Below, in pieces: positions 1 to 64,000 of a DNA stretch of 64,000 nucleotides. Below the pieces are notes generated by a model. It was not told the DNA's origin, did no database searches, and saw only the letters and a list, made by a program, of their open reading frames with translations. A program made the translations under genes and the position numbers. Source of the DNA: Natronolimnobius baerhuensis (GTDB taxonomy: Archaea > Halobacteriota > Halobacteria > Halobacteriales > Natrialbaceae); contig NZ_MWPH01000001.1 in the NCBI RefSeq assembly GCF_002177135.1, positions 806,001 through 870,000 on the forward strand, written 5' to 3'. Each line of letters starts with the position of its first letter. Positions within the stretch are counted from its first letter, which is position 1.

Positions 1-573
1 GTAGGAGTTCGTGATGTGGACCTCGCCGCCACCGCCGCCACCGCTTGGGTGGCGAGACAGGTCACCGGGCGAGCTGCCGTAGATCGCGTTGTCGGGATAC
101 CCCTGAATGTTCACGCGGTCGATCTCGAGGACGCCGGCGTGGCTGTTCGCGACGTAGATACCAGTCGCGCCAGGGTAGGTGTCGTCGGGTGCGCCGTCGC
201 CGAGATAGAGATTTTCGATTCGGCCGGTGCCGTTCCGGGAGACGCTGGCGATCAGCGGCTCCGCCTTGCTGTAGCCGTCCCACTCGCCGCGGACGCCGAC
301 GTTGCGGATGAGCCAGTCAGAACCGGAGGCGTTGATCTGGTACTTCGCACCGCGTGCGGTGATGTCGATCAGCGTGTTCTCGAAGGTGTCACCGCTGCCG
401 AGAGTAACGCTGTAGGTGTCTCCTGCAGAAACCTCGATAACGTCGTAGTCTTCGTCTGCTGCTGCACCGGTACTGGCGATACCGAGTGCGGCTGCGCCGG
501 CTGCGACTTTGAGATACGAGCGGCGGCCGAGCAGCGAGTTGTCTTCAGGTCGTGGATCCGTGTTCTCGCTCAT
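1..573 (-). CDS. Tat-exported right-handed beta-helix protein (3' end outside window)
   Basis: The reading frame starts with ATG at 573 and is still open at base 1, so about 191 residues are visible. Residues 17-18 are the twin arginines of a Tat signal (GRRSYLKVA), followed by an Ala-rich stretch ending near residue 40. The mature part has the repeated Ile/Asn/Gly pattern of pectate-lyase-like beta helices, with landmarks WLIRNVGVRG, IENLYLGDG and VNIQGYPDNAIYGS. The same landmarks recur in the genes at 53781 and 55252, so this is the first of three paralogs. These proteins probably act outside the cell on, or as part of, the surface glycan; no enzymatic residues can be assigned. The gene lies downstream of the flippase gene on the same strand. 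A TTTAAA about 57 bases upstream is the only TATA-like sequence seen. Confidence 0.85.
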   Translation of the reverse strand, partial: MSENTDPRPEDNSLLGRRSYLKVAAGAAALGIASTGAAADEDYDVIEVSAGDTYSVTLGSGDTFENTLIDITARGAKYQINASGSDWLIRNVGVRGEWDGYSKAEPLIASVSRNGTGRIENLYLGDGAPDDTYPGATGIYVANSHAGVLEIDRVNIQGYPDNAIYGSSPGDLSRHPSGGGGGGEVHITNSY

Positions 574-878
574 TACATCCCAATCGAAGACTGTTCCGGC
601 GAAGTAATACTCTCTTCAACTGATTAGTCTTTAAACCCTGATCGTCAGAGTTTGCGGAGACTATCGCTCGAGTGGAAGTCAGTGAGGATAGTATGTCGAC
701 GACACCTATAGCTGCAGAATAGGCGCTGTATTCCTTATTTGGCGCCTCTCGAGATGGTGAAAACTCGTTTCAGCCATGGTGCGCGCGAGGAACTGCCCGT
801 GCGCCCTCGAGAGCGCGACGCTGTCGATGGTTGGTCTCACTTCCCACGAATCGAGACGACTGCGAAAACAGTGCCGCC
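574..878. other. Intergenic region between flippase and beta-helix gene
   Basis: No gene is visible. On the minus strand the region should hold the promoter of the beta-helix gene (TTTAAA near 629-634) and the end of the flippase transcript. A short inverted repeat, AGGCGC near 721 with GCGCCT near 742, could form a weak stem, but no T-tract follows it. Confidence 0.4.
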
Positions 879-2384
879 TTAGCTCAACTGGGACATCGCC
901 CAGCGAATGTCGAGCAAGCCGCTGCCGACCGCCAGCGCGAGCCACGCGGCGACGCCGACGCCAACTGCGGCGAGCAACGTGATGACGCCAGAGACGTACG
1001 GCAGGAATGCGACGACGATGAGGGACATCCCGAGAGCGATTGCGCAGGTCTTGACGACGGTGACTGCAAGCGCGCGAAGCGAGAGCGAGAGCTCGAGGTG
1101 GATCAGATAGAGGTTGACGATGACCATGAGCACGTAACTGACCACCGTCGATATCGCGGCTCCGGCGACGCCAATCGTCGGCAAGAGCGCGAGATTGAGT
1201 CCGACGTTCACGATGGCTGCCCCGCCTTTCGAGATCGCGCGGTGGCGGGCGCGACCGAGGTAATCGAGTGCGTCGTTCGTGATCTTGTTGATCGACTGGA
1301 GGACGACGAAGACCGAAAGTAACTGGACGAGCGCAATTGCACCGAGGTAGTCGTCGCCGAAGACGAACCGAATCCCCGGATCGGCGACGAGTACCATCCC
1401 TGCGGCTGCCGGAACGTAAAACAGGAGATTGTACTCGAGTGCCGTCTCGTAAATGCTTGAGGCCCGCCCGATGTCGTTGCTGGATTTCGACTCACCGAAC
1501 GTCGGCGCAACGGCGAAGCCGAGCGAACTCGCGGGCGCAGTGACGAACTCCGTGAGCTGTTTTGCGAGCGTGTAGTAAGCCACAGCGACGGGTGTGAGAA
1601 ACGCCCCGACGAGGACGATATCGACGCGTTTGAACATGATCGACGAGGCACCGGTCACGGACAGCGGCAGACTGTACTCGAGAATGCGGCGGGTGAGTCC
1701 CTTCTCGCTCGAGTCAGTCCCTGTCTTGGCGGACTCGCTATCGGTGGCGACGATCTCGTCTGGCATCGTCGAGACCCAGCGATAGAGGACGATCAAGCCG
1801 ACCGTTGCGCCGAGTCCGTAGCCGACGGCGTAGCCGAGGACGGCACCGGGAATCCCGAAGCCGAGCGCGAGGAGGGTAACGACGAACGCGAAGATGCCGA
1901 CATTCGAGACAATTGAGAGCAGTGCACTCCAGGTTACGCGGTTGAATCCCTGACAGAGGAAGTAGACGTACGAGCGAAGCGTTTGCCCAATAATGAACAG
2001 GACGCCAATCGAGAACATCGACACCAGTTCGGGTTCGCCGAACTGTGCGACGATTGGCTCGCGGAAGGCGACGACGAGTGCCGAGACGACTGCAATTGTG
2101 ACGAGATTGAACAGCAACGACCGTCGAACGATGAGCGGAATCTTCGACGGGTCGCGCTTGCGATACTCGGTGACGTAGCGAGCAGCCGACTTCGCCAGTC
2201 CCATCCGACTGAAGAAGACGGCAATCGAGAAGATCGCAATCGCCAGTGAGAACAGTCCGTACTCCTCGCTCGTCAAGAACACGCGAGTCAACAGCAAGAT
2301 GAGCAAGCCGTTGACGGCGATTTCGATGACTTTGCTGGCGAGGTTCGCTTTGAATCCGCCAACGATTGAATCTGTCGTAGCCAT
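879..2384 (-). CDS. Polysaccharide flippase (Wzx/MATE-like)
   Basis: A 501-residue polytopic membrane protein with about 12-14 hydrophobic segments, matching the polysaccharide biosynthesis/oligosaccharide flippase superfamily (Wzx, AglR-like). Family knowledge: such proteins move lipid-linked sugars across the membrane. The N-terminus (DSIVGGFKANLASKVIEIAV) and the RMGLAKSAARYVTEYR stretch near residue 65 are typical. A charged cytoplasmic loop lies near residues 210-235. The ATG at 2384 shares its A with the TAA stop of a 59-codon ORF upstream (2563-2384), and the nearest ATAACAAGG motif lies ahead of that ORF. The gene is therefore probably translated by coupling. Its neighbours (GT-C-like, DUF1616, beta-helix) support a role in surface glycan export. 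Confidence 0.85.
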   Translation of the reverse strand: MATTDSIVGGFKANLASKVIEIAVNGLLILLLTRVFLTSEEYGLFSLAIAIFSIAVFFSRMGLAKSAARYVTEYRKRDPSKIPLIVRRSLLFNLVTIAVVSALVVAFREPIVAQFGEPELVSMFSIGVLFIIGQTLRSYVYFLCQGFNRVTWSALLSIVSNVGIFAFVVTLLALGFGIPGAVLGYAVGYGLGATVGLIVLYRWVSTMPDEIVATDSESAKTGTDSSEKGLTRRILEYSLPLSVTGASSIMFKRVDIVLVGAFLTPVAVAYYTLAKQLTEFVTAPASSLGFAVAPTFGESKSSNDIGRASSIYETALEYNLLFYVPAAAGMVLVADPGIRFVFGDDYLGAIALVQLLSVFVVLQSINKITNDALDYLGRARHRAISKGGAAIVNVGLNLALLPTIGVAGAAISTVVSYVLMVIVNLYLIHLELSLSLRALAVTVVKTCAIALGMSLIVVAFLPYVSGVITLLAAVGVGVAAWLALAVGSGLLDIRWAMSQLS

Positions 2385-2563
2385 TACGTGATACTGCGGC
2401 GTGCAGTGATGGACGAATTGAGGGTCGTTCGATTCGATTCATCAGTTCGGTTCGTAACTCTCGCACTGCGTCGACGGACGCGGCGTACGGACCCAGTGGA
2501 GGTGCCACGAGAACGACCTCGAGACGAGAGCGGGCGAATTCGACGGGTGCAATCCCACGTCAT
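2384..2563 (-). CDS. Candidate leader ORF (59 codons) upstream of the flippase
   Basis: The ATG at 2563 lies 39 bases after the ATAACAAGG motif, the same spacing that other genes of the region use. The ORF has no stop until TAA at 2386-2384, which overlaps the flippase ATG as TAATG. The peptide is rich in Arg, Ser and Thr, very unlike haloarchaeal proteins. Any function would therefore lie in being translated (coupling or attenuation) rather than in the product. It could also be a chance ORF. The case rests on five parallel arrangements elsewhere in this window. Confidence 0.4.
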   Translation of the reverse strand: MTWDCTRRIRPLSSRGRSRGTSTGSVRRVRRRSARVTNRTDESNRTTLNSSITARRSIT

Positions 2564-2593
2564 CAAGTTAGTAGCATCATCCAGTGAAACGCA

Positions 2594-2602
2594 CCTTGTT
2601 AT
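2594..2602 (-). promoter_or_regulatory. ATAACAAGG motif, flippase unit
   Basis: Reads ATAACAAGG on the minus strand. It lies 39 bases before the leader ATG and 218 bases before the flippase ATG. One of 14 related sites in this window. Confidence 0.55.
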
Positions 2603-2647
2603 GGCGCTGTTACCGGTCGACGCGGCGAGACTCGAGTGCCGATCCGG

Positions 2648-4465
2648 TTAGACCTCGCTGGTTGCACCGGGGACGTAGTAGAGGTCGAACTCGCCGTTGG
2701 ATTGAATTCGATTGACGCCCGGCTCGTCCGCGACGGCCTCGAGTTCGGTTTCGGTATAGCGTAGTTCGTCGTAGGTGTCGAGTTCGCGCTCGTGGTCGAT
2801 CTGCGTGAGTGCGAGATAGCGGTCGGTTTCGTACTGGCCGGAGACGCCCTCACGGAACTCGGCGGCGTCGACGTCGGCGTGTGCCCAACTTCGGTTTTCG
2901 TTGCCGTTGACTGCGTCGTCGTATCGGTTCGGCCCATCACGGAGTCCGAGGAAGTCGATTTCATCATCTCGGTTGTCGAACGCCGTTTCGTAGCCGCTCA
3001 TCGTCGTCTCGCTGACGTGTGGCGAGGCGTTGTAGGTGTACGGCGATGGGACAATCGCAACCAACGACAGCACCAACAGGAGCGTAAAGCCAACAGCGAG
3101 CAGCGGGCCGGCCGCCACCGCAACGGTCGGGCGCCCCTCGAGAAGTCGTCCCGAAAGCCCGTGCAGCGCAATCGCACCGAGGATGGTCACGAACACCATC
3201 ATTAACCCGAACACGCGGAAGAACATGCTCGAGCCGGGCGCAAAGACGTACGCGCCGAAGACCGGAACGAGGACGATCAGTGCAACGACAAAGTAGGTCA
3301 CTTCAGCCGAGACACGCTCGAACCAGTGTGAATCCCGCCGGAACAACAGGCCGAGAACGAGGCCGCCGACGAGCAGGGCAAACACCAGGTGTGGCGTGAA
3401 CAGCTTGAGGAACACCTCGAGCAGGCCCGAGCCGAGTGCGTTCAGCGACATTCCTTGTGTTGCAACTGTGTCACCGGCTGAACCGCTGCCACGGAAGAAG
3501 TCGACGGCCGCGCCGATGAAGTGCTCGAACATGCCGCCGAAGAAGCCGTGGTCGGCCGACCAGACCAGAAAGAGACCGACGAGGAAGATCGTGTGTCCGT
3601 AGACCGGCGTCTGTCCGGCGATCTGCCCGTCAGCCGAAATCCGTTTCGCGAGGAACTGGATGGCACAGATGCCGACGAATGCAGCGATCAGGTGGACGAC
3701 CAGTTGCGGGTGGTAGACGACCGCTGCAACTCCGGTCAAGGAAAAGGCAGCGCCAATCGCGGAGATGCGCGTCGTCGAGAGGTCCGAGCGGACGTACTTG
3801 ACGAACACGAACAGGAGGAGTGCCGAGAAGAACACCGCCTGGGACATCGCGTGCGCCTCGAGGTACATCGAGATCGTCGTAATCGGCAAGAGTAAGAAAC
3901 CGGCGAACGCGGCGATGATGGCTGCGCGCTGGTCGCCGACGATGGTTCCCACACAGAGCGGGACGAAGACACAGAAGACTAGCATCGAAATGAGGACGAC
4001 GAACAACATCGCCCTCGAGAGCGGAATCTCGATGACAGTGTTGATGAACACCGTCGTCACGTGAATCGCGGGATAGAACAGTTCGAACGGGGACATCGTT
4101 CCCTCGCTGATTCCGCGTGCCCAGCCGAGGTGTGTCAGTGCGTCGTAGTGGCCCTGAAATCGATAGCCGCGGATAATCGGGAGGGCAGCGAAGACGACCA
4201 TCGTGAGTCCGCCGAGTGCAATCGCGAACGGACGGCCACCCCGTGGCTCGCCACGGAGCGGAACGAATGCAATGGTCAGGGCGACGGCCATGGCGATCAT
4301 GAGGCCGACCCAGACCAGAGACGGCGTCATCGCATACATCGATACCTCGTATCCAGTCGCTGGTGATCCGCGTGCAACGAGTGCACTCCCGGCAAGCGCG
4401 AAAAAGCCAATCGAGAGTGCCACCGTCCGGAGAAGTCCGTCGTCGATGGCTGAGTGCTGTGACAT
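2648..4465 (-). CDS. GT-C-like polytopic membrane protein (paralog of 49146-50936)
   Basis: A 605-residue protein with about 12 membrane segments and a soluble C-terminal region of roughly 120 residues. ATG at 4465 is chosen because the longer frame (from 4510) would run through the ATAACAAGG motif. Shared features with the paralog at 49146 are the N-terminal PATGYE..(M/V)Y..TP stretch (residues 35-48), the loop YRFQGHYDALTHLGW...EGTMSP.EL.YP..H (101-135), and a C-terminal SGYE..F with RYD...NG. An acidic residue in the first large outer loop followed by a conserved His is the usual plan of GT-C glycosyltransferases. That function is inferred, because I recognise no named family. It sits between the flippase and DUF1616 genes. 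Confidence 0.7.
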   Translation of the reverse strand: MSQHSAIDDGLLRTVALSIGFFALAGSALVARGSPATGYEVSMYAMTPSLVWVGLMIAMAVALTIAFVPLRGEPRGGRPFAIALGGLTMVVFAALPIIRGYRFQGHYDALTHLGWARGISEGTMSPFELFYPAIHVTTVFINTVIEIPLSRAMLFVVLISMLVFCVFVPLCVGTIVGDQRAAIIAAFAGFLLLPITTISMYLEAHAMSQAVFFSALLLFVFVKYVRSDLSTTRISAIGAAFSLTGVAAVVYHPQLVVHLIAAFVGICAIQFLAKRISADGQIAGQTPVYGHTIFLVGLFLVWSADHGFFGGMFEHFIGAAVDFFRGSGSAGDTVATQGMSLNALGSGLLEVFLKLFTPHLVFALLVGGLVLGLLFRRDSHWFERVSAEVTYFVVALIVLVPVFGAYVFAPGSSMFFRVFGLMMVFVTILGAIALHGLSGRLLEGRPTVAVAAGPLLAVGFTLLLVLSLVAIVPSPYTYNASPHVSETTMSGYETAFDNRDDEIDFLGLRDGPNRYDDAVNGNENRSWAHADVDAAEFREGVSGQYETDRYLALTQIDHERELDTYDELRYTETELEAVADEPGVNRIQSNGEFDLYYVPGATSEV

Positions 4466-4497
4466 TCGAAGCTGCCAGCGTCTTTGCCAATTTCCAC

Positions 4498-4506
4498 CCT
4501 TGTTAT
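4498..4506 (-). promoter_or_regulatory. ATAACAAGG motif, GT-C-like gene
   Basis: Minus-strand ATAACAAGG, 41 bases before the ATG at 4465. No conventional TATA box is seen between it and the start codon. Confidence 0.6.
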
Positions 4507-4831
4507 ACACTACTTGCTGACCGTAAGCGTCTCAATACCGTCTCACTGTGTGAAACGTTCGCCGAAAACCAGCCGGAAGCGAGTCTTAACGGAGGGATCT
4601 CTCGAGTCATCGACTCAACTCGGATCACAACTGCCCAGAGACGACGTCACTCACTCTCTGTGCACTCTGTCGTTGCTGGTCCGTCTCCCCAAGTGGGCAG
4701 TCAGAGACACTCCGACGTCGTCTCGTCCACAGCACCAACAGATATCGAACGCTCGAGACAGCGCTGCTCGTCTACAGTACCGAACGCGAGAAGCAAACTG
4801 GCGAGAACGGACCGAACCACTCGAGTGTCGA
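4507..4831. other. Intergenic region, no gene seen
   Basis: About 325 bases between two minus-strand genes. Frames on both strands are short and have no halophile-like composition. Apart from the motif at its right-hand gene's start (4498-4506), nothing recognisable was found. Confidence 0.4.
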
Positions 4832-5875
4832 TCAGTCGTCGTCAGCGTCGATGTCGTCGGTGATTTCAGTCCAGACGTAGCCGTAGCGGTAGGCGTTCTC
4901 CGTCGATGGCTCGTCGGGAACCTCGTCATCGTACAGCAAGACGGCGATGCGAACGTCGCCGGAGTCGGCGTCTGGCGTCACCGAGATATCGTCCTGTACA
5001 GTTTCACCGTCTTCGAGCTGATAGTCGGTCCGGTCGTGGTCCGTTCGGTCGAAGACCTCGCCGTCGCTGATCCACTGCTCCTGGATCACGGCCGTGTACT
5101 CCGTCGACTCACCTTCCTGATTCTCGAGTCCGATGGCGAACGGGATCGACTCGCCGGACTCGACCGTTGAGGTGTAGTTCGCGGCGACGAGTTCACCTGC
5201 GTCGTCCTCAGCAAGCAGTTGGAGGTCGGTGTACTCCTCAGCAGACTGCGGGTCAGCGAGTGCGTAGCCGACAGACGTCAGCGCGATCAGCAGACTGGCG
5301 ACGAGGACGACGTTCGCGGCGGCCTGAACGGTCGAGTTCGTCCCCAGAATCGCCGTGCGGATAGCGCCCAGTCGCCGACTGAGCGAAAACTGATACCGCT
5401 CGGTTCGGGGAACGCGAATCCGTCTGATCGAGGCGACACACACCCCAAGCAGCGTGTATCCGCTGACCACGGCGACGACGACTCCCTGCGTAAAGCCGAG
5501 CGAGACGACGGCGATTCCGAGTCCGAGCAGCGGAATCAGTCCGACGCTCAGGCCGAACGCGAGTGCGAGGCGCTCGAGGTCGGAGAACTCCTGTACCTGC
5601 CCGATCAGTCCAGTCTCCTCGACTGAGCGAGCCGGTGTGCGTCGCGGAAAGAGCATCGAGACGGTCGCGTATCCCGGTGCGAGAAAGAGCAGCGGGAAGC
5701 CGAGTGCGGCGCGGACGACCGGCGACCCGATGTCGACGACCGCAAGGAGCACGGCTGCGACGATGACGAACCCTGCAGTGGTGATCAGGTCAGTCGGTAA
5801 CTGCCCAAGGACGTGTTTACCTCCCTGTCGAACGGCTGTAGACGGATGTGACGGCTGCGGTGAACGATCTGTCAT
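4832..5875 (-). CDS. DUF1616 membrane protein
   Basis: A 347-residue protein with four or five membrane segments (about residues 31-47, 54-75, 98-130 and 188-207) and a C-terminal outer domain of about 130 residues. The segment PLLFLAPGYA (61-70), followed by a short Arg-rich turn, is characteristic of DUF1616, and the outer domain carries the matching pattern (GESIPFAIGLENQEGESTEY, then ISVTPDADSGDVRIAVLLYDD). A paralog lies at 30864-31877. DUF1616 proteins are often found in archaeal surface-polysaccharide loci; their biochemical role is unknown. A GTAACAATA variant of the cluster motif lies 44 bases before the ATG. Confidence 0.85.
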   Translation of the reverse strand: MTDRSPQPSHPSTAVRQGGKHVLGQLPTDLITTAGFVIVAAVLLAVVDIGSPVVRAALGFPLLFLAPGYATVSMLFPRRTPARSVEETGLIGQVQEFSDLERLALAFGLSVGLIPLLGLGIAVVSLGFTQGVVVAVVSGYTLLGVCVASIRRIRVPRTERYQFSLSRRLGAIRTAILGTNSTVQAAANVVLVASLLIALTSVGYALADPQSAEEYTDLQLLAEDDAGELVAANYTSTVESGESIPFAIGLENQEGESTEYTAVIQEQWISDGEVFDRTDHDRTDYQLEDGETVQDDISVTPDADSGDVRIAVLLYDDEVPDEPSTENAYRYGYVWTEITDDIDADDD

Positions 5876-5910
5876 CTATTCCCAGGTAGTCGCTCTTCAG
5901 GAGAGTCAGC

Positions 5911-5919
5911 TATTGTTAC
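5911..5919 (-). promoter_or_regulatory. GTAACAATA, variant cluster motif, DUF1616 gene
   Basis: Minus-strand GTAACAATA, 44 bases before the ATG at 5875. It differs from the consensus at two positions, so it is one of the weaker members. Confidence 0.4.
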
Positions 5920-6126
5920 TGGTCGCATAACCGGACGTATCTCGCAGTGTTTCTGTCCTCAAGTGCGATACGTATGGCGTAAAATCGACAAAAGAGCGCT
6001 TGTTCGGCACAATTTGGATGAGATGCTTCGTTCGCGAGCCTCGACTCGAGGACACGCGCACCCGCCTGCGAAGTCGTCACTGATTACGGGAGTCGATCAC
6101 TCGAGTGGCGGTCTGGAAACAGGCTG

Positions 6127-6135
6127 CTTACAAAG
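6127..6135 (+). promoter_or_regulatory. CTTACAAAG, variant cluster motif, FemAB-like gene
   Basis: CTTACAAAG, 33 bases before the leader ATG at 6160. It matches the consensus at seven of nine positions. The spacing and the coupled leader ORF support it. Confidence 0.4.
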
Positions 6136-6159
6136 TGCGCGTGGGGCGAGCGTGTTCGT

Positions 6160-6219
6160 ATGGTACGTCGAGCGACCAGCGATATGCGAGTATTCGCAGC
6201 CGGGTGGTCGAACAGATGA
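6160..6219 (+). CDS. Candidate leader ORF (19 codons)
   Basis: The ATG at 6160 follows the variant motif by 33 bases. The ORF ends in TGA at 6217-6219, overlapping the next start as ATGA. The arrangement equals those at 30805 and 49096. Confidence 0.4.
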   Translation: MVRRATSDMRVFAAGWSNR

Positions 6220-7226
6220 GCATCGATGTTCGCATCGCAACCGAGGACGACCTCGAGAAGTGGAATCGTCACGTCAGCCGTTCGCCACAGGGGACGCTCT
6301 GTCACGAACTCGAGGCGCTGCGGGTGCAAGCCGCCCATTCCGATGCAACCCTCCATCCGCTGATCGGGTTCAAAGGACAGGAACCCGTCGGCCTGTTTCC
6401 GGTCTTCGAAATTTCGAAGAAGTTCGTGACGACGGCGTTTTCGCCGCCGCCACACCTTCGCGTGCCGTATCTCGGGCCGGCGTTTCTGAACATGGCGAAG
6501 CTGAAACAGCGAAAGCGCGAGCGCCGCCGTCAGCGCTTTATGGACGGCTGTTTCGAGTGGATTCAAGAGGAACTTGCGCCGAAGTACGGCCACGTCCGCA
6601 CCTCGACGGCGTTCGAGGACTCGCGCCCGTTCAAGTGGAACCAGTACGATGCGACGCCGGAGTACACCTACGCGGTCGACATCACGCCCGAGACGGACGA
6701 GTTGCTGATGACGTTCAGCAGTGACGCGCGAAGTAACATTCGCAACACCGACGAAGACGACTACGAGGTCACCGTCGGCGGCGACGAGGACATTCGGCTG
6801 ATCCACGAACAGGTGAAAAACCGCTACGAATCGCAGGATATCAGCTTCGGCGTCCCCGTCGAGTTCATCCTCGATCTCAACGACGCCGCTGAAGACGGTG
6901 CCGTTCGCCCGTACACGCTCCGAGTCGACGACGAGTTCGTCGGCGGGATTCTGGCACTCGAGTATGGCGACCGGACCGGTCGCTGGATGGGCGGCGTTCG
7001 CACCGATACCGACGTCGACGTGCCGACGAACGACCTGCTCGACTGGGCGATTATGGACGACGGTCACGAGCGCGGCCTCGAGACCTACGACCTCGTGGGT
7101 GCGGACACGCGCCGGATCAACCGCTATAAGGCGAAGTTCAACCCCGAACTCGAGACCTACTACAGCCTCGAGTACGGTAAGTGGGGGATGCGCCAGCTAG
7201 CGTCGATGTACGATTCGGTCAAGTAA
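6216..7226 (+). CDS. FemAB/CelD-like GNAT-fold transferase
   Basis: A 336-residue soluble protein with the double-GNAT plan of the FemAB/BioF2-like (CelD) family. The N-terminal half covers MSIDVRIATEDDLEKW to PYLGPAFL; the C-terminal half holds DARSNIRNT, then LRVDDEFVGGILALEYGDRTGRWMGG and the closing segment RINRYKAKFNPE. Family members transfer an aminoacyl or acyl group to peptidoglycan or exopolysaccharide precursors; in a haloarchaeon the acceptor is probably a surface glycan (inference). The ATG at 6216 was chosen because the upstream part of the frame lacks conservation-like character and a 19-codon leader ORF ends at it with an ATGA overlap. A T5 tract follows at 7239. Confidence 0.8.
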   Translation: MSIDVRIATEDDLEKWNRHVSRSPQGTLCHELEALRVQAAHSDATLHPLIGFKGQEPVGLFPVFEISKKFVTTAFSPPPHLRVPYLGPAFLNMAKLKQRKRERRRQRFMDGCFEWIQEELAPKYGHVRTSTAFEDSRPFKWNQYDATPEYTYAVDITPETDELLMTFSSDARSNIRNTDEDDYEVTVGGDEDIRLIHEQVKNRYESQDISFGVPVEFILDLNDAAEDGAVRPYTLRVDDEFVGGILALEYGDRTGRWMGGVRTDTDVDVPTNDLLDWAIMDDGHERGLETYDLVGADTRRINRYKAKFNPELETYYSLEYGKWGMRQLASMYDSVK

Positions 7227-7238
7227 CTCGTCCGGCCG

Positions 7239-7243
7239 TTTTT
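7239..7243 (+). terminator. Poly-T terminator
   Basis: A T5 run 13 bases after the stop codon of the FemAB-like gene, after a GC-rich stretch (GTCCGGCCG). This fits an archaeal oligo-U terminator. Confidence 0.4.
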
Positions 7244-7264
7244 GGAGTGTGCGTGGGTCTGTGC

Positions 7265-7720
7265 CTACACGTTGACGACCGTCGTCTCGCCGAAGATGTC
7301 GCCGAGGCGCTGATTATCGTCCGTCGAGAGGATCAACAGGACGGCGACGAGCACCGGGAACAGCGCCGCACCGCCGAGTATTTTCGTGATGTTTCGAGCG
7401 ATTGCACCGCCGGTGGAACACTCCCGGCCATCGGTCTGGACGACCCGAATGCCGAGCACCATCTTGCCAGGGGTTTGGCTCCATGCCGCTTCTGTGCCGA
7501 TATAGTAGACGAAAAGGAAACCGAGCCCGACAAGCGACCCGATGCCCTCTGCGTCCTCGAGGGTCATCCCGCTCGGGGCGAACAGGGCCAGGAGTGGCAC
7601 CAAGATCGCCACCAGCGCGATAACCGAAACGACGCCGTCGACGATCCACGCCAACGCACGTGCGAGAAGGCCAGCCTGCCGTTTGCCGGCGTGTGCTGGT
7701 TGATCCGCATAGTATGCCAT
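7265..7720 (-). CDS. RDD-family membrane protein
   Basis: A 151-residue protein with three hydrophobic segments and the RDD landmarks. These are an Arg/Asp-containing first helix (ARALAWIVDGVVSVIAL), the central TPGKMVLGIRVVQTDG stretch, and the closing DNQRLGDIFGETTVV. Family role: unknown; some RDD proteins are linked to ion or small-molecule transport. On the minus strand TTTATC about 28 bases before the ATG gives a normal leaderless promoter, without the ATAACAAA motif. The gene thus looks like a bystander between two glycan-type genes. Confidence 0.9.
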   Translation of the reverse strand: MAYYADQPAHAGKRQAGLLARALAWIVDGVVSVIALVAILVPLLALFAPSGMTLEDAEGIGSLVGLGFLFVYYIGTEAAWSQTPGKMVLGIRVVQTDGRECSTGGAIARNITKILGGAALFPVLVAVLLILSTDDNQRLGDIFGETTVVNV

Positions 7721-7867
7721 ACGGACGACTGTGAACGTGACTGATAAAGCGGCACGGGTTCATCTCTTGCGGAGAAATACCCGACTGACTGTCTCGCGGT
7801 GCGGACAACCAAGGGACACTCGTCTCATCAGCACCGAAGGGTCCGGATTCGACTGGGAACCGCCTGC

Positions 7868-7876
7868 ATAACCAAG
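7868..7876 (+). promoter_or_regulatory. ATAACCAAG, variant cluster motif, phosphodiesterase gene
   Basis: ATAACCAAG, 34 bases before the ATG at 7902 and 19 before an in-frame ATG at 7887. The usual spacing favours 7902 as the start. Confidence 0.5.
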
Positions 7877-7901
7877 GGCTGACCTGATGCAGACACGCTC
7901 G

Positions 7902-9515
7902 ATGGACGACGGATCCTCCCTCCAAACACTGCTCGTCGGTGTCGACGCCGCGTGTGATCGGGTGCTCGCACCAATGTTCGACGACGACGAGCTGCCGACA
8001 ATCGAGTCGATCTACGAACAGGGGGTCAGTACCCCCCTCGAGTCACAGATCCCGCCCTGGACGGCGTCGGCGTGGCCCTCTCTCTACACGGGGAAGAACC
8101 CCGGCAAACACGGCGTTTTCGGCTTTCTCTCGTTCGACGGCTACGACTGGGACGTCGTCAACGCAAGCGACGTGCGCGAGCGGGCGATCTGGGAACTGCT
8201 CGACGAACACGACATGACGAGCGTCGTCGTCAACGTCCCCGTAACCCACCCCGCACGGGAGTTCGACGGCGCGTTGATCCCCGGCTACACCGCCCCGGAA
8301 GACCCCGAGTGCCAGCCGGCCGGCCTCCTCGAGGAGGTTCGCGAGGAAATCGGCGAGTATCGGGTCTATCCCGACGAGGACGCTGACGACCTCGGTGAGG
8401 CCTACAGTGAATGCGCGCGTATGCGCGGGGAGGCGTTTCGCTATCTCGCCGATCAGTACGACCCCGAGTTCGGCTTCGTCGAGTTTCAGGGAACGGACTC
8501 GATCTTCCACAAAGAGCCTGACAACGACGCAGCCATCCGCCAGATCTACCGCGAGGTCGACCGCCAACTCGAGACGATTCTCGAGACCCACGATCCGGAC
8601 ACCGTCATCATCGCCAGCGATCACGGGATGGGACCCTACGAGGGACAGGAGTTCCGCGTCAACGAGTATCTTCGTCGCGAGGGCTTCGTCGAGACGGAAC
8701 ACGGCGGTGACGGAATGCCGACGTGGGCGACGGTCCGAGACGGGGCGCTCAAAGAAGGGACGGACGAGACAACACACGACCCGAGCGTCGCCGAACGAGC
8801 GATGGCGAGTGCCGCTCGCGTCGGCCTCACGAGCCAGCGAATCGGGGCCGTCCTCGAGCGCCTCGGCATCGATGAACTGGTCGCATCGCACGCGCCGGCT
8901 GGCATGGTCAGCGCCGGCGCAACGCAGGTTGATTTCCCCGAGTCGACGGCCTACGTCCGCTCGCGCATCGAACTCGGCGTCCGGCTCAATCTCGAGGGGA
9001 GAGAGCCGAACGGCGTGGTCCCGGAAGCGGAGTACGAGACTGTGAGGACACACATCATCGACGCCTTGCGCTCCGCGCGGACGCCGGAGGGTGAGCCAGT
9101 ATTCGAAACCGTTCGCCCACGCGAGGAGTACTTCCACGGCCCCGAAGCCGAGCACGCCGTCGACATCGTCACGATCCCTGCGGACTTCGAACACTTCATC
9201 TCCGCAACCCTGCGAGACGAGCAGTTCGGGCCGCCAACCGAGCCCTGGAATCACAAACTGCAGGGAACCTTTGCCGCCTCAGGCGCGGCTATCAACCAGA
9301 CGCGCAGCGTCGGGGATGCACACCTATTCGACGTCGCACCGACCGTGCTTGCGACGCTTGGCGTCCCGGTCGACGAGCAGATGGACGGCCAGCCACTCCC
9401 CTGTGTCGACTCCTCGGGTCATCAATCGTATCCACGACTCGACGAGACCGACTCCGTCGAAACCGCCGATGCAGCCGTCGAAGACCGACTCGCTGATCTT
9501 GGCTACCTCGAGTAA
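7902..9515 (+). CDS. Alkaline-phosphatase-fold type I phosphodiesterase
   Basis: A 537-residue protein of the nucleotide pyrophosphatase/type I phosphodiesterase family. Visible motifs are the metal-binding start LLVGVDAACD, the nucleophile region PPWTASAWPSLYTGKNPGKHG (Thr is the expected nucleophile), SDHGMGPYEG and the final metal ligand region before GTFAASG. No signal peptide or membrane segment is seen, so it is probably cytoplasmic. Family enzymes cleave phosphodiester or phosphonate bonds. Location beside glycan genes suggests it acts on lipid- or nucleotide-linked sugars (inference). A paralog lies at 44830-46428. ATG 7902 fits the motif spacing; 7887 in the same frame remains possible. 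Confidence 0.85.
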   Translation: MDDGSSLQTLLVGVDAACDRVLAPMFDDDELPTIESIYEQGVSTPLESQIPPWTASAWPSLYTGKNPGKHGVFGFLSFDGYDWDVVNASDVRERAIWELLDEHDMTSVVVNVPVTHPAREFDGALIPGYTAPEDPECQPAGLLEEVREEIGEYRVYPDEDADDLGEAYSECARMRGEAFRYLADQYDPEFGFVEFQGTDSIFHKEPDNDAAIRQIYREVDRQLETILETHDPDTVIIASDHGMGPYEGQEFRVNEYLRREGFVETEHGGDGMPTWATVRDGALKEGTDETTHDPSVAERAMASAARVGLTSQRIGAVLERLGIDELVASHAPAGMVSAGATQVDFPESTAYVRSRIELGVRLNLEGREPNGVVPEAEYETVRTHIIDALRSARTPEGEPVFETVRPREEYFHGPEAEHAVDIVTIPADFEHFISATLRDEQFGPPTEPWNHKLQGTFAASGAAINQTRSVGDAHLFDVAPTVLATLGVPVDEQMDGQPLPCVDSSGHQSYPRLDETDSVETADAAVEDRLADLGYLE

Positions 9516-9615
9516 GCCCGCTGTTTTCGGTTCCAGTCACGTCGCTGTCTTTTCTTTCTCGACTCTCGAGACCGAAACACAGATTGGTGTTCAGCGGTCA
9601 GTTGGGGACGAACCG

Positions 9616-9759
9616 ATGACTCGCCGTGGCGCGTGTGAACACCGAGTTCGATTCAGAGAGTATCTCGAGTCCGCTGTGTCTGTCGGAGCCGGGGCTGTCT
9701 CATCACGACAACCGCACGTTCCGCGCAGTACCGGCACGAGGGAGGTGACAAGACCGTGA
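9616..9759 (+). CDS. Candidate leader ORF (47 codons) ahead of the recombinase-like gene
   Basis: ATG at 9616, stop TGA at 9757-9759, overlapping the GTG start of the next gene as GTGA. A clear ribosome-binding site (GGAGGTGA, 9741-9748) lies inside it and serves the next gene. The peptide is Arg-rich and unlike a halophile protein. No ATAACAAA motif precedes it. It may simply be a chance ORF. Confidence 0.25.
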   Translation: MTRRGACEHRVRFREYLESAVSVGAGAVSSRQPHVPRSTGTREVTRP

Positions 9760-11000
9760 CCGAGCACAGCGACGAGTCAGACGCCACTGCCGCTGCTGAT
9801 ATCGCACTCGCAGACGCCATCGATGTCTATCTCGAGCGAAAGGCTGTCGGCGACGGCGATCCTGCAACCGCTGGCGCGGGAACCTACGCAGCCAAAGCCG
9901 GTTCGATACTGGGTCGCTTTGCCGAGTGGCTCGAGCACGAGTTCGACGTGCGAGCAATCGACGACCTCTCGGCGGACCACATGCGCGCGTACGCACTCGA
10001 GTTGGCCGACCGAACCGACCGCGGCGAGTACACGGCGTCGACGGCGAACACCTACTACGCCGTCGTCCGGGCGTTTTTTTCGTGGTGCGTTCGCGGCGGT
10101 ATCCTCCCCGCAAACCCCGCCGCAACCGACCGCGCCGAAGCCGCCCTTCCCAGCAGACGGACAACTGGTGCGGACGGGGCGAGTGACGACCGCTGGAGCG
10201 CGGCCCAACGGCGGCAACTCGAGGCCTATGTTCGAACGCGCTCACTTGAGGCCGACCGCGAGCGACTCGAGCGCGACGAGCGCCGCACGCGACTGCGCGA
10301 GTACGCGATGGTGGCCTTGCTCGCACACTCGTCCGTCCGAGGGTCGGAACTGTTTCGCGTCCCCGAAGACGACCGCCGAACAGGAGCGACCTGGGACGAC
10401 GTCGACTTCTATGCGGGGACGATTCGCGTCCTCGGCAAATCCCAGCGCTACGAGGACGTGACATTGCTCGGGCCAGCCAGAACGCCGCTTCGGCGCTATG
10501 GCGTCGTCCTCGACCCGCCATCGAACGATTGGCCGTTGTTTCCGACCCGCCACGCCCCCTCGATTGCGAGGCACGTCAAAGAAACGCTGCGAGAGCGTGG
10601 CCATGATGAGGCCGAAATTGAGGATCTCTGTGCAACGCACACGGCGACGGAACTCGCCCGCGACCGCGCAATCGCACCGCCCGCAATCACGACCGAAGGG
10701 GCCCGCTCGGTGCTCAAACGACTCTGTGCAGACGCCGGACTCGAGGTCGACGGCGATTACCTGACGCCTCGCGGCGTCCGCAGTGATCGTGTGACAGACG
10801 AGGGGCGACAGGAATCCTCAGGTTCAAAGCCGATGCTTCGTGCCGCTTTGACCGAGCGCTCGATTGCGGTTCCGTACGACCCAGACACTATCGTTACCGT
10901 CGGATCAGCAGGCCAGTCACCGACCGGTGCGGACTCAGACACCGACGTCTCCGAGTCGCTCACCGACTCGCTGTCGGATTCGGAGTCGTCGACGGAGTAA
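9756..11000 (+). CDS. Tyrosine-recombinase-like protein with altered active site
   Basis: A 414-residue protein. Residues 15-125 form a SAM-like core-binding domain (DAIDVYLERKA...YYAVVRAFFSWCVRGGILPANPA), and 150-380 resemble the catalytic domain. Arg195 (HSSVRGSEL) and Lys228 (VLGKSQRYEDV) fit the first Arg and the Lys. The H-x-x-R box reads TPRGVR (337-342), with Arg in place of His, and Tyr374 (AVPYDP) could be the nucleophile. A Ser/Asp-rich tail follows. GTG at 9756 is supported by GGAGGTGA eight bases upstream. No attachment site or mobile element flanks it, so it is probably a resident XerC/D-like or non-catalytic paralog. Confidence 0.7.
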   Translation: MTEHSDESDATAAADIALADAIDVYLERKAVGDGDPATAGAGTYAAKAGSILGRFAEWLEHEFDVRAIDDLSADHMRAYALELADRTDRGEYTASTANTYYAVVRAFFSWCVRGGILPANPAATDRAEAALPSRRTTGADGASDDRWSAAQRRQLEAYVRTRSLEADRERLERDERRTRLREYAMVALLAHSSVRGSELFRVPEDDRRTGATWDDVDFYAGTIRVLGKSQRYEDVTLLGPARTPLRRYGVVLDPPSNDWPLFPTRHAPSIARHVKETLRERGHDEAEIEDLCATHTATELARDRAIAPPAITTEGARSVLKRLCADAGLEVDGDYLTPRGVRSDRVTDEGRQESSGSKPMLRAALTERSIAVPYDPDTIVTVGSAGQSPTGADSDTDVSESLTDSLSDSESSTE

Positions 11001-11045
11001 CCTCGAGTCGGGACTAGTTGTTGGACTTCTCGAGCAGAATACCTG

Positions 11046-11050
11046 AAAAA
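11046..11050 (-). terminator. Terminator of the mrp operon
   Basis: An A5 run on the plus strand (T5 on the minus strand), 20 bases after the last mrp stop codon. It lies between two convergent genes. Confidence 0.35.
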
Positions 11051-11069
11051 CGTGGTGAATGTGTGCGGC

Positions 11070-12536
11070 TCAGACGAGGCGAGCCACAGCCTCGCTGAGG
11101 AACGTCTGGATCTCCGAGGAGAGGAATCCAAGCGTAAGTCCGAGTCCGGCACCGATCACGAGGACCATGAGCATCCCGTACGTGATTGCGGTCGGATCGA
11201 CGTCTTCGCCGTCGAACGGGTGGAAGTAGATCCGATTAATGAACGGGAGGATGTAGCCCGCCGACAGCATCGTGCTGCCGAGGACGAGCGCCGACACGAT
11301 CCAGAGTCCTTCCTCGAAGGCACCGAGGGCGATGTACCACTTGCCGACGAACCCGACCGTCGGCGGGAGCCCGATCATTGCAATACCGAGTGCGGCGAAG
11401 GCCCCGGCCATGACCGGCGCCCGTTTTGCGAGCCCGGCGTACTCATCGACGGTCCGAATGCCGCCAAATCGCAGGGCGAACATCCCTGCGAGGAGGAACA
11501 GCGAGGCTTTGACGATGCCATGGCCGAACAGTTGTAACATCGAGCCGAACATCGCGGTTTCGTTCGCAACCGCGATCCCGATGAGAATCAGCCCGAACTG
11601 CGACACCGTCGAGTATGCGAGCACGAGCTTGATGTGATCCTGCAGGAGTGCGAAGAAACTCCCCGCAAAGAGGCTCAGGAGTGCACCCACGAGTAGCAAC
11701 TGCGAGATCATCGGATTCACCTCGAGGAACTCAGGGGTGAAGACGGTGAAGATGATCCGGGCGAACGCATACACTGCAACGGCGGGCATCAGCGCGGAGA
11801 TCACGGCACTGATGCCGTCAGGCGCAGAGGCGTGGGCGTCCGCCAGCCAGGTGTGTACTGGGAACAGTGCAATCTTGATCGCGAGGCCGACGCCCATCAG
11901 CACGAACGACGTGATGACGACCGGTTCGTCGTAGCCCGCGACCGCAAGTTGCTCTCCCAGATGGTGCATGTTCAGCGTGCCCGTCGCCGACAGCGCGAGT
12001 GCAACGCCGAGCAGGTAGAACGACGCCCCGACGGTGCCGACCAGCAGGTACTTGAACGCCGCGTAGGTCGACCAGCGGTACTTCGAGGACGAGACCAGTG
12101 CGTACGACGAAATCGCCATGATCTCGAGGAAGACGTAGAGATTGAACACGTCGCCGGTCATGACGACACCGAGCATCCCGCCGGTGAGCAACAGGAAGCC
12201 GGCGTAGAAGGTGTTTCCACGCGGGCCGCCGATTCGGGTATAGGTGAGTACACCGAGTGCGATCCCGAGTATCAGGATAACGACGAGCATCGAGAACTCG
12301 TCGGCGTAGAGTTCGATCCCGTAGGGCCACTGGATGTCGCCGAGCATGTACTCGACGGGGCCATTCGTGTAGATCTCCCAGGTTAGCACCGCTGCGGCGG
12401 CAAATATCGTTGCGACGATGCTCGTCGCAATTCCCCAGCCAACGCGCTTCCAGCGAAGGCTTGCGGCAATCGGCAGCGCCGCAGTCAGCAGTGGCACGAG
12501 GACAATCGCCCCGGCGAGCCACTCGTATTCAGCCAT
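11070..12536 (-). CDS. Mrp-type antiporter subunit, NuoL/M/N-like (third copy)
   Basis: A 488-residue protein with about 14 membrane helices of the proton-conducting transporter family. Typical landmarks are the Glu in helix 5 (NLYVFLEIMAISSYAL), Lys in helix 7 (LAIKIALFPVHTWLADAHASAP) and Lys/His in later helices (DHIKLVLAYSTVSQ, GHGIVKASLFLLAG). Of the three copies it is the one most like MrpD. It would pump protons or exchange them for sodium in the Mrp complex of the cytoplasmic membrane. It is the last gene of the operon. A GGAGGTG ribosome-binding site lies six bases before ATG 12536, inside a small ORF that overlaps the start. Confidence 0.9.
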   Translation of the reverse strand: MAEYEWLAGAIVLVPLLTAALPIAASLRWKRVGWGIATSIVATIFAAAAVLTWEIYTNGPVEYMLGDIQWPYGIELYADEFSMLVVILILGIALGVLTYTRIGGPRGNTFYAGFLLLTGGMLGVVMTGDVFNLYVFLEIMAISSYALVSSSKYRWSTYAAFKYLLVGTVGASFYLLGVALALSATGTLNMHHLGEQLAVAGYDEPVVITSFVLMGVGLAIKIALFPVHTWLADAHASAPDGISAVISALMPAVAVYAFARIIFTVFTPEFLEVNPMISQLLLVGALLSLFAGSFFALLQDHIKLVLAYSTVSQFGLILIGIAVANETAMFGSMLQLFGHGIVKASLFLLAGMFALRFGGIRTVDEYAGLAKRAPVMAGAFAALGIAMIGLPPTVGFVGKWYIALGAFEEGLWIVSALVLGSTMLSAGYILPFINRIYFHPFDGEDVDPTAITYGMLMVLVIGAGLGLTLGFLSSEIQTFLSEAVARLV

Positions 12537-12672
12537 GGCAGTACACCTCCGTGGCTACGCCAGTCCCTCCGGCGGAGCCGACGACGCCTCGGTCGTCCTC
12601 GCTATCCGTCACTCCTGGCCGTCTCGAGGCCGTCTCCGTGGAGATCGTATCGGTGTGAGTGTGTCCTATCAT
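12529..12672 (-). CDS. Small ORF (47 codons) filling the gap between two antiporter genes
   Basis: ATG at 12672 is two bases after the stop of the upstream antiporter gene. TGA at 12531-12529 overlaps the next ATG by eight bases (ATGGCTGA). The whole 138-base gap is therefore open, which would keep ribosomes moving through a tightly packed operon. The peptide is Thr/Gly/Asp-rich with no recognisable domain. It may be a real small protein, a coupling ORF or chance. Confidence 0.35.
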   Translation of the reverse strand: MIGHTHTDTISTETASRRPGVTDSEDDRGVVGSAGGTGVATEVYCHG

Positions 12673-12674
12673 GG

Positions 12675-14504
12675 TCAGTTAACAAAGAGTGCAAGCGTGA
12701 GTACGAGCGTGAGCACGCCGGCGGCGACGTAGATCGTCCAGCCGATACCGAGCTTGCCGCCGGTTTTCCCGGGTGTCTGCTGCAATCGCTGGTCGTATCG
12801 GTCGTGCCAGCGTTCGGGCAGCACGCTCCGGATCGACGCACTTGGGTCGTGTGAGGATCGAACCAGCCGCCAGCCCGTGGTGACGACGAGGGTATTGACG
12901 CCGTTGTAGATCGAACCGAGGCCGCCCGAAAGTGACCGGACCCCGTAGAACGTCACCGGATCGTAGATCTGATCAACGTCGAAGCCGCCGTGAAGCCGGC
13001 TGATGATCGGTTTACCGAGGACGAAGATCAGGATACCACCACCGGCGAGATAGCCGGCTTTCAGCAGGTGGCTGAACGAGTAGGGATCAAGCTCGAGTTC
13101 ACCGGCCATCGGCAGGTACGCGACCAGTGCCTGGTAGTAGATGCCGAAGAAGATACACGCGGCAGCGACCGAGCCGGCGACAATCGCGTGGCCACGGTTC
13201 GCGTCGGGCATCTCAATTGGGTCGCCCTGCAGGAAGGCGTAGTAGCCGAACTTGATGAACGACGCGAACGTCCCCATGCTGCCGAGGACGATCATCCAGA
13301 ACAGGATGTCGAACGAGAAGCCGGCGAGGACGACATCCGATGCGAAGTCGTAGTCCGCGGCGTCCATCACCATCCCTTTGCTGATGAAGCCGTTGAAGCC
13401 GGGAACGCCACTAATTGACATGGCCCCGACGAGGAAGACGACGAGTGCAATCGGCGCGGAGGTGCCGATAGCGCCGAACTTGTCGAGTTTCTCCTCTTTG
13501 AGCTGGAGGATCAGGATGCCGGCGGCCATGAACAACAGCCCCTTGTAGAGGATGTGGTTGAACAGGTGGGCGAACGCACCGGCAATCCCGAGCGCCGAGC
13601 CGACGCCAATCCCGGCGAGCATGATGCCGACCTGTGACTGAATGTGATACGACAGCAGGCGGCGCATGTCCTTCTGAGCCAGCGCGAAGCTCGCGCCGTA
13701 GATCGCCATCGCAGCGCCGACGAACGCGAGAATCGCGTTCCCTTCGGGGAATGCGCGGTAGGCCGCATAAACCGCCGACTTCGTGGTGTAACACGCGAGG
13801 AACACCGATGTCGCAACGTGCGGTTTGGGATACGTGTCCGGCAGCCAGGCGTGAAGCCCGATTACGGCCGTGTTGACGCCAATCCCGAGACCGGCCAGCA
13901 CCGCAGCCAGCGAGACCGTCGTGCCGGCAACCGTGATCGGTATTCCGCTGATCCCCGTGCCGTCGAAATGCAACGCGGTCGGCTCGAGGCCAGTCGAGAC
14001 GAGATAGAGGACGATCCCGCCCAGCAGGAGGCTGCCACCGATACCGTGTGCGAGCGCGTAGCGATAGCCCGCTCGCACGGCGGTGCCGCCGGAGAGCCAG
14101 ACGAAGATCGTACTGGCGATGGCCATGATCTCCCAGCCGATGATCAGGCCGAGCCAGTCACCGACGGTGACGGTCCAGATGGACGCGATCACGTAGGCAA
14201 GCCCCCACAGCAGGTGACGTCGCCCGGTGTCAGCGAAGTACGCGAACGCGACTGCGGAGGCCCCGAACGCGCCGAAGATAATCGCCATCAGGCGCGTGAA
14301 CGTATCGACTTGGACCGTGATGATCTCGAGGCCCATGAACAGGTACGTCGGGCCGGTTCCCTCGGGGACGAGCAGCGCCCAGGCGACAACGGCGACGAGC
14401 GACAGCGTCGCGACCGCGTGGGCAAGTCGTCGGGAGACGAGTGGCACGAGCAGGGCTGCAACGACGACGAACAGCGACGGTGGAATCGAGAGCAGTTCGT
14501 TCAT
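12675..14504 (-). CDS. Mrp-type antiporter subunit, NuoL/M/N-like (second copy)
   Basis: A 609-residue protein with 14-16 membrane helices. Landmarks are the helix-5 Glu (LGLIIGWEIMAIASTIFVWLS), the IGLHAWLPDTYPKPH loop, DMRRLLSYHIQSQVG, and FNHILYKGLLFMAAG. The C-terminal soluble stretch (about 515-585) is followed by a final helix, an extension not found in short MrpD proteins. Function: proton-translocating antiporter-like subunit of the same membrane complex. The ATG at 14504 touches the stop of the preceding gene, showing co-translation. Confidence 0.9.
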   Translation of the reverse strand: MNELLSIPPSLFVVVAALLVPLVSRRLAHAVATLSLVAVVAWALLVPEGTGPTYLFMGLEIITVQVDTFTRLMAIIFGAFGASAVAFAYFADTGRRHLLWGLAYVIASIWTVTVGDWLGLIIGWEIMAIASTIFVWLSGGTAVRAGYRYALAHGIGGSLLLGGIVLYLVSTGLEPTALHFDGTGISGIPITVAGTTVSLAAVLAGLGIGVNTAVIGLHAWLPDTYPKPHVATSVFLACYTTKSAVYAAYRAFPEGNAILAFVGAAMAIYGASFALAQKDMRRLLSYHIQSQVGIMLAGIGVGSALGIAGAFAHLFNHILYKGLLFMAAGILILQLKEEKLDKFGAIGTSAPIALVVFLVGAMSISGVPGFNGFISKGMVMDAADYDFASDVVLAGFSFDILFWMIVLGSMGTFASFIKFGYYAFLQGDPIEMPDANRGHAIVAGSVAAACIFFGIYYQALVAYLPMAGELELDPYSFSHLLKAGYLAGGGILIFVLGKPIISRLHGGFDVDQIYDPVTFYGVRSLSGGLGSIYNGVNTLVVTTGWRLVRSSHDPSASIRSVLPERWHDRYDQRLQQTPGKTGGKLGIGWTIYVAAGVLTLVLTLALFVN

Positions 14505-16213
14505 TACTCGGCCACCTCCGTGCCTGCGACGATTCCCTCAATGAGCTCGAAAAAGCCCATGTAGTCGGGGGCGATACCGAAGATAAGCATCAGCGTTGCC
14601 GTCGTCATCAGTGGAACGAGCATGAGGAGCGTCGTTTCGCTACCGCGCAAATTGGCGCGTCGCCAGCCGTCGGCTGGCGGGAGTTGGTCGTGGCCGTGGT
14701 GGCCGTGGTCGTCGTGTTCATCGTGGTCTTCGTGTGCGTCGTCGTGGCCGTCATCGCGCGTGCCGCCATCGGGACGGTACGCTCGCTCGCCCGGCGCGCC
14801 GCCGAAGGGATTGTCGAGCACTGGCTTCTCGTCGGCCTGCTCTTCGGATTCGAAGAAGGCCGTGTAGATGATCGGCCAGAAGTACGCGACGTTGAGCGCA
14901 CCCGAGAGGACAAGCACGGGGACGACGAGCAGGTACGCACCGCCGGCCTCGACGCCGCCGCCCATGATGTTCCACTTGCTGATGAAGCCGGCCATCAGCG
15001 GAATGCCGGCCATACTGAAACTGGCCACGGTGAACGCACTCATCGTAATCGGCATCCGTTTCCCGATGCCCGCCATTTCGCTGATGTACTTCACGTCGAG
15101 TTCGACGTACAGCGCACCAGCACAGAGGAACAGTGTGAGCTTCGCAAAGGCGTGGGCCGGAATATGGAGCAATCCACCCATCAGCCCGAGGTAGTTCACC
15201 AGCGACAGCCCCAGCACGATATACGACAGTTGGGCAATCGTCGAGTATGCCAACCGCGCCTTGAGGTTGTCCTGGCGCAACGCGAACAGACTCGAGATGA
15301 TGATCGTCGCCGCAGCCAGAATCGTCAGCGGGATGGCGATCCCGAGATCGGCGACCGTCCCCGGTCCGAAGACGTCGATGACGGTTCGAGCGATACCGAA
15401 CGCACCGGCTTTGACGACCGCGACTGCGTGAAGCAGTCCCGAGACGGGCGTTGGCGCGACCATCGCGCTTGGTAGCCAGGCGTGAACGGGCATGACGCCG
15501 GCTTTCACCGCGAACCCGCCGGCGAGCAAGGCAAAGGCGGCGCGTGCAGCCCACGGGTCGGAGGCTGCAACGTCGCCGATGCCCTCGATGCCGCCGCGGG
15601 TGAACGTGATGCTGCCCGTGAGCCAGAACACCGCAATCATTCCGCCGAAAACGGCGAGCCCGCCCGTGAGCGCGTACGCGAGGTACTTATAGCCCGACGT
15701 GCGGGCTTCTTTCGACTCGTCGTGAGCGACAAGCGGGTACGTCGCAAGCGTTAGGACCTCGTAGAACACCAGCAGGACGAAGATGTTCGCCGCGAAGGCG
15801 ATCCCGAGCGCTGCGCCGACGCTCAGACACAACATCGCGAAGAATCGGGTTTGGAACGGCTCGTGATGGCCACGCATGTAGCCAATGCTGTAGACCGCCG
15901 TGAGGACGTACAGTCCGCTCGAGACCAGCGCGAAGAGCATTCCAAGACGGTCTGCGCGGAAGGTCAATTCAATACCCTCGACGAACGTGCCGAGGTGAGC
16001 CTCGTGGACCTGCCCGTTGAGCACGTCCGGAGCCATACTGAGGACGATCCCGAACATCGCCAGTCCGGCGAGCAGCGACCACGCTTCGCGGAGGTTCGGC
16101 CGATTCTTCGAGAGGAAGATCAGACCGACAGCGAGCAGCGGGATGAGCAACACTGCAACCGGGCGGAGCGAGTCGGTCGTCTCCGCAGTCGCGAGGATCG
16201 TCGGCTCAATCAT
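14504..16213 (-). CDS. Mrp-type antiporter subunit with His-rich loop (first copy)
   Basis: A 569-residue proton-conducting transporter family protein. Helix-5 Glu (VLLVFYEVLTLATYPL), the helix-7 Lys (GGFAVKAGVMPVHAWLPSAMVAPTPVSGLLH) and DNLKARLAYSTIAQ are present. A cytoplasmic or outer loop at about residues 487-509 (bases 14687-14755) is almost only His, Asp, Glu and Gly. ATG 16213 is preferred to the in-frame ATG at 16237, because GGAGGTG lies seven bases upstream and the start overlaps the stop of mnhC by eight bases (ATGATTGA). It is the first of three consecutive NuoL/M/N-like genes in the operon. Confidence 0.9.
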   Translation of the reverse strand: MIEPTILATAETTDSLRPVAVLLIPLLAVGLIFLSKNRPNLREAWSLLAGLAMFGIVLSMAPDVLNGQVHEAHLGTFVEGIELTFRADRLGMLFALVSSGLYVLTAVYSIGYMRGHHEPFQTRFFAMLCLSVGAALGIAFAANIFVLLVFYEVLTLATYPLVAHDESKEARTSGYKYLAYALTGGLAVFGGMIAVFWLTGSITFTRGGIEGIGDVAASDPWAARAAFALLAGGFAVKAGVMPVHAWLPSAMVAPTPVSGLLHAVAVVKAGAFGIARTVIDVFGPGTVADLGIAIPLTILAAATIIISSLFALRQDNLKARLAYSTIAQLSYIVLGLSLVNYLGLMGGLLHIPAHAFAKLTLFLCAGALYVELDVKYISEMAGIGKRMPITMSAFTVASFSMAGIPLMAGFISKWNIMGGGVEAGGAYLLVVPVLVLSGALNVAYFWPIIYTAFFESEEQADEKPVLDNPFGGAPGERAYRPDGGTRDDGHDDAHEDHDEHDDHGHHGHDQLPPADGWRRANLRGSETTLLMLVPLMTTATLMLIFGIAPDYMGFFELIEGIVAGTEVAE

Positions 16214-16601
16214 CGCTGCCACCTCCGGTGCTGTCATCGTCGACTTCGTCGGCTGCGATCATCGCCTCGATTTCGCGGGTGTCGACCGTCCCAAACTCCG
16301 AGTGGAGCCGGATAACGAGTGCGAGGGCGAGTGCAGTCAGTGCAACCCCGACGACAATCGCCGTCAGCACGAGGACGTGCGTCAGCGGGTTCGAGTGGGG
16401 TTCCTCGAAGCCGATGATCGGCGGCGTCGCGCCGTCGACGTAGCCAATCGTCACGAGCATCAGATAGACGGCGATCTGGGCGAAGTTGAGCCCGATTACT
16501 TTCTTGATCAGGTTCCGACTGTCGATCATCATGTACACCCCAATCAGGAACAACGCGAACGACGTGAAGTAGTAGTGATAGGCATCAATCTGTTCGATCA
16601 T
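16206..16601 (-). CDS. mnhC: Mrp antiporter subunit C (NuoK-like)
   Basis: A 131-residue protein with three membrane helices typical of the MnhC/NuoK family (SFALFLIGVYMMIDSRNLIKKVIGLNFAQIAVYL) and the conserved DPLTHVLVLTAIVVG-like segment, here NPLTHVLVLTAIVVG. It is a small membrane subunit of the cation/proton antiporter complex. The C-terminal tail is acidic. ATG overlaps the stop of mnhB (ATGA), with GGAGGTG upstream. Confidence 0.92.
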   Translation of the reverse strand: MIEQIDAYHYYFTSFALFLIGVYMMIDSRNLIKKVIGLNFAQIAVYLMLVTIGYVDGATPPIIGFEEPHSNPLTHVLVLTAIVVGVALTALALALVIRLHSEFGTVDTREIEAMIAADEVDDDSTGGGSDD

Positions 16602-17266
16602 AGCGACTCACCTCCATCAGACTCGTCACCGACACCGGATGCGAGCCAGATGACTGCACCGATGATCACACCGCTGACGAGCGCAGCGATTGCAACTTCG
16701 ACCAATTTGACCATATCCTCGACTGAGAGGGGGTACCCCTCGAGGTCGAGCATCGCGTCACCGACGATGATGCCACTGAAGGCAATCCCGCCGAACAGCG
16801 CGGTCCCGAGGACAAACAACCCGGCAAGCGCTCGCGCGTCGAGCCACTGCCGCGTTGGCTCGAACCCGAACGAGAGTGCAATCAACACGATTGCAGAGGC
16901 CATGACAACCCCTCCCTGGAACGCGCCGCCGGGAAGACTGGTCCCGAAGAGCGTCAGATAGACACCGAAAACGACGACGAACGGCGTCAACATCCGCGCG
17001 GCCGTCTTGACAACCGGACTCTGCGTGACGACCGTCGGTGGCTCATCAGCTATCTCCTCGAGATCCGGCTTGACCGTCGCATCCTGAGCTGTATCCTGTG
17101 CACTCGAGTCCGGCTGCTCGGCTTCGTCGGGTGCGTCCGAGGGATAGCCGTGGATCTCTTCGTCACCGCTCGAGGCGTCGGCGAACGGCTCATCGTCTGC
17201 GTCCTGGCCGCCATCGGATTCGACGGGTTCGGATGGGCCGTCGTCCGTCTCGTCAGGCCCAGTCAT
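16598..17266 (-). CDS. mnhB: Mrp antiporter subunit B with long acidic N-terminus
   Basis: A 222-residue protein. Residues 1-78 are a very acidic, low-complexity extension without counterpart in typical MnhB proteins of about 140 residues. From TVVTQSPVVKTAARMLTPFVVVFGVYLTLFG onward it is a standard MnhB domain with four helices and the GGAFQGGVVMASA motif. Start ATG 17266 has GGAGG nine bases upstream and overlaps the previous stop. The extension is probably cytosolic. Whether it binds ions or another subunit cannot be told from the sequence. Confidence 0.9.
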   Translation of the reverse strand: MTGPDETDDGPSEPVESDGGQDADDEPFADASSGDEEIHGYPSDAPDEAEQPDSSAQDTAQDATVKPDLEEIADEPPTVVTQSPVVKTAARMLTPFVVVFGVYLTLFGTSLPGGAFQGGVVMASAIVLIALSFGFEPTRQWLDARALAGLFVLGTALFGGIAFSGIIVGDAMLDLEGYPLSVEDMVKLVEVAIAALVSGVIIGAVIWLASGVGDESDGGESL

Positions 17267-17916
17267 AGGATATCCTCCCGTTGCAAGACGATCAGAATGC
17301 TCACAGCCGCTGCGAACGCGACGATGAGTTCACCCAGTGTGTCGAGGCCACGGTAGACGACCAGGACGGCGACGACAGCGTTGGGGAAGCCGGTATCTCC
17401 GAGCGTGTTCTCGAGGTAATAGGTGTGAGGCGTTGCGTCGCCAGTCGCGTACTCTGTGGCGACAGCAGCGGTTTCACCGATTGGATCCAGCGAGAGGAAC
17501 GTATAGCCGAGTGGGATGGCGAGTGCCGCGATGAGTAGGGCAGCGGGGAGGTTGAGCGGGTGGAACCCGCTCGAATCATCACTGCTTTGGCCTGCTTCAG
17601 CATCGGCGACGACCTCGCCGCCATCCGTCGTCGGAGTGTCCGTCTCCGCGGCCGAACCGGTCTCAGCATCGTCATCGGAGGCCGAAATTCCGGTCGTCTT
17701 CTTCAGCGCGATCAGGAACAGGACCGAGGTGACCCCGGCGCCGACAGCTGCTTCGATCAGCGCAACGTCGGGAGCGGCCAGCAGGACCCAGATCACTGCA
17801 ATCGCGAGTGTCAGGCCCGCGAACATGACGATTGTCCCGACAACATCGCGTGCGAACGCGACGTACAGTGCGGCGAGAACGACGAACGCGATCAGTCCAA
17901 GCTCGAGCCAGATCAT
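17263..17916 (-). CDS. Mrp/Mbh subunit, DUF4040 (MbhD) plus MbhE-like domain
   Basis: A 217-residue protein of two parts. Residues 1-75 are the DUF4040/MbhD domain (ARDVVGTIVMFAGLTLAIAVIWVLLAAPDVALIEAAVGAGVTSVLF). An acidic linker (about 78-115) follows, and residues 120-217 resemble MbhE (NTLGDTGFPNAVVAVLVVYRGLDTLGELIVAFAA). In bacteria these modules form the C-terminal end of MrpA. The split from any antiporter-like MrpA part is typical of archaeal Mrp/Mbh operons. Start overlaps the mnhG stop. Confidence 0.85.
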   Translation of the reverse strand: MIWLELGLIAFVVLAALYVAFARDVVGTIVMFAGLTLAIAVIWVLLAAPDVALIEAAVGAGVTSVLFLIALKKTTGISASDDDAETGSAAETDTPTTDGGEVVADAEAGQSSDDSSGFHPLNLPAALLIAALAIPLGYTFLSLDPIGETAAVATEYATGDATPHTYYLENTLGDTGFPNAVVAVLVVYRGLDTLGELIVAFAAAVSILIVLQREDIL

Positions 17917-18236
17917 TGTGAGTCCTCCGTGGTGTCGTCAGCCGTCCAGACCTCGATTCCCTGACTGTAGGCGGCACGGGTAATCGCGTGAGCTGCAGTC
18001 GGGTTCGTGTAGTAGATGAACACGATCAGCAACAGCGCTCGCAGGACTTCGCCAGCCGTACCGAAGTAGAGCGCAACGGCAAGAATCGAGAAACCGGCAC
18101 CGAGTGTGTCGGCTTTCGTCGCTGCGTGTGATCGCGTGTAGACGTCTGGCAGCCGGATCATGCCGACGGCGGCGACGAACGTGAAGAAGACGCCGATTGC
18201 AGCACACAGGATAATGAGGGCAGTAAGCAGTGTCAT
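17913..18236 (-). CDS. mnhG: Mrp antiporter subunit G
   Basis: A 107-residue protein with three helices. The MnhG signature is visible (GMIRLPDVYTRSHAATKADTLG, residues 25-46). Subunit of the membrane antiporter complex. Starts and ends overlap its neighbours by four bases, showing one transcript with mnhE, mnhF and the downstream genes. Confidence 0.93.
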   Translation of the reverse strand: MTLLTALIILCAAIGVFFTFVAAVGMIRLPDVYTRSHAATKADTLGAGFSILAVALYFGTAGEVLRALLLIVFIYYTNPTAAHAITRAAYSQGIEVWTADDTTEDSQ

Positions 18237-18517
18237 CGCCAGTCCACCTCACCGCTTTGGTAGGTAAAGCGACCGACGACGAGGCTCAACACGAAGTTCA
18301 ACAGCGCGTAGACAATCGCGATATCGAGGTACTCGGGTCGGTCCAGTCCCGCCGAGATCAACGCCAGCACGATCACGATGCTCGTTCCGATCACGTTGAT
18401 CGCGACAACCCGGTCGTGGGTCGTCGGCCCGGCAAAGACGCGATAGAGGACGATTAGCGCGAGGACAACGACGAGCGCCGCCGCGCCCAGTAAGACGGTG
18501 TTGAGAAACTCAGTCAT
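18233..18517 (-). CDS. mnhF: Mrp antiporter subunit F
   Basis: A 94-residue protein with three helices and the MnhF pattern (YRVFAGPTTHDRVVAINVIGTSIVIVLALI...YLDIAIVYALLNFV). ATG 18517 is chosen because the longer frame above it is composed of residues typical of the antisense of mnhE, and because it overlaps the mnhE stop by eight bases (ATGACTGA). Confidence 0.92.
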   Translation of the reverse strand: MTEFLNTVLLGAAALVVVLALIVLYRVFAGPTTHDRVVAINVIGTSIVIVLALISAGLDRPEYLDIAIVYALLNFVLSLVVGRFTYQSGEVDWR

Positions 18518-19568
18518 CGCGGTCACCTCCATCGGTGCGCGCTCGAGCGCGGTCGGCGTCGGCTGCCGGGCCGAGCAGTGGCTCGTCATCGTTCCGTTCG
18601 CCGGGACCGGGGAGTTCGAGTCCCTCACGGCCGTAGAAGAGGTAGCGAACGGCGCGCTCGTGGACGCCGTCGACAACGTCGTCTCGAGCGCCGGGGGTAA
18701 GCGAGTGGACGAGCAGGTGGTGGCCCTCCGCATCGACTGTGAGCGTTCCCGGTGTGAGCGTGATGCTGTTTGCGAACGTGGTCACGGAGATCCCATCGCT
18801 GACAGCGGCATCGATCCGGTCGAGTCCGGGGTCGATTGGCAACGAGGGGTGTAAGACGACGTATGCGAACAGCACGTTCGCCTTGGTAATCTCCCACAGC
18901 AGGTATGGCACGAAGATCAGACCGCGACCCACAGTCTGGAGCGACGAGAGCGGTTTCGGCGTCGTCTCGAAGGCAGCGTTTCGAAGCAACAGCGCGGCGA
19001 TTGCCGCGGCGACGACGCCTGACCCGAGCGCGAACGTGTACGTTGGACCGCCAAGTGCAATGTAGAAGCCGAACGCGACAACGCCAATAACACCAGCACG
19101 AACGAGTTCGCCGCTGGTCGGCTGCCAGCCCGACGCAGATACTGGTGCACGCTCGCACTCGAGTGGCGTCCGTGCAAGTGTCGATTCGACCGACTGCAGT
19201 GTCGGCGATGTTGCGTCGATGGCGTAGTTCGGATCGAGGATGACACGCTCGAGGCCGTGGTCGGCCGCGTACTCGACGAACAACTCGATGTGGTCCGTCG
19301 GACCGGCGACGTACCGGTCCGCGCCGAGCAATGCTGTGTCCACGGTGAGCGAATCGGGGCCAGCCTCGCGAGCACGCCGTTCAGCGCGCTCGAGAACGTC
19401 CTCGTAGCGATCCAGATCATCCTCGACGTGATGGCCAGAGACTGTTGTGACGAGGTGGACTGGAACTGGTTTCTCACCGTCGGTTGCGACGCTGACTGCG
19501 TGGGAGACGGTCTCCTCGAGCGTCGCAGATGGTGCGATTGGCACGAGGAGGCCGTTAGTCCCAGTCAC
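18510..19568 (-). CDS. mnhE: Mrp antiporter subunit E with N-terminal UspA-like domain
   Basis: A 352-residue fusion. Residues 1-140 look like a universal-stress-protein fold (GLLVPIAPSATLEETVSHAVSVA... TDHIELFVEYAADHGLERVILDPNY). From about 165 on is the MnhE domain, with helices and the PYLLWEITKANVLFAYVVLHP and TFANSITLTPGTLTVD motifs. The start GTG at 19568 is set by GGAGG eight bases upstream; an in-frame GTG at 19628 has no such site. The Usp-like part could sense nucleotide or redox state (inference). First known gene of the mrp operon. Confidence 0.88.
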   Translation of the reverse strand: MTGTNGLLVPIAPSATLEETVSHAVSVATDGEKPVPVHLVTTVSGHHVEDDLDRYEDVLERAERRAREAGPDSLTVDTALLGADRYVAGPTDHIELFVEYAADHGLERVILDPNYAIDATSPTLQSVESTLARTPLECERAPVSASGWQPTSGELVRAGVIGVVAFGFYIALGGPTYTFALGSGVVAAAIAALLLRNAAFETTPKPLSSLQTVGRGLIFVPYLLWEITKANVLFAYVVLHPSLPIDPGLDRIDAAVSDGISVTTFANSITLTPGTLTVDAEGHHLLVHSLTPGARDDVVDGVHERAVRYLFYGREGLELPGPGERNDDEPLLGPAADADRARARTDGGDRDD

Positions 19569-19686
19569 ATCGACCACCTCCGCGGTCGCTGTCAGCCGGC
19601 GCGGTGCTCGTCCGCACGCCAGCGCCACACGACTGCCGGACGGTCACCCGGCCAGACAGCGGTGTACGCACTCGATTAGCCGCCAC
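19555..19686 (-). CDS. Candidate leader ORF (43 codons) ahead of mnhE
   Basis: GTG at 19686 has GGAGGG nine bases upstream. The frame stays open to TAA at 19557-19555, overlapping the mnhE start by 14 bases and containing its ribosome-binding site. The peptide has no known domain. The GGAGGG also precedes ATG 19692, which opens a five-codon ORF. This could be a translated leader, or chance. Confidence 0.3.
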   Translation of the reverse strand: MAANRVRTPLSGRVTVRQSCGAGVRTSTAPADSDRGGGRCDWD

Positions 19687-20068
19687 GGTACATCCCTCCT
19701 GGTGACCGTCGTTGGATACTCATGACTCGCGTTGTTAGTCGACTCAAGCGGTAGCCGTAGGAAAACTATTTCGCTATTCGATAGATGTTCCAGACCACGA
19801 ATAGATATTTTATAATAATTTATTTATCCGGACAAGCTCGGATTTATTCGCCGAAACAATTGACGAGTATCCGATTCCGCCCAGGCTCCCGTGCTGTCTC
19901 GAGGCTTTCAATCAGGAGAACCTCCTTATTCGCGCTTACGATTCCCCGAAATGAGCAGCCGAGACAGACAGAATCGGACGAATTGTTTGATTGCTACCAA
20001 GAGTGACGACACAGCCGGTCGAGATCCGCTCCGAGTCGTTTACGTACCGGCCGGCCACAAGACGACAT
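19569..20068. other. Divergent promoter region mrp operon / pyrD
   Basis: About 500 bases. The segment 19800-19830 is very A/T-rich (TTTTATAATAATTTATTTAT), with TATA-like sequences readable on both strands; it could drive the mrp operon leftwards. For pyrD the TTTACG at 20039-20044, about 28 bases before its ATG, fits a leaderless promoter. No other gene is seen apart from the possible mnhE leader ORF. Confidence 0.5.
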
Positions 20069-21139
20069 ATGACGCTGTATTCGCGGGTGCGCCCCCTCGC
20101 GTTTCAACTTCCTGCCGAGACGGCCCACGATCTCGGCAAGCAAACGCTCCGGGTAGCCCAATCGACGTGGCCGACTCGAGCGGCACTGTCGGCTGCGTAC
20201 CAGTACGACCATCCAGCTCTCGAGGTCGACCTGTTCGACACCACTTTCCCGAACCCCGTCGGGGTCGCCGCCGGCTTCGATAAGAACGCCGAAGTCACCC
20301 ACGCACTCCGTGCACTCGGCTTCGGTTTCGTCGAAATCGGCACCGTGACGCCCCACCCACAGACGGGCAACGACCGTCCGCGGCTGTTTCGCCTCCGCAG
20401 GGACGAGGGAATGATCAACCGGATGGGCTTCAACGGACAGGGGATGACGCAGGTCCGAGATCGACTCGAAGCCGATGGCACGCCTAGCTTCCCGCTCGGC
20501 GTCAACATCGGGAAGATGAACGTCTCGACGGAGCGCGAAGCTATCGAGGACTATCGACGGGTGTTCGAGCGGCTCTCGCCGTTTGCGGACTACGTCGTCG
20601 TCAACGTCTCCTGTCCAAACACGCCCGACGAGTTTGACGAAACTTCTCCCGAACACCTCCACACGATTTTCGAGACGCTCGAGGCTGAAACCCACACAGA
20701 CGTGCCGATGCTCGTCAAGATCGGCCCCGACGAACCCGAGGAGGCAGTGCTCGAACTCGTCGACATCGTACAGGAACTCGGACTCGACGGCATCGTCGCG
20801 ACGAACACCTCGACCACTCGCGACGGCCTCGAGTCGCCCAAACGTGAGGAGTGGGGCGGTTTGAGCGGCAAGCCGGTCGAAGACCGTTCGACTGACGTGA
20901 TTCGCTCCATCGCCGAGCATACCGATGGCGACCTGCCAATCATCGGCGTCGGTGGCGTCGACTCGCCGGTCAGCGCGTATGAAAAGATTCGCGCGGGCGC
21001 GTCGCTCGTGCAACTGTACACCGGCTTCGTCTATCAGGGGCCGTCGACGGCGAAACGGATCAATCGCGGACTGGTCGCGCTCCTCAAGCGAGACGGTTTT
21101 AACTCGATTGAAGAGGCGGTGGGTGCCGACCTCGAGTGA
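20069..21139 (+). CDS. pyrD: Dihydroorotate dehydrogenase (quinone), class-2-like
   Basis: 356 residues, the usual length. The enzyme oxidises dihydroorotate to orotate with FMN in pyrimidine synthesis. An N-terminal helix pair (YSRVRPLAFQLPAETAHDLGKQTLR) as in membrane-associated class 2 enzymes is followed by the barrel, with GVAAGFDKNAE, INRMGFNG, NVSCPNT, VKIGPD and the phosphate-binding GVGGV. At the catalytic-base position (second Ser of the class 2 NVSSPNT) it has Cys, as in class 1 enzymes. The ATG at 20069 is leaderless relative to TTTACG. Dihydroorotase lies close by on the opposite strand. Confidence 0.93.
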   Translation: MTLYSRVRPLAFQLPAETAHDLGKQTLRVAQSTWPTRAALSAAYQYDHPALEVDLFDTTFPNPVGVAAGFDKNAEVTHALRALGFGFVEIGTVTPHPQTGNDRPRLFRLRRDEGMINRMGFNGQGMTQVRDRLEADGTPSFPLGVNIGKMNVSTEREAIEDYRRVFERLSPFADYVVVNVSCPNTPDEFDETSPEHLHTIFETLEAETHTDVPMLVKIGPDEPEEAVLELVDIVQELGLDGIVATNTSTTRDGLESPKREEWGGLSGKPVEDRSTDVIRSIAEHTDGDLPIIGVGGVDSPVSAYEKIRAGASLVQLYTGFVYQGPSTAKRINRGLVALLKRDGFNSIEEAVGADLE

Positions 21140-21188
21140 CAAACGGCTGACCGGAACACTATTTACTGTCACCTCGAGTGAGTGTTGT

Positions 21189-21497
21189 ATGTCTACACCC
21201 TCCGCATCCGACGACCCGACTGAGTCGGATGACGAGCCACACTGGGTCAGTACTGGCGAGGCGCTTGGCTACGTCACCAGCGAGTATCGAACGCTGTTTG
21301 CATACCTTATCATCGGGTGGCTCGTCTGGTTGGCTGGTGGCTCGCTATTCAGTGAGGGGACCTCCTCGAGTCCGCCTGCACTTACGATATCCACCTATGG
21401 CGCGGTGTTGCTGGTGGCCGGTGCTGGGACGATGCTCGCGGTACTTATCGCAACGGTATACAAATTAGGACGGGATATCCAACTAGCAAGAGACTAG
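21189..21497 (+). CDS. Small haloarchaeal membrane protein, two helices
   Basis: 102 residues. An acidic N-terminus (1-20) is followed by EYRTLFAYLIIGWLVWLAGG and YGAVLLVAGAGTMLAVLIATVYKLG, two clear membrane helices. No family name recognised. TATTTA near 21160, about 28 bases before the ATG, gives it its own leaderless promoter. It follows pyrD by 49 bases on the same strand, with no evident functional link. Confidence 0.75.
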   Translation: MSTPSASDDPTESDDEPHWVSTGEALGYVTSEYRTLFAYLIIGWLVWLAGGSLFSEGTSSSPPALTISTYGAVLLVAGAGTMLAVLIATVYKLGRDIQLARD

Positions 21498-21524
21498 TGC
21501 CTCTTACGCGCGCTCGCGTGAGAG

Positions 21525-22901
21525 TTACTCGTTGACGCGGACTCGAGTCCCGTACCCGGACTCGCCGACGACCTCGCCGTCTTCGGCGACGAGTTCGCCG
21601 CGGACAACGGTTGCGACGGCTTTGCCCGTAAAGGACTCGCCGATAAACGGCGTGACGCAGTTTTTCGAGTGCAGTTCGTCAGCACTCTCGAGCGTCCACT
21701 CGAGATCCGGATCGACGATGGTGAAGTCCGCGTCAGTGCCGACCTGCAACGACCCTTTCTGCGGGTACATCCCCCAGACCTGTGCAGGACGGGTCGAGTG
21801 GCGATACACCCACTCCTCGAGCGTGAGTCGTCCCTCGTTGACGAACGTGAGGAGGGCGGGGACTTCGGTCTCGAGGCCGACGAAGCCCGAGATCGAATCC
21901 CAGATGTTGCCGAACGGGTCGTCGACTTTCTTCTCCTCGGGGGTATGTGGGGCGTGGTCCGTCGCGATACAATCAATTGCGCCGTCGTCGATGCCGACAT
22001 CCCAGAGTGTCGCGCGCTCGTCGGCGTCGCGAATCGGCGGTTGGATTCTGGCTGGGTTGCCTTTCTCGCGCATGACCTCCTCGGTGAACCAGAGGTAGTG
22101 GGGGCAGGTTTCAGCAGTCACGTCGACGCCGCGGTCTTTGCCGCGGGCAACGGCCTCGGCGGCTGAACCGGACGACACGTGGAACATGTGTACCTTCGTC
22201 CCTGTCTGTTCGGCGAAGGTGATCATCCGCTCGACGGCTTCCTGTTCGGCGATCACCGGTCGAGAATGGGAGTGATCGATGGGTTCGTTTCGGCCCTCGG
22301 CTTTGAATTTCTCGGTGTAGTGGTCGATGATCTCGCCGTTTTCCTCGTGGAAGCCGAGTCGCTTGCCTGTCTCTGCAATTCGCTCCATTGCCTCGAGAAT
22401 CTCGCCGTCGTTCGGCGGCGGCACGTCGCCCACTGTTGAACCAAGGAAGATTTTGAATCCCAGCGCGCCGGCCTCGTCGATGTCGGGAATCAGATCGAGA
22501 TTTTCGCTCGTGACGACCGCGTAGCTCTGGAAATCGACGTGTGCGAACGCTTCACCGCGGTCGAACTTGAGCTCGAGGTGTTCGGGGCGGTCGATCACGG
22601 GGTCGGTGTTTGGCATGCCGACGACGGTCGTCACGCCGCCTGCAGCGGCCGCTCGAGTGGCGGATTCCCAGTCTTCTTTGTACTCGAGGCCAGGTTCGCG
22701 GTTGTGAATGTGGCCGTCGATGATGCCGGGGACCAGGAGTGCGCCCTCGGCATCGTAGACGCGCTCGGCGTCGGGAAGTTGGTCGTCGCGGCCGCGGGCG
22801 ACGATAGTTCCATCCTCGACGGCGACGCCCGTCTCGGATTCGCGACCGGCGGGCGTCACGACGGTACAGTTGCGGATGACGAGATCGACAGTCATTGGCA
22901 T
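21525..22901 (-). CDS. pyrC: Dihydroorotase (amidohydrolase superfamily)
   Basis: About 458 residues. Metal-binding and substrate motifs of class I dihydroorotase/allantoinase are present (DGHIHNREPGLEYKEDW, GVTTVVGMPNTDP, HSRPVIAEQEA, HVSSG, ATDHAPHT). It converts carbamoyl-aspartate to dihydroorotate. The separation from allantoinase rests on the general motif and the nearby pyrD, so it is not certain. TATTAT at 22921-22927 points to a leaderless start at 22901 (MPMTVDL) or 22895 (MTVDL); I give the first. Convergent with the small membrane protein gene. Confidence 0.88.
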   Translation of the reverse strand: MPMTVDLVIRNCTVVTPAGRESETGVAVEDGTIVARGRDDQLPDAERVYDAEGALLVPGIIDGHIHNREPGLEYKEDWESATRAAAAGGVTTVVGMPNTDPVIDRPEHLELKFDRGEAFAHVDFQSYAVVTSENLDLIPDIDEAGALGFKIFLGSTVGDVPPPNDGEILEAMERIAETGKRLGFHEENGEIIDHYTEKFKAEGRNEPIDHSHSRPVIAEQEAVERMITFAEQTGTKVHMFHVSSGSAAEAVARGKDRGVDVTAETCPHYLWFTEEVMREKGNPARIQPPIRDADERATLWDVGIDDGAIDCIATDHAPHTPEEKKVDDPFGNIWDSISGFVGLETEVPALLTFVNEGRLTLEEWVYRHSTRPAQVWGMYPQKGSLQVGTDADFTIVDPDLEWTLESADELHSKNCVTPFIGESFTGKAVATVVRGELVAEDGEVVGESGYGTRVRVNE

Positions 22902-23049
22902 GCGCTTGCCGAGGCGGGTGCATAATAGCTTCTGTTGGCCGCACACAGATCGTGATCGGCGGTCAAATCACCGTCTTCGGGCGTATAAGCACTGAATACT
23001 GTCCGGTATGGATGGTATACTAAACCGCCCGGAAACTGTCCACTCTCCA

Positions 23050-24018
23050 ATGCGTTCGCCACCGATTCGCGACCAGACGATTCTCGTCACTGGCGGTGCC
23101 GGTTTCATCGGAAGCCACCTCGTCGAGGCACTGGTCCCGAACAATGAGGTTCGAGTTCTGGATAACTTCTCGACGGGCGACCGGTCGTTCCTTCCTGAAG
23201 ATGTGACGGTCATTGACGGCGACATCACCGATCCGATAGCGCTCCAACAAGCCGCACGCGGTGTCGACATCATCTTCCACCAGGCTGCGATGGTCAGCGT
23301 CGCCCAGAGCGTCTCCGCACCGCGAGCCAGCAACGAGACGAATCTCGAGGCCAGCCTCCTCGTGTTAGAGCAGGCCCGACAGGAAGACGCCCGCGTCGTC
23401 GTCGCCTCGAGTGCGGCGATTTACGGTCATCCGGACGAACTCCCGGTACCCGAAACTGCCTCGACGGACCCCACGTCACCGTACGGCATTCAGAAACTCG
23501 CACTCGATCAGTACGTCCGACGCTACGAAGAGCTGTACGACCTCGAGACGGTCGCACTGCGATACTTCAACGCCTACGGCCCGCGCCAACAAGGGCCATA
23601 CAGCGGCGTCATCTCGACGTTCCTCGAGCAGGCTCGAGCTGGCGAACCGATCACCGTTGAAGGCGACGGCGAGCAGACACGTGATTTCGTTCACGTCGAC
23701 GACGTCGTCCGTGCGAATCTGTGCGCGGCGACGACTGACAACGTGGGCGAGGCGTACAACGTCGGCACGGGTGAGCGGATTTCGATTCGCGACCTTGCGG
23801 AGACGATTCGCGATGCCACAGAGTCCCAGTCGCCGATTGTTCACAAAGATCCCCGGCCCGGTGACATCCGCCACAGCGGTGCGGACGTCTCGAAGGCAGC
23901 CTCTGGGCTTGGGTTCGAGGCTCGTATTAGCCTCGAGTCGGGGATTCGCTCACTGGTGTCGGCTGAGTCGCTGGCGAGGTCGGATCAGGCTGCCGAGCGG
24001 GCTGTTGACGCCCAATAA
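23050..24018 (+). CDS. NAD-dependent sugar-nucleotide epimerase/dehydratase (SDR)
   Basis: 322 residues. The extended short-chain dehydrogenase motifs are present: NAD-binding TGGAGFIGSH, HQAAMVSV, Ser/Tyr-x3-Lys (SPYGIQK) and YFNAYGPRQ. It is most like UDP-glucose 4-epimerase or UDP-glucuronate epimerases. The product is presumably a sugar nucleotide for the glycan genes nearby. Start at 23050 is 31 bases after TATACTAAA; an in-frame ATG at 23008 follows another TATA (GTATAAG, 22983) by about 22 bases and is possible. It does not carry the ATAACAAA motif. Confidence 0.85.
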   Translation: MRSPPIRDQTILVTGGAGFIGSHLVEALVPNNEVRVLDNFSTGDRSFLPEDVTVIDGDITDPIALQQAARGVDIIFHQAAMVSVAQSVSAPRASNETNLEASLLVLEQARQEDARVVVASSAAIYGHPDELPVPETASTDPTSPYGIQKLALDQYVRRYEELYDLETVALRYFNAYGPRQQGPYSGVISTFLEQARAGEPITVEGDGEQTRDFVHVDDVVRANLCAATTDNVGEAYNVGTGERISIRDLAETIRDATESQSPIVHKDPRPGDIRHSGADVSKAASGLGFEARISLESGIRSLVSAESLARSDQAAERAVDAQ

Positions 24019-24148
24019 ATGCTTTGGGCGAGGCGGCTGGTAGCCCGATATTGCCCACAAGGCAGTTCAAGTGCCAAAATGTCAGGTAACCAATCAGGTT
24101 CGTGTAGGTGAGTGATAACTATCGGGCTCGCTGCTGGGTATCTGGTGC

Positions 24149-24502
24149 ATGATTGATAGCCTCATCGTCTTCGGTGTAAGCCTGCTCATCGGTGCCGTAG
24201 GCATCTACGCCGGAGCGAAAGTGATTGTCGATGCAGATGATTACACGTACGCAATTATCACCGCGCTGATCGGGGCAGTCGTCTGGGCCCTCGTCGGGTT
24301 CTTCTTCGGCTGGATCCCATTGCTTGGACCGGCACTTGTCCTCGTGGCGTACCTCGCGGTGGTCAACGCACGCTACCCGGGCGGCTGGGTCGATGCAGCA
24401 GCAATCACGATTGTCGCCTGGGTCTCGGTGCTAATCGTCCTGTACGTGCTTGCACTCGTCGGTGTCACCGGCTTCGATGCCGTCGGCGTCCCAGGCGTCT
24501 GA
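24149..24502 (+). CDS. Four-helix membrane protein of unknown function
   Basis: 117 residues, almost entirely membrane: four hydrophobic segments (about 4-24, 36-52, 56-72 and 86-107) with short loops. It contains acidic residues only near the ends of helices (IVDADDYTY). No family recognised. Stands alone between the epimerase and a gene-poor stretch. Confidence 0.7.
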   Translation: MIDSLIVFGVSLLIGAVGIYAGAKVIVDADDYTYAIITALIGAVVWALVGFFFGWIPLLGPALVLVAYLAVVNARYPGGWVDAAAITIVAWVSVLIVLYVLALVGVTGFDAVGVPGV

Positions 24503-25264
24503 GACGGGGCGTTGTCGTTCACTCCCGGTGATCGCTCCGACGGGGCAACGATCACCGGCAAACGCAATGTCGGTCCGTGTGGGCTGAGCACAGCGGGGCG
24601 TCTCCTGTCCCCGCCCTCGAGTGTGCGTTTTCCGCCATGCGGATAGCTCGGCTGGGAGCCGGTCTCAGGCACGGTGTTTTGTCGTCCGTTCACACTCAAC
24701 AGTTTCGGGTGCTTGCAAATGAAAGCCCAAACAGCGCTGAGATGGCGTCTCATCAATGAATTTGAGGATTACTCGCTGAAGTCACACTGAATCCGGGCAA
24801 ATCGTACCGAACGTCCGACCGAGTTTATTCCGGTCCTCGGTATACACCGCGATGACAGTCGTCTGGGCGGGTTGTTGGAGCGTCGTATCGGTACTCGTGA
24901 TTCGTCTGCGACTCACCGATACCGACCTACACCGACTCGTCTGACTCCCGTGTGTCGTCACTGCCACGCCACAACTGTCAGGACGCCGGATGAGGTCGAG
25001 ATCGCTCGATCCACGATGGGGAACATCCGGCACTGCAGGCGAGTCCGCTCGATCCGTCCGCCGACAGTCGAGCGCAGTGCCTCGAGCACGCGGTCATTGG
25101 CGGCGACAGCACGAACTGACCGGTCCCTCGGTCGTTCGGGAACCCACTGAGACAGCGATTCCAGTGTCACACAGACCACACCCTCTCACAGACCATGATA
25201 CATACACTGCTGCCCGACTGTGACCGTATCGACTCGAGTAACCGACCCACGCCACAGTCACACT
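24503..25264. other. Gene-poor stretch with possible degraded sequence
   Basis: About 760 bases without a convincing gene. At 24700-24784 one plus-strand frame reads KAQTALRWRLINEFEDYSLK before a stop, which looks like the end of some protein (possibly a transposase remnant). A TTTATT at 24821 followed after 28 bases by ATG 24852 could start a 30-codon ORF. The rest reads as unstructured sequence. Confidence 0.35.
24852..24944 (+). CDS. Possible 30-residue hydrophobic peptide
   Basis: The ATG at 24852 is about 28 bases after TTTATT, as for leaderless haloarchaeal genes. The frame codes for a short peptide with one hydrophobic stretch (VVWAGCWSVVSVLVIRL), then a stop at 24942. This is the only support, so it is a weak call. 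Confidence 0.2.
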   Translation: MTVVWAGCWSVVSVLVIRLRLTDTDLHRLV

Positions 25265-25678
25265 ATGACGAGCACTAATTCAGTCGCAACCGACGTTCCG
25301 GTGCTGATTGCGGGGAGTCCACACATCGCGGCGATGTTCGGCATTGTCGCACTCGCAGTGCTTGGCGGCGTCCTCGCCGTCCGAAACCGATTGAGTGAGC
25401 GCACGCAGTTGGCCACCCAGCAGGACGACCACAGCGACGAGTTCGTGACGGACCGAGAACGCGTCCAACAGCTCGTCACGGACAACGGTGGGCGAATGAA
25501 ACAGTCACGGATCGTCGACTCCGTCGACTGGTCAAAAGCCAAAGTTAGTCGCCTGTTGGCCGAACTCGAGGATGACGGCCAGATTACGAAGCTTCGACTC
25601 GGTCGCGAGAACCTGGTCTGTCTCCCGGGTCACGAGCCAACGGCGTCGAAATCACCCGAACAGGCCCGACAAGAGTAG
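25265..25678 (+). CDS. Membrane-anchored winged-helix regulator
   Basis: 137 residues. A hydrophobic segment (about 18-40, HIAAMFGIVALAVLGGVLAV) is followed by a cytoplasmic winged helix (about 62-120). The HTH reads RVQQLVTDNGGRMKQSRIVDSVDWSKAKVSRLLAELEDDGQI, typical of MarR/IclR-like haloarchaeal regulators that carry a membrane anchor. ATG 25265 is taken over a GTG at 25220 because the segment between them looks non-coding. The target is unknown; its neighbour is the acidic exported protein. Confidence 0.8.
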   Translation: MTSTNSVATDVPVLIAGSPHIAAMFGIVALAVLGGVLAVRNRLSERTQLATQQDDHSDEFVTDRERVQQLVTDNGGRMKQSRIVDSVDWSKAKVSRLLAELEDDGQITKLRLGRENLVCLPGHEPTASKSPEQARQE

Positions 25679-25895
25679 TCTCCACTGTCTCTTGCAGCCG
25701 TCGTCACCATCCGGCGGGAAGTCACCAACCGCTCGAGCGCTTGTGATGATTCAGTAACCATTTCAGTCGGTTAGCAATGACAATCACGTGTTTCGATGGT
25801 CGCGAACATCCCCAAATCGTCCGTATCTGGTCGCAGGATCCTGTTTCCCGTGAAATAGTTGGCTCGGTTTATACCCCTGAATCGGCGAGGTGACG
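25679..25895. promoter_or_regulatory. Promoter region of the acidic exported protein
   Basis: TTTATA at 25868-25873 lies about 25 bases before ATG 25896, which supports a leaderless start there. The remainder of the 217-base gap shows nothing else. Confidence 0.5.
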
Positions 25896-28046
25896 ATGCT
25901 TCACGAGACTATGACAACACGCAATCGGGTACTCGCTGTGTTCGTTGCACTGCTGATGATCTGTTCGAGCGGGGCGATGGTTGCCGGTGCCGGCGCGACA
26001 CCCGGCACAGCCGCCGACGAGCAGGACACTGCACCAGCCGACGCACTCACGACCGTACAGGAACAGGACGATGACGACCCAGCCGAAGACTCGGACGAAC
26101 TCGAGCCCGAGTCTGAAGACAATGACGCCGCCGCGGATCCGCCAGCCTCGGTGACGTTCGAGGAGCAAGCGACCGACGGTGAAACCGTCGTTGTCGACGA
26201 CGTGACTCTCGAGGACGGCGGCTTCGTGGTGATCCACGATAGTAGCCTCCTCGTCGGGAACGTCCTCGAGAGCGTCATCGGTTCCTCCGAATATCTCGAG
26301 CCCGGCACGCACGAAGACGTCGAAATACCGCTCGAGACGCCACCAGCGGATGACGAGACGCTCATCGCGATGGCACACCTCGATACGAACGACAACGAGG
26401 AGTTCGACTTCGTCGAGACTGAGGGCGAGGACGATACGCCGTACCTGTTCAACGACGAGCCGGTCACCGAACAGGCAGTCGTCACGCTCGAGGATGACCT
26501 GGATGTGGATGCAGACGAGCCTGAAGAGACAGAGGATACGGTTGATGAGGAGCTAGACGAGACTGAGGATGAGACTGCAGAGGAAGTCGACGAGGACCTG
26601 AACGAGACCGAAGACGAGGTTGAGGAACCAGTTGAAGAAGATTTGAACGAGACCGAAGATGAGGTTGAGGAAGAAGTCGAAGAGGACACGGACGAAACTG
26701 AAGACGAGATTGAGGAGCCAGTTGACGACGCGCCTGAGGCGGTCGACGACGACCGCGATGTTCCGATGAGCGTCCTCATCGAGCAGGCGAACATCGTCGT
26801 TGTTGGTGACCACGTGGCTGACTCCGACACCGAAACCGACGCTGCTGACGACACAGACCCCGCAGACGAGGCAGTGAATACTGACGCAGACACCGACAAC
26901 AACGAGGCGACCAACCTCGAGGATGCCGACACGAACGGACTCGAGGATGACCTACACAGCCACCACCTCGATATCGAAATCGAGCAGGCAACGCTCACGA
27001 CAATCGATGCGGGAGCGGACCTGCCTGCGGAGATGGACGCTGATGCTGCAGACTCGAGCGAGGACGCGACCGATGACGACGCAGTCGCTCACGAGGACGA
27101 TGCAGCACAGACTGAACAAGAGGAGAATGATCTCGAGGACGTAGATGAGACCGGTGCGGAAGTGACAATCGGCGATGCAACGGCGTTCATCGTCGTCGAC
27201 GATGTTGAACTGCCACACACCGAAGACGAGGCTGCAGCCGACGGTCACGATGCTGCTGAAGCGGGTGACGACGCTGTTGACAACGATGAACAAGTAACGG
27301 TTGGCCAGGCGACGATCTTCGTGCTCGCAACGGACATCGACGCGCCACTCGAGGATGCTGCCCTCGAAAACGGTGCTGACGATGGTGCTGTCGACGACGC
27401 TGCAGCTGAAGACACTGCGGCTGACGCCGACGAAGGCGACAACGCCGCCGCAGACGATGAAACACAGACCGACGCTGACCACCTGCAGGTCACTATCGAA
27501 CAGGCGACCATCGTCCTCGTCCACGACGGCCACGATGTCCTCGAGATGGACGCTGTGGCCGATGACGACGCTACTGACGACGAGGAACTGACTGACAGCG
27601 AAGCGACGACTGACGCGGACGCGACCGACGAATCAGCTGATGAGGCAGCCGACAGCGAGCCGGCAGTGTCTGACCTCGAACTCGAGGTAACGGTCGAACA
27701 GGCGACGGTAGTCGCGCTTGTTGGCGGGATGGAACTGCCGCTGACAGAGCAGCCTGCTGCTGAGACCGCCACTGAGTCGGCTGATGAGTACGCGGCCGAT
27801 GACACGGAGTCGGACGCTCCGACTGACGCTGTCGCGTTCACGCTCTCGATTACCATCGACGAACTCTCCGTCCAGTCGGTGACACACGCTGACGAGACGG
27901 AAACAACAGAGACGGCTGATGCAGACGCCGACGAGACGGACGATGTCGATCACAGCGACGACGCTGACCAGACCGACACGTCACAGCCAATCGACGGCGA
28001 GGCTGACGGAGACACGCCTGCTGCTGGCGTCGCCGCGCTTCAGTAA
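25896..28046 (+). CDS. Large acidic exported protein: DUF7282-like domain plus seven short repeats
   Basis: About 716 residues. A signal peptide (RNRVLAVFVALLMICSSG...) is followed by an acidic spacer and a DUF7282-like domain (about residues 84-200; VTFEEQATDGETVVVDDVTL...GGFVVIHD). Next comes a Glu/Asp/Thr-only region with a roughly 16-residue period (about 205-285; NETEDEVEE). Then seven copies of a hydrophobic unit like VTIEQATIVVV..(G/D)..LP begin near residues 290, 358, 422, 467, 530, 596 and 649, separated by acidic linkers. No membrane anchor is seen at the C-terminus. It is probably an exported surface or extracellular protein; function unknown. An in-frame ATG at 25911 is an alternative start. 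Confidence 0.8.
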   Translation: MLHETMTTRNRVLAVFVALLMICSSGAMVAGAGATPGTAADEQDTAPADALTTVQEQDDDDPAEDSDELEPESEDNDAAADPPASVTFEEQATDGETVVVDDVTLEDGGFVVIHDSSLLVGNVLESVIGSSEYLEPGTHEDVEIPLETPPADDETLIAMAHLDTNDNEEFDFVETEGEDDTPYLFNDEPVTEQAVVTLEDDLDVDADEPEETEDTVDEELDETEDETAEEVDEDLNETEDEVEEPVEEDLNETEDEVEEEVEEDTDETEDEIEEPVDDAPEAVDDDRDVPMSVLIEQANIVVVGDHVADSDTETDAADDTDPADEAVNTDADTDNNEATNLEDADTNGLEDDLHSHHLDIEIEQATLTTIDAGADLPAEMDADAADSSEDATDDDAVAHEDDAAQTEQEENDLEDVDETGAEVTIGDATAFIVVDDVELPHTEDEAAADGHDAAEAGDDAVDNDEQVTVGQATIFVLATDIDAPLEDAALENGADDGAVDDAAAEDTAADADEGDNAAADDETQTDADHLQVTIEQATIVLVHDGHDVLEMDAVADDDATDDEELTDSEATTDADATDESADEAADSEPAVSDLELEVTVEQATVVALVGGMELPLTEQPAAETATESADEYAADDTESDAPTDAVAFTLSITIDELSVQSVTHADETETTETADADADETDDVDHSDDADQTDTSQPIDGEADGDTPAAGVAALQ

Positions 28047-28061
28047 GCGACACGCCGCTGC

Positions 28062-28067
28062 TTTTTT
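28062..28067 (+). terminator. Poly-T terminator
   Basis: A T6 run 15 bases after the stop of the acidic protein gene, behind GC-rich sequence (CACGCCGCTGC). Typical archaeal intrinsic terminator. Confidence 0.55.
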
Positions 28068-28160
28068 CGAGGAACGAACTCACCGCTTGCCAGTCACGGA
28101 CGGATGCGAGCCCAGTTTGATGGAGTCGTGCAATGAGCCGGTGTGTGCGATCTCCCAGTC

Positions 28161-28664
28161 TCAGGCCAGCAGCCGATAGAGGCTACTGGCAGCGACGGCG
28201 AGCAACACGAACACACTCCACAGCACGGGATCAACACTCGAGAGGAGCGGAATCTCGAGGCCGATAAGTGCGATGACTGCGAGTCCAAGGACACACGCGG
28301 CAAAATGAAGTTGTAAGAATGTTGATGGGTTGTCGGTGTGGCCATCGATATACACGAGCACGTCGTCGAAGTGCGAGCCAGCCTGAATCGTCTTGGCATC
28401 CGAATCGTACTCAATGACACCATCCTCCTCGAGTTGTGGGAGATGTGTCTGTTGTAGCGAGACGTAGACGCTTTTATAGAGGTTGTTCGGAACAGACCCA
28501 CTGTCGGATTCGGTTTCGGCGATTTCGGTTGCAACGTCGGAGACATCGACGTGGCCTGACTCGCGTGCCAGGAGCTGGACGATTGCACGACGCCTGTCGT
28601 TGCCGAGGATGTGAAACACCTCGCTTTCTGCGAGCGACTCGGAGCGACTCGTCTGGACGGACAT
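28161..28664 (-). CDS. DUF7344 winged-helix regulator with two membrane helices
   Basis: 167 residues. Residues 12-100 form the DUF7344 winged-helix domain (EVFHILGNDRRRAIVQLLARE... VYVSLQQTHLPQLEEDGVIEYD). Two membrane helices (about 118-137 and 142-163) end the protein. This is the same family as the genes at 32367-32903 and 57806-58402. DUF7344 proteins are thought to be haloarchaeal transcription regulators; the target is unknown. Convergent with the acidic protein gene. Confidence 0.85.
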   Translation of the reverse strand: MSVQTSRSESLAESEVFHILGNDRRRAIVQLLARESGHVDVSDVATEIAETESDSGSVPNNLYKSVYVSLQQTHLPQLEEDGVIEYDSDAKTIQAGSHFDDVLVYIDGHTDNPSTFLQLHFAACVLGLAVIALIGLEIPLLSSVDPVLWSVFVLLAVAASSLYRLLA

Positions 28665-28985
28665 TGATTAGGAACAGATCACGAACTCGCTATCAACAGG
28701 CAATCCATCGCTTCCCTTCATACATCCTTCCTGTTTGCGAACCACCGACTTTAACCTGCTGTATTATTTTCAACTAGTCTCTGTAGGAAGTATGGACGGA
28801 GGCCGCAACCGACATGTTTGACTCGAGTTCGGCGCGAAAATCAGATGATAACAACGAGGGAAACCTCGAGAAACGGCTGCGGTGGTCGAAACAACGACCG
28901 TCTCAAACGGATCGCTGTACCGATGTACCGGCGCGCCCGCTGGTCGTGTCGCGAGTGCGCCAGAAATGACGGACAGAAACCTGTC
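28665..28985. other. Intergenic region, no gene seen
   Basis: About 320 bases between two minus-strand genes. It contains the presumed promoter of the DUF7344 gene (A/T-rich TGTATTATTTTC near 28760). Nothing else recognised. Confidence 0.35.
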
Positions 28986-29156
28986 TCACTCCGAGTCTGG
29001 GCCAGGGAGGTGACTCCCCGATTGCATCTCGCGGTACGTCGTACAGCCGGGACAGCCATGGACGACGTCACCGTTATCGCCGAACACGCGGGCGAACTGC
29101 TGGGTGACGTGTGTCCCACAATTTCGACAGCGTGCGCCTGCCGTCGACGATTCCAT
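28986..29156 (-). CDS. Small zinc-ribbon protein (DUF7563-like)
   Basis: 56 residues. Two Cys pairs, C-R-N-C (residues 10-13) and C-P-G-C (35-38), surround THVTQQFARVFGDNGDVVH. This is the pattern of DUF7563 haloarchaeal zinc ribbons. Role unknown; such proteins are frequent small, possibly regulatory zinc-finger proteins. ATG 29156 is chosen because the conserved part starts directly after it. Confidence 0.75.
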   Translation of the reverse strand: MESSTAGARCRNCGTHVTQQFARVFGDNGDVVHGCPGCTTYREMQSGSHLPGPDSE

Positions 29157-29769
29157 CGGTCGCCAATTCTGTTGTCGAGAGTTCATGGTAGGGGGTGAGT
29201 GCGTGGACGGCCTCGAGTCGGCCATGTGGCCGATGGTGTGAGACTCCTGCAGTGATCGGAGCCACACGAGCGTCGCCACCGATCCTGCAACGAGTCACCG
29301 CACCGGAGTCGGACTCGTCCGAGCACAGTACAACTCAGGGGGATAGACGTGAATAAAGGCGGGAGACCGTTCACTCGAGCGAGGGTGTCTATGGGGTGGA
29401 AACACACGCTTGCCGCCGAATATCGCGCGAGAAGCACCCAACACACCGAGTAGTGAGTGAGATGTGACTGTCGGGTCTCAACGTGAATTCAGATCGATTG
29501 TCCCGGGTTCGCATGGCAAAGTGATGGTTTATCGACGAAAACCACTGATGAAATGACTCATTTCCTGGTCGAAATACAATGTTTCTGAATCGAATGACTG
29601 TCCTACAATCTGTAATGTACATCGTTATAAAATACCCTCATCGCTTACCAATTGTATCGTTGGACGGGACCCAAACCGCCCTGAAACGGGACGAGATGAG
29701 GTCAATCGTCACGGAACACCCCTCTCGAACTCGAGAGCGAACCAACGGAACCACAACGACAGCCTACAT
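29157..29769. other. Gene-poor stretch with A/T-rich core
   Basis: 613 bases. The part 29510-29650 is A/T-rich with a good TATA candidate (GTTATAAAATA at 29622), but no ATG follows at the expected distance. Close to the next gene lies the inverted repeat CTCTCGA-AC-TCGAGAG (29722-29737). No convincing gene on either strand. Confidence 0.4.
29722..29737. promoter_or_regulatory. Operator-like inverted repeat before wHTH gene
   Basis: CTCTCGA (29722-29728), AC, TCGAGAG (29731-29737): a perfect 7-base inverted repeat 33-48 bases before ATG 29770. It could be an autoregulatory operator, but TCGAG is very common in this genome. Confidence 0.3.
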
Positions 29770-30105
29770 ATGTCCACTCACGCACCCAACACGCAATCGG
29801 AACTGACCGCCAACCCAACTGCACAACTCGACGTCCTCGGCGACGAATGTGCGCGAACGATTCTCATCGCAACCAGCGAAGGCCCGAAAACAGCCAAAGA
29901 ACTAACCAAGCGAACGGACAGTTCTTCCGCTACCGTCTACCGTCGCATCAACAACCTCCTCGAGAGTGACCTCCTCAGCGAGTGTGTTCGATTCGACAGC
30001 GATGGCTCACATACGACCGCCTACGAGGCCACGGTCGAACACCTCCAGGTACAGATCGGTGCCGAAGGGATCGACGTTGCACTGGCGAATGCCGACCAGC
30101 ACTAA
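29770..30105 (+). CDS. Winged-helix transcription regulator (ArsR-like)
   Basis: 111 residues. A single winged-helix domain (about 20-90): LGDECARTILIATSEGPKTAKELTKRTDSSSATVYRRINNLLESDLL, then a wing with SHTTAYEATVEHL. No metal-binding Cys set, so not a metal-responsive ArsR. Common stand-alone haloarchaeal regulator; target unknown. Confidence 0.85.
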   Translation: MSTHAPNTQSELTANPTAQLDVLGDECARTILIATSEGPKTAKELTKRTDSSSATVYRRINNLLESDLLSECVRFDSDGSHTTAYEATVEHLQVQIGAEGIDVALANADQH

Positions 30106-30352
30106 CGACGCGCGATCACTCGCGACAGCGACGTGAGGACGACCAGAAAGGATACTGAAACTGGTACTTCGGCGAGCCGATCTGTCGTCTGTGTCTCTCG
30201 GCTGCTGCGACGCGCATGGTACACTCGAGGAGAGACTGTCTTCGACAATCGAGTTGCTCGAGATGGTTCAGTCGCACAGACGGTCGTGAGAATATCTATT
30301 TAAATCTCGGAACGATACATGAAAGGATTCCTAACAACGCTGTATGACACGG

Positions 30353-30361
30353 ATAACAAAT
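30353..30361 (+). promoter_or_regulatory. ATAACAAAT motif, PadR gene
   Basis: ATAACAAAT, 43 bases before ATG 30396. The following AAATATCT could be a normal TATA box, so this instance is less certain than those in GC-rich promoters. Confidence 0.45.
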
Positions 30362-30395
30362 ATCTACTCAGTGGAACGATCACTGTGATTGAGCA

Positions 30396-30671
30396 ATGCA
30401 CGATCTGACCGGCTTCCAGCGGGATCTGTTGTACGTGATCGCGGGTGCTGATCGACCATCGGGCCAGACAGTCAAAGACGAGGTAGAACAGTACTATAGC
30501 GCAGAAATCAATCACGGTCGCCTGTATCCCAATCTCGATACGCTCGTCAACAAAGAGCTTGTCGAGAAAGGCCAACTCGACAGGCGAACCAACTACTACG
30601 CGATTACCGAGGCCGGTCGACAGCGAATCGACGAACGTCGCGAGTGGGAAGAGCAGTACGTCGAGTTTTAG
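30396..30671 (+). CDS. PadR-family transcription regulator
   Basis: 91 residues, the length of the short archaeal PadR type. Winged helix: TGFQRDLLYVIAGADRPSGQTVKDEVEQYYSAEINHGRLYPNLDTLVNKELVEKG, followed by the wing RRTNYYAITEAGRQRI. PadR proteins usually repress nearby genes. The gene carries an ATAACAAA motif itself and directly precedes a DUF1616 gene with the same motif, so it is a candidate regulator of the glycan region (inference). Confidence 0.88.
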   Translation: MHDLTGFQRDLLYVIAGADRPSGQTVKDEVEQYYSAEINHGRLYPNLDTLVNKELVEKGQLDRRTNYYAITEAGRQRIDERREWEEQYVEF

Positions 30672-30767
30672 GACCGAACAGTCCGAGACGCTCTCCTCGA
30701 GGCAATCACCGACGACCGGAAGGGCTGTCTCTCACTCGAGTATCGGTTTCTCAGCGATAACACGGGC

Positions 30768-30776
30768 ATAACAAAA
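30768..30776 (+). promoter_or_regulatory. ATAACAAAA motif, DUF1616 gene
   Basis: ATAACAAAA, 37 bases before the leader ATG at 30805 and 96 before the DUF1616 ATG. Confidence 0.6.
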
Positions 30777-30804
30777 CACTAGTGGCGTGAGTGATCCAAC
30801 GATA

Positions 30805-30867
30805 ATGACGACCGAATCGTCCTGGAGCGCAGTCATTGATCTTCGCCGCCAGGAGGGATCTCGATGA
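30805..30867 (+). CDS. Candidate leader ORF (20 codons)
   Basis: ATG 30805 to TGA 30865-30867, overlapping ATG 30864 as ATGA. It contains the GGAGGG ribosome-binding site (30852-30857) of the DUF1616 gene. The spacing to the motif equals that of the other units. Confidence 0.45.
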   Translation: MTTESSWSAVIDLRRQEGSR

Positions 30868-31877
30868 GTTTTCCGACAGCCGCAGAGACTAGACTCGGGC
30901 GCGTGCGGGAGTATCCGATGGACCTTGCAATCGTGTCTCTTGCAGCGGCGCTTGCATTTCTCCTCATCACGTCCGTCCCGGCAGAGAGTCCGCTCAGATT
31001 GCTCGTCGCGTTCCCGCTTGCGCTGTTTCTCCCCGGCTACGCACTCACCTCGTTTTTGTTTCCGGCGGTTGAACGCGCCGCACGGGAGACAGCCGCGACA
31101 ACGGTCGAACAACGGCCTCGAGGGATCAACACCGTCGAACGACTGGGGCTCTCGTTCGTCCTGTCGCTCTCGATGTTGCCACTTGTCGTCCTTGCGCTTC
31201 CGGTGACGCAGTGGGGGCTCGGCGCTGGATCGCTTGCTGCAGCCCTTGCAGGACTTACCGTCGTTGCAGCACAACTCGGTGCACTCCGCCGCATTAGAGT
31301 CCCGAAAGCGGAGCGATTTACCGTGTCGTTTACGGCTGCGGTGGCCGGCGTACACGACGATGAAAGCGCTGTTGCAACGCTTTCGTCCATCGTGCTCGTG
31401 GTGGCCGTCGCTGTCGCTGCCGGCGCGTTACTCGTTGGCTTTCTGTTCCCAGCTGCCGGTGGCGGCTTTACCGAACTGGGGCTGTACACAGAAACCGACG
31501 ATGGCGACCTTGTTGCCGGCGAGATCCCAGACGAGATCGAACCAGGTGAGTCCGTCCCCGTGACGCTCTCAGTCGAGAACCACCAGGGAGAACACGCCGA
31601 ATACACCCTCGTCGTCCAGGAACAGGTCATCGAGGACGGTGAGATCATCGACCGGACCGAACTGCGGACAATCGACGGCAGCATCTCGGATGGAAGCACT
31701 GGCCTGGGTGAACGAGAAATTACCCCGACTGCAGAAGACGGCGACACCGTTCGAATCAGCGTCTTGCTCTACGATGACGACGACGTCCCAGCAGAGCCAA
31801 CGAACGAAAACGCCGACGAAGATGCCTACTTCTGGATCACCGTCACCGAGGATGCCGGTGACGACGAAGACGGCTAA
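30864..31877 (+). CDS. DUF1616 membrane protein (paralog of 4832-5875)
   Basis: 337 residues. Membrane segments at about residues 19-38, 45-68, 92-135 and 170-195, with the DUF1616 signature PLALFLPGYALTSFLFP. A C-terminal outer domain of about 130 residues (GESVPVTLSVENHQGEHAEYTLVVQEQ, then EDGDTVRISVLLYDDDD) matches the left-hand paralog nearly segment by segment. The role is unknown; the family is tied to archaeal surface polysaccharide loci. It is preceded by the motif and a coupled leader ORF; a T5 terminator follows at 31889. Confidence 0.87.
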   Translation: MSFPTAAETRLGRVREYPMDLAIVSLAAALAFLLITSVPAESPLRLLVAFPLALFLPGYALTSFLFPAVERAARETAATTVEQRPRGINTVERLGLSFVLSLSMLPLVVLALPVTQWGLGAGSLAAALAGLTVVAAQLGALRRIRVPKAERFTVSFTAAVAGVHDDESAVATLSSIVLVVAVAVAAGALLVGFLFPAAGGGFTELGLYTETDDGDLVAGEIPDEIEPGESVPVTLSVENHQGEHAEYTLVVQEQVIEDGEIIDRTELRTIDGSISDGSTGLGEREITPTAEDGDTVRISVLLYDDDDVPAEPTNENADEDAYFWITVTEDAGDDEDG

Positions 31878-31888
31878 TCGCTGACGGC

Positions 31889-31893
31889 TTTTT
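31889..31893 (+). terminator. Poly-T terminator
   Basis: T5 run 12 bases after the DUF1616 stop, preceded by GCTGACGGC. Confidence 0.4.
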
Positions 31894-32366
31894 GAGCTAC
31901 GAGGTGTGAGCGTCTCTCGAGCGTCGCAGTTGACTGGAGCGGACAGTCTCGCTTGTGATCGCGTGCGTGTCCGGGTCCTTCTCCGAGAGGAGACAGTAGG
32001 TATGGCGTGGTACCAGAACAGGTGAATCTCGAGTGCGGAAGTCAATTATCGATGACGTGACGCTATCACACGGCAATCCACCCGTCGACACGGTTGCTGT
32101 CCAGCGTACAGCCGTGCTGTCTACAGTGTGGCTCACCCCCGACACACAGACGCTCGAGGCAGGTTTCGCGCTGGAAAGCGCTTGTGCTGAACACTCGAGG
32201 CTGACGAGTGAGAGTAGTCCAGACTCGAGGCTGACAAATCAGCAGCAGTCCAGACTCGAGGCTGTGGGACGCTCTCCTGACTCTGGAAGTGCTCGAGTCG
32301 CAAGTGGGACACAGCGCGGAGAACAGTTACACGGAGGGCTACGACGGACTGAACGCGATGGGTGCG
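31894..32366. other. Gene-poor stretch between convergent genes
   Basis: About 470 bases with no gene seen on either strand. The only structure is the degenerate direct repeat at 32193-32265. Confidence 0.4.
32193..32265. repeat. Short direct repeat, three copies
   Basis: ACTCGAGGCTG occurs at 32193, 32223 and 32254, periods of 30 and 31 bases. The second and third copies share the longer AGTCCAGACTCGAGGCTG. Looks like a small, decaying tandem duplication. Confidence 0.6.
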
Positions 32367-32903
32367 TTATCGACCCGCGAGACCGAACGGAACCTGTAGA
32401 TCCGGTCGGCGCGAGACGTGCTGTACAATCGAGATCGCGAGGATGACGAGACACAGCGCCAGAACGATTACCGGCGCAGCGGCGGCCGTAAGCGGACCCA
32501 CGGCGAGCCAGGCAACGGCAAAGAAACCGACACCAGCGACCGTCGATGCCGCATAGAGGCGATGCCAGGGTCGGTCGGAGCCGAGGTGGCGGTCGAGATA
32601 CGGCTCGAACACCTCATCGCTCGGCAACAACTCGATACGGTGGCCATCGGGATCCCAGTCGACGATCCCATGGTCCTCGAGCATCGGCAGGTGGGTCTGA
32701 TATAACGAGATGTAGACCCGCCGGCGCTGCGTGCGGGTGACCTCGTCGGGGTCGGTGTCGTTCTCCCAGGCGGCTACCTGTTCGACGAGCGGTGCCAGAT
32801 CGCAGCCGCCGCCACACTGTTTCAGGTATTGCACCGCCCGTCGTCGTCGAGCGTTACTGAACACATCGAACAGTTCGGCTTGTGTCAATTCGTGCTCAGA
32901 CAT
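32367..32903 (-). CDS. DUF7344 winged-helix regulator with membrane segments
   Basis: 178 residues. The winged helix (about 8-105) reads ELFDVFSNARRRRAVQYLKQCGGGCDL... RRRVYISLYQTHLPMLEDHGIVDWD. Two hydrophobic helices (about 118-137 and 140-160) follow. Closest relative in the window is the protein at 57806 (shared AAWENDTD and QR(R/K)RVY(I/V)(S/A)LYQTHLP). Probable membrane-attached regulator; target unknown. Confidence 0.85.
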   Translation of the reverse strand: MSEHELTQAELFDVFSNARRRRAVQYLKQCGGGCDLAPLVEQVAAWENDTDPDEVTRTQRRRVYISLYQTHLPMLEDHGIVDWDPDGHRIELLPSDEVFEPYLDRHLGSDRPWHRLYAASTVAGVGFFAVAWLAVGPLTAAAAPVIVLALCLVILAISIVQHVSRRPDLQVPFGLAGR

Positions 32904-33197
32904 GAGTGCCCTCGCGTTCCCGACTCGAATATCGTTCGGGGATGGTCGGATACCTCACAGTACCGATTCCCAGCCGCTGACCCTTTACTATCACTCGGCT
33001 ACCGTTTCGAAATCGAATTGTACCAGTTGGCGTTCGTGACTGACGTCTGAGCCGACGTTTCAGCACGTCTCGGACCATCAGTGTCTCCGACACAGCGTCG
33101 CTGCGTCTCGAATCGCCACGCTAGTGAGAGGTTCAGCCAGTCCTCGAGCGGCCAGACGCGGCCTGTAGTTCTGGGCTACGGATCCGTCAGGGCCGGG
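32904..33197. other. Intergenic region before the wbp-like operon
   Basis: Almost 300 bases; nothing found except the TATA-less approach to the motif at 33198. Confidence 0.35.
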
Positions 33198-33206
33198 ATA
33201 ACAAAA
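33198..33206 (+). promoter_or_regulatory. ATAACAAAA motif, wbp-like operon
   Basis: ATAACAAAA, 31 bases before the leader ATG at 33229. It sits in an imperfect palindrome (CCGGGATAAC then GTTACCCGG). Confidence 0.6.
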
Positions 33207-33228
33207 CCTCGTTACCCGGTGTATCTGC

Positions 33229-33402
33229 ATGATTCCCAAGCGGATCGAGTCTCCGATGACACAGCATTACCTACCACACCGAGTACGCGGTCACAGACGG
33301 ACAACAGGCCCTCCATCAGCGTCTGCGCCTCGCTCGAGCGAGCGAACACGCGATGAGTATCTGTACAGGCCACGACAGCTGGGGGGTGCCCCGGATGAGT
33401 GA
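33229..33402 (+). CDS. Candidate leader ORF (57 codons)
   Basis: ATG 33229 to TGA 33400-33402, overlapping the acetyltransferase ATG by eight bases (ATGAGTGA). The peptide is Arg/Pro/Ser-rich, unlike halophilic proteins. GGGGGG before the downstream ATG may act as ribosome-binding site. Confidence 0.4.
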   Translation: MIPKRIESPMTQHYLPHRVRGHRRTTGPPSASAPRSSERTRDEYLYRPRQLGGAPDE

Positions 33403-33988
33403 GGCACTTCCCAGCCAGGTCGTTCGCGGCGAGGATTGTGCAATCGACGACGAGGCAACCGTCGGCTACGGCGAGTTCGACGAACCGACGAGACTCGGCG
33501 ACGAGGCGACGATCCGAGCCGGCGCAATCGTCTACGGCAACGTAACGGTTGGCGACGAGTTCACCACTGGCCACGACGTGCTCGTCCGCGAGAACACGAC
33601 CATCGGCGACGACGTCCTCGTCGGGACGAAAACGGTCATCGACGGCGAGACGACCATCGGCTCGCACGTGAGCCTGCAGACGAACGTCTACATTCCGACG
33701 AACACGACCATCGGCGATAACGTCTTCATCGGCCCCAGCGCTGCCCTGACCAACGACGAGTACCCGGTCCGGACGGACAACGGACTCGAGGGGCCAACGC
33801 TCGAAGATGGGGCCTCAATCGGTGCGAACGCGACGCTACTACCCGGTGTGACGATTGGCGAGAACGCCTTCGTCGCAGCAGGGTCGGTCGTCACCGACGA
33901 CGTCCCGGCGAACAGTCTCGCGGTCGGAACGCCCGCGACGATTCAGGACCTCCCCGAACCGCTCGAGGGACCGAACGAAATCGCGTGA
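33395..33988 (+). CDS. Hexapeptide-repeat N-acetyltransferase, WbpD/WlbB type
   Basis: 197 residues, left-handed beta-helix acyltransferase with many hexapeptide units (TIGDDVLVGTKTVIDGE, TTIGDNVFIGPSAALTND, SIGANATLLPGVTIGENAFVAAGSVV). Length and pattern fit WbpD/WlbB, which acetylates the 3-amino group of UDP-GlcNAc3NA. The predicted product is UDP-2,3-diacetamido-2,3-dideoxy-glucuronate, supported by the next three genes. First gene of a five-gene operon. ATG 33395 is chosen for the downstream start of the repeat domain and the coupled leader ORF; ATG 33353 is in frame but less likely. Confidence 0.85.
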   Translation: MSEALPSQVVRGEDCAIDDEATVGYGEFDEPTRLGDEATIRAGAIVYGNVTVGDEFTTGHDVLVRENTTIGDDVLVGTKTVIDGETTIGSHVSLQTNVYIPTNTTIGDNVFIGPSAALTNDEYPVRTDNGLEGPTLEDGASIGANATLLPGVTIGENAFVAAGSVVTDDVPANSLAVGTPATIQDLPEPLEGPNEIA

Positions 33989-33992
33989 TAGC

Positions 33993-35219
33993 ATGAGTGA
34001 GACGAACGTCGATACTGAGAGTGAGTCGGACCACGCCAGGCGCATCGACACGGAACCAACAGAGCCGCCGACGAGCGAGACGGCGGCGACCGAGGAACTC
34101 GAGGGCTCGGTCTCGATTGCAGAGCCGGACGTCAGTGACGCAGTCGTCGAGCGCGTCCAGTCTGTGATCGACGGCGGTGGGCTCGCAGACGGCCCCGAAG
34201 TCCGCGCCTTCGAAGACGAGTTTGCAACCTACTGTACTGCCGACCACGCCGTTGCAACCTCGAACGGAACGACCGCGCTGCACGCCGCCCTCGAGGCGTT
34301 CGGCGTCGGCGAAGGCGATGCGGTGATCACGTCTCCGTTCTCGTTCGTCGCGAGCGCGAACGCGATTCGGCTCGCTGGCGCGACGCCCGTTTTCGCGGAT
34401 ATCGACCCGGAGACGTACACGCTCGATCCCGATGCCGTCGAAGCGGTCCTCAAGCGCCGGTCAGACATCGTCGGCCTGCTGCCGGTGCATTTGTACGGAC
34501 TGGCGGCGGACATGCCAGCCCTGAACGCACTCGCGGACGACGACGACCTGTTCGTCCTCGAGGACGCCTGTCAGGCCCACGGCGCGCGGATCGACGGCGA
34601 GCGCGTCGGCTCGATTGGCGATGCCGCGTGCTTCTCGTTCTACCCGACGAAGAACATGACGACTGGTGAGGGCGGCATCATCACGACCGATAGCAAGGAC
34701 GTCGCCCAGCGCGCCCAGCAGTTCGTCAATCATGGGCGCGGCCAGAGCGGGACTGGCGGCTACGAGCATCTCGACCTCGGGCATAACTTCCGGATGACGA
34801 GCATCGCGGGCGCAATTGGATCCGGCCAACTCGAGCGCCTCCCAGATTTCAACGAGGCTCGTCGTGAGACCGCCGCCTACTATAACGAGCACCTCGCAGA
34901 GTTGCCACTCGAGACGCCGACGGAGCCTCGTGGCTACCGGCACGTCTACCATCAGTACACGGTCCAAACCGACAGTCCGGCCGAGCGAGATGCGCTCGCG
35001 GAGACGCTCGAGGCGTACGATGTCGATTCGGCGATCTACTACGATACACCCATTCACCAGCAACCGGCCTACGAGTCGCTGAGTACGGCTGCCGCGTCGT
35101 TCCCGAAAGCCGAGCGAGCAGCTGAGACCGTCCTGTCCCTGCCAGTCCACCCCGGACTATCCGACGTCGAGCGACGAACCGTTGTCAAAGCAGTTACCGA
35201 TCACTACACCTCCCAATGA
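33993..35219 (+). CDS. DegT/DnrJ/EryC1-type aminotransferase, WbpE type
   Basis: 408 residues. Residues 1-40 are an acidic extension. Then come the PLP-enzyme landmarks: ALADGPEVRAFEDEFA, SNGTTALHAAL, FSFVASANAIRLAGATPVFADID, EDACQAHGA, and the lysine that binds PLP in SFYPTKNMTTGEGG. C-terminal VYHQYTVQTD is typical. In the WbpA/B/E/D pathway this enzyme transaminates the 3-keto sugar. It follows the acetyltransferase stop after four bases and overlaps the next gene (ATGA). Confidence 0.87.
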   Translation: MSETNVDTESESDHARRIDTEPTEPPTSETAATEELEGSVSIAEPDVSDAVVERVQSVIDGGGLADGPEVRAFEDEFATYCTADHAVATSNGTTALHAALEAFGVGEGDAVITSPFSFVASANAIRLAGATPVFADIDPETYTLDPDAVEAVLKRRSDIVGLLPVHLYGLAADMPALNALADDDDLFVLEDACQAHGARIDGERVGSIGDAACFSFYPTKNMTTGEGGIITTDSKDVAQRAQQFVNHGRGQSGTGGYEHLDLGHNFRMTSIAGAIGSGQLERLPDFNEARRETAAYYNEHLAELPLETPTEPRGYRHVYHQYTVQTDSPAERDALAETLEAYDVDSAIYYDTPIHQQPAYESLSTAAASFPKAERAAETVLSLPVHPGLSDVERRTVVKAVTDHYTSQ

Positions 35220-36256
35220 GCACGGAACACACACTTTCTCGAACACGAACGCCCGCAGGCGTCATCGGCGTTGGCGCGATGGGCGCAAACCACGCACGCG
35301 TATACAGTGAATTACCGAACGTCGAATTAGCCGGAGTCACCGACCACGACACTGCCGTCGCCAAAGAGGTCGCTGAGAAGTACGGCACCGACGCGCTCAC
35401 GCTCGAGGAGTTGCTCGAGCGCTGTGAGGTCGTCACAGTTGCCGTCCCGACGCACGTCCACTACGATCTGGTGACGACCTGTCTCGAGGCGGGTGTCAAC
35501 GTCCTTGTCGAGAAACCAATCGCGAAGACGGTCGAGGAAGGCCGGCGAATGGCCGCACTGGCCGAGGACCGTGGACTCGTCCTTCAGGTTGGCCACATCG
35601 AACGATTCAATCCAGCCGTCCAGACGGTTGGCGAACTGATCGACGAACTCGATGTCATCAGTCTCGAGGCCGAGCGACTCGGCCCGCCAATCGACCGGAC
35701 CGCACCCGGCAACGTCGTCTTCGATCTGATGGTCCACGACGTGGATATCGTCGGCTCGATCCTCGAGTCGACGCCGAACTCGATTACGGCGATGGGGACC
35801 GAAGACGGCCGCTATGCGACCGCGACGATGGAGTACGACGACATCGTCGCCTCGCTGACCGCCAGTCGCGTCACCCAGAAGAAGGTCCGAAAACTGAACG
35901 TGACTGCCCGCGAGTGCTTCGTCGAAGTCGACTACCTCGAGCAGTCGGTGCTGATCCATCGGGACTCCTATCCGGAGTATGTCAATGACGAAGGCCAGAA
36001 ACGGTATCGCCACGAGAGCGTCGTCGAACGCCCTCGCATCGACAACGGAGAACCGCTGCGTCACGAGTTAGCGTCGTTCGTCGAGAGCGTTCGACGGAAC
36101 GACAAACCGGAGGTCACCCCACAGGACGGCATCGAGGCGCTCGAGGCGGTCCAGACCATCGACCAACTGGTCGACAACCGACAGGGCAAGACGCCCGGTG
36201 CGGTGGTATCCGACCGTGAACACGAGACCGACGAACGGGAGGTGGAAGCGCCTTGA
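35216..36256 (+). CDS. Gfo/Idh/MocA oxidoreductase, WbpB/WlbA type
   Basis: 346 residues. The NAD-binding fold opens with GVIGVGAMGANHARVYSEL (residues 15-33). It is followed by AVPTHVHYDLVTTCLEAGVNVLVEKPIAKT, with the EKP motif, and the substrate-domain stretch HIERFNPAV and MVHDVDIV. WbpB/WlbA oxidises C3 of UDP-GlcNAcA before transamination. Here the position between aminotransferase and 6-dehydrogenase genes supports that role. The start overlaps the aminotransferase stop. Confidence 0.87.
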   Translation: MSTEHTLSRTRTPAGVIGVGAMGANHARVYSELPNVELAGVTDHDTAVAKEVAEKYGTDALTLEELLERCEVVTVAVPTHVHYDLVTTCLEAGVNVLVEKPIAKTVEEGRRMAALAEDRGLVLQVGHIERFNPAVQTVGELIDELDVISLEAERLGPPIDRTAPGNVVFDLMVHDVDIVGSILESTPNSITAMGTEDGRYATATMEYDDIVASLTASRVTQKKVRKLNVTARECFVEVDYLEQSVLIHRDSYPEYVNDEGQKRYRHESVVERPRIDNGEPLRHELASFVESVRRNDKPEVTPQDGIEALEAVQTIDQLVDNRQGKTPGAVVSDREHETDEREVEAP

Positions 36257-37752
36257 CAGCGAGCGAGGACGACACCGTGGACGCACCCGCACTCTACGAC
36301 TCGAGCGTCGATGAACCGCGCCAACACGACCTGCTCACCAGCGGCGAAATTCCTGTCGCCGTCTACGGTCTGGGAAAAATGGGCCTGCCGCTTGCGAGCA
36401 TCTACGCCGAAACGACCGGCAACGTCACCGGCGTCGACGTCGATCCGTCCGTCGTCAAGACGATCAACGGCGGCGAGAGTCACGTTATCGGCGAACCCGG
36501 ACTCGACGACCTCGTCGCCGAACACGTCGGTGCCGGCCGACTCGAGGCGACGACCGATGGTGCGAAAGCGGCCGCCGAGGCGCGCATCCACGTCATCATC
36601 GTGCCGACGCTGATCGACGAGGACAACCAGCCGAACCTCGCAACCGTCGAATCCGTCGCCGACGATATCGCGGCGGGTCTGTCGCCGGGCGATCTCGTCA
36701 TCGCCGAGTCGACGCTGCCGCCAACGTCCTGTCGCGACGTGATCAAGCCCCACCTCGAGCAAGAAAGCGAGCTCTCGGGCGACGAATTTGGGCTTGCCTT
36801 CTGTCCGGAGCGCACCTCGAGCGGCCGTGCGTTAGCAGACATCCGCGGTGCGTACCCGAAGGTCGTCGGCGGCGTCGACGACGAGAGCACCCGCGCGGCG
36901 AGTATTATTTACGACGAAATTTCGGACAACGAGGTCCATCCGGTTTCGGACGCGACGACCGCAGAGTCGGTCAAGGTCTTTGAAGGCGTCTACCGCGACG
37001 TAAATATCGGCCTGGCGAACGAACTCGGCCGACTCGCGGATGAACTCGGCATTTCGGTCCGCGAGGCAATCGAGACCGCAAACGACCTTCCGATGTGCCA
37101 GCTACACGAGCCTGGTCCGGGCGTTGGCGGCCACTGCATTCCGTACTATCCGCACTTCTTGCTCTCACAGAACGAGGAGCCACTCGAGGTGACCCAAACT
37201 GCACGAGCGGTCAACGACGGCATGCCAGCGGTCGTCGTCGACCGCCTCGAGCAGGAACTCGCCGCCACGGGTACCGATCTCGCGGACGCCTCGGTTGCCG
37301 TCCTCGGGATCACCTACCGAGCGGGCGTCGAGGAAACCCGCGCGTCGCCGGCGCTTGGCGTCATCGAGAATCTACAGGACCGCGGTGCGGACGTTTTCGG
37401 CGTCGATCCGCTCGTCGATCCCGCAGAGTACGGCACACGCCCGCTCGAGGTCGACGACCTTGCAACTGAAGCCGACACGCTCGATGCGGTCGTTCTCGTT
37501 ACACCACAGGCGGAGTTCGAGCAGATCGAGTGGGACGCCCTCGAGCCGATGGTCGTCGTGGACAGCCGGGATGCACTCGACCTCGCTGCGACCCACCACC
37601 GCGTCTACACCCTGGCTGGCGGCAGTGACGGACGGCCGCCACGTCCGGCAGTCGACAGCGAGACGACTGGACTCGAGGCGGGAGCAAGTACCGAGCCCGA
37701 GACCGAGGCGGAACCCGGTGCAACCCGAACAGACGGAGGCTCCGATGTATAA
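36253..37752 (+). CDS. UDP-N-acetylglucosamine 6-dehydrogenase, WbpA type
   Basis: 499 residues. UDP-glucose/GDP-mannose dehydrogenase family: NAD-binding VYGLGKMGLPLAS (near residue 38), ESTLPPTSC, FCPERTSSG, the central helix EGVYRDVNIGLANELGRLA and the catalytic Cys in GVGGHCIPYYP. It would oxidise UDP-GlcNAc to UDP-GlcNAcA, the first step of the pathway. The start codon is TTG at 36253, overlapping the previous TGA and preceded by GGAGGTG at a spacing of eight bases. An acidic tail of about 35 residues ends the protein. Confidence 0.9.
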   Translation: MTASEDDTVDAPALYDSSVDEPRQHDLLTSGEIPVAVYGLGKMGLPLASIYAETTGNVTGVDVDPSVVKTINGGESHVIGEPGLDDLVAEHVGAGRLEATTDGAKAAAEARIHVIIVPTLIDEDNQPNLATVESVADDIAAGLSPGDLVIAESTLPPTSCRDVIKPHLEQESELSGDEFGLAFCPERTSSGRALADIRGAYPKVVGGVDDESTRAASIIYDEISDNEVHPVSDATTAESVKVFEGVYRDVNIGLANELGRLADELGISVREAIETANDLPMCQLHEPGPGVGGHCIPYYPHFLLSQNEEPLEVTQTARAVNDGMPAVVVDRLEQELAATGTDLADASVAVLGITYRAGVEETRASPALGVIENLQDRGADVFGVDPLVDPAEYGTRPLEVDDLATEADTLDAVVLVTPQAEFEQIEWDALEPMVVVDSRDALDLAATHHRVYTLAGGSDGRPPRPAVDSETTGLEAGASTEPETEAEPGATRTDGGSDV

Positions 37753-38938
37753 GGACACCACAATTGGCGTCGTCGTGACGGCGTACAACGAAGAGGCGTT
37801 CGTCGGGAACGTCATCGAGACTGTGCCGGCGTACGTCGACCGAATTTATGCCGTCGACGACGCCTCGCCAGACGAAAGCTGGAGCGTTATTCAGCGCGTG
37901 GCAGCCCAGCTCAACGAGGAGAAGACACCCGAATCGGAGGTGGCCCTCGCCGACGGCGGCGACGACCGACGTGTCGTCCCGATCCAGCACGACGAAAATC
38001 GTGGCTACGGCGCAGCGGTCAAAACCGGCTACAAGCGCGCCGCCGAGGACGGGATCGACGTCGTCGCCGTCCTAAACGGCGACGGTCAGATGGACCCCGA
38101 GATCATGGATCAAATCATCGACCCCGTCGTCACCGGCGAGGCCGATTACGCGAAGGGGAACCGACTCCTCACGGCCGAGGATCGAGACGGCATGTCCTCG
38201 TTTCGCCTCTTCGGAAACGCCATGCTGACTGGCCTTTCGAAGTTCGCCTCGGGCTACTGGACCGTTGGCGACCCACAGAACGGCTACACCGCCATTTCGA
38301 GAGAGACCATCGAGGAACTCGACCTCGAGTCGATCACCGATCAGTACGGCTTCCTCAATCACATCCTGGCCCATCTCAACGTCAACGAACGCCGGGTGGC
38401 CGATGTGTCGATGTCGGCAGTCTACGGCGATGAGGAATCGAGTATCACGTACACGTCGTTCATCCGCTACGTCTCCATGCTGCTGTTGCGGAGTTTCTGC
38501 TGGCGGCTCAACCGTCGCTACGTCGTCGAAGGATTCAACCCCGCAGTGGTCTTTTACGCCGCTGGCTCGGCCGGACTTGCTGGAGGGGTTGCAGGTACGA
38601 TCACCTCGCTCGCTCGAGAGTTCCGCGGGAAAGAGGGCTTTACTGGCGTGCTCGCGTCGTTCGTCGCCCTCTTGCTCGGTGTCGTCTCGCTCGGCGTCGC
38701 AATCGCGATGGACGCCGCAGAGAACGAAGCCCTCGAGAGGACCAGCTACGAGACAACGGCGGCCGAACACGCGGCTGAGTCGGCCGACTCGAGCGCGCCA
38801 GCCGGATCGAACGGGGCTGCCAGCGCCGATCAGGACTCGAGCCGAGAGCCCTCGCACGTGGTCTCGCATCCGGAGACCGGAACTGGAACGAGCACGAACA
38901 CGGACCCCGACGCTGGCACGAATCCAAGCGCGACGTAA
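37745..38938 (+). CDS. Family 2 glycosyltransferase, DPM1-like with membrane tail
   Basis: 397 residues. GT-A domain (1-225): TTIGVVVTAYNEEAFVGNVI, VDDASPDES, and a DxD-like NGDGQMDPE, then GNRLLT and QNGYTAIS. Two membrane helices (about 255-283 and 300-322) and an acidic tail follow. DPM1-type enzymes usually charge dolichyl phosphate with a sugar, so this one may load the product of the preceding four genes on a lipid (inference). ATG 37745 overlaps the previous stop by eight bases (ATGTATAA), with GGAGG upstream. Confidence 0.88.
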   Translation: MYKDTTIGVVVTAYNEEAFVGNVIETVPAYVDRIYAVDDASPDESWSVIQRVAAQLNEEKTPESEVALADGGDDRRVVPIQHDENRGYGAAVKTGYKRAAEDGIDVVAVLNGDGQMDPEIMDQIIDPVVTGEADYAKGNRLLTAEDRDGMSSFRLFGNAMLTGLSKFASGYWTVGDPQNGYTAISRETIEELDLESITDQYGFLNHILAHLNVNERRVADVSMSAVYGDEESSITYTSFIRYVSMLLLRSFCWRLNRRYVVEGFNPAVVFYAAGSAGLAGGVAGTITSLAREFRGKEGFTGVLASFVALLLGVVSLGVAIAMDAAENEALERTSYETTAAEHAAESADSSAPAGSNGAASADQDSSREPSHVVSHPETGTGTSTNTDPDAGTNPSAT

Positions 38939-39206
38939 CCTCGGTTGTCGAATCGGATACTGCGGTTGCTCTTCTTGCAGGTGTAACAGACATCGTGAGT
39001 GGACACGCAATCATCGATTACAGACGCAGGTTTCGACCAGATCGAACGTTTTGTCGTCCACCGACTCGAGCAGTGAGCCGACAGCAACCCGTGTTCGCCG
39101 ATGCTACTGTCGGTTTCACGTCGTTACAACGTTCTCTCGCAGAAGACAGTACTCCGTATAGAAACGCTCTCGAGAGCGTCTCCGGACGTTTCAGAAAAAG
39201 TGAGGG
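38939..39206. other. Intergenic region, no gene seen
   Basis: About 270 bases between two plus-strand genes, holding only the run-up to the motif at 39207. Confidence 0.35.
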
Positions 39207-39215
39207 ATAACAAAG
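39207..39215 (+). promoter_or_regulatory. ATAACAAAG motif, glycosyltransferase gene
   Basis: ATAACAAAG, 40 bases before ATG 39247. Its AACAAAG (39209-39215) is repeated inverted as CTTTGTT at 39228-39234. Confidence 0.65.
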
Positions 39216-39246
39216 CCGTGGGTAGTCCTTTGTTGGGGCAACCGAG

Positions 39247-40224
39247 ATGCACGTCCTCACGCTGACGACGAACGCCGATGCGCCGTTCATGAACGAGCAG
39301 ATGCGCGCGCTCGAGCGACGAGGTGTCTCGTTTTCCACGCTCTCGGTTTCGGGTGAGGGAGACGGGGGGAACTCCCGAAGCCCGATTGACTATCTTCGAT
39401 ACTTCCCGGAAGTCATCGCCGAAGCCGGCAACGACTACGATCTCGTCCACGCTCACTACGGGCTGATCGCGCCGATGGCACTCGCACAGCTTCGCAAGCC
39501 GGTCGTGCTCTCGCTGTGGGGTTCAGACCTGTACGGGCCAGTCGGCCCCGTGAGTCGCGCCTGTGCGCCGCTGTGTGACGAACTTGTCGTCATGTCCGAG
39601 GAGATGCAATCGACGCTCGGTCGCCCGTGTGAGGTGATCCCCGACGGGGTCGACCTCGAGAAGTTCCAGCCCAAACCACAGGCCGAGGCTCGGCGTGCGG
39701 TCGGCTGGGACGAAGACGACTACCAGATCCTCTTTCCGTATCTCCCCGAGCGCGACGTAAAAAACTACCCGCGAGCGCGCCGGATCGTCAACGCCGTCAA
39801 CGGCCGCCTCGAGCGGCCAGTTCGATTGCAGGCCGTCCACGGCGTCGATCACGACACCGTGCCGGACTACATGAACGCCGCCGACGCACTGCTTTTGACC
39901 TCGAGAAGCGAGGGATCACCAAACTCAGTCAAAGAAGCCCTCGCGTGCAATACGCCCGTCGTCTCCGTCGACGTCGGCGACGTCTCCGAACGACTCGCGG
40001 GCGTCTCCCCATCGCTCGTTTCCGACGACGACAGCGACCTAATCGACGAACTCGTGTCCATCCTCGAGTCGGACATCGAACCGAACGGCCGCGAGGCCGC
40101 CCGCGAGGTCAGCGTCGAGCGAACCGCCGATCAGATGATCGACGTGTACGAACGGGTTTCTGGCACACGCGTCTCAGAATCGTCACCGGATGATGTCGCT
40201 CGAGCGCCGGAACCGCTCGACTGA
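39247..40224 (+). CDS. Family 4 glycosyltransferase (GT-B)
   Basis: 325 residues. The N-terminal Rossmann domain contains DLVHAHYGLIAPMAL and LSLWGSDLYGP. The C-terminal domain has the GT4 motif region LTSRSEGSPNSVKEALACNTPVVSVDVGDVSE, with the catalytic Glu in EGSPNSVKEAL. No membrane segment, so it acts at the inner membrane face on a nucleotide-sugar donor. Donor and acceptor unknown. Single gene with its own motif-bearing promoter; T5 terminator at 40235. Confidence 0.88.
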   Translation: MHVLTLTTNADAPFMNEQMRALERRGVSFSTLSVSGEGDGGNSRSPIDYLRYFPEVIAEAGNDYDLVHAHYGLIAPMALAQLRKPVVLSLWGSDLYGPVGPVSRACAPLCDELVVMSEEMQSTLGRPCEVIPDGVDLEKFQPKPQAEARRAVGWDEDDYQILFPYLPERDVKNYPRARRIVNAVNGRLERPVRLQAVHGVDHDTVPDYMNAADALLLTSRSEGSPNSVKEALACNTPVVSVDVGDVSERLAGVSPSLVSDDDSDLIDELVSILESDIEPNGREAAREVSVERTADQMIDVYERVSGTRVSESSPDDVARAPEPLD

Positions 40225-40234
40225 GCAGTGCTGA

Positions 40235-40239
40235 TTTTT
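40235..40239 (+). terminator. Poly-T terminator
   Basis: T5 run 11 bases after the stop of the glycosyltransferase gene. Confidence 0.4.
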
Positions 40240-40329
40240 CGGTACCGACGCCGTTTCACGTACAGCTCTCGCGTCGAACAAACAGACAGCGAAACGAGAG
40301 TATCAGCGCGACTTCGACCGCGATGCCTG

Positions 40330-41307
40330 TTACCGGAACTCCTCGCGGTACCAGGTGACCGTCTCGGGTAAGTGCTCCTCGAGTGGCGCGTACTCGTAGT
40401 CCAATTCAGTTTTAGCCTTCTCGGAGGTGTAGAACAGCCGCTCGGTCGCGAGTTTGGCCATCCGACGGTTAAACGGGAACACCTGGTGGTCCGTCACGGT
40501 ACCGACGGCTTCGGCGACCGGCCCGGCGGCGTGGATCGCCTGGGCGGGGACGGGAATCCGTGCCGGGACGCCGCCGAGGTGGTCGGAGATCCGCGAGACG
40601 GCGCGGTCGTAGGTCAGGTTCTCGCCGCCGAGGATGTAGTGTTCGCCGGAGCCGCCCTTCTCGTAGGCCGCGATGATGCCGTCGACCACGTCGGAGACGC
40701 CGACGATGCTCAGCCCGCCGGGGAGATACGCCGGCATCGTCGGCTCGAGGCCCATCGAGAGCAGTTGGGGCGTAAACGACTCGTCGCCGGGACCGAAAAC
40801 GGACGTGGGGTGGACGGTGACCGCGTCGCCGCCGGTAGCTGCGTAGCGGTCGACCAGCTGTTCGGCTTCGGCTTTCGAGGACTGATACGCGCCGATTGGT
40901 TCGGCGACGTCAGTCTCGTCCGCGAACGGCGAGGTTTCGTTCGGCTGGCGCGTTCCCGCGGTGCTCGTAAAGACCAGTCGGCCGACGTCCTCGCTGGTGC
41001 GACAGACCGAGAGCACAGTCGCCGTCCCGTCGCGGTTAACCCGCTTGACCGTCTCCGGACCGGCGCTCCAGAGACCGATTCCCGCGAGGTGAAAGACGGC
41101 GTCCGTCCCAGTAACCATCGATTCTAGGGTTTCGGTATCGAACACGTCGCCGGTGTACCACTCGAGGTCGGCATCCTCGAGGTCGCCCCGATCAGACGTG
41201 GGTCGAGAGAGCGCGCGGACGGTCCAGCCGTCCTCGAGTAAGCGCTCACAGAGATGTGTCCCGAGAAAGCCCGTTGCCCCTGTCACAGCTGCGATTTTGC
41301 TTGTCAT
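40330..41307 (-). CDS. NAD-dependent epimerase/reductase (extended SDR)
   Basis: 325 residues. SDR motifs TGATGFLGTHL, HLAGIGLW, Ser in FTSTAG and the catalytic pair in YQSSKAEAE, followed by HPTSVFGPGD. The overall pattern is that of the dihydroflavonol-4-reductase/HpnA group of extended SDRs rather than GalE. Third gene of a three-gene operon; two bases separate it from the DUF362 gene. Substrate unknown, probably a sugar nucleotide or lipid-linked intermediate. Confidence 0.83.
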   Translation of the reverse strand: MTSKIAAVTGATGFLGTHLCERLLEDGWTVRALSRPTSDRGDLEDADLEWYTGDVFDTETLESMVTGTDAVFHLAGIGLWSAGPETVKRVNRDGTATVLSVCRTSEDVGRLVFTSTAGTRQPNETSPFADETDVAEPIGAYQSSKAEAEQLVDRYAATGGDAVTVHPTSVFGPGDESFTPQLLSMGLEPTMPAYLPGGLSIVGVSDVVDGIIAAYEKGGSGEHYILGGENLTYDRAVSRISDHLGGVPARIPVPAQAIHAAGPVAEAVGTVTDHQVFPFNRRMAKLATERLFYTSEKAKTELDYEYAPLEEHLPETVTWYREEFR

Positions 41308-41309
41308 GG

Positions 41310-42266
41310 TTAGTGCTCGAGTTGTGGTGGAACGGCGTCGCCGCTGACGCCGGCATAGAGGCGATACGCTGTTGTTACCACAGGGTGCATCTCGCCCGTC
41401 GGCGGCAACTCGCCGCCCTCGAGTCGTGTGCGGATCGCGTCCAGATCGACGTCGCCGGTTCCGACTTGCTCGAGCGAGAGCGAGAGTGCCTTATCGTCGT
41501 CAGTCATGCCGACGGCCGTGGTGAGCACGTCGTCGTCGGTGATCGACCGGCCAAGGAGCGAGGTTCCAAGTGCATCGACCGCGGGGGCGGTGCCAGCAAA
41601 GAGTGCATCGGCAGCGTATGGTTCGTCGCCGTAGGCAACCGTCGCATCCAGAATCGAGACGGCCGGATCGATGGCACGCGTCGCAGCGACCGCAGCGAGT
41701 GTGTCATCGCCGGTCGAGTCGATGAACTCCGCGAGACGGTGCATGCCGCCCGCAATCGGTCCCGCTTCGGTCGGACGCAGCGTCGGCACAGAGATCACTT
41801 CTCCCTCGAGGAGTCGGTTCGGAACTGAGACGGTGACCGACCAGCCGTCGACCTCGCGTTGGGTATCGCTTCGCTGTTCGTCGGCGAGATCGACGGTTGT
41901 TGCGTCGAATCGCTCGAGCAGGCTCGAATAGCCGAGATACTCGGCCGTGCGGTCGAAGTCGATGATCTCGTCGGTCGCCCCCGCGACAGCGATCTCGGCG
42001 TCGAGGCGATCCTCGAGTTGGGAGACGAGCGCACCGACAACCGCTGGATCGGTCACCATGCCAGTCGATGGATGGAACGGATAGTGAGCGTCGGGGACGA
42101 TGGTAATCCGATCTGGCTCCGACCGGGCGAGTGTCTCGAGCGTGGGGTCAACCACGGCTCGAACCGGGGCCTCGAGACGGACCATCCGCGTGTCGAGATC
42201 GGGCGTCCAGCCGCCGCGGCGGTCGTCGGCGTCGGTGGGCGTTCCGCGAACAGTATGCTGGGCCAT
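41310..42266 (-). CDS. DUF362-family protein
   Basis: 318 residues, soluble. The DUF362 pattern is visible: ITIVPDAHYPFHPSTGMVTDP, DRTAEYLGY, then VPTLRPTEAGPIAGGMHRLAEFID and DATVAYGDEPYAADALFAGTAPAVDALGTSLLG. No iron-sulfur ferredoxin domain is fused, unlike many family members. Biochemical role unknown. It is translationally coupled between a Gfo/Idh oxidoreductase (overlap of one base) and an SDR gene, so all three should act in one pathway. Confidence 0.8.
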   Translation of the reverse strand: MAQHTVRGTPTDADDRRGGWTPDLDTRMVRLEAPVRAVVDPTLETLARSEPDRITIVPDAHYPFHPSTGMVTDPAVVGALVSQLEDRLDAEIAVAGATDEIIDFDRTAEYLGYSSLLERFDATTVDLADEQRSDTQREVDGWSVTVSVPNRLLEGEVISVPTLRPTEAGPIAGGMHRLAEFIDSTGDDTLAAVAATRAIDPAVSILDATVAYGDEPYAADALFAGTAPAVDALGTSLLGRSITDDDVLTTAVGMTDDDKALSLSLEQVGTGDVDLDAIRTRLEGGELPPTGEMHPVVTTAYRLYAGVSGDAVPPQLEH

Positions 42267-43369
42267 CAGGAGGTCACCTCCGGCGGCGGAACTTCGCCGC
42301 GGTCGGTTTCCTCGGCCAGTTCGTAGGCGGTTTCCGCGAGTGCGAGTGTCCGCCGCCCGACCTCGCCGTCGACCGGCGGCGTCTCATCGTTGCGAATCGC
42401 GTCGATGAAGTCCTCGAGTGCCTTATAGTGTGCCTGCAAGTAATACGTCGGTCCGAAAACCGTCCGGTCGCCACCCACCCGGCTGGCGACGTTCTCGAGG
42501 GCGGATTTCGCCGCGCCCGCGTAGAAGTTGTCTCGCAGGTGATTCTGGTTGCTGATCGTGCCCGTGATCCCCTCGAGTCGCAATCGGGTGTTCACCTCTG
42601 GCAACTGCTCCCACTGGTAGGAACCACAGTGAAGCGTGATGGTCGTCTGTGTCTCGGGCGCGCGCATAAGGACAGTTGCTGCATCTTCGACGGGCACGTC
42701 GAGCGTTTCACCCATCGCCGCGCTCTCGACCTCGAGGTCGCCAAAGAGCCACTCGAGGACGTCGAAGCAGTGGATTCCAAGCTCGAGCAGGGAGCCGCCG
42801 CCGGCCGCGTCGGGATCGAGCGGCCACGACGGGGGCGGATTCTGGATTGGTGGCCGCCCAAGCGGGCCGTCGTTGAGTCGCGTGATCGAGGCGTAGGGGA
42901 CGTGACCGACCGAGCCGTCCTCGTACGCCTCTTTGACGCCGACCATATCCGGCTGGTAGCGAAGCGTGTGATCGACGCTGACGTGAATGCCGGCCGCTGC
43001 TGCGGTTTCAAGCATCTGGTCGGCCTCCGCGGTCGAGCGAGCGAACGGTTTCTCGACGAACACGTCGACGCCGGCGGCGGCGGCCTCCTCGACGGCGTCT
43101 GCGTGTAAAAACGGCGGAAGCGCAACGATTGCTGCGTCGAGATCCTCAGAATGGAGTAAGGTTGCATAGTCGTCGTACGTACGAGTCACACCTTCGGTTT
43201 CGGCACGCTCGCGGTTTTCCGGGACCGCATCAGCGGCCGCAACTACGTCGACACCGGGCATTGCCCGTGCCGATTTCAGATGGACGAGACCGATGTTTCC
43301 AACGCCGAGAACGCCAACAGAGAGCGCACTCGAGTCGGTCCACCGGCTGAGAAGTCGTGTTGGTGGCAT
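42266..43369 (-). CDS. Gfo/Idh/MocA oxidoreductase
   Basis: 367 residues. NAD-binding VGVLGVGNIGLVHLKSA (near 18-34) and the motif VFVEKPFARS are followed by the substrate-domain helix HYKALEDFIDAIR. The LELGIHCFDVLEWLFGD stretch carries the usual His. It is a distant paralog of the WbpB-like gene at 35216, not a duplicate. First gene of the oxidoreductase-DUF362-SDR operon, with the ATAACAAAA motif 35 bases before the ATG. Confidence 0.85.
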   Translation of the reverse strand: MPPTRLLSRWTDSSALSVGVLGVGNIGLVHLKSARAMPGVDVVAAADAVPENRERAETEGVTRTYDDYATLLHSEDLDAAIVALPPFLHADAVEEAAAAGVDVFVEKPFARSTAEADQMLETAAAAGIHVSVDHTLRYQPDMVGVKEAYEDGSVGHVPYASITRLNDGPLGRPPIQNPPPSWPLDPDAAGGGSLLELGIHCFDVLEWLFGDLEVESAAMGETLDVPVEDAATVLMRAPETQTTITLHCGSYQWEQLPEVNTRLRLEGITGTISNQNHLRDNFYAGAAKSALENVASRVGGDRTVFGPTYYLQAHYKALEDFIDAIRNDETPPVDGEVGRRTLALAETAYELAEETDRGEVPPPEVTS

Positions 43370-43395
43370 CTGTTCCTACAGGTGGCGTTCGCAGG

Positions 43396-43404
43396 TTTTG
43401 TTAT
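43396..43404 (-). promoter_or_regulatory. ATAACAAAA motif, Gfo/Idh operon
   Basis: Minus-strand ATAACAAAA, 35 bases before ATG 43369. Confidence 0.65.
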
Positions 43405-43560
43405 CAATGTCGTACTGTGCCGCCTCGGTTCGTAGTCGCTGCTTCCTCGCTATAGAGATCCTGTTTGTGCCGGTATCCGATACAAAATCGGGCGGCTGTC
43501 AAGTGGGGTTACTGCGTCCAACAGACGGCAACAGTCGATTCAACTCGAGAAGACGAGTGG

Positions 43561-44511
43561 TTAGTCATCGCCTGTCGGGTGGCCGTCAACGGCGACTACC
43601 TGTCCGTTGGCATCGGTTGCAGCGGCGACACGGCGTGCGACCTGGCCCATGGTTTCGACGGCCAGATCGGTTTTCGAACGCGTATGCTCGAGATACGAGA
43701 GGATTGCACGCATTCGCCGATCATCGCGCTCGTGAGTAAGGTTGTTCGGATGCAGCCACATGTGGAAGATGCCGTCCGACCGAACTGCTTCGTCGATTCC
43801 CCGTCGTGCCTGTGCGACCATCGGATCGGTCCAGATCGACTCCGCAACGGTTCGGGCCGGTCCTTCGAAGCCAAAGAGGAACATCGATGCGGGCACGTTA
43901 ACCAGACCGAACTCGTCCACGGCTGGCTCGACGAGCAGTGATTGATCCCGGAATCGTGTATCTACAATCCCGCGGAGGCCGTCCTCCGTCGGCGACTTCC
44001 CGCGATAGGCAGTGAGTCCATACTCGGCCAGCACATCTCGATGCCCGACATCGTTTCGCGGATAAATGAACGAGTCGACTGACTGGCCCCACTCATCGGC
44101 AATCGCCGTTGCTCGCTCGAGTTCGGCCCTCGCGAGGGCGTGATCGGTTGCTGCGTCGCCGAATAAGACGTGCGAAAACGAGTGGCTCGCAAACTCGTGG
44201 TCGACGGGAGATGCGAGCAACGCATCGACGAGATCGGGGGCGAACCGCAAGTCCTCGCGATCCGTCCACTCGCCGCGCTCCCGGTCGAACCAGCCGTCTG
44301 GTGCCGGGTGCTCCTCGTGACGGCCATCACAGGACTCGAGCATCAGGTGGCCAACGACGGCCCAGGTCGCAGGAATATCGTATTCCTCGCACAACTCGAG
44401 CATGGTCGACCAGCCGCGGCGGCCGGCTTCGACACGGCTCGGTGGCGGGGACTCGAGATCGTGAAATCCCCACCCGAGTTCAGCATCAAGCGAAAGCACG
44501 ACACTACCCAC
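43561..44511 (-). CDS. Polysaccharide deacetylase family protein
   Basis: 316 residues. The NodB-like fold opens with VVLSLDAELGWG (Asp base region). The metal-binding pair shows as FASHSFSHVLF, later MWLHPNN. It would remove N-acetyl groups from a sugar at the cell surface or in an intermediate. No ATG lies in a sensible place: the long frame to 44598 runs through the motif. GTG at 44511 is chosen because a 10-codon ORF starting 34 bases after the motif ends across it (GTGGGTAG). GTG 44523 and 44520 are alternatives. Confidence 0.82.
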   Translation of the reverse strand: MGSVVLSLDAELGWGFHDLESPPPSRVEAGRRGWSTMLELCEEYDIPATWAVVGHLMLESCDGRHEEHPAPDGWFDRERGEWTDREDLRFAPDLVDALLASPVDHEFASHSFSHVLFGDAATDHALARAELERATAIADEWGQSVDSFIYPRNDVGHRDVLAEYGLTAYRGKSPTEDGLRGIVDTRFRDQSLLVEPAVDEFGLVNVPASMFLFGFEGPARTVAESIWTDPMVAQARRGIDEAVRSDGIFHMWLHPNNLTHERDDRRMRAILSYLEHTRSKTDLAVETMGQVARRVAAATDANGQVVAVDGHPTGDD

Positions 44512-44536
44512 AGACGCCACCACGCGTTCTCGACAT
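44504..44536 (-). CDS. Candidate leader ORF (10 codons)
   Basis: ATG 44536, TAG 44506-44504, overlapping the GTG start of the deacetylase by eight bases. The shortest of the six motif-linked leader ORFs. Confidence 0.35.
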   Translation of the reverse strand: MSRTRGGVCG

Positions 44537-44561
44537 ACACGGAAGGGACTCTGGGACCGGC

Positions 44562-44570
44562 TTTTGTTAT
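44562..44570 (-). promoter_or_regulatory. ATAACAAAA motif, deacetylase gene
   Basis: Minus-strand ATAACAAAA, 34 bases before the leader ATG at 44536. Confidence 0.65.
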
Positions 44571-44778
44571 TCAGGCCCTTGCAGGTGCGGGCGTACACTC
44601 ACCAGAGCGACAGCAGCGCTCACTCGGGTGAACCGTTTCGTGAGGCGAACAACTCTGTCTGTGTGACTCACAAGCTGACCAACGGTAATCCAATCGAACA
44701 GCGAGAAAGGGCGGTATTCATCGTGTTAACGCAACCGAACGCGACAGGTTAGGATTGCAACTACTGTGAACACTCCCT

Positions 44779-44787
44779 ATAACAAAG
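44779..44787 (+). promoter_or_regulatory. ATAACAAAG motif, phosphodiesterase gene
   Basis: ATAACAAAG, 51 bases before ATG 44830, the longest spacing of the set. No other start codon lies between. Confidence 0.6.
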
Positions 44788-44829
44788 CAGTCATCCGGCC
44801 ACCTGCTGGATAGCAGCCCCTTTAGACTC

Positions 44830-46428
44830 ATGAGCGGATCTACCACTCCGTCCGAACGAGCGTTCGTTCTCGGACTCGACGGCGTACCGTGGCGACTGAT
44901 CGACCAATGGAGCGACGACGGCAAACTCCCGAACTTCGCCCGACTGCGCGAAGAAGGCGCGTCAGGGCCGCTCGAGAGCACGACGCCAGCGACGACGCCG
45001 CTTGCGTGGCCCTCAATTGCAACCGGCGTCTGGCCGGACAAACACGGACTCTACGGCTTCCAGAACCTCTCGAGTGAGTATACACACGAGATGTATACGA
45101 GCCACGACATGCAACAACCGGCGCTATGGGAGCAACTCGGCCCGTCCCACGTCGGCAACGTGCCGATGACGTTCCCGCCTCGAGAGATCGACGGGACGAT
45201 GGTTACGGGAATGATGACACCCTCGACCGACCAGCAGTTCACGCATCCGCCGGAACTCAGTGAGAAACTCAAAGAGCGCATTCCTGAGTACAACATCAGC
45301 CTCGACTATCCGGACTACGCCGACCGACTCGACGAGTTCGAGGGCGCTGTCGACACCATGCTCAGCCAGCGCCGGGAGGTCATGAACCTCCAGATGGAGG
45401 AAGCCGGCGACGACTGGCAACTGTTTTTCTTCGTCTACACCGCGCCGGATCGCTTCCAGCACCTCATCTGGGATATGGATCGCATCCTCGAGCACTACAA
45501 AAAACTCGACGACATTCTCGGCGAGGTGATGGACTACACGGACGAGCACGACGCAGACCTCTACGTCGTCTCCGACCACGGCTTCGGCGAGATTAACGAG
45601 CTGATCTACGTCAACCACATTCTGGAGCGAGAGGGCTATCTCTTCCGCCGAGAGGACGAGGGAACCCGTGGCGCACTCGCGAGTCTGGGCATCTCGCGCG
45701 AGCGAATTACGGACATGCTCGACCGGGTGGGGATCTCCGAGGAGATGCTGATCTCGAATCTTCCGCGAAGCTTGCTCGATACCGTCGCCGAGCAGATTCC
45801 CGGCGATCACGCGCTCTATGATGTCGACTACGACGAGACGATTGCGTTCGTCCACGACGCCGGCAACGTCTACATCAACGACACCGAGCGATTTGACAAC
45901 GGCGTCGTCGATCCGACCGATATCTCGAAGATCAAAGACGAACTTACCGAGGTCTTCGAGTCAGTGACCGACGAAAACGACACGACACTGCTCACCGTCT
46001 ACGACGGCGACGACCTGTTCCCGACCGACGAGGACTCGCCGGATCTGATCGTCAAAGGCATCGACGGCTACGACGCCCGAAACGGTATCGCCGACGAACC
46101 GTTCGGCGACACCGGCAACTACGCCGCCAGCCACCGCAGCGAAGGCATTGTCCTCTGTCGCGGCCCGTCAATCGACGAGGGTGCAACGCTGCGCGGCGCT
46201 CGAGTCGTCGACATCGCGCCGACGCTGCTTCACGGCATCGGGCAACCAGTTCCAGACAATGCGGACGGACGCGTCCTTTTCGACGCATTCGACGAGGAAG
46301 CGACGCCCGCCCGGACGAAAGTCGAACGCGCCGACGTCCTGACTGGCTCCTCGAGTCCGGACGGCGAGGTCGACGAGGACTTCGACGATGTGGAGGATCG
46401 GCTGAAAGGACTCGGCTACATGGAATAA
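44830..46428 (+). CDS. Alkaline-phosphatase-fold type I phosphodiesterase (paralog of 7902-9515)
   Basis: 532 residues. Metal-binding FVLGLDGVPWRLID, nucleophile region TPATTPLAWPSIATGVWPDKHGLYGF, YTAPDRFQHLIWDMD and VVSDHGFGEINE are present, and a late NYAASHRSEGI stretch. Unlike the left-hand paralog it keeps the standard GLDG start. No signal peptide. A role in cleaving a phosphodiester- or pyrophosphate-linked glycan intermediate is inferred from its place in the locus. Confidence 0.87.
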   Translation: MSGSTTPSERAFVLGLDGVPWRLIDQWSDDGKLPNFARLREEGASGPLESTTPATTPLAWPSIATGVWPDKHGLYGFQNLSSEYTHEMYTSHDMQQPALWEQLGPSHVGNVPMTFPPREIDGTMVTGMMTPSTDQQFTHPPELSEKLKERIPEYNISLDYPDYADRLDEFEGAVDTMLSQRREVMNLQMEEAGDDWQLFFFVYTAPDRFQHLIWDMDRILEHYKKLDDILGEVMDYTDEHDADLYVVSDHGFGEINELIYVNHILEREGYLFRREDEGTRGALASLGISRERITDMLDRVGISEEMLISNLPRSLLDTVAEQIPGDHALYDVDYDETIAFVHDAGNVYINDTERFDNGVVDPTDISKIKDELTEVFESVTDENDTTLLTVYDGDDLFPTDEDSPDLIVKGIDGYDARNGIADEPFGDTGNYAASHRSEGIVLCRGPSIDEGATLRGARVVDIAPTLLHGIGQPVPDNADGRVLFDAFDEEATPARTKVERADVLTGSSSPDGEVDEDFDDVEDRLKGLGYME

Positions 46429-46609
46429 AACGAACGCACGCGGTCGTCTGGTGGTGGATCTGCAGGTTGTGAACTCGTTCTTCCGTTCGTTCCCTCCTGA
46501 GCAACAGCAGTCACTGGAAGGTGTGAAACTCGCGGCCAGAATAGTACCTATATCTATCGAATATCTCCCCCATCATGCGGAAACGCTAGGGTGTAGATCA
46601 AACGAGTAG

Positions 46610-47287
46610 TTAGAGGATGTCGGTGATTTCGTGCATCCATGAGAGGTGAAACGTCGGTTCTGGCTTCGGATTCGACGAGACATCTTCTTCCGGCACCCAT
46701 GCAGTTTGCATGCCGACACGCTGGGGACCAACAACATCACGATCATGCTGATTCCCCACGTAGATGGACCGCGCAGGGGAACTTCCGAGTTCGTCTAGAG
46801 CAATCTCGAATGGTTCTGGATTAGGCTTCGATTCGATTCCAGTCCCGGGCCCGCAGCAGACAGTAACGTCAAAGGCATCCTGGATACCAAGCGTCTCTAA
46901 CTTTGGGAGTTGTGTCTCCTCGGAACCAGCAGTGATGAGTCCAACAGCATACGTTTCTCGGACATATTCCAATACCTCGTTTGCACCGTCTCGGAACGAG
47001 ACAGCGGTCGGATCAAGTACCTCGAGTGTCGCCTCAGCAAGTCTGGGCGCATAACTCGGATCAGCACCGACGTTCCGAGCAATAGCACGATAGATATGTT
47101 CGTGATGTTCTCTATCGGAGTTGGCTTCTGGAAGGGAGCTGTAATCGACTGCATATATATCAGCCAAATCAAAAAACGCTGGAGCCTCTACCCGGTCAAA
47201 TACCGCTTCATAGACCTCCTCATCGGACTGATCTCTCACACAAAGCGTTCCATCGAGGTCGAAACAGACAGCCTCAATAGTGCCCAT
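46610..47287 (-). CDS. HAD-superfamily hydrolase
   Basis: 225 residues. HAD motif I (CFDLDGTLC, near residue 8), motif II in LITAGSEE, the Lys of motif III in SKPNPEPF and motif IV in YVGNQHDRDVVGPQ. It belongs to the phosphoglycolate-phosphatase/haloacid dehalogenase group. The gene uses many more A/T-ending codons than its neighbours. It is flanked by an A/T-richer stretch (46540-46610), which suggests recent acquisition. ATG 47287 is chosen, close to motif I; ATG 47299 is possible. Convergent with the phosphodiesterase gene. Confidence 0.85.
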   Translation of the reverse strand: MGTIEAVCFDLDGTLCVRDQSDEEVYEAVFDRVEAPAFFDLADIYAVDYSSLPEANSDREHHEHIYRAIARNVGADPSYAPRLAEATLEVLDPTAVSFRDGANEVLEYVRETYAVGLITAGSEETQLPKLETLGIQDAFDVTVCCGPGTGIESKPNPEPFEIALDELGSSPARSIYVGNQHDRDVVGPQRVGMQTAWVPEEDVSSNPKPEPTFHLSWMHEITDIL

Positions 47288-47456
47288 CGTCTCAAACATC
47301 ACTGAACTAGGATCTAAATTCACTGGATCGCTGATAAACTACTCACAGAGCAAGGGAACGAATGGCTCGTTCACGTGTGGTGCGTTCAGTTCGCAGACAT
47401 AGTTACTTTCCTCGTCAGTCCGTCAAAACGCACTCTCGAGCGCTCTCCCAAACTCC

Positions 47457-48773
47457 CTACCGGCCGCGAACCCGATCCAATCCACCTTTTGCCGACTTCA
47501 ACACCGGATACGCCGCGTTGTAGACCGGCGTTGGTGCGTTACGCGCGCCCGCGCGAAAGAGTCGATGTGAGAGCGGCGGCTCGGAGTTATCGACCAGTGC
47601 CTCGAGATCGGCTCCGTCGAGCCACTCGAAGAACGATTCCTCCTCGGGGGAGTCGGGCTCGGTCTCACGAACGCGGTCGCGAATGTCTGCCCACATGTAG
47701 CGTTCGTCCTGGCCGAGAATCCACTGGCCCTCCTCGAGTGCGGTTCGGATCGCGGCGTACTCCGTGTCGGCGAAGTCGTAGCCGTGGTCGCTCGGCTCGA
47801 GGCCGGAGAGTCGGAGGCCGACGGCGGTGCGATAGCACTTTTCGCACTCGCCGCAGTTGCCGTCCATCCGCACGTTGCAGGTCTGGAGTTGGAGGTCGGG
47901 GGCGTCCGTCTCGACGTAGTCGGCGATGGCGTCGAGGCGCTCCTGTCGGGTGAGTTCGTAGGCGTCGTGATGACAGCGCGTGCCGCTCCAGCGGACGTAG
48001 TCGTCGATATCCGGGCGCGAACCCCACTCGAGGTCGATGCCGTCCCAGTGGGTCGCAGCGACGTACAGATCCTCGATCCCGCGCGCGTAGGCCATCGGCG
48101 CACAGAGGCCGAGCAGGCCGAGGCCGTGGCCGACGGAGCTGTACCAGGCCCCGTCGACGAACCGTTTGTAGTGTGCGAGTAACATCGCGTGGTCGAGCGC
48201 CTCGAGCGTGTTCGTCTCGATAAAGGCCGTCTCGAGGTCACGCTCGTCGGCGAAGCCAGTAACTCGGTTCTGGAGGTGTTGCCAGTCAGTCTCGCCGGCT
48301 TCGCCGGGGGAGATGGTCCAGCCGCGGATGCTGACGAGCGTGGGCGACTCCTCGCGGTGGCGGACGTAGGAACTTGTCGAGTCGACGCCGCCGGTAAAGA
48401 GCAAGGCGCTGTCGCTCGCGTCGGCCGCGCGCTCGAGCGGTTCGGACGTGGTCGTCTCTTTAGCGTACAGCGTCCCACCCTCGAGGAAGTCGTACATCTC
48501 GAGTAACGAGGCTTTGACGTCCTCGAGTGCGCGCGCGAAGGTGGCGTCGACCGTCTCGACGTAGACGTCCGCGCCGTTGGCCCAGGCGACGGGACAGACG
48601 TTTGCGAGGACGGGAATCACCAGGACGCTCTCGGGAACGTCCTCGATAGAGCAGTCGTAGCTGGTCGTAAACGGCTTTCCAGTGAAAAAGCGAGCGAGAT
48701 CGGCGGACGGGCGAACCACACACTCGACGGTGTCCCCCTCCGCAGTGGGTGAGTCGATGACAATCGATGACAT
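47457..48773 (-). CDS. QueC-like PP-loop ATPase family protein
   Basis: 438 residues. The N-terminal 110 residues have no recognised family. The ATP-binding PP-loop then follows as LLFTGGVDSTSS (Thr-Gly-Gly-x-Asp-Ser, 127-132). Cys at 299, 307, 310 and 313 (C-x7-C-x2-C-x2-C) matches the zinc site of QueC, the 7-cyano-7-deazaguanine synthase. Length exceeds QueC (about 230) and the N-terminal part is extra. It could amidate or otherwise activate a carboxyl group of a sugar. ATG 48773 has TTTTTGTA about 30 bases upstream; the longer frame to 49064 overlaps the neighbouring promoter. Confidence 0.75.
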   Translation of the reverse strand: MSSIVIDSPTAEGDTVECVVRPSADLARFFTGKPFTTSYDCSIEDVPESVLVIPVLANVCPVAWANGADVYVETVDATFARALEDVKASLLEMYDFLEGGTLYAKETTTSEPLERAADASDSALLFTGGVDSTSSYVRHREESPTLVSIRGWTISPGEAGETDWQHLQNRVTGFADERDLETAFIETNTLEALDHAMLLAHYKRFVDGAWYSSVGHGLGLLGLCAPMAYARGIEDLYVAATHWDGIDLEWGSRPDIDDYVRWSGTRCHHDAYELTRQERLDAIADYVETDAPDLQLQTCNVRMDGNCGECEKCYRTAVGLRLSGLEPSDHGYDFADTEYAAIRTALEEGQWILGQDERYMWADIRDRVRETEPDSPEEESFFEWLDGADLEALVDNSEPPLSHRLFRAGARNAPTPVYNAAYPVLKSAKGGLDRVRGR

Positions 48774-49057
48774 TGTGTGACCCAACCCATCACGAACGGG
48801 TACAAAAACCATCAGAATCGTTGATCGGTCACCATTCCTGAAATCGATCCATAGCAGACGGTCAACAGCCGATAAGGGAGTCGTACTCACGACAGAGGGA
48901 TGGGGGTCGCGACCGTTTCGGCGAGCGGTTGATTCGGGCTGAGTGGAGTTATCGTGTTGCGACGGAATGCGGGCAATGAGGCCTTTCAGCCCCGAACGAG
49001 CGCCCCTGCTCGAGGCGGCGTTTCGGGCGGGATCGGGAACGAAGCGATAGGAGCCGT
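48774..49057. other. Divergent intergenic region, no gene seen
   Basis: About 280 bases between the PP-loop gene and the GT-C-like unit. It holds both promoters; nothing else recognised. Confidence 0.35.
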
Positions 49058-49066
49058 ATAACAAAC
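49058..49066 (+). promoter_or_regulatory. ATAACAAAC motif, GT-C-like gene
   Basis: ATAACAAAC, 38 bases before the leader ATG at 49096. ATAAC is repeated inverted as GTTAT at 49070-49074. Confidence 0.6.
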
Positions 49067-49095
49067 CCAGTTATCGACGACGTGCTCGCAAAGAC

Positions 49096-49149
49096 ATGCG
49101 TATCGACAGCGAACCGCGACGCCGTTGTTCTGGTGATGAATTGGCATGA
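49096..49149 (+). CDS. Candidate leader ORF (17 codons)
   Basis: ATG 49096, TGA 49147-49149, overlapping ATG 49146 as ATGA. A GGTGATG stretch inside it can serve as weak ribosome-binding site for the GT-C-like gene. Confidence 0.45.
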   Translation: MRIDSEPRRRCSGDELA

Positions 49150-50936
49150 GACGAGCGACACTGAACCTCACGTTTGCACTCGGGTTTCTCGCGGCGGCAG
49201 CTGGCATCCTCGTGGCCAGGGCGAACCCTGCGACGGGGTACGAGCCGTCGGTGTATCTTGGAACCCCGACGGCCGTCTGGATCGGGTTTGCGATTGCGAT
49301 GGCAATCGGCGTCGGAACGGCACTCGCCTGTCGGGGGCGACAGCAAGCAGTTGGAATCGGCCTCGGCAGTCTGGTCGTCACAGCGATTGTCGCGCTCCCG
49401 ATCCTGCGAAACTACCGGTTTTCGGGGATGGGCGATGCACTCTCTCACCTCGGTTGGACGCGCGACATCGTCGAGGGTGGCATGTACCCTCACGAACTGC
49501 TCTACCCAGGTGTCCACTCAATCGGTGTCGTGTTTCACTTCCTCGGGGGAATTCCACTCGAGCGCGCGCTCCTGTTTACGATCTTACTCCTGTTCATCCC
49601 GTTTCTGATCTTCGTGCCGTTGACGGTCAGAGAGATCGCGGGTCCGGGAGCGGCGGTCGGCTTCGCCGCCGTCGTCTCGTGGATGGTGTTGCCGATCAAC
49701 AACATCGCGACGCACATGGGCGTCCACTCGAACTCCAATGCTCTGTTTCTGGCACCGGTTGTCATCTTCGCGCTCGTTGCCTACCTGAATCGGCAGGCGA
49801 CAATCGAGCGACTCCCACTTGGACTCTCGCCGTTTAGCGTCGTGCTCTATCTCTCCGCGATTGCCCTCCTGTTAGTCCACCCACAACAGATGGTCAACGT
49901 CGTCGTCCTCGTCGGTGCAATCGCCGGGATTCAGCTCCTCGCCCGCTGGCGCTACGACGACCACCCCATTCTCGAGCAGCCGACGACCTACGCACACACG
50001 GCCGTTCTCGGCGGCTTTTTCACCGTCTGGGCGGCATCGAACGAGCGATTCCGGAACGCGATTGTCAGCCTCGTCGACGGCGTTCTCTCCGATGAGGTCG
50101 GTGCTGGACAGGAAGTCGACCAGCGTGAAGCCTCGCTGCTCGAGATCGGCGGCAGTATCGAGGAGTTGTTCGTCACGATGTTCCTCGAGGCGGCGGTGAT
50201 CGGCCTGATTGTCGGCCTGTTCGTCCTAGCGATGTGGCTCGGCAAGACGAAGACAAGTCGGGCAACGGCGACACATGTTACCTATCTCAGTCTCGCGTTG
50301 ATCCCGCTTGGTGGGGTCTTCCTCGTCTACTTCGTCGGCACGCCAACAATGGCGTTCCGACAGGTCGGGTTCATTTACGTGATCTTAACGATCCTTGCCG
50401 GGATTGCACTCGCGCACTTCTTCGGTGGGCTGTCGACCTATGTGACTCGCCCGGGTGCGAACACGGTCGCGGCGCTCACACTCGGTGCGTTCCTCGTTCT
50501 TGGGTTGATGACCGTCTACGCCTCGCCGATCATCTACAGCCCAAGTCAGCACATTACCGATCAGAAGTTCAGCGGCTACGAGTCCGGCTTCGAGCACGCA
50601 GCCGAAGACCGCCCACACGTCGGGATGGGATACGATCCGTACCGGTATGACCACGGTATCAACGGCCTCGACCGCGAGGACGTTCTGAGTGGGGCGACAC
50701 ACGACAGCGGTGAGATCGACTCTGAACAGTTCGAAGCGGGCAATTACAGCGGGGCCTATCACGATTCGGATTACTATTTCACTGTTACCGAATTCGACGT
50801 CACCCGCGAAACACAGGTCTATCAGGGCTTACACCACAGTGACGCAGCACTCGAGGGGATCCAGTACGATCCAGCGGCAGACAAGGTTATTTCGAACGAC
50901 GAGTTCGACATGTACGCCGTCGCTAGCGATGAGTAA
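49146..50936 (+). CDS. GT-C-like polytopic membrane protein (paralog of 2648-4465)
   Basis: 596 residues, about 12 membrane helices and a soluble tail of roughly 110 residues. The N-terminal NPATGYEPSVY (27-37), the loop YRFSGMGDALSHLGW...EGGMYPHELLYPGVH (90-124), and the tail SGYESGFE with YRYDHGING match the left-hand paralog. An acidic residue followed by His in the first large outer loop suggests a lipid-sugar-dependent GT-C glycosyltransferase or ligase (inference; no named family recognised). A short coupled ORF and the motif precede it. Confidence 0.75.
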   Translation: MRRATLNLTFALGFLAAAAGILVARANPATGYEPSVYLGTPTAVWIGFAIAMAIGVGTALACRGRQQAVGIGLGSLVVTAIVALPILRNYRFSGMGDALSHLGWTRDIVEGGMYPHELLYPGVHSIGVVFHFLGGIPLERALLFTILLLFIPFLIFVPLTVREIAGPGAAVGFAAVVSWMVLPINNIATHMGVHSNSNALFLAPVVIFALVAYLNRQATIERLPLGLSPFSVVLYLSAIALLLVHPQQMVNVVVLVGAIAGIQLLARWRYDDHPILEQPTTYAHTAVLGGFFTVWAASNERFRNAIVSLVDGVLSDEVGAGQEVDQREASLLEIGGSIEELFVTMFLEAAVIGLIVGLFVLAMWLGKTKTSRATATHVTYLSLALIPLGGVFLVYFVGTPTMAFRQVGFIYVILTILAGIALAHFFGGLSTYVTRPGANTVAALTLGAFLVLGLMTVYASPIIYSPSQHITDQKFSGYESGFEHAAEDRPHVGMGYDPYRYDHGINGLDREDVLSGATHDSGEIDSEQFEAGNYSGAYHDSDYYFTVTEFDVTRETQVYQGLHHSDAALEGIQYDPAADKVISNDEFDMYAVASDE

Positions 50937-50963
50937 GCACTCGAGGAACGACAAATTCAGGCC

Positions 50964-50972
50964 ATAACAAAG
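50964..50972 (+). promoter_or_regulatory. ATAACAAAG motif, CoA-transferase operon
   Basis: ATAACAAAG, 40 bases before ATG 51004. Another ATG at 50990 (26 bases) opens a 16-codon ORF that runs into the gene and is probably not used. Confidence 0.6.
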
Positions 50973-51003
50973 CCCCGTACGACCGTTCGATGGTAGTACG
51001 ATC

Positions 51004-52257
51004 ATGCCTGCTCTCGACGACGTTCGTGTGCTGGACTTGACACGAGTGCTGGGCGGCCCGTACTGTACGATGTTGCTCGCCGACATGGGCGCAGACGTCG
51101 TAAAGATCGAGCCGCCGGGCGGTGACTTCGTTCGCGAAACACCCCCGTTTCACGACGATGACGACAACTTCGGAGGCTACTTCCAGAGTATCAACCGCGG
51201 CAAGCGAAGCATCGAACTCGATTTTACCACTGCAGAGGATCGCGAAGACTTCCTGTCGCTCGTCGAAGCGGCGGATGTCGTCGTCGAAAACTACCGCACG
51301 GGAACGATGGAAAAGTTCGGCCTCGAGTACGAGAAACTGGCCGAACTGAATCCACAGTTGGTCTATGCGGCGATGCGTGGCTTTGGCGACCCGCGGACCG
51401 TCCCCAGTCCGAAACAGGACGAACCTGCGTTCGATCTGGTCGCACAGGCGCTCGGCGGCGTCATGCACCAGACCGGCCAGGCCGATGGCCCGCCAACGAA
51501 AGTCGGCTTCGGCATCGGCGACATCTTCACGGGCGTCTTGCACACGGTCAACATTCTCTCGGCGCTGCACTACCGCGACCGCACCGGCGTCGGCCAGTTC
51601 GTCGACACCGCGATGTACGATTCGATGTTGAGTCTGGCCGAGCGCTCGGTCTACCAGTACTCCTACACCGGCGAGGTGCCAGAACGCTGTGGCAATGCTC
51701 ACCCCACACTCTTCCCCTACAACGCCTTCGAGGCCGAGGACGGCTACGTCGTCATCGCCGCACTGACCGACCGCCACTGGCAGAGCCTCTGCGAGCGGAT
51801 GGACCGCCCCGAGTGGGCCGTCGACTACCCCGACGCCGCAGACCGCCTCGAGCATCGCGATACACTCCGGGATGGAATCGCCGAGTGGGTCGCCGCACAG
51901 ACCGTCGAAGAAACCCTCGAGTTGCTCAACGGCTCGGTCCCGAGCGGGCGCGTCCAGGACGTTTCGGACGTCTACGAGTGCGAGCACGCCTATCAGCGCG
52001 AGATGCTCGTCGAGTCAGAGCTGCCAGACAGCGACGAGACGGTCACAATCGCTGGGACACCGATCAAGATGACAAAGACACCCCCAAAGCCGGGGGCGCG
52101 TGCCCCCTTGCTCGATGAACACCGCGAGGAACTGCTGGGAAACGCTGACCAGCCGTCGAAGCCGGAGCCCGGTCCCGAACCGGACACCGAACCGACTGCC
52201 AGCGAATCGGACGTCGGTGCAATGGGGTTCCCAACCAGTCAGTCACAGGACGACTAA
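51004..52257 (+). CDS. Family III CoA-transferase (CaiB/BaiF)
   Basis: 417 residues. Family III landmarks: VLDLTRVLGGPYCTMLLADMGADVVKIEPP, NRGKRSIELD, VVENYRTGTMEKFGL and the catalytic Asp in GFGIGDIFTG (Asp173). It moves CoA between organic acids. Family III enzymes are mostly catabolic (formyl-CoA, carnitine). Here the gene shares the glycan-type promoter motif and is followed after six bases by a GNAT gene. Together they could activate and attach an acyl group to a sugar (inference). Confidence 0.88.
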   Translation: MPALDDVRVLDLTRVLGGPYCTMLLADMGADVVKIEPPGGDFVRETPPFHDDDDNFGGYFQSINRGKRSIELDFTTAEDREDFLSLVEAADVVVENYRTGTMEKFGLEYEKLAELNPQLVYAAMRGFGDPRTVPSPKQDEPAFDLVAQALGGVMHQTGQADGPPTKVGFGIGDIFTGVLHTVNILSALHYRDRTGVGQFVDTAMYDSMLSLAERSVYQYSYTGEVPERCGNAHPTLFPYNAFEAEDGYVVIAALTDRHWQSLCERMDRPEWAVDYPDAADRLEHRDTLRDGIAEWVAAQTVEETLELLNGSVPSGRVQDVSDVYECEHAYQREMLVESELPDSDETVTIAGTPIKMTKTPPKPGARAPLLDEHREELLGNADQPSKPEPGPEPDTEPTASESDVGAMGFPTSQSQDD

Positions 52258-52263
52258 CCGATT

Positions 52264-53451
52264 ATGGCTACCGATCAGACCGACCGACCGACAGAAACGG
52301 CAGGGGACGACGAGTCAACGGCGACCGACGCTGAGGCCGACATCACGTCACCGGACGACGAGGACGACCCCTACGTCATCCGTCCCTACGAACCCGATGA
52401 CAGAGACGACTTCCTCGAGTTGTACGACCAGGTCCTCGGCGACCGAAACGACGAGTGGTTCCGCTGGAAGTACGAGGACAACCCCTACAGCGACCACGTC
52501 CCGATGATCGTCGCAACCGACGAGGGCCGCATCGTCGGCACGAAACCGGCGTTCGCACTCGAGTTGCGTATCGGCGAGGAGACCTATCAGGGGCTCCAGC
52601 CGGCGGACGTGATGGTCCACGAGGACCACCGCCGGCGCGGGTTGTACTCGCGGACGACTGAGCGGCTCAAAGAGCGCTACCGTGACCGCGAGGCCGCGCT
52701 GTTCTTTAACTTCCCGAACGAGGCGACGCTCTCGGGCAGTCTCAAACACGGCTGGCAGATCGTCGAGGAGGTGCCAACCTACTATCGCGTCCAGCGACCC
52801 GATGCGCTGGCGGGAGATAACGAACGCCTCGAGACGCTGGCGAAATTCGCCAGACCCTTCGCGGGTGCGTATCTTCGCACGCGCGATGTGACTGTGCGGT
52901 CGCCACGTGACGTGACCGTTCGTCGATTCGCGGACGTCCCGGTCGAGCAGTTCGTCGAACTCGCCGAGCAGGCGAGACCGGGGACGATTCACGCGAATCG
53001 CGACGAGACGTTCTACGAGTGGCGATTCAATAATCCGCTGTGGTCCTACGACGCCTACGTCGCAACGCGCGGTGGGGAGCCACTCGCCGGGATCATCACC
53101 GGCACGCGGACCGACGACGGGACGAAAGAAACCTGTCTGTCCGATGTGGCACCGCTCGGAACGACACCGGACCGACGCGACGGGCTGGTTGCGATCCTCG
53201 AGCGGATCCTCGCGGATCGCCGCGACGTTGCGATGGTGGCAGCCAGCGGTCGGGCGATCCCATCGGACCTGCTCGCACAGTTTGGCTTCCGCTCAGATCA
53301 GTCACTTCCATTTTCCAAACTGACACAGCCGACGACGCAGGTGACGTATCCACTCGCGGGTGATGGCGGCCACGAGTGGACCGTCGCCGGCCGAGCGATT
53401 ACCGACCCACTGAACTGGACAGTCACCTTCGCTGAACAGGACACCTGGTAG
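52264..53451 (+). CDS. GNAT-family acyltransferase
   Basis: 395 residues. Residues 1-38 are an acidic lead. The first GNAT domain (about 40-190) contains VIRPYEPDDRDDFLELYDQVLG, the acetyl-CoA-binding DVMVHEDHRRRGLYSRT and FFNFPNEAT. A second, degenerate domain continues to residue 395. Overall plan like Eis/GNAT fusion proteins. It would transfer an acyl group from CoA, which the preceding gene may supply. Acceptor unknown; right-hand counterpart of the FemAB-like gene at 6216 in the duplicated gene set. Confidence 0.8.
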   Translation: MATDQTDRPTETAGDDESTATDAEADITSPDDEDDPYVIRPYEPDDRDDFLELYDQVLGDRNDEWFRWKYEDNPYSDHVPMIVATDEGRIVGTKPAFALELRIGEETYQGLQPADVMVHEDHRRRGLYSRTTERLKERYRDREAALFFNFPNEATLSGSLKHGWQIVEEVPTYYRVQRPDALAGDNERLETLAKFARPFAGAYLRTRDVTVRSPRDVTVRRFADVPVEQFVELAEQARPGTIHANRDETFYEWRFNNPLWSYDAYVATRGGEPLAGIITGTRTDDGTKETCLSDVAPLGTTPDRRDGLVAILERILADRRDVAMVAASGRAIPSDLLAQFGFRSDQSLPFSKLTQPTTQVTYPLAGDGGHEWTVAGRAITDPLNWTVTFAEQDTW

Positions 53452-53748
53452 GCTCGCGCGCACAGCTATGACGCTCGAGAGACAGTAAATCGACTCGTAT
53501 ACGAGACGGTCTCTCGGTGTGATGAGTGGTGAATTCGAACCAGTAGCAACGCCGACACAACTGCAAACAACAGTGTGAGCGCCGCTCGAGCGAAGTAAGA
53601 ACGTATTTACCGGGAAAATTTGATATTGACGGGGTGGAACCGACGTCCCTAAATTCATATATTCGTGAAGAATCTGTCGTACATTGTAACTATTCTCCAA
53701 CAGTCAGAAATACAATCTGTAAATTCAACCCATTATGGCACAGAAAAG

Positions 53749-53754
53749 TTTATG
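53749..53754 (+). promoter_or_regulatory. TATA-like box of beta-helix gene
   Basis: AAAGTTTATG, about 30 bases before ATG 53781. The same AAAGTTTAT occurs before the next paralog (55216-55224). Confidence 0.55.
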
Positions 53755-53780
53755 AGTGTAAGGGCTGGTTACGAAAGTGT

Positions 53781-54716
53781 ATGGCGCAGTACCCCCGTAC
53801 GTCCGAGACGGACGTTTCTCAGACTACAGGCCGTAATGCCGAATTAAGCCGACGCAGCTACGTACAGTCGATTGCTGCGGTTGCGACTGGTGCAGCCTCA
53901 CTCGGTGCGGTCGGCACGGCGGCCGCCGACGACGACTACGAGGTTATCGAAGCAACCGGTCAGACGATCCAGGTTGGCGATGGTGACACCTGGGAGAACA
54001 AACTCATCGATATGTCGACCGGTGGTGATATCATCATCAACGCCTACGGCTCCGACTGGACGATCCGAAACATCGGCTTCGACGGCCGAAACACCTCCGG
54101 CACCGGCTCCGCGACGTTCGGCGTCTGCGAGCAGGGTGGCTCGAGTACAATCGAGAATATCTACCTCGGTGACGGCTCCGACCAGCGAAACGGTGCCTCG
54201 ACCGGCCACGGTCAGACCGCCTTCTGGGTCGACCCTGACCACTCCGGCCACGTCGATTTCCAGCACCTCAACATCCAGGGCTTCGCGGACAACGCGATCT
54301 ATGGCTCTGCACCCGGCAACGCCGGTGGCGGCACCCTCCACATCGACGAGAGTTTCGCTGCGAACTGCCACGTCTCTCACTTCCGCCTCGCCACTGAAGG
54401 CAGCAAAGTGACGAACTCGAGCATCTACGTCGACGACGAAGACTACGCCGGCCGTGGGATCTGGGCCTGGGCACCCGGTACCATCGAAATCGAGAACTGC
54501 CAGATCGACATGAACGGTCACCACACCGCAATCGACGCGGGCGCAAACGGCAACGGCACGACCGTCGACGTCATCGACTGTGAATACGACGACACCGCTG
54601 GCATCGCCGAACACGCCGGCTCGAGCGTCGAACTCGAGGAGACGGGCACCGAACCGGAGCCGTTCGTTCCCGATGGTGTCCCGACGAGCGCCGAAGAAGC
54701 CGCACTCGGCGAATAA
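53781..54716 (+). CDS. Tat-exported right-handed beta-helix protein
   Basis: 311 residues. Twin arginines at 24-25 (ELSRRSYVQS), then an Ala-rich hydrophobic stretch to about residue 50. The mature part is a beta-helix, with ENKLIDMSTGGDI, WTIRNIGFDG, IENIYLGDGS, LNIQGFADNAIYGSAPGN and ENCQIDMNGHH. It ends in an acidic tail with PTSAEEAALGE, also found in the next protein (PTSAEEAAAG). No catalytic residues assigned; surface or secreted protein. It probably belongs to the same family as the truncated gene at 1-573. Confidence 0.87.
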   Translation: MAQYPRTSETDVSQTTGRNAELSRRSYVQSIAAVATGAASLGAVGTAAADDDYEVIEATGQTIQVGDGDTWENKLIDMSTGGDIIINAYGSDWTIRNIGFDGRNTSGTGSATFGVCEQGGSSTIENIYLGDGSDQRNGASTGHGQTAFWVDPDHSGHVDFQHLNIQGFADNAIYGSAPGNAGGGTLHIDESFAANCHVSHFRLATEGSKVTNSSIYVDDEDYAGRGIWAWAPGTIEIENCQIDMNGHHTAIDAGANGNGTTVDVIDCEYDDTAGIAEHAGSSVELEETGTEPEPFVPDGVPTSAEEAALGE

Positions 54717-55215
54717 CGCGAATTGGTCCCTCGCTGACGCAGCCCTCCATTGACGCTGCCTCCCTCCACGTTCCGCCCTCCACTGGTCCCCCTGACGCAA
54801 TCGCTGGTGGCGTCACCTCCGTTGTTCGCGGTCTCGTTTTTGGTTATTTCACTGGGCTGAGCTGCTGAGTTTCGCAACTGACGACACGTTCTACCTGACG
54901 ATTTTCACCGACACCAACAGGTGTGCTCATCACAGTTCTCCCGGCAGTGAAATCGACCCCGACCAAACGAAATCCCGCTCGAGAAGCGTCCTCGAGCCAG
55001 TGTATGATGTTCTGCTCTTTGATACCTACCAGTGTAAGTGATGATTACTACGCTCGAGGCGGGACGTGTGACATGTTCCTGTTGGGTAAGAGAGTATTAC
55101 CCGCACAGTCTCCTGATGGTTTTTGATATGATTTTGAGGCCATTTATCCATGAATTCCTGTATATTTGTTCAGGAAATAGTGACTATAGCCAAAATTTAA
55201 ATATTCTCGAGCGGA
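54717..55215. other. Intergenic region between the two beta-helix genes
   Basis: About 500 bases, A/T-rich toward the end. No gene seen; the C/T-rich stretch 54740-54800 may be part of the upstream transcript's end. Confidence 0.4.
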
Positions 55216-55218
55216 AAG

Positions 55219-55224
55219 TTTATA
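55219..55224 (+). promoter_or_regulatory. TATA-like box (TTTATA) of second beta-helix gene
   Basis: AAAGTTTATA, about 30 bases before ATG 55252. Confidence 0.6.
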
Positions 55225-55251
55225 CCGATAGTGTATTATTACCCGTTTGCA

Positions 55252-57315
55252 ATGGCACGCGAACCTTCGGTACTGGATGCAGAACAGACGGATGCTGACT
55301 CCCCGGTAACGGGAGCCAGCGGCGGTAATACTGGATTACTCAATCGACGGTCGTATATGCGCCTTGCGGGCGTAACGACTGCGGCGGCTGCGTTCTCCGG
55401 TGCGGCCGCTGCAAGCAGCGATGACTACGATGAGATCACCGCACGCGGGCAGGTCATTCGGATTGGCCGAGGCGAAACCTACGAGAACAAACTGTTCGAT
55501 CTCACGAACGGGAACAGCGTCGTCCTGCTCGTCGAGGGTGGGAACTCCGTAATCCGAAATATCGGATTCAAGGGACTCCACCGCGGCGACGGCTTCATGA
55601 TCTCGATCACCGCCCCGCGCGGTGACGTCCTGATTGAGAACGTCTATTTGGGTGATGGCTCGACCAAAGAGGGCGAAAGCTTCGTCCACGGGCCCGGTGC
55701 AGTGTTCTATCACCGCGACGCCTCCTGTGACGTGACGTTCCGACAAATGAACGTACAGGGCTGGCCGAACAACGGATTCTACTGTTCAAACACCGCACAC
55801 GGCGGCTCCGTCCGCTTCGAGAACTGTTACGGCAAGAACAACGGTGTCTCGACGTACCGCGTCGCCGGCGGAAACGACGCCATCGTCAACTGCGTCGCCT
55901 ACAACGACAACACCAACTACGGACGCGGCTGGGGTGGCTACACTGAAGATTCCGGCCGACCCGTCTGGGTCTGGCCCGGCGGAACCGTTTCCATCGACGA
56001 CTCCAACTTCGCGGCCGGCCGGTACGCACACGCGATGGTCATGCGAGGCAGCGGCTCCGCTCGCATGTCCGGTGGCGGCGTTCAAGGCAACGTCCACGGT
56101 GGTGGCCTCAACCGCTCGAGCGTCTCGAGTTCGGCTGATCTCTCGATGCCACGCGGTGTCCCAACCTCTGCGGAGGAGGCGGCCGCGGGAGCTGCAAGCG
56201 GCTCTCCTGACAACGGGAACGAAGCAGAAGACGACATCGACGACGACCACGACCTGCCGAACGTCGTCGTCTTCGACGGTGACGGAACGACTAGCGCGAC
56301 GAGCTACGAGTTCGTCGTCAGCGACGAGGTCGAACCGAGTACTGACGAGGATGCGACAATCGACGAGGGCGCGACCGTTACCGGCACCCACGCCGAAGGC
56401 ACCGTCGCGGACTACCGCGACGCCTGGCGGTTTGCGGGCGAAATCGAACGCCTGACCGTCGACGGAGAGGCGGAAGTCCGCGTCAACGGCGAATCCGTCG
56501 ATCCCGCCGATTTCGATGACGTTCTCGAGAACGTCATTCTCATCGAGGGAGACGACTCGGGCGCGACGCGCTACGAGTTCGACGTCGACGGCGACGTCGA
56601 GAAATCGAACTACGAGGGCGCATCCATCGACGACGAAGACGTCATCGAAGACGGCTTCGTCCACGGCAGCGTCGCCGACTGGAAGGACGCGTTCCGCTTC
56701 AACGGCGAGATCACACAGCTCACCGTTGACGGACCGGGAACGATTCTGGTCAACGACGAGGCAATCGACCCCGCAGAGTTCGGCGAGGATCTGCCACACG
56801 TTCTCGAGGTCGAGGGCACGGGCGTCCCAACAAGTTTCGAGATCACAGTCGACGGCGAGATCGACTTCGAGTCGGACGACGATCCGACAGAGGAGGCGAC
56901 GATTATCTCAGGATCGACCGTCCAGAGCGCAGTCAGTGATGGGAGCCAGACGTTCCGCTTTGCCGGTGCGATTACGGACGTCACGATTACCGAGGGCGAG
57001 GCGACAATTGCCGTCGACGGCGACGAAATCGACCCGAGCGAGTACGGCGATTACGAACTCCTGCCACACGCACTCGTTATCGATGGCACGGACGATGATG
57101 GTGCAAGTACCTACGCGTTCGAGGTCAGCGGCGCAGTCGTCAAATCTGACTACCGCGGCGCATCGATTGACGAGGAAGACGTCATCGAAGGCCAGTCCGT
57201 CCGCGGTGCAGTCGGCAACTGGCTCGATGCCTACTGGTTCGACGGCGATATCGAGGACTTCACGCTGCTTGGTGACGCATCCGTCGACGTCCAGTACAAC
57301 GCACGCGACCAATAA
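55252..57315 (+). CDS. Tat-exported beta-helix protein with four 90-residue C-terminal repeats
   Basis: 687 residues. Twin arginines at 32-33 (NRRSYMRLAG), beta-helix domain to about residue 300 (ENKLFDLTNGNSVV, SVIRNIGFKG, IENVYLGDGS, MNVQGWPNNGFYCS), then PTSAEEAAAG and an acidic linker. Four tandem units of about 90 residues follow, starting near 333, 423, 514 and 602. Each opens like LPNVVVFDGDG and includes (W/F)RFAGEI..LTVDG and a (V/I)DPA(D/E)F end; the last is truncated. The repeats are probably beta-sandwich-like adhesion or sugar-binding modules (inference). Extracellular. Confidence 0.87.
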   Translation: MAREPSVLDAEQTDADSPVTGASGGNTGLLNRRSYMRLAGVTTAAAAFSGAAAASSDDYDEITARGQVIRIGRGETYENKLFDLTNGNSVVLLVEGGNSVIRNIGFKGLHRGDGFMISITAPRGDVLIENVYLGDGSTKEGESFVHGPGAVFYHRDASCDVTFRQMNVQGWPNNGFYCSNTAHGGSVRFENCYGKNNGVSTYRVAGGNDAIVNCVAYNDNTNYGRGWGGYTEDSGRPVWVWPGGTVSIDDSNFAAGRYAHAMVMRGSGSARMSGGGVQGNVHGGGLNRSSVSSSADLSMPRGVPTSAEEAAAGAASGSPDNGNEAEDDIDDDHDLPNVVVFDGDGTTSATSYEFVVSDEVEPSTDEDATIDEGATVTGTHAEGTVADYRDAWRFAGEIERLTVDGEAEVRVNGESVDPADFDDVLENVILIEGDDSGATRYEFDVDGDVEKSNYEGASIDDEDVIEDGFVHGSVADWKDAFRFNGEITQLTVDGPGTILVNDEAIDPAEFGEDLPHVLEVEGTGVPTSFEITVDGEIDFESDDDPTEEATIISGSTVQSAVSDGSQTFRFAGAITDVTITEGEATIAVDGDEIDPSEYGDYELLPHALVIDGTDDDGASTYAFEVSGAVVKSDYRGASIDEEDVIEGQSVRGAVGNWLDAYWFDGDIEDFTLLGDASVDVQYNARDQ

Positions 57316-57452
57316 CTCGCCGCTCGAGTCAACGGGAGAGACGAGATGCGTTTGCGGTCGCGGTTTCGTTTTCGCTGGTCGTCGTGTACGCTGGGAGACC
57401 AGCAGGAGTCTCCGCCCGACAGAAACAGTCGGCTCGCGACGAGAATTCCGTG
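57316..57452. other. Intergenic sequence after beta-helix gene
   Basis: No gene or terminator-like T-tract found before the palindromic element. Confidence 0.35.
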
Positions 57453-57540
57453 ACTATAGTAGCCACTGCAAGTCAATACACACTTGATCGCCAGACAGCT
57501 CGGCGATCAGTGTGTACATAGTTGCAGTTGTTACTATACC
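57453..57540. repeat. Long imperfect hairpin (MITE- or REP-like element)
   Basis: The left arm (57455-57492, TATAGTAGCCACTGCAA...GATCGCC) pairs with the right arm (57502-57538, GGCGATC...TTGCAGTTGTTACTATA). About 32 of 39 positions match, with one single-base bulge and a nine-base loop (AGACAGCTC). No gene lies inside. Only one copy is in the window. The shape fits a miniature inverted-repeat element, a REP element or a structured RNA. Confidence 0.65.
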
Positions 57541-57805
57541 AGTGGTCCGTCTGAAATCGGCCGTCGCTCGAGATGTGGTTCCGATGAATGAAAGGGCTCC
57601 CGCGTCGGGAACAGCAGGCTGGCACGCGAACTGTTCCGGTACTGGATGACGGTCGCCGGGAGCCAACTCGACCTATGAGCGCCGTGAGTAAAAGTTCTTC
57701 TCGAATTGATTTGATAGTGAGTCACTCCCAGCAATCGGTGCGAAACCGTCGGAACGTGAAGTTGCGGACACCAATCAGTGAACAGGCGACGTCGTGACGG
57801 AGCCG
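57541..57805. other. Intergenic region, no gene seen
   Basis: About 265 bases between the hairpin element and the end of the DUF7344 gene. Short frames only. Confidence 0.35.
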
Positions 57806-58402
57806 TTAATCGATGCGTGAGAGTTTTCCGTTGACTGTCTGTTCGCGCTGGTGGTTTAGCGTTGCATGAACGGCTGACAGGCCAATGAATGCGGCAATGA
57901 CAACGCCAGCTACTGCAAGGGGAGACACAGCAGAGAGAAGTGGCACGCCTACCAGCGATGACCCGAGAACGGTCGCCCCAACAACGCTGGTGACGGCGTA
58001 CCAGCGGTCCCACCGATCTTGCTGATGGGAGTCTGTATCGAGATACATCATCAGCAAGTCAGCGTTATCTGACAGTGAGATCAGTCCGCGATCCTGGTCG
58101 TACTCAACGATACCCGCATCGTCCATCTTCGGCAGATGTGTCTGATAGAGTGCAACATAGACCCGCTTTCGCTGATCGGAACTGAGCGCGTTGACGTCCG
58201 TATCGTTCTCCCAGGCAGCGATCTGTTCGGCGAGTTCACCGAGTGTCACAGTCTCTTCTGCCTCGAGGAGATACGTCAGGACTTCGCGACGACGGCGATT
58301 CTTAAGCAGTTCGAAAATGACGTCCTTTGAGAGGGATTCGTCGTCGTCTTCGGGGGCTGACGAGGCGAGTTCATCAGGGAGGGAGGTATCGACTGATGAC
58401 AT
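57806..58402 (-). CDS. DUF7344 winged-helix regulator with membrane segments
   Basis: 198 residues. The winged helix (about 25-115) reads VIFELLKNRRRREVLTYLLEAEETVTLGELAEQIAAWENDTD and RKRVYVALYQTHLPKMDDAGIVEYD. Two hydrophobic helices (about 136-155 and 160-182) come next. ATG 58402 has GGAGG 11 bases upstream. TTTACA about 50 bases upstream gives a short leader of about 22 bases, an uncommon non-leaderless arrangement. Target unknown. Confidence 0.87.
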   Translation of the reverse strand: MSSVDTSLPDELASSAPEDDDESLSKDVIFELLKNRRRREVLTYLLEAEETVTLGELAEQIAAWENDTDVNALSSDQRKRVYVALYQTHLPKMDDAGIVEYDQDRGLISLSDNADLLMMYLDTDSHQQDRWDRWYAVTSVVGATVLGSSLVGVPLLSAVSPLAVAGVVIAAFIGLSAVHATLNHQREQTVNGKLSRID

Positions 58403-59273
58403 TAGTTTCTGCCTCCGTTAGTCGGTGTTTTGAGCTGATTCATTGTCATGTAAATGTTGGAGAGCCGTCGATAGTCGAAATCGGGGGTTGGGGACGACCT
58501 ACCACCGTGCTGTCGGTCTAACAGCGGCCGCTGTACTTCCGAACGGCGATTCGTAGTCACGATTGACACACCAAGTTGTACACCAACACTGAAACTCTTA
58601 AACACGGCCACGTTTCGCACCGGCTGCAAAGTCGGTACGGACCGACTTCTTGCTTGTGGTGGTCCCCAGCTTGAGTCCCGAGGAACCGACTGGCGAGTCG
58701 GCGGGGGAGTATCGTCGGCATAGCAGGTGCTTGCAGGCGTGTATCGCCAGCGTACGGACGAGGCAGGTGATTTGAGGAGTGGGTGAGGTGGGGACATACT
58801 ATACGGTGCCGAGACGGAATTTGAACGAACGTTTGTCCCCACCGACATAAGTGCGATTGACGGTTCGACACCGAAATGAGGATTTACACGGTGAATTGCT
58901 GATTTATGCGGAGACCGCAACGGAACGATGAATAGCATTCATGATGTGTGTTCACGTTGTTCGCACTGGGTCGAAGTGATCTAGCGGGGTTGCTTCGCCC
59001 GATGACAATCGATGGGACACAATCTCGACGCGAGTCCTGATCGTTTGAGCGGACGATCAGGGCCTTCGTGTCGTTTTCTATAGGGTATTCAAGGCACCAG
59101 TACTGTGTGGACAGTCTGTGGTAATTGGTGGGTCCGCAATCGTGATTGTAACGTACGAAGTGCTGGCACGAGGTATATATACCTGCTATGCAGAAACCGG
59201 CATTCGTAAGTCGGAGTTTCTTGTGAAACCATGTGAGCCCCTTACAGTGTCAGCACGGGTTGGAAACCTACTG
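58403..59273. other. Long intergenic region before TFB gene
   Basis: About 870 bases. No gene with halophile composition is seen. The part near the DUF7344 start has its promoter; the part near TFB has the palindrome AGGTATATATACCT (59171-59184). A structured RNA cannot be excluded. Confidence 0.4.
59171..59184. promoter_or_regulatory. Palindromic TATA box before TFB gene
   Basis: AGGTATATATACCT is a perfect 14-base palindrome. It lies about 90-100 bases before ATG 59274, so the transcript would have a leader of about 65-75 bases unless an upstream start is used. Confidence 0.5.
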
Positions 59274-60230
59274 ATGACACAGTCCGTTATCAATAACGCC
59301 AGAAGTGAGACCACAGAGACGGCGGCTGAGCTGTGTCCCGACTGTGAAACCGATACGATAATTCACGATCCGGATCGCGGCGAACGCGTCTGTGAAGAGT
59401 GTGGGCTCGTTCTCACCGAAGACCCAATCGACTACGGCCCCGAGTGGCGGGCGTTCAACGCCCAAGAACACGATGAACTCTCACGCGTGGGCGCGCCACT
59501 CACCCAATCGATGCACGACCGTGGCCTGACGACGACTATCGATTGGCGCAACAAAGACGCCAACGGCCACACGATGTCCGCCGACAAGCAGGGCCAAATC
59601 CACCGACTCCGGGTCTGGCAAGAACGCATTCGCACCAAAAACGCAGGCGAGCGCAACCTGAAATACGCGCTCTCAGAAATCGACCGCATGGTCAGCGCAC
59701 TCGGCGTCCCAGACCCTGTCAAAGAAACGGCAAGCGTCATTTACCGCCGCGCACTCGAGCAGGATCTCATCCGCGGCCGATCAATCGAAGGTGTCGCGAC
59801 GAGCGCACTCTACACGGCCTGCCGTAAGGAAGACATTCCGCGCAGTCTCGAGGAAGTAACCGCTGTTTCCCGCGTCGATCAGCGAGAGATTGGCCGGACG
59901 TATCGCTATATTGCCGACGAACTCAACATCAATCTCGAGCCGACGAATCCGCGCCAGTTCGTGCCGCGATTTTGCTCGGAACTCGACGTTGGCAAAGACG
60001 TCGAGACGATGGCCGTCGAGATCATCGACGAGACGACCGATCAGGGACTGCACTCGGGCAAGTCACCGACCGGTTTCGCCGCCGCAGCGATCTACGCTGC
60101 TGGCTTACTCTGTGAGGAGACGATTCCACAACGCGCCGTCGCAGAAACTGCCCAGACAACCGTCGTCACTGTCAGAAATAGGTACCGCGAGCAACTCGAG
60201 GCGATTGATCGGTCACCGGCGACGACGTGA
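59274..60230 (+). CDS. tfb: Transcription initiation factor IIB (TFB)
   Basis: 318 residues, normal length. The zinc ribbon has Cys at 21, 24, 40 and 43 (LCPDCETD... VCEECGL). The B-reader/linker EDPIDYGPEWRAFNAQEHDELSRVGAPLT follows, then two cyclin folds (about 115-205 and 215-305; RNLKYALSEIDRMVSALGVP and KSPTGFAAAAIYAAG). It recruits RNA polymerase to TBP-bound promoters. Haloarchaea have several TFB paralogs; which this one is cannot be told. The longer frame to 59118 has no conserved content. T5 terminator at 60253. Confidence 0.95.
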   Translation: MTQSVINNARSETTETAAELCPDCETDTIIHDPDRGERVCEECGLVLTEDPIDYGPEWRAFNAQEHDELSRVGAPLTQSMHDRGLTTTIDWRNKDANGHTMSADKQGQIHRLRVWQERIRTKNAGERNLKYALSEIDRMVSALGVPDPVKETASVIYRRALEQDLIRGRSIEGVATSALYTACRKEDIPRSLEEVTAVSRVDQREIGRTYRYIADELNINLEPTNPRQFVPRFCSELDVGKDVETMAVEIIDETTDQGLHSGKSPTGFAAAAIYAAGLLCEETIPQRAVAETAQTTVVTVRNRYREQLEAIDRSPATT

Positions 60231-60252
60231 CTGCGTGGACTCGAGAACGCCG

Positions 60253-60257
60253 TTTTT
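60253..60257 (+). terminator. Poly-T terminator
   Basis: T5 run 22 bases after the tfb stop, preceded by GAACGCCG. It lies between tfb and a convergent gene. Confidence 0.4.
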
Positions 60258-60269
60258 CTCACCAGGGCA

Positions 60270-60446
60270 CTACATTATCGACCGTTCGTCACTGCCGTAG
60301 GTCTCTTCGTCGACCAGTGCGTGGAGGTTCGCATACGGGACGAACGCGACGAACTCATCGTCTTCGTCGTAGAGTTCGAGTCCCTGTTTATCTCGCTCGT
60401 ATCGTTCACAGACGATCTGGCCCTCTGGAAGGATGGCGCGGAGCAT
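60270..60446 (-). CDS. Small acidic haloarchaeal protein
   Basis: 58 residues, Asp/Glu-rich (MLRAILPEGQIVCERYERDK... ELYDEDDEFVAFVPYANLHALVDEE). Short beta-strands are likely; no domain known to me. The acidic composition and normal codon use argue for a real gene. It lies 46 bases after the chemotaxis transducer stop on the same strand and may be co-transcribed. Confidence 0.7.
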   Translation of the reverse strand: MLRAILPEGQIVCERYERDKQGLELYDEDDEFVAFVPYANLHALVDEETYGSDERSIM

Positions 60447-60492
60447 ACCTATAGATAGGACGGCCAGCCAGATATAGCTTCGACCACTTGGC

Positions 60493-62226
60493 CTACGACT
60501 GCTCGACCGTGAACGCCGCAACCTGACTGTTGAGTTCCGTGGCCGTCTGCGAGAGCGATCCTGCCGCATCTGAGAGTTCGCCGATTGTGGCAGTCTGTTC
60601 CTCGGCGGCCGCCGCCACACTGGTCGTCTCTTGGAGTGTCTGCTCGCTTTGGTCGGTCGCGTCGTCGACCATCGCCACGACCTGCTGGCTCGTGGTCGCC
60701 TGTTCGTCCGTCGCGTCGTTGATCGACTGCACGCCCTCGTTTGCCTCCTGGACGCGATCTGCAACCGTCGTCAACACTGACAGACTCTCCGCAATCGTCT
60801 CCGTTCCATCGAGCAGTTCCTCCTGCATCGACTGGACCTCCGCCGCGCTCGCTCGAGCAGATTCCTGAACGTCGGTGACGATGGCGTCGACCTCGGTCGT
60901 CGCGTCGCTCGTCTCTTCCGCGAGCGAGCGGATTTCGTCCGCGACGACAGCGAATCGGCTGCCGTCGCCGCCCGCCCGTGCCGCCTCGATTGAGGCATTG
61001 ACTGCAAGCAGGTTCGTTTCCTCCGCGATGCCATCGATCAGATCGGCGATGTTGCTCACCTCGGCCAGTTCCTCGTCCAATTGCTCGATTCGGTCGACAA
61101 TTTCCGTAGATCGGTCCTCGAGTCGCTCGAGTGCGTCCAGTGCCTCATCTGCTGTCTGTCGGCCGTCTCGAGCGCTGTCTGCGGCGTGATCTGAGACCTC
61201 GGCGACGCCGTCTGCAGTCGAAGCGATTTCCTCGATTGTTGCCGAGAGCGCACTCATCTCGTCAAGCACGCCCTCGAATCGGTCGTTTTGCTCGTCGGTG
61301 GCGCTCGAGATTTCATCAGCTGACTCGCTCACCGCTTCGCTCGCGCGTTCGATCTCCGTGATACTCGTCGAGACCTCCGTTCCGACGTTGTCGACTTCGT
61401 CTGCCAGTGACTGAATCTCAGAAATCGTCGCCTCGAGATCGTCGAGCGTCGCGTTCAGTCCGGTCGCGATGTCGGCCATCGCATCGTGGTCGCTCTCGAG
61501 TGAGACACGCCGGGTGAAGTCTCCCTCGGCGCACTGCTGGAGGACGGCACGAATTCGTTCGGCATCGGCCTCGAGGGCTGCGTTTCGCTGTTCGACACGC
61601 TCGCGCTGGCGTTCGATCCGCTCGCGACTCTCCTCGAGGTCATCGATCCGGCTCTCGAGGCCGGTCTGCATCCTCTCGAGCGAGTCGCCGAACTCGCCGG
61701 GGACACGCTGGGCGAGGACGGATGCGTCAAACTCCTCGCGAGCGAGCGCATCGGCCTGCGCCGCAACGGTCGTCAGCGAGTCATGCATGTCGGTGAACGA
61801 CGCCTGTAATTCACCGATTTCGTCGGCCTGTGTGGGGTCGGCCGGGCGCTCCTCAAGGTCGCCGCTTGCGATTCGGTCGGCGTCTGCCCGCAGGCGCTCG
61901 AGCGGGCTGATCACGTCTTCGCGAGTGATCACCAGCGTGTTGACGAAGGCGGCGACGGCGAGGACGAAGACGACGCCCGTCAGTGCGATCTGTGCCGTCG
62001 GGAACACGGCAAACGCCTCGGTCGGTCCGAGAAAGACGATGGGGAGCGCGAAGACGGCAAGCGTCGAGCAAAACTGCAAGACGACTGCGGCCATCATCTT
62101 TCGCTCGAGGCTGTCGGCGATACCCAACCTGTCCATCGACGCCCAGAGCAGGGACTGATATCGTCCCCGGATGCTCGAGGGGCGCTCTCCGTTCGGACCA
62201 AGGTGGTCCGTCGTCGACGTTGACAT
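60493..62226 (-). CDS. Methyl-accepting chemotaxis transducer
   Basis: 577 residues. Two membrane helices (about 44-67 and 76-100) with a short loop, so there is almost no outer sensor. A HAMP domain follows (EDVISPLERLRADADRIASGDLEE), then a second HAMP-like stretch, coiled coil, and the signalling hairpin IAEETNLLAVNASIEAARAGGDGSRFAVVADEIRSLAEE. It relays a signal to CheA via CheW. The input might be sensed in the membrane or by a partner protein. ATG 62226 has TTTAGG about 28 bases upstream. Confidence 0.93.
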   Translation of the reverse strand: MSTSTTDHLGPNGERPSSIRGRYQSLLWASMDRLGIADSLERKMMAAVVLQFCSTLAVFALPIVFLGPTEAFAVFPTAQIALTGVVFVLAVAAFVNTLVITREDVISPLERLRADADRIASGDLEERPADPTQADEIGELQASFTDMHDSLTTVAAQADALAREEFDASVLAQRVPGEFGDSLERMQTGLESRIDDLEESRERIERQRERVEQRNAALEADAERIRAVLQQCAEGDFTRRVSLESDHDAMADIATGLNATLDDLEATISEIQSLADEVDNVGTEVSTSITEIERASEAVSESADEISSATDEQNDRFEGVLDEMSALSATIEEIASTADGVAEVSDHAADSARDGRQTADEALDALERLEDRSTEIVDRIEQLDEELAEVSNIADLIDGIAEETNLLAVNASIEAARAGGDGSRFAVVADEIRSLAEETSDATTEVDAIVTDVQESARASAAEVQSMQEELLDGTETIAESLSVLTTVADRVQEANEGVQSINDATDEQATTSQQVVAMVDDATDQSEQTLQETTSVAAAAEEQTATIGELSDAAGSLSQTATELNSQVAAFTVEQS

Positions 62227-62368
62227 GCAGATGAGACTCGCCGAATGGAACCTAAACGGGTCGGGAGTTCCCACAGCGTAGTAATACCGTGGATGGCTAG
62301 CCGTCGCTGTAGGCACACACGACCGGCCAAGCGAAATCGGTTTACTCGCGCCGCTGGTAGGCTCGGCA

Positions 62369-64000
62369 GTGACTGACGAACGTTCGACAGCGCCGTCGGC
62401 GTCGCCCTCGTCGACAGACGAGCAGACCGAGGAGACCGACTCGGCTGCCGAGTCGACGGACAGCGAGGACGAACTGACGATTGCAGACTTTCACGAGGCC
62501 AGCCAGCGCGAGGGCACTCCGGTGCTCACCGCCGGCGCAGTGGCCCGAACGCTCGAGTTGCCCCATGACACGGTACACGAGCAACTCGATACCCTCGCCG
62601 AGCGTGGCGACCTTGAGCGCCGCTCCGTCTCGAACGATCCGGTCGTCTGGTATCCGAGTGAACTCGAGGACCTGACCGAGCGCGAGCGAGTCGTCGTCTT
62701 TCCGAAACGGCGCGAAATCGTCGTCGACCGGCCGGACCAGTTCACGCGCGCCCAACTCGCCCAGTTCGCCCATCTCGAGGATGCAAACGGCGAGGAGGGG
62801 TATCGCTACGCGCTCAGACCCGAAGATATCTGGCAGGCCCCCCACGACAACTTCGCGGACCTCGCGCGAACGATGCGCCAGGCACTCGGCCAGCGATCCG
62901 ACCCGCTCGAGGAGTGGGTCCAGAGCCAGTGGACCCGCGCCCACCAGTTCCGACTCTACACGCACGACGACGGCTACACCGTGCTCGAGGCGGAGACACC
63001 CGAGGTCATGGGCAACGTCGCCCGGCAGAAATTGGACGAGGAACACGTCCACGCCCCCATCTCGGAAACCGAAGATTGGGTTCACGAGGGCTCCGAGGCC
63101 GCGATCAAGCGCATTCTCTACGAGGCGGGCTACCCCGTCCAGGATCATCGCGACCTCGAGTCGGGCGACGGGCTCGAGATCGACCTCGCGGTGTCGCTTC
63201 GGGACTATCAACAGACGTGGGTCGACCACTTCGCCGAGTCGGGCGAGGGCGTCTTCGTCGGCCCACCAGGAAGCGGGAAAACCGTGGCCGCGATGGGCGC
63301 GATGGCACACGTCGGCGGCGAAACCCTGATTCTGGTGCCGAGTCGCGACCTCGCTCGCCAATGGGCCGAGACGATTGAGGAGTACACGACGCTCGAGTCC
63401 CACCAGATCGGTCAGTATCACGGCGGTCAGAAGAACGTCCGCCCCGTCACCATCGCGACCTACCAGATCGCGGGGATGGATCGCCACCGCTCGCTGTTCG
63501 ACGACCGCGAGTGGGGACTGGTGGTTTTCGACGAGTGCCAGCACGTTCCGAGCGACGTCTACCGCCGGAGTACCCGCCTGCAGTCCCGACATCGCCTTGG
63601 CCTCTCGGCGAGCCCGATCCGGGAAGACGACCGGCAGAAAGAGATCTTCACCCTCGTTGGCCCACCAATCGGCACCGACTGGCAGGCCCTCTTTGAGGCC
63701 GGTTTCGTCGCCGAACCCGAACTCGAGATTCGCTACGTGCCGTGGGGCGAGGACGAACAGCAAAACGCCTACGTCTCAGCTGAGGGCCGCAAGAAGTACC
63801 GCATCGCCGCCGAGAATCGAGGGAAGATCGACGAGGTTCGCTATCTGCTCTCGGCTCATCCCGACTCGAGGGCGCTCGTCTTCGTCGACTATCTGGATCA
63901 GGGCCACGAACTCGCCGACGCGCTCGAGGCACCCTTCATCAGCGGCGAAACGCGCCATCACGAGCGCCGCCGGCTGTTCGAGGAGTTCCGGCGCAACGAA
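62369..64000 (+). CDS. XPB/Ssl2-like DNA helicase (3' end outside window)
   Basis: At least 544 residues, open to base 64000. An acidic start and a winged-helix-like region (about 45-95) precede a damage-recognition-like domain. Helicase motifs follow: Walker A GPPGSGKT (about 298-305), motif Ia LVPSRDLARQW, a DEAH-type box FDECQHVPSDVY (near 387), and GLSASPIRED (motif III). The second RecA domain starts near 470 (VRYLLSAHPDSRALVFVDY). Archaeal XPB works in DNA repair or transcription-linked unwinding. GTG 62369 is 28 bases after TTTACT, so it is leaderless. Confidence 0.92.
   Translation, partial: MTDERSTAPSASPSSTDEQTEETDSAAESTDSEDELTIADFHEASQREGTPVLTAGAVARTLELPHDTVHEQLDTLAERGDLERRSVSNDPVVWYPSELEDLTERERVVVFPKRREIVVDRPDQFTRAQLAQFAHLEDANGEEGYRYALRPEDIWQAPHDNFADLARTMRQALGQRSDPLEEWVQSQWTRAHQFRLYTHDDGYTVLEAETPEVMGNVARQKLDEEHVHAPISETEDWVHEGSEAAIKRILYEAGYPVQDHRDLESGDGLEIDLAVSLRDYQQTWVDHFAESGEGVFVGPPGSGKTVAAMGAMAHVGGETLILVPSRDLARQWAETIEEYTTLESHQIGQYHGGQKNVRPVTIATYQIAGMDRHRSLFDDREWGLVVFDECQHVPSDVYRRSTRLQSRHRLGLSASPIREDDRQKEIFTLVGPPIGTDWQALFEAGFVAEPELEIRYVPWGEDEQQNAYVSAEGRKKYRIAAENRGKIDEVRYLLSAHPDSRALVFVDYLDQGHELADALEAPFISGETRHHERRRLFEEFRRNE

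Follow-up and report, generated by a model that had tools for sequence, protein, structure and literature searches.

The gene at positions 47457–48773 of the window, our term for the whole analysed stretch of Natronolimnobius baerhuensis DNA (64,000 nucleotides), encodes a 438-residue PP-loop protein, and there is good support for placing it in a distinct, unnamed QueC/QatC-like family encoded in surface-glycan loci. The strongest signal from gene context lies beyond the 64-kb window: outside haloarchaea, the gene of this family is adjoined by a gene for a polysaccharide pyruvyl transferase.

The coordinates that an earlier note had assigned to the gene from sequence alone were correct; it lies on the minus strand, the plus strand being broken by stops, and homologues begin at the same methionine (Table 1). 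The TGGVDS PP-loop and C-x7-C-x2-C-x2-C set picked out in that note are real and cannot be put down to chance, because both are kept in essentially all relatives. A few family members have lost part of the loop. Of 48 aligned relatives, 47 had the PP-loop in its family form, and the four cysteines (C299-x7-C307-x2-C310-x2-C313) together with N306 were invariant in 48/48. W164, W210 and W361 were likewise invariant, as were P54 and D76 of the N-terminal domain, in which P61 and W64 were near-invariant. S252-x-P254, H269-D270 and R276 are also among the conserved residues. The family signature from these 48 relatives reads F-[ST]-x-G-[VIL]-D-[SA] ... G-S-x-P-x-x-D ... H-D-x(5)-R-Q ... C-x(7-10)-C-x2-C-E-K-C-x-R-T. 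The protein had been described as about twice the length of QueC, which holds (438 residues versus 247 for the QueC of the same genome), and as having an extra N-terminal domain; this domain was seen (about residues 1–115), but extra material is also present at the C-terminus, where it is helical (about residues 336–438). Searches of Pfam, NCBIfam, PADLOC and PHROGs returned no match, nor did the phage records searched, and searching PDB sequences with the single protein and with a profile retrieved no related chain, the weak matches being antibodies and a chitinase.

Table 1 Features of the window, including the domains and motifs of the PP-loop protein.
Feature	Position	Strand	Basis
PP-loop protein of the unnamed QueC/QatC-like family, 438 aa	47457..48773	-	Homologue starts agree
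N-terminal alpha/beta domain, about residues 1–115, family-specific	48429..48773	-	Model and conservation
QueC-like Rossmann/PP-loop core, about residues 118–335	47769..48422	-	QueC profile match; Foldseek to QueC/QatC
PP-loop FTGGVDS, residues 126–132	48378..48398	-	Sequence; conservation in relatives
Putative zinc-binding C299-x6-NC-x2-CEKC, residues 299–313	47835..47879	-	Conservation
Helical C-terminal extension, about residues 336–438, with invariant W361	47460..47768	-	Model and conservation
Predicted 596-aa membrane protein	49146..50936	+	No Pfam/NCBIfam match
HAD-type hydrolase, downstream of PP-loop gene on the same strand	46610..47323	-	Pfam scan
Type I phosphodiesterase/nucleotide pyrophosphatase family protein	44830..46428	+	Pfam scan
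Polysaccharide deacetylase	43561..44598	-	Pfam scan
Gfo/Idh/MocA oxidoreductase, trio gene 1	42266..43369	-	Scan; conserved in relatives
DUF362 protein, trio gene 2	41310..42266	-	Scan; conserved in relatives
NAD-dependent epimerase, trio gene 3	40330..41307	-	Scan; conserved in relatives
wbp-like set: hexapeptide acyltransferase, DegT aminotransferase, Gfo/Idh oxidoreductase, UDP-sugar dehydrogenase	33353..37752	+	Scan

An AlphaFold2 model built from 48 sequences (pLDDT 94.6, pTM 0.92) predicted a core flanked by an alpha/beta domain at the N-terminus and a helical extension at the C-terminus. Structure prediction with comparison to QueC had been proposed as a check, and the core of the model does match QueC: at E < 0.001, Foldseek against the PDB returned only QatC (9y02, 3.7e-6, 449 columns) and QueC (2pg3, 8.4e-4). 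Full-length superposition on QatC was nevertheless poor (TM only 0.35–0.39, high rmsd), and a second model, of the family member from Geothrix (pLDDT 86), had QueC as its top match (E 0.02, probability 1.0) with QatC outside its 50 best structural matches, so that the likeness of the modelled family to QatC is suggestive only.

Membership was assessed for three known families, and identity with QueC, QatC and WbpG was rejected on motifs, family models and the tree. Profile comparison with QueC gave a probability of 91% over residues 118–334, the whole core, and the SGGxDS PP-loop and Cx8CxxCxxC set of QueC have their counterparts in TGGVDS and Cx7CxxCxxC, the x7 spacing occurring also in the QueC of this genome. 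In Pfam/NCBIfam the protein was left unmatched by the QueC model PF06508 even at E = 1, and it was not among the PF06508 matches of its own genome. QueC proteins are also shorter, at about 220 residues versus 438, the family adding N- and C-terminal parts, and their substrate motifs VPxRN and YPDC, present in 8/8 QueC controls, were replaced in the family (0/48 relatives). In a tree of 95 proteins, which we count as supporting evidence only because the alignment is very divergent, the QueC controls formed one group (support 98), split by a branch of support 97 from the PP-loop family and its sister set. Motif absence, profile comparison and tree thus indicate a QueC-like core in a family of its own. 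The earlier note would have given up a role apart from QueC had the genome held no other QueC and had the protein clustered within the QueC tree; neither was the case, and the separate true queC that it had suggested looking for was found (C1:481774-482403, full-length, 252 bits), and a gene of the QueD family (C1:483332-483682) lies about 1 kb from it.

The family was carried by 67 of the 74 sampled genomes of Natrialbaceae, the taxonomic family of the window, and by 9/218 genomes elsewhere in the class. Full-length members were also found in several archaeal MAGs and, among bacteria, in Priestia, Pseudobutyrivibrio, Cohnella, Aquibacillus, Galbibacter, Aquimarina, Psychrobacter, Geothrix, Couchioplanes and Chloroflexota. 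The family is rare in bacteria, no more than about 2% of roughly 300 genomes giving matches in each of three phyla. Weaker bacterial matches mostly belonged to a sister PP-loop family of about 360–430 residues with FSGGVDS and NCGxCEKCxRT (L133, L135-L146, L148), of which some Pseudomonadota genomes carry several copies and for which no Pfam model was found; profile comparison joined the two families with 100% probability, but the sister proteins are mostly shorter and formed their own group in the tree. Tandem copies were frequent (three in L120; two in each of L039, L049, L101, L102, L108, L109 and L122). Two members share a Priestia plasmid locus with DUF6395, to which one family member had a match far below cut-off; no paper naming DUF6395 was found in the literature searched. 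The gene of one Natrinema hispanicum strain (L092:10001-11306) is broken across two frames, by a frameshift or a sequencing error. The nearly co-linear contigs L116 and L119, apparently from one metagenome, are labelled Bathyarchaeota and Tenericutes, and one of them is probably misbinned. An IMG/VR phage contig (L179:3688-4986) encodes a full-length member between apparent lysin and tail-fibre genes, a spot typical for genes with which phages alter their hosts.

Loci of the PP-loop gene carried glycan genes in the phyla sampled. Outside haloarchaea, a PF04230 (PS_pyruv_trans) gene directly adjoined it in 11/15 loci having one, compared with 2.8 expected under random placement within the locus (P = 2.6e-6), for genes called by a simple ORF rule in loci that are not fully independent and with a PF04230 profile whose source genes had first been spotted near the PP-loop gene. 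The adjoining gene was on the same strand in 10/11, and the two overlapped by 1 bp in four genomes (Geothrix, Psychrobacter, Faecalibacter and another Bacteroidota). Not every PF04230 enzyme has been proven to be a pyruvyl transferase. That profile found no PF04230 gene in haloarchaeal loci, and the literature searched yielded no paper joining a PP-loop protein with polysaccharide pyruvyl transferase.

Within the window, surface-glycan genes surround the PP-loop gene, as the earlier note had recognized. Of 45 close archaeal relatives, 44 have as divergent neighbour of the PP-loop gene the gene for the 596-residue membrane protein, which may be a glycosyltransferase or polymerase; the remaining one lies at a contig end. 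The trio of Gfo/Idh, DUF362 and epimerase genes lay ≤10 kb from the PP-loop gene in 27/45 of these relatives and adjoins it in Halorientalis litorea, and a glycan role is suggested for DUF362. A Bathyarchaeota MAG likewise has genes for DUF362 and Gfo/Idh proteins (L116:2788-4688), upstream of its PP-loop gene. Co-occurrence with wbp-like genes across haloarchaea, another proposed check, proved loose: the UDP-sugar dehydrogenase of the wbp-like operon was ≤25 kb from the PP-loop gene in 15/29 carrier genomes, with distances read by hand and undefined in three of the others, where the two genes are on different contigs. We therefore rejected a strict link to this operon. Relatives of the dehydrogenase were also present in 5/7 Natrialbaceae genomes without the PP-loop gene. 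UDP-sugar dehydrogenases occur near many other family members, a raw frequency within the loci of this family. Two adjacent related proteins further along (53634-54716 and 55231-57315) look secreted, with a twin-arginine-like start, the second being longer and having internal repeats.

The reading that we favour, possible though short of probable, is that of an ATP-dependent enzyme by which a carboxylate on a surface sugar is activated and converted to an amide. We propose this by analogy because QueC-type chemistry consists of carboxylate activation and amidation (PMC13329287), a carboxylate-to-amide model for the family, and because neighbouring genes would make sugars with free carboxylates (pyruvyl ketals and uronic acids). 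The enzyme would adenylate a free carboxylate on a sugar. In haloarchaea the candidate substrate is a uronate; in bacteria the carboxylate could belong to a uronate or to a pyruvyl ketal. AMP would then give way to ammonia or a small amine, leaving the amide. The wbp-like operon is a possible source of the uronate, and the earlier suggestion that the protein amidates the uronic acid of this operon is chemically sensible, but the linkage that it needs is loose. Against amidation, haloarchaeal members are without a nearby pyruvyl transferase and their uronate link is loose; moreover, since the QueC substrate residues are replaced, the substrate and even the reaction type may differ. ATP use, zinc, carboxylate activation, nitrogen donor, substrate and product are all properties that we infer for the family. 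A uronamide is already known in a Wbp pathway, where it is made by the asparagine-synthase-type WbpS (PMC7468200); the proposed product is the same, but WbpS/AsnB-type amidotransferases are a different family, and no asparagine-synthase domain was found in the protein with Pfam.

An enzyme like WbpG/WbuX, forming an acetamidino group or otherwise amidating an N-acetyl sugar, would use ATP to activate the acetamido oxygen and insert ammonia. It would account for the PP-loop, the Cys4 set, the glycan locus and the window's Wbp-type genes for diacetamido sugars, but we consider it unlikely, as the kinship with WbpG raised in the earlier note was not borne out. The TIGR03573 model (WbpG/WbuX, NASAT) did not match the protein, profile comparison reached 5.6% probability over 30 columns, and the two were separate in the tree. 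WbpG/WbuX carries a CxxC...CxxC tetracysteine motif (PMC10607449), whose cysteines precede the PP-loop in the fetched WbuX-family proteins, whereas all four follow it here. The solved NASAT structure was outside the 50 best folds for the model, and scanning the neighbours identified no HisH/HisF-like ammonia donor. Sulfur could instead replace the PP-loop-activated oxygen to give a thiocarboxylate or other sulfur-bearing sugar, as many PP-loop enzymes (LarE, TtuA, MnmA) are sulfurtransferases. This is improbable, because the Cys4 set is like the zinc site in QueC and unlike the three-Cys cluster of LarE (PMC13329287), and neither a sulfur carrier nor a desulfurase was recognized in the neighbours scanned.

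The QueC fold has recently been found reused for protein modification in phage defence (PMC13279940, PMC13329287), and a QatC/Cap9-like ligase would attach an acid either to the N-terminus of a protein or to a surface-glycoprotein amine. Among solved structures, the best match along the whole protein is QatC, which belongs to the Qat anti-phage system and is similar in length. QatC has a core with N- and C-terminal extensions (PMC13279940), an arrangement that the protein may share, to judge from its model and the poorly superposed QatC match. Such a ligase is distinctly unlikely even so: QatC models in PADLOC and NCBIfam left the protein unmatched, the signature TxTxHP occurred in 0/48 relatives versus 5/5 QatC, and the Cx19CGxCxxR of QatC contrasts with Cx7 in the protein and about Cx7-10C in the family. 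Profile comparison (hhalign) gave 32% probability over 84 columns, QatC is not among the 50 best matches of the Geothrix model, and the context is one of glycan genes, with neither qatA, qatB or qatD nor a CD-NTase partner recognized in the neighbours scanned. Finally, the QueC-like core would also fit a 7-deazaguanine enzyme (preQ0/archaeosine related) that sits in a glycan locus by chance, a reading that is largely refuted and that we regard as scarcely credible given the true QueC elsewhere in the genome, the missing QueC motifs and the glycan context across phyla. The earlier statement that no queuosine/archaeosine genes lie nearby was borne out, none being identified among 20 neighbouring ORFs scanned against Pfam. 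No full QueC match was found in the Galbibacter, Aquimarina, Couchioplanes and Faecalibacter carriers. Among the carriers searched, two isolate genomes, those of Cohnella mopanensis and Aquibacillus halophilus, lacked a full QueC as well as any QueD-family gene, and the substrate therefore need not be 7-deazaguanine.

The PP-loop family is without a Pfam or NCBIfam model, and no study of it was found in the literature searched. A further reading is doubtful: these widespread unnamed QueC/QatC-like ligases might modify the carboxylates of surface polysaccharides, the bacterial pairing with pyruvyl transferase giving an amidated pyruvyl ketal, a glycan decoration of which we know no example. If true, this would be a further reuse of the QueC fold, in the chemistry of sugar coats, after its use for protein modification in phage defence, and the pairing with pyruvyl transferase across phyla offers a direct, testable lead to the substrate of the family.
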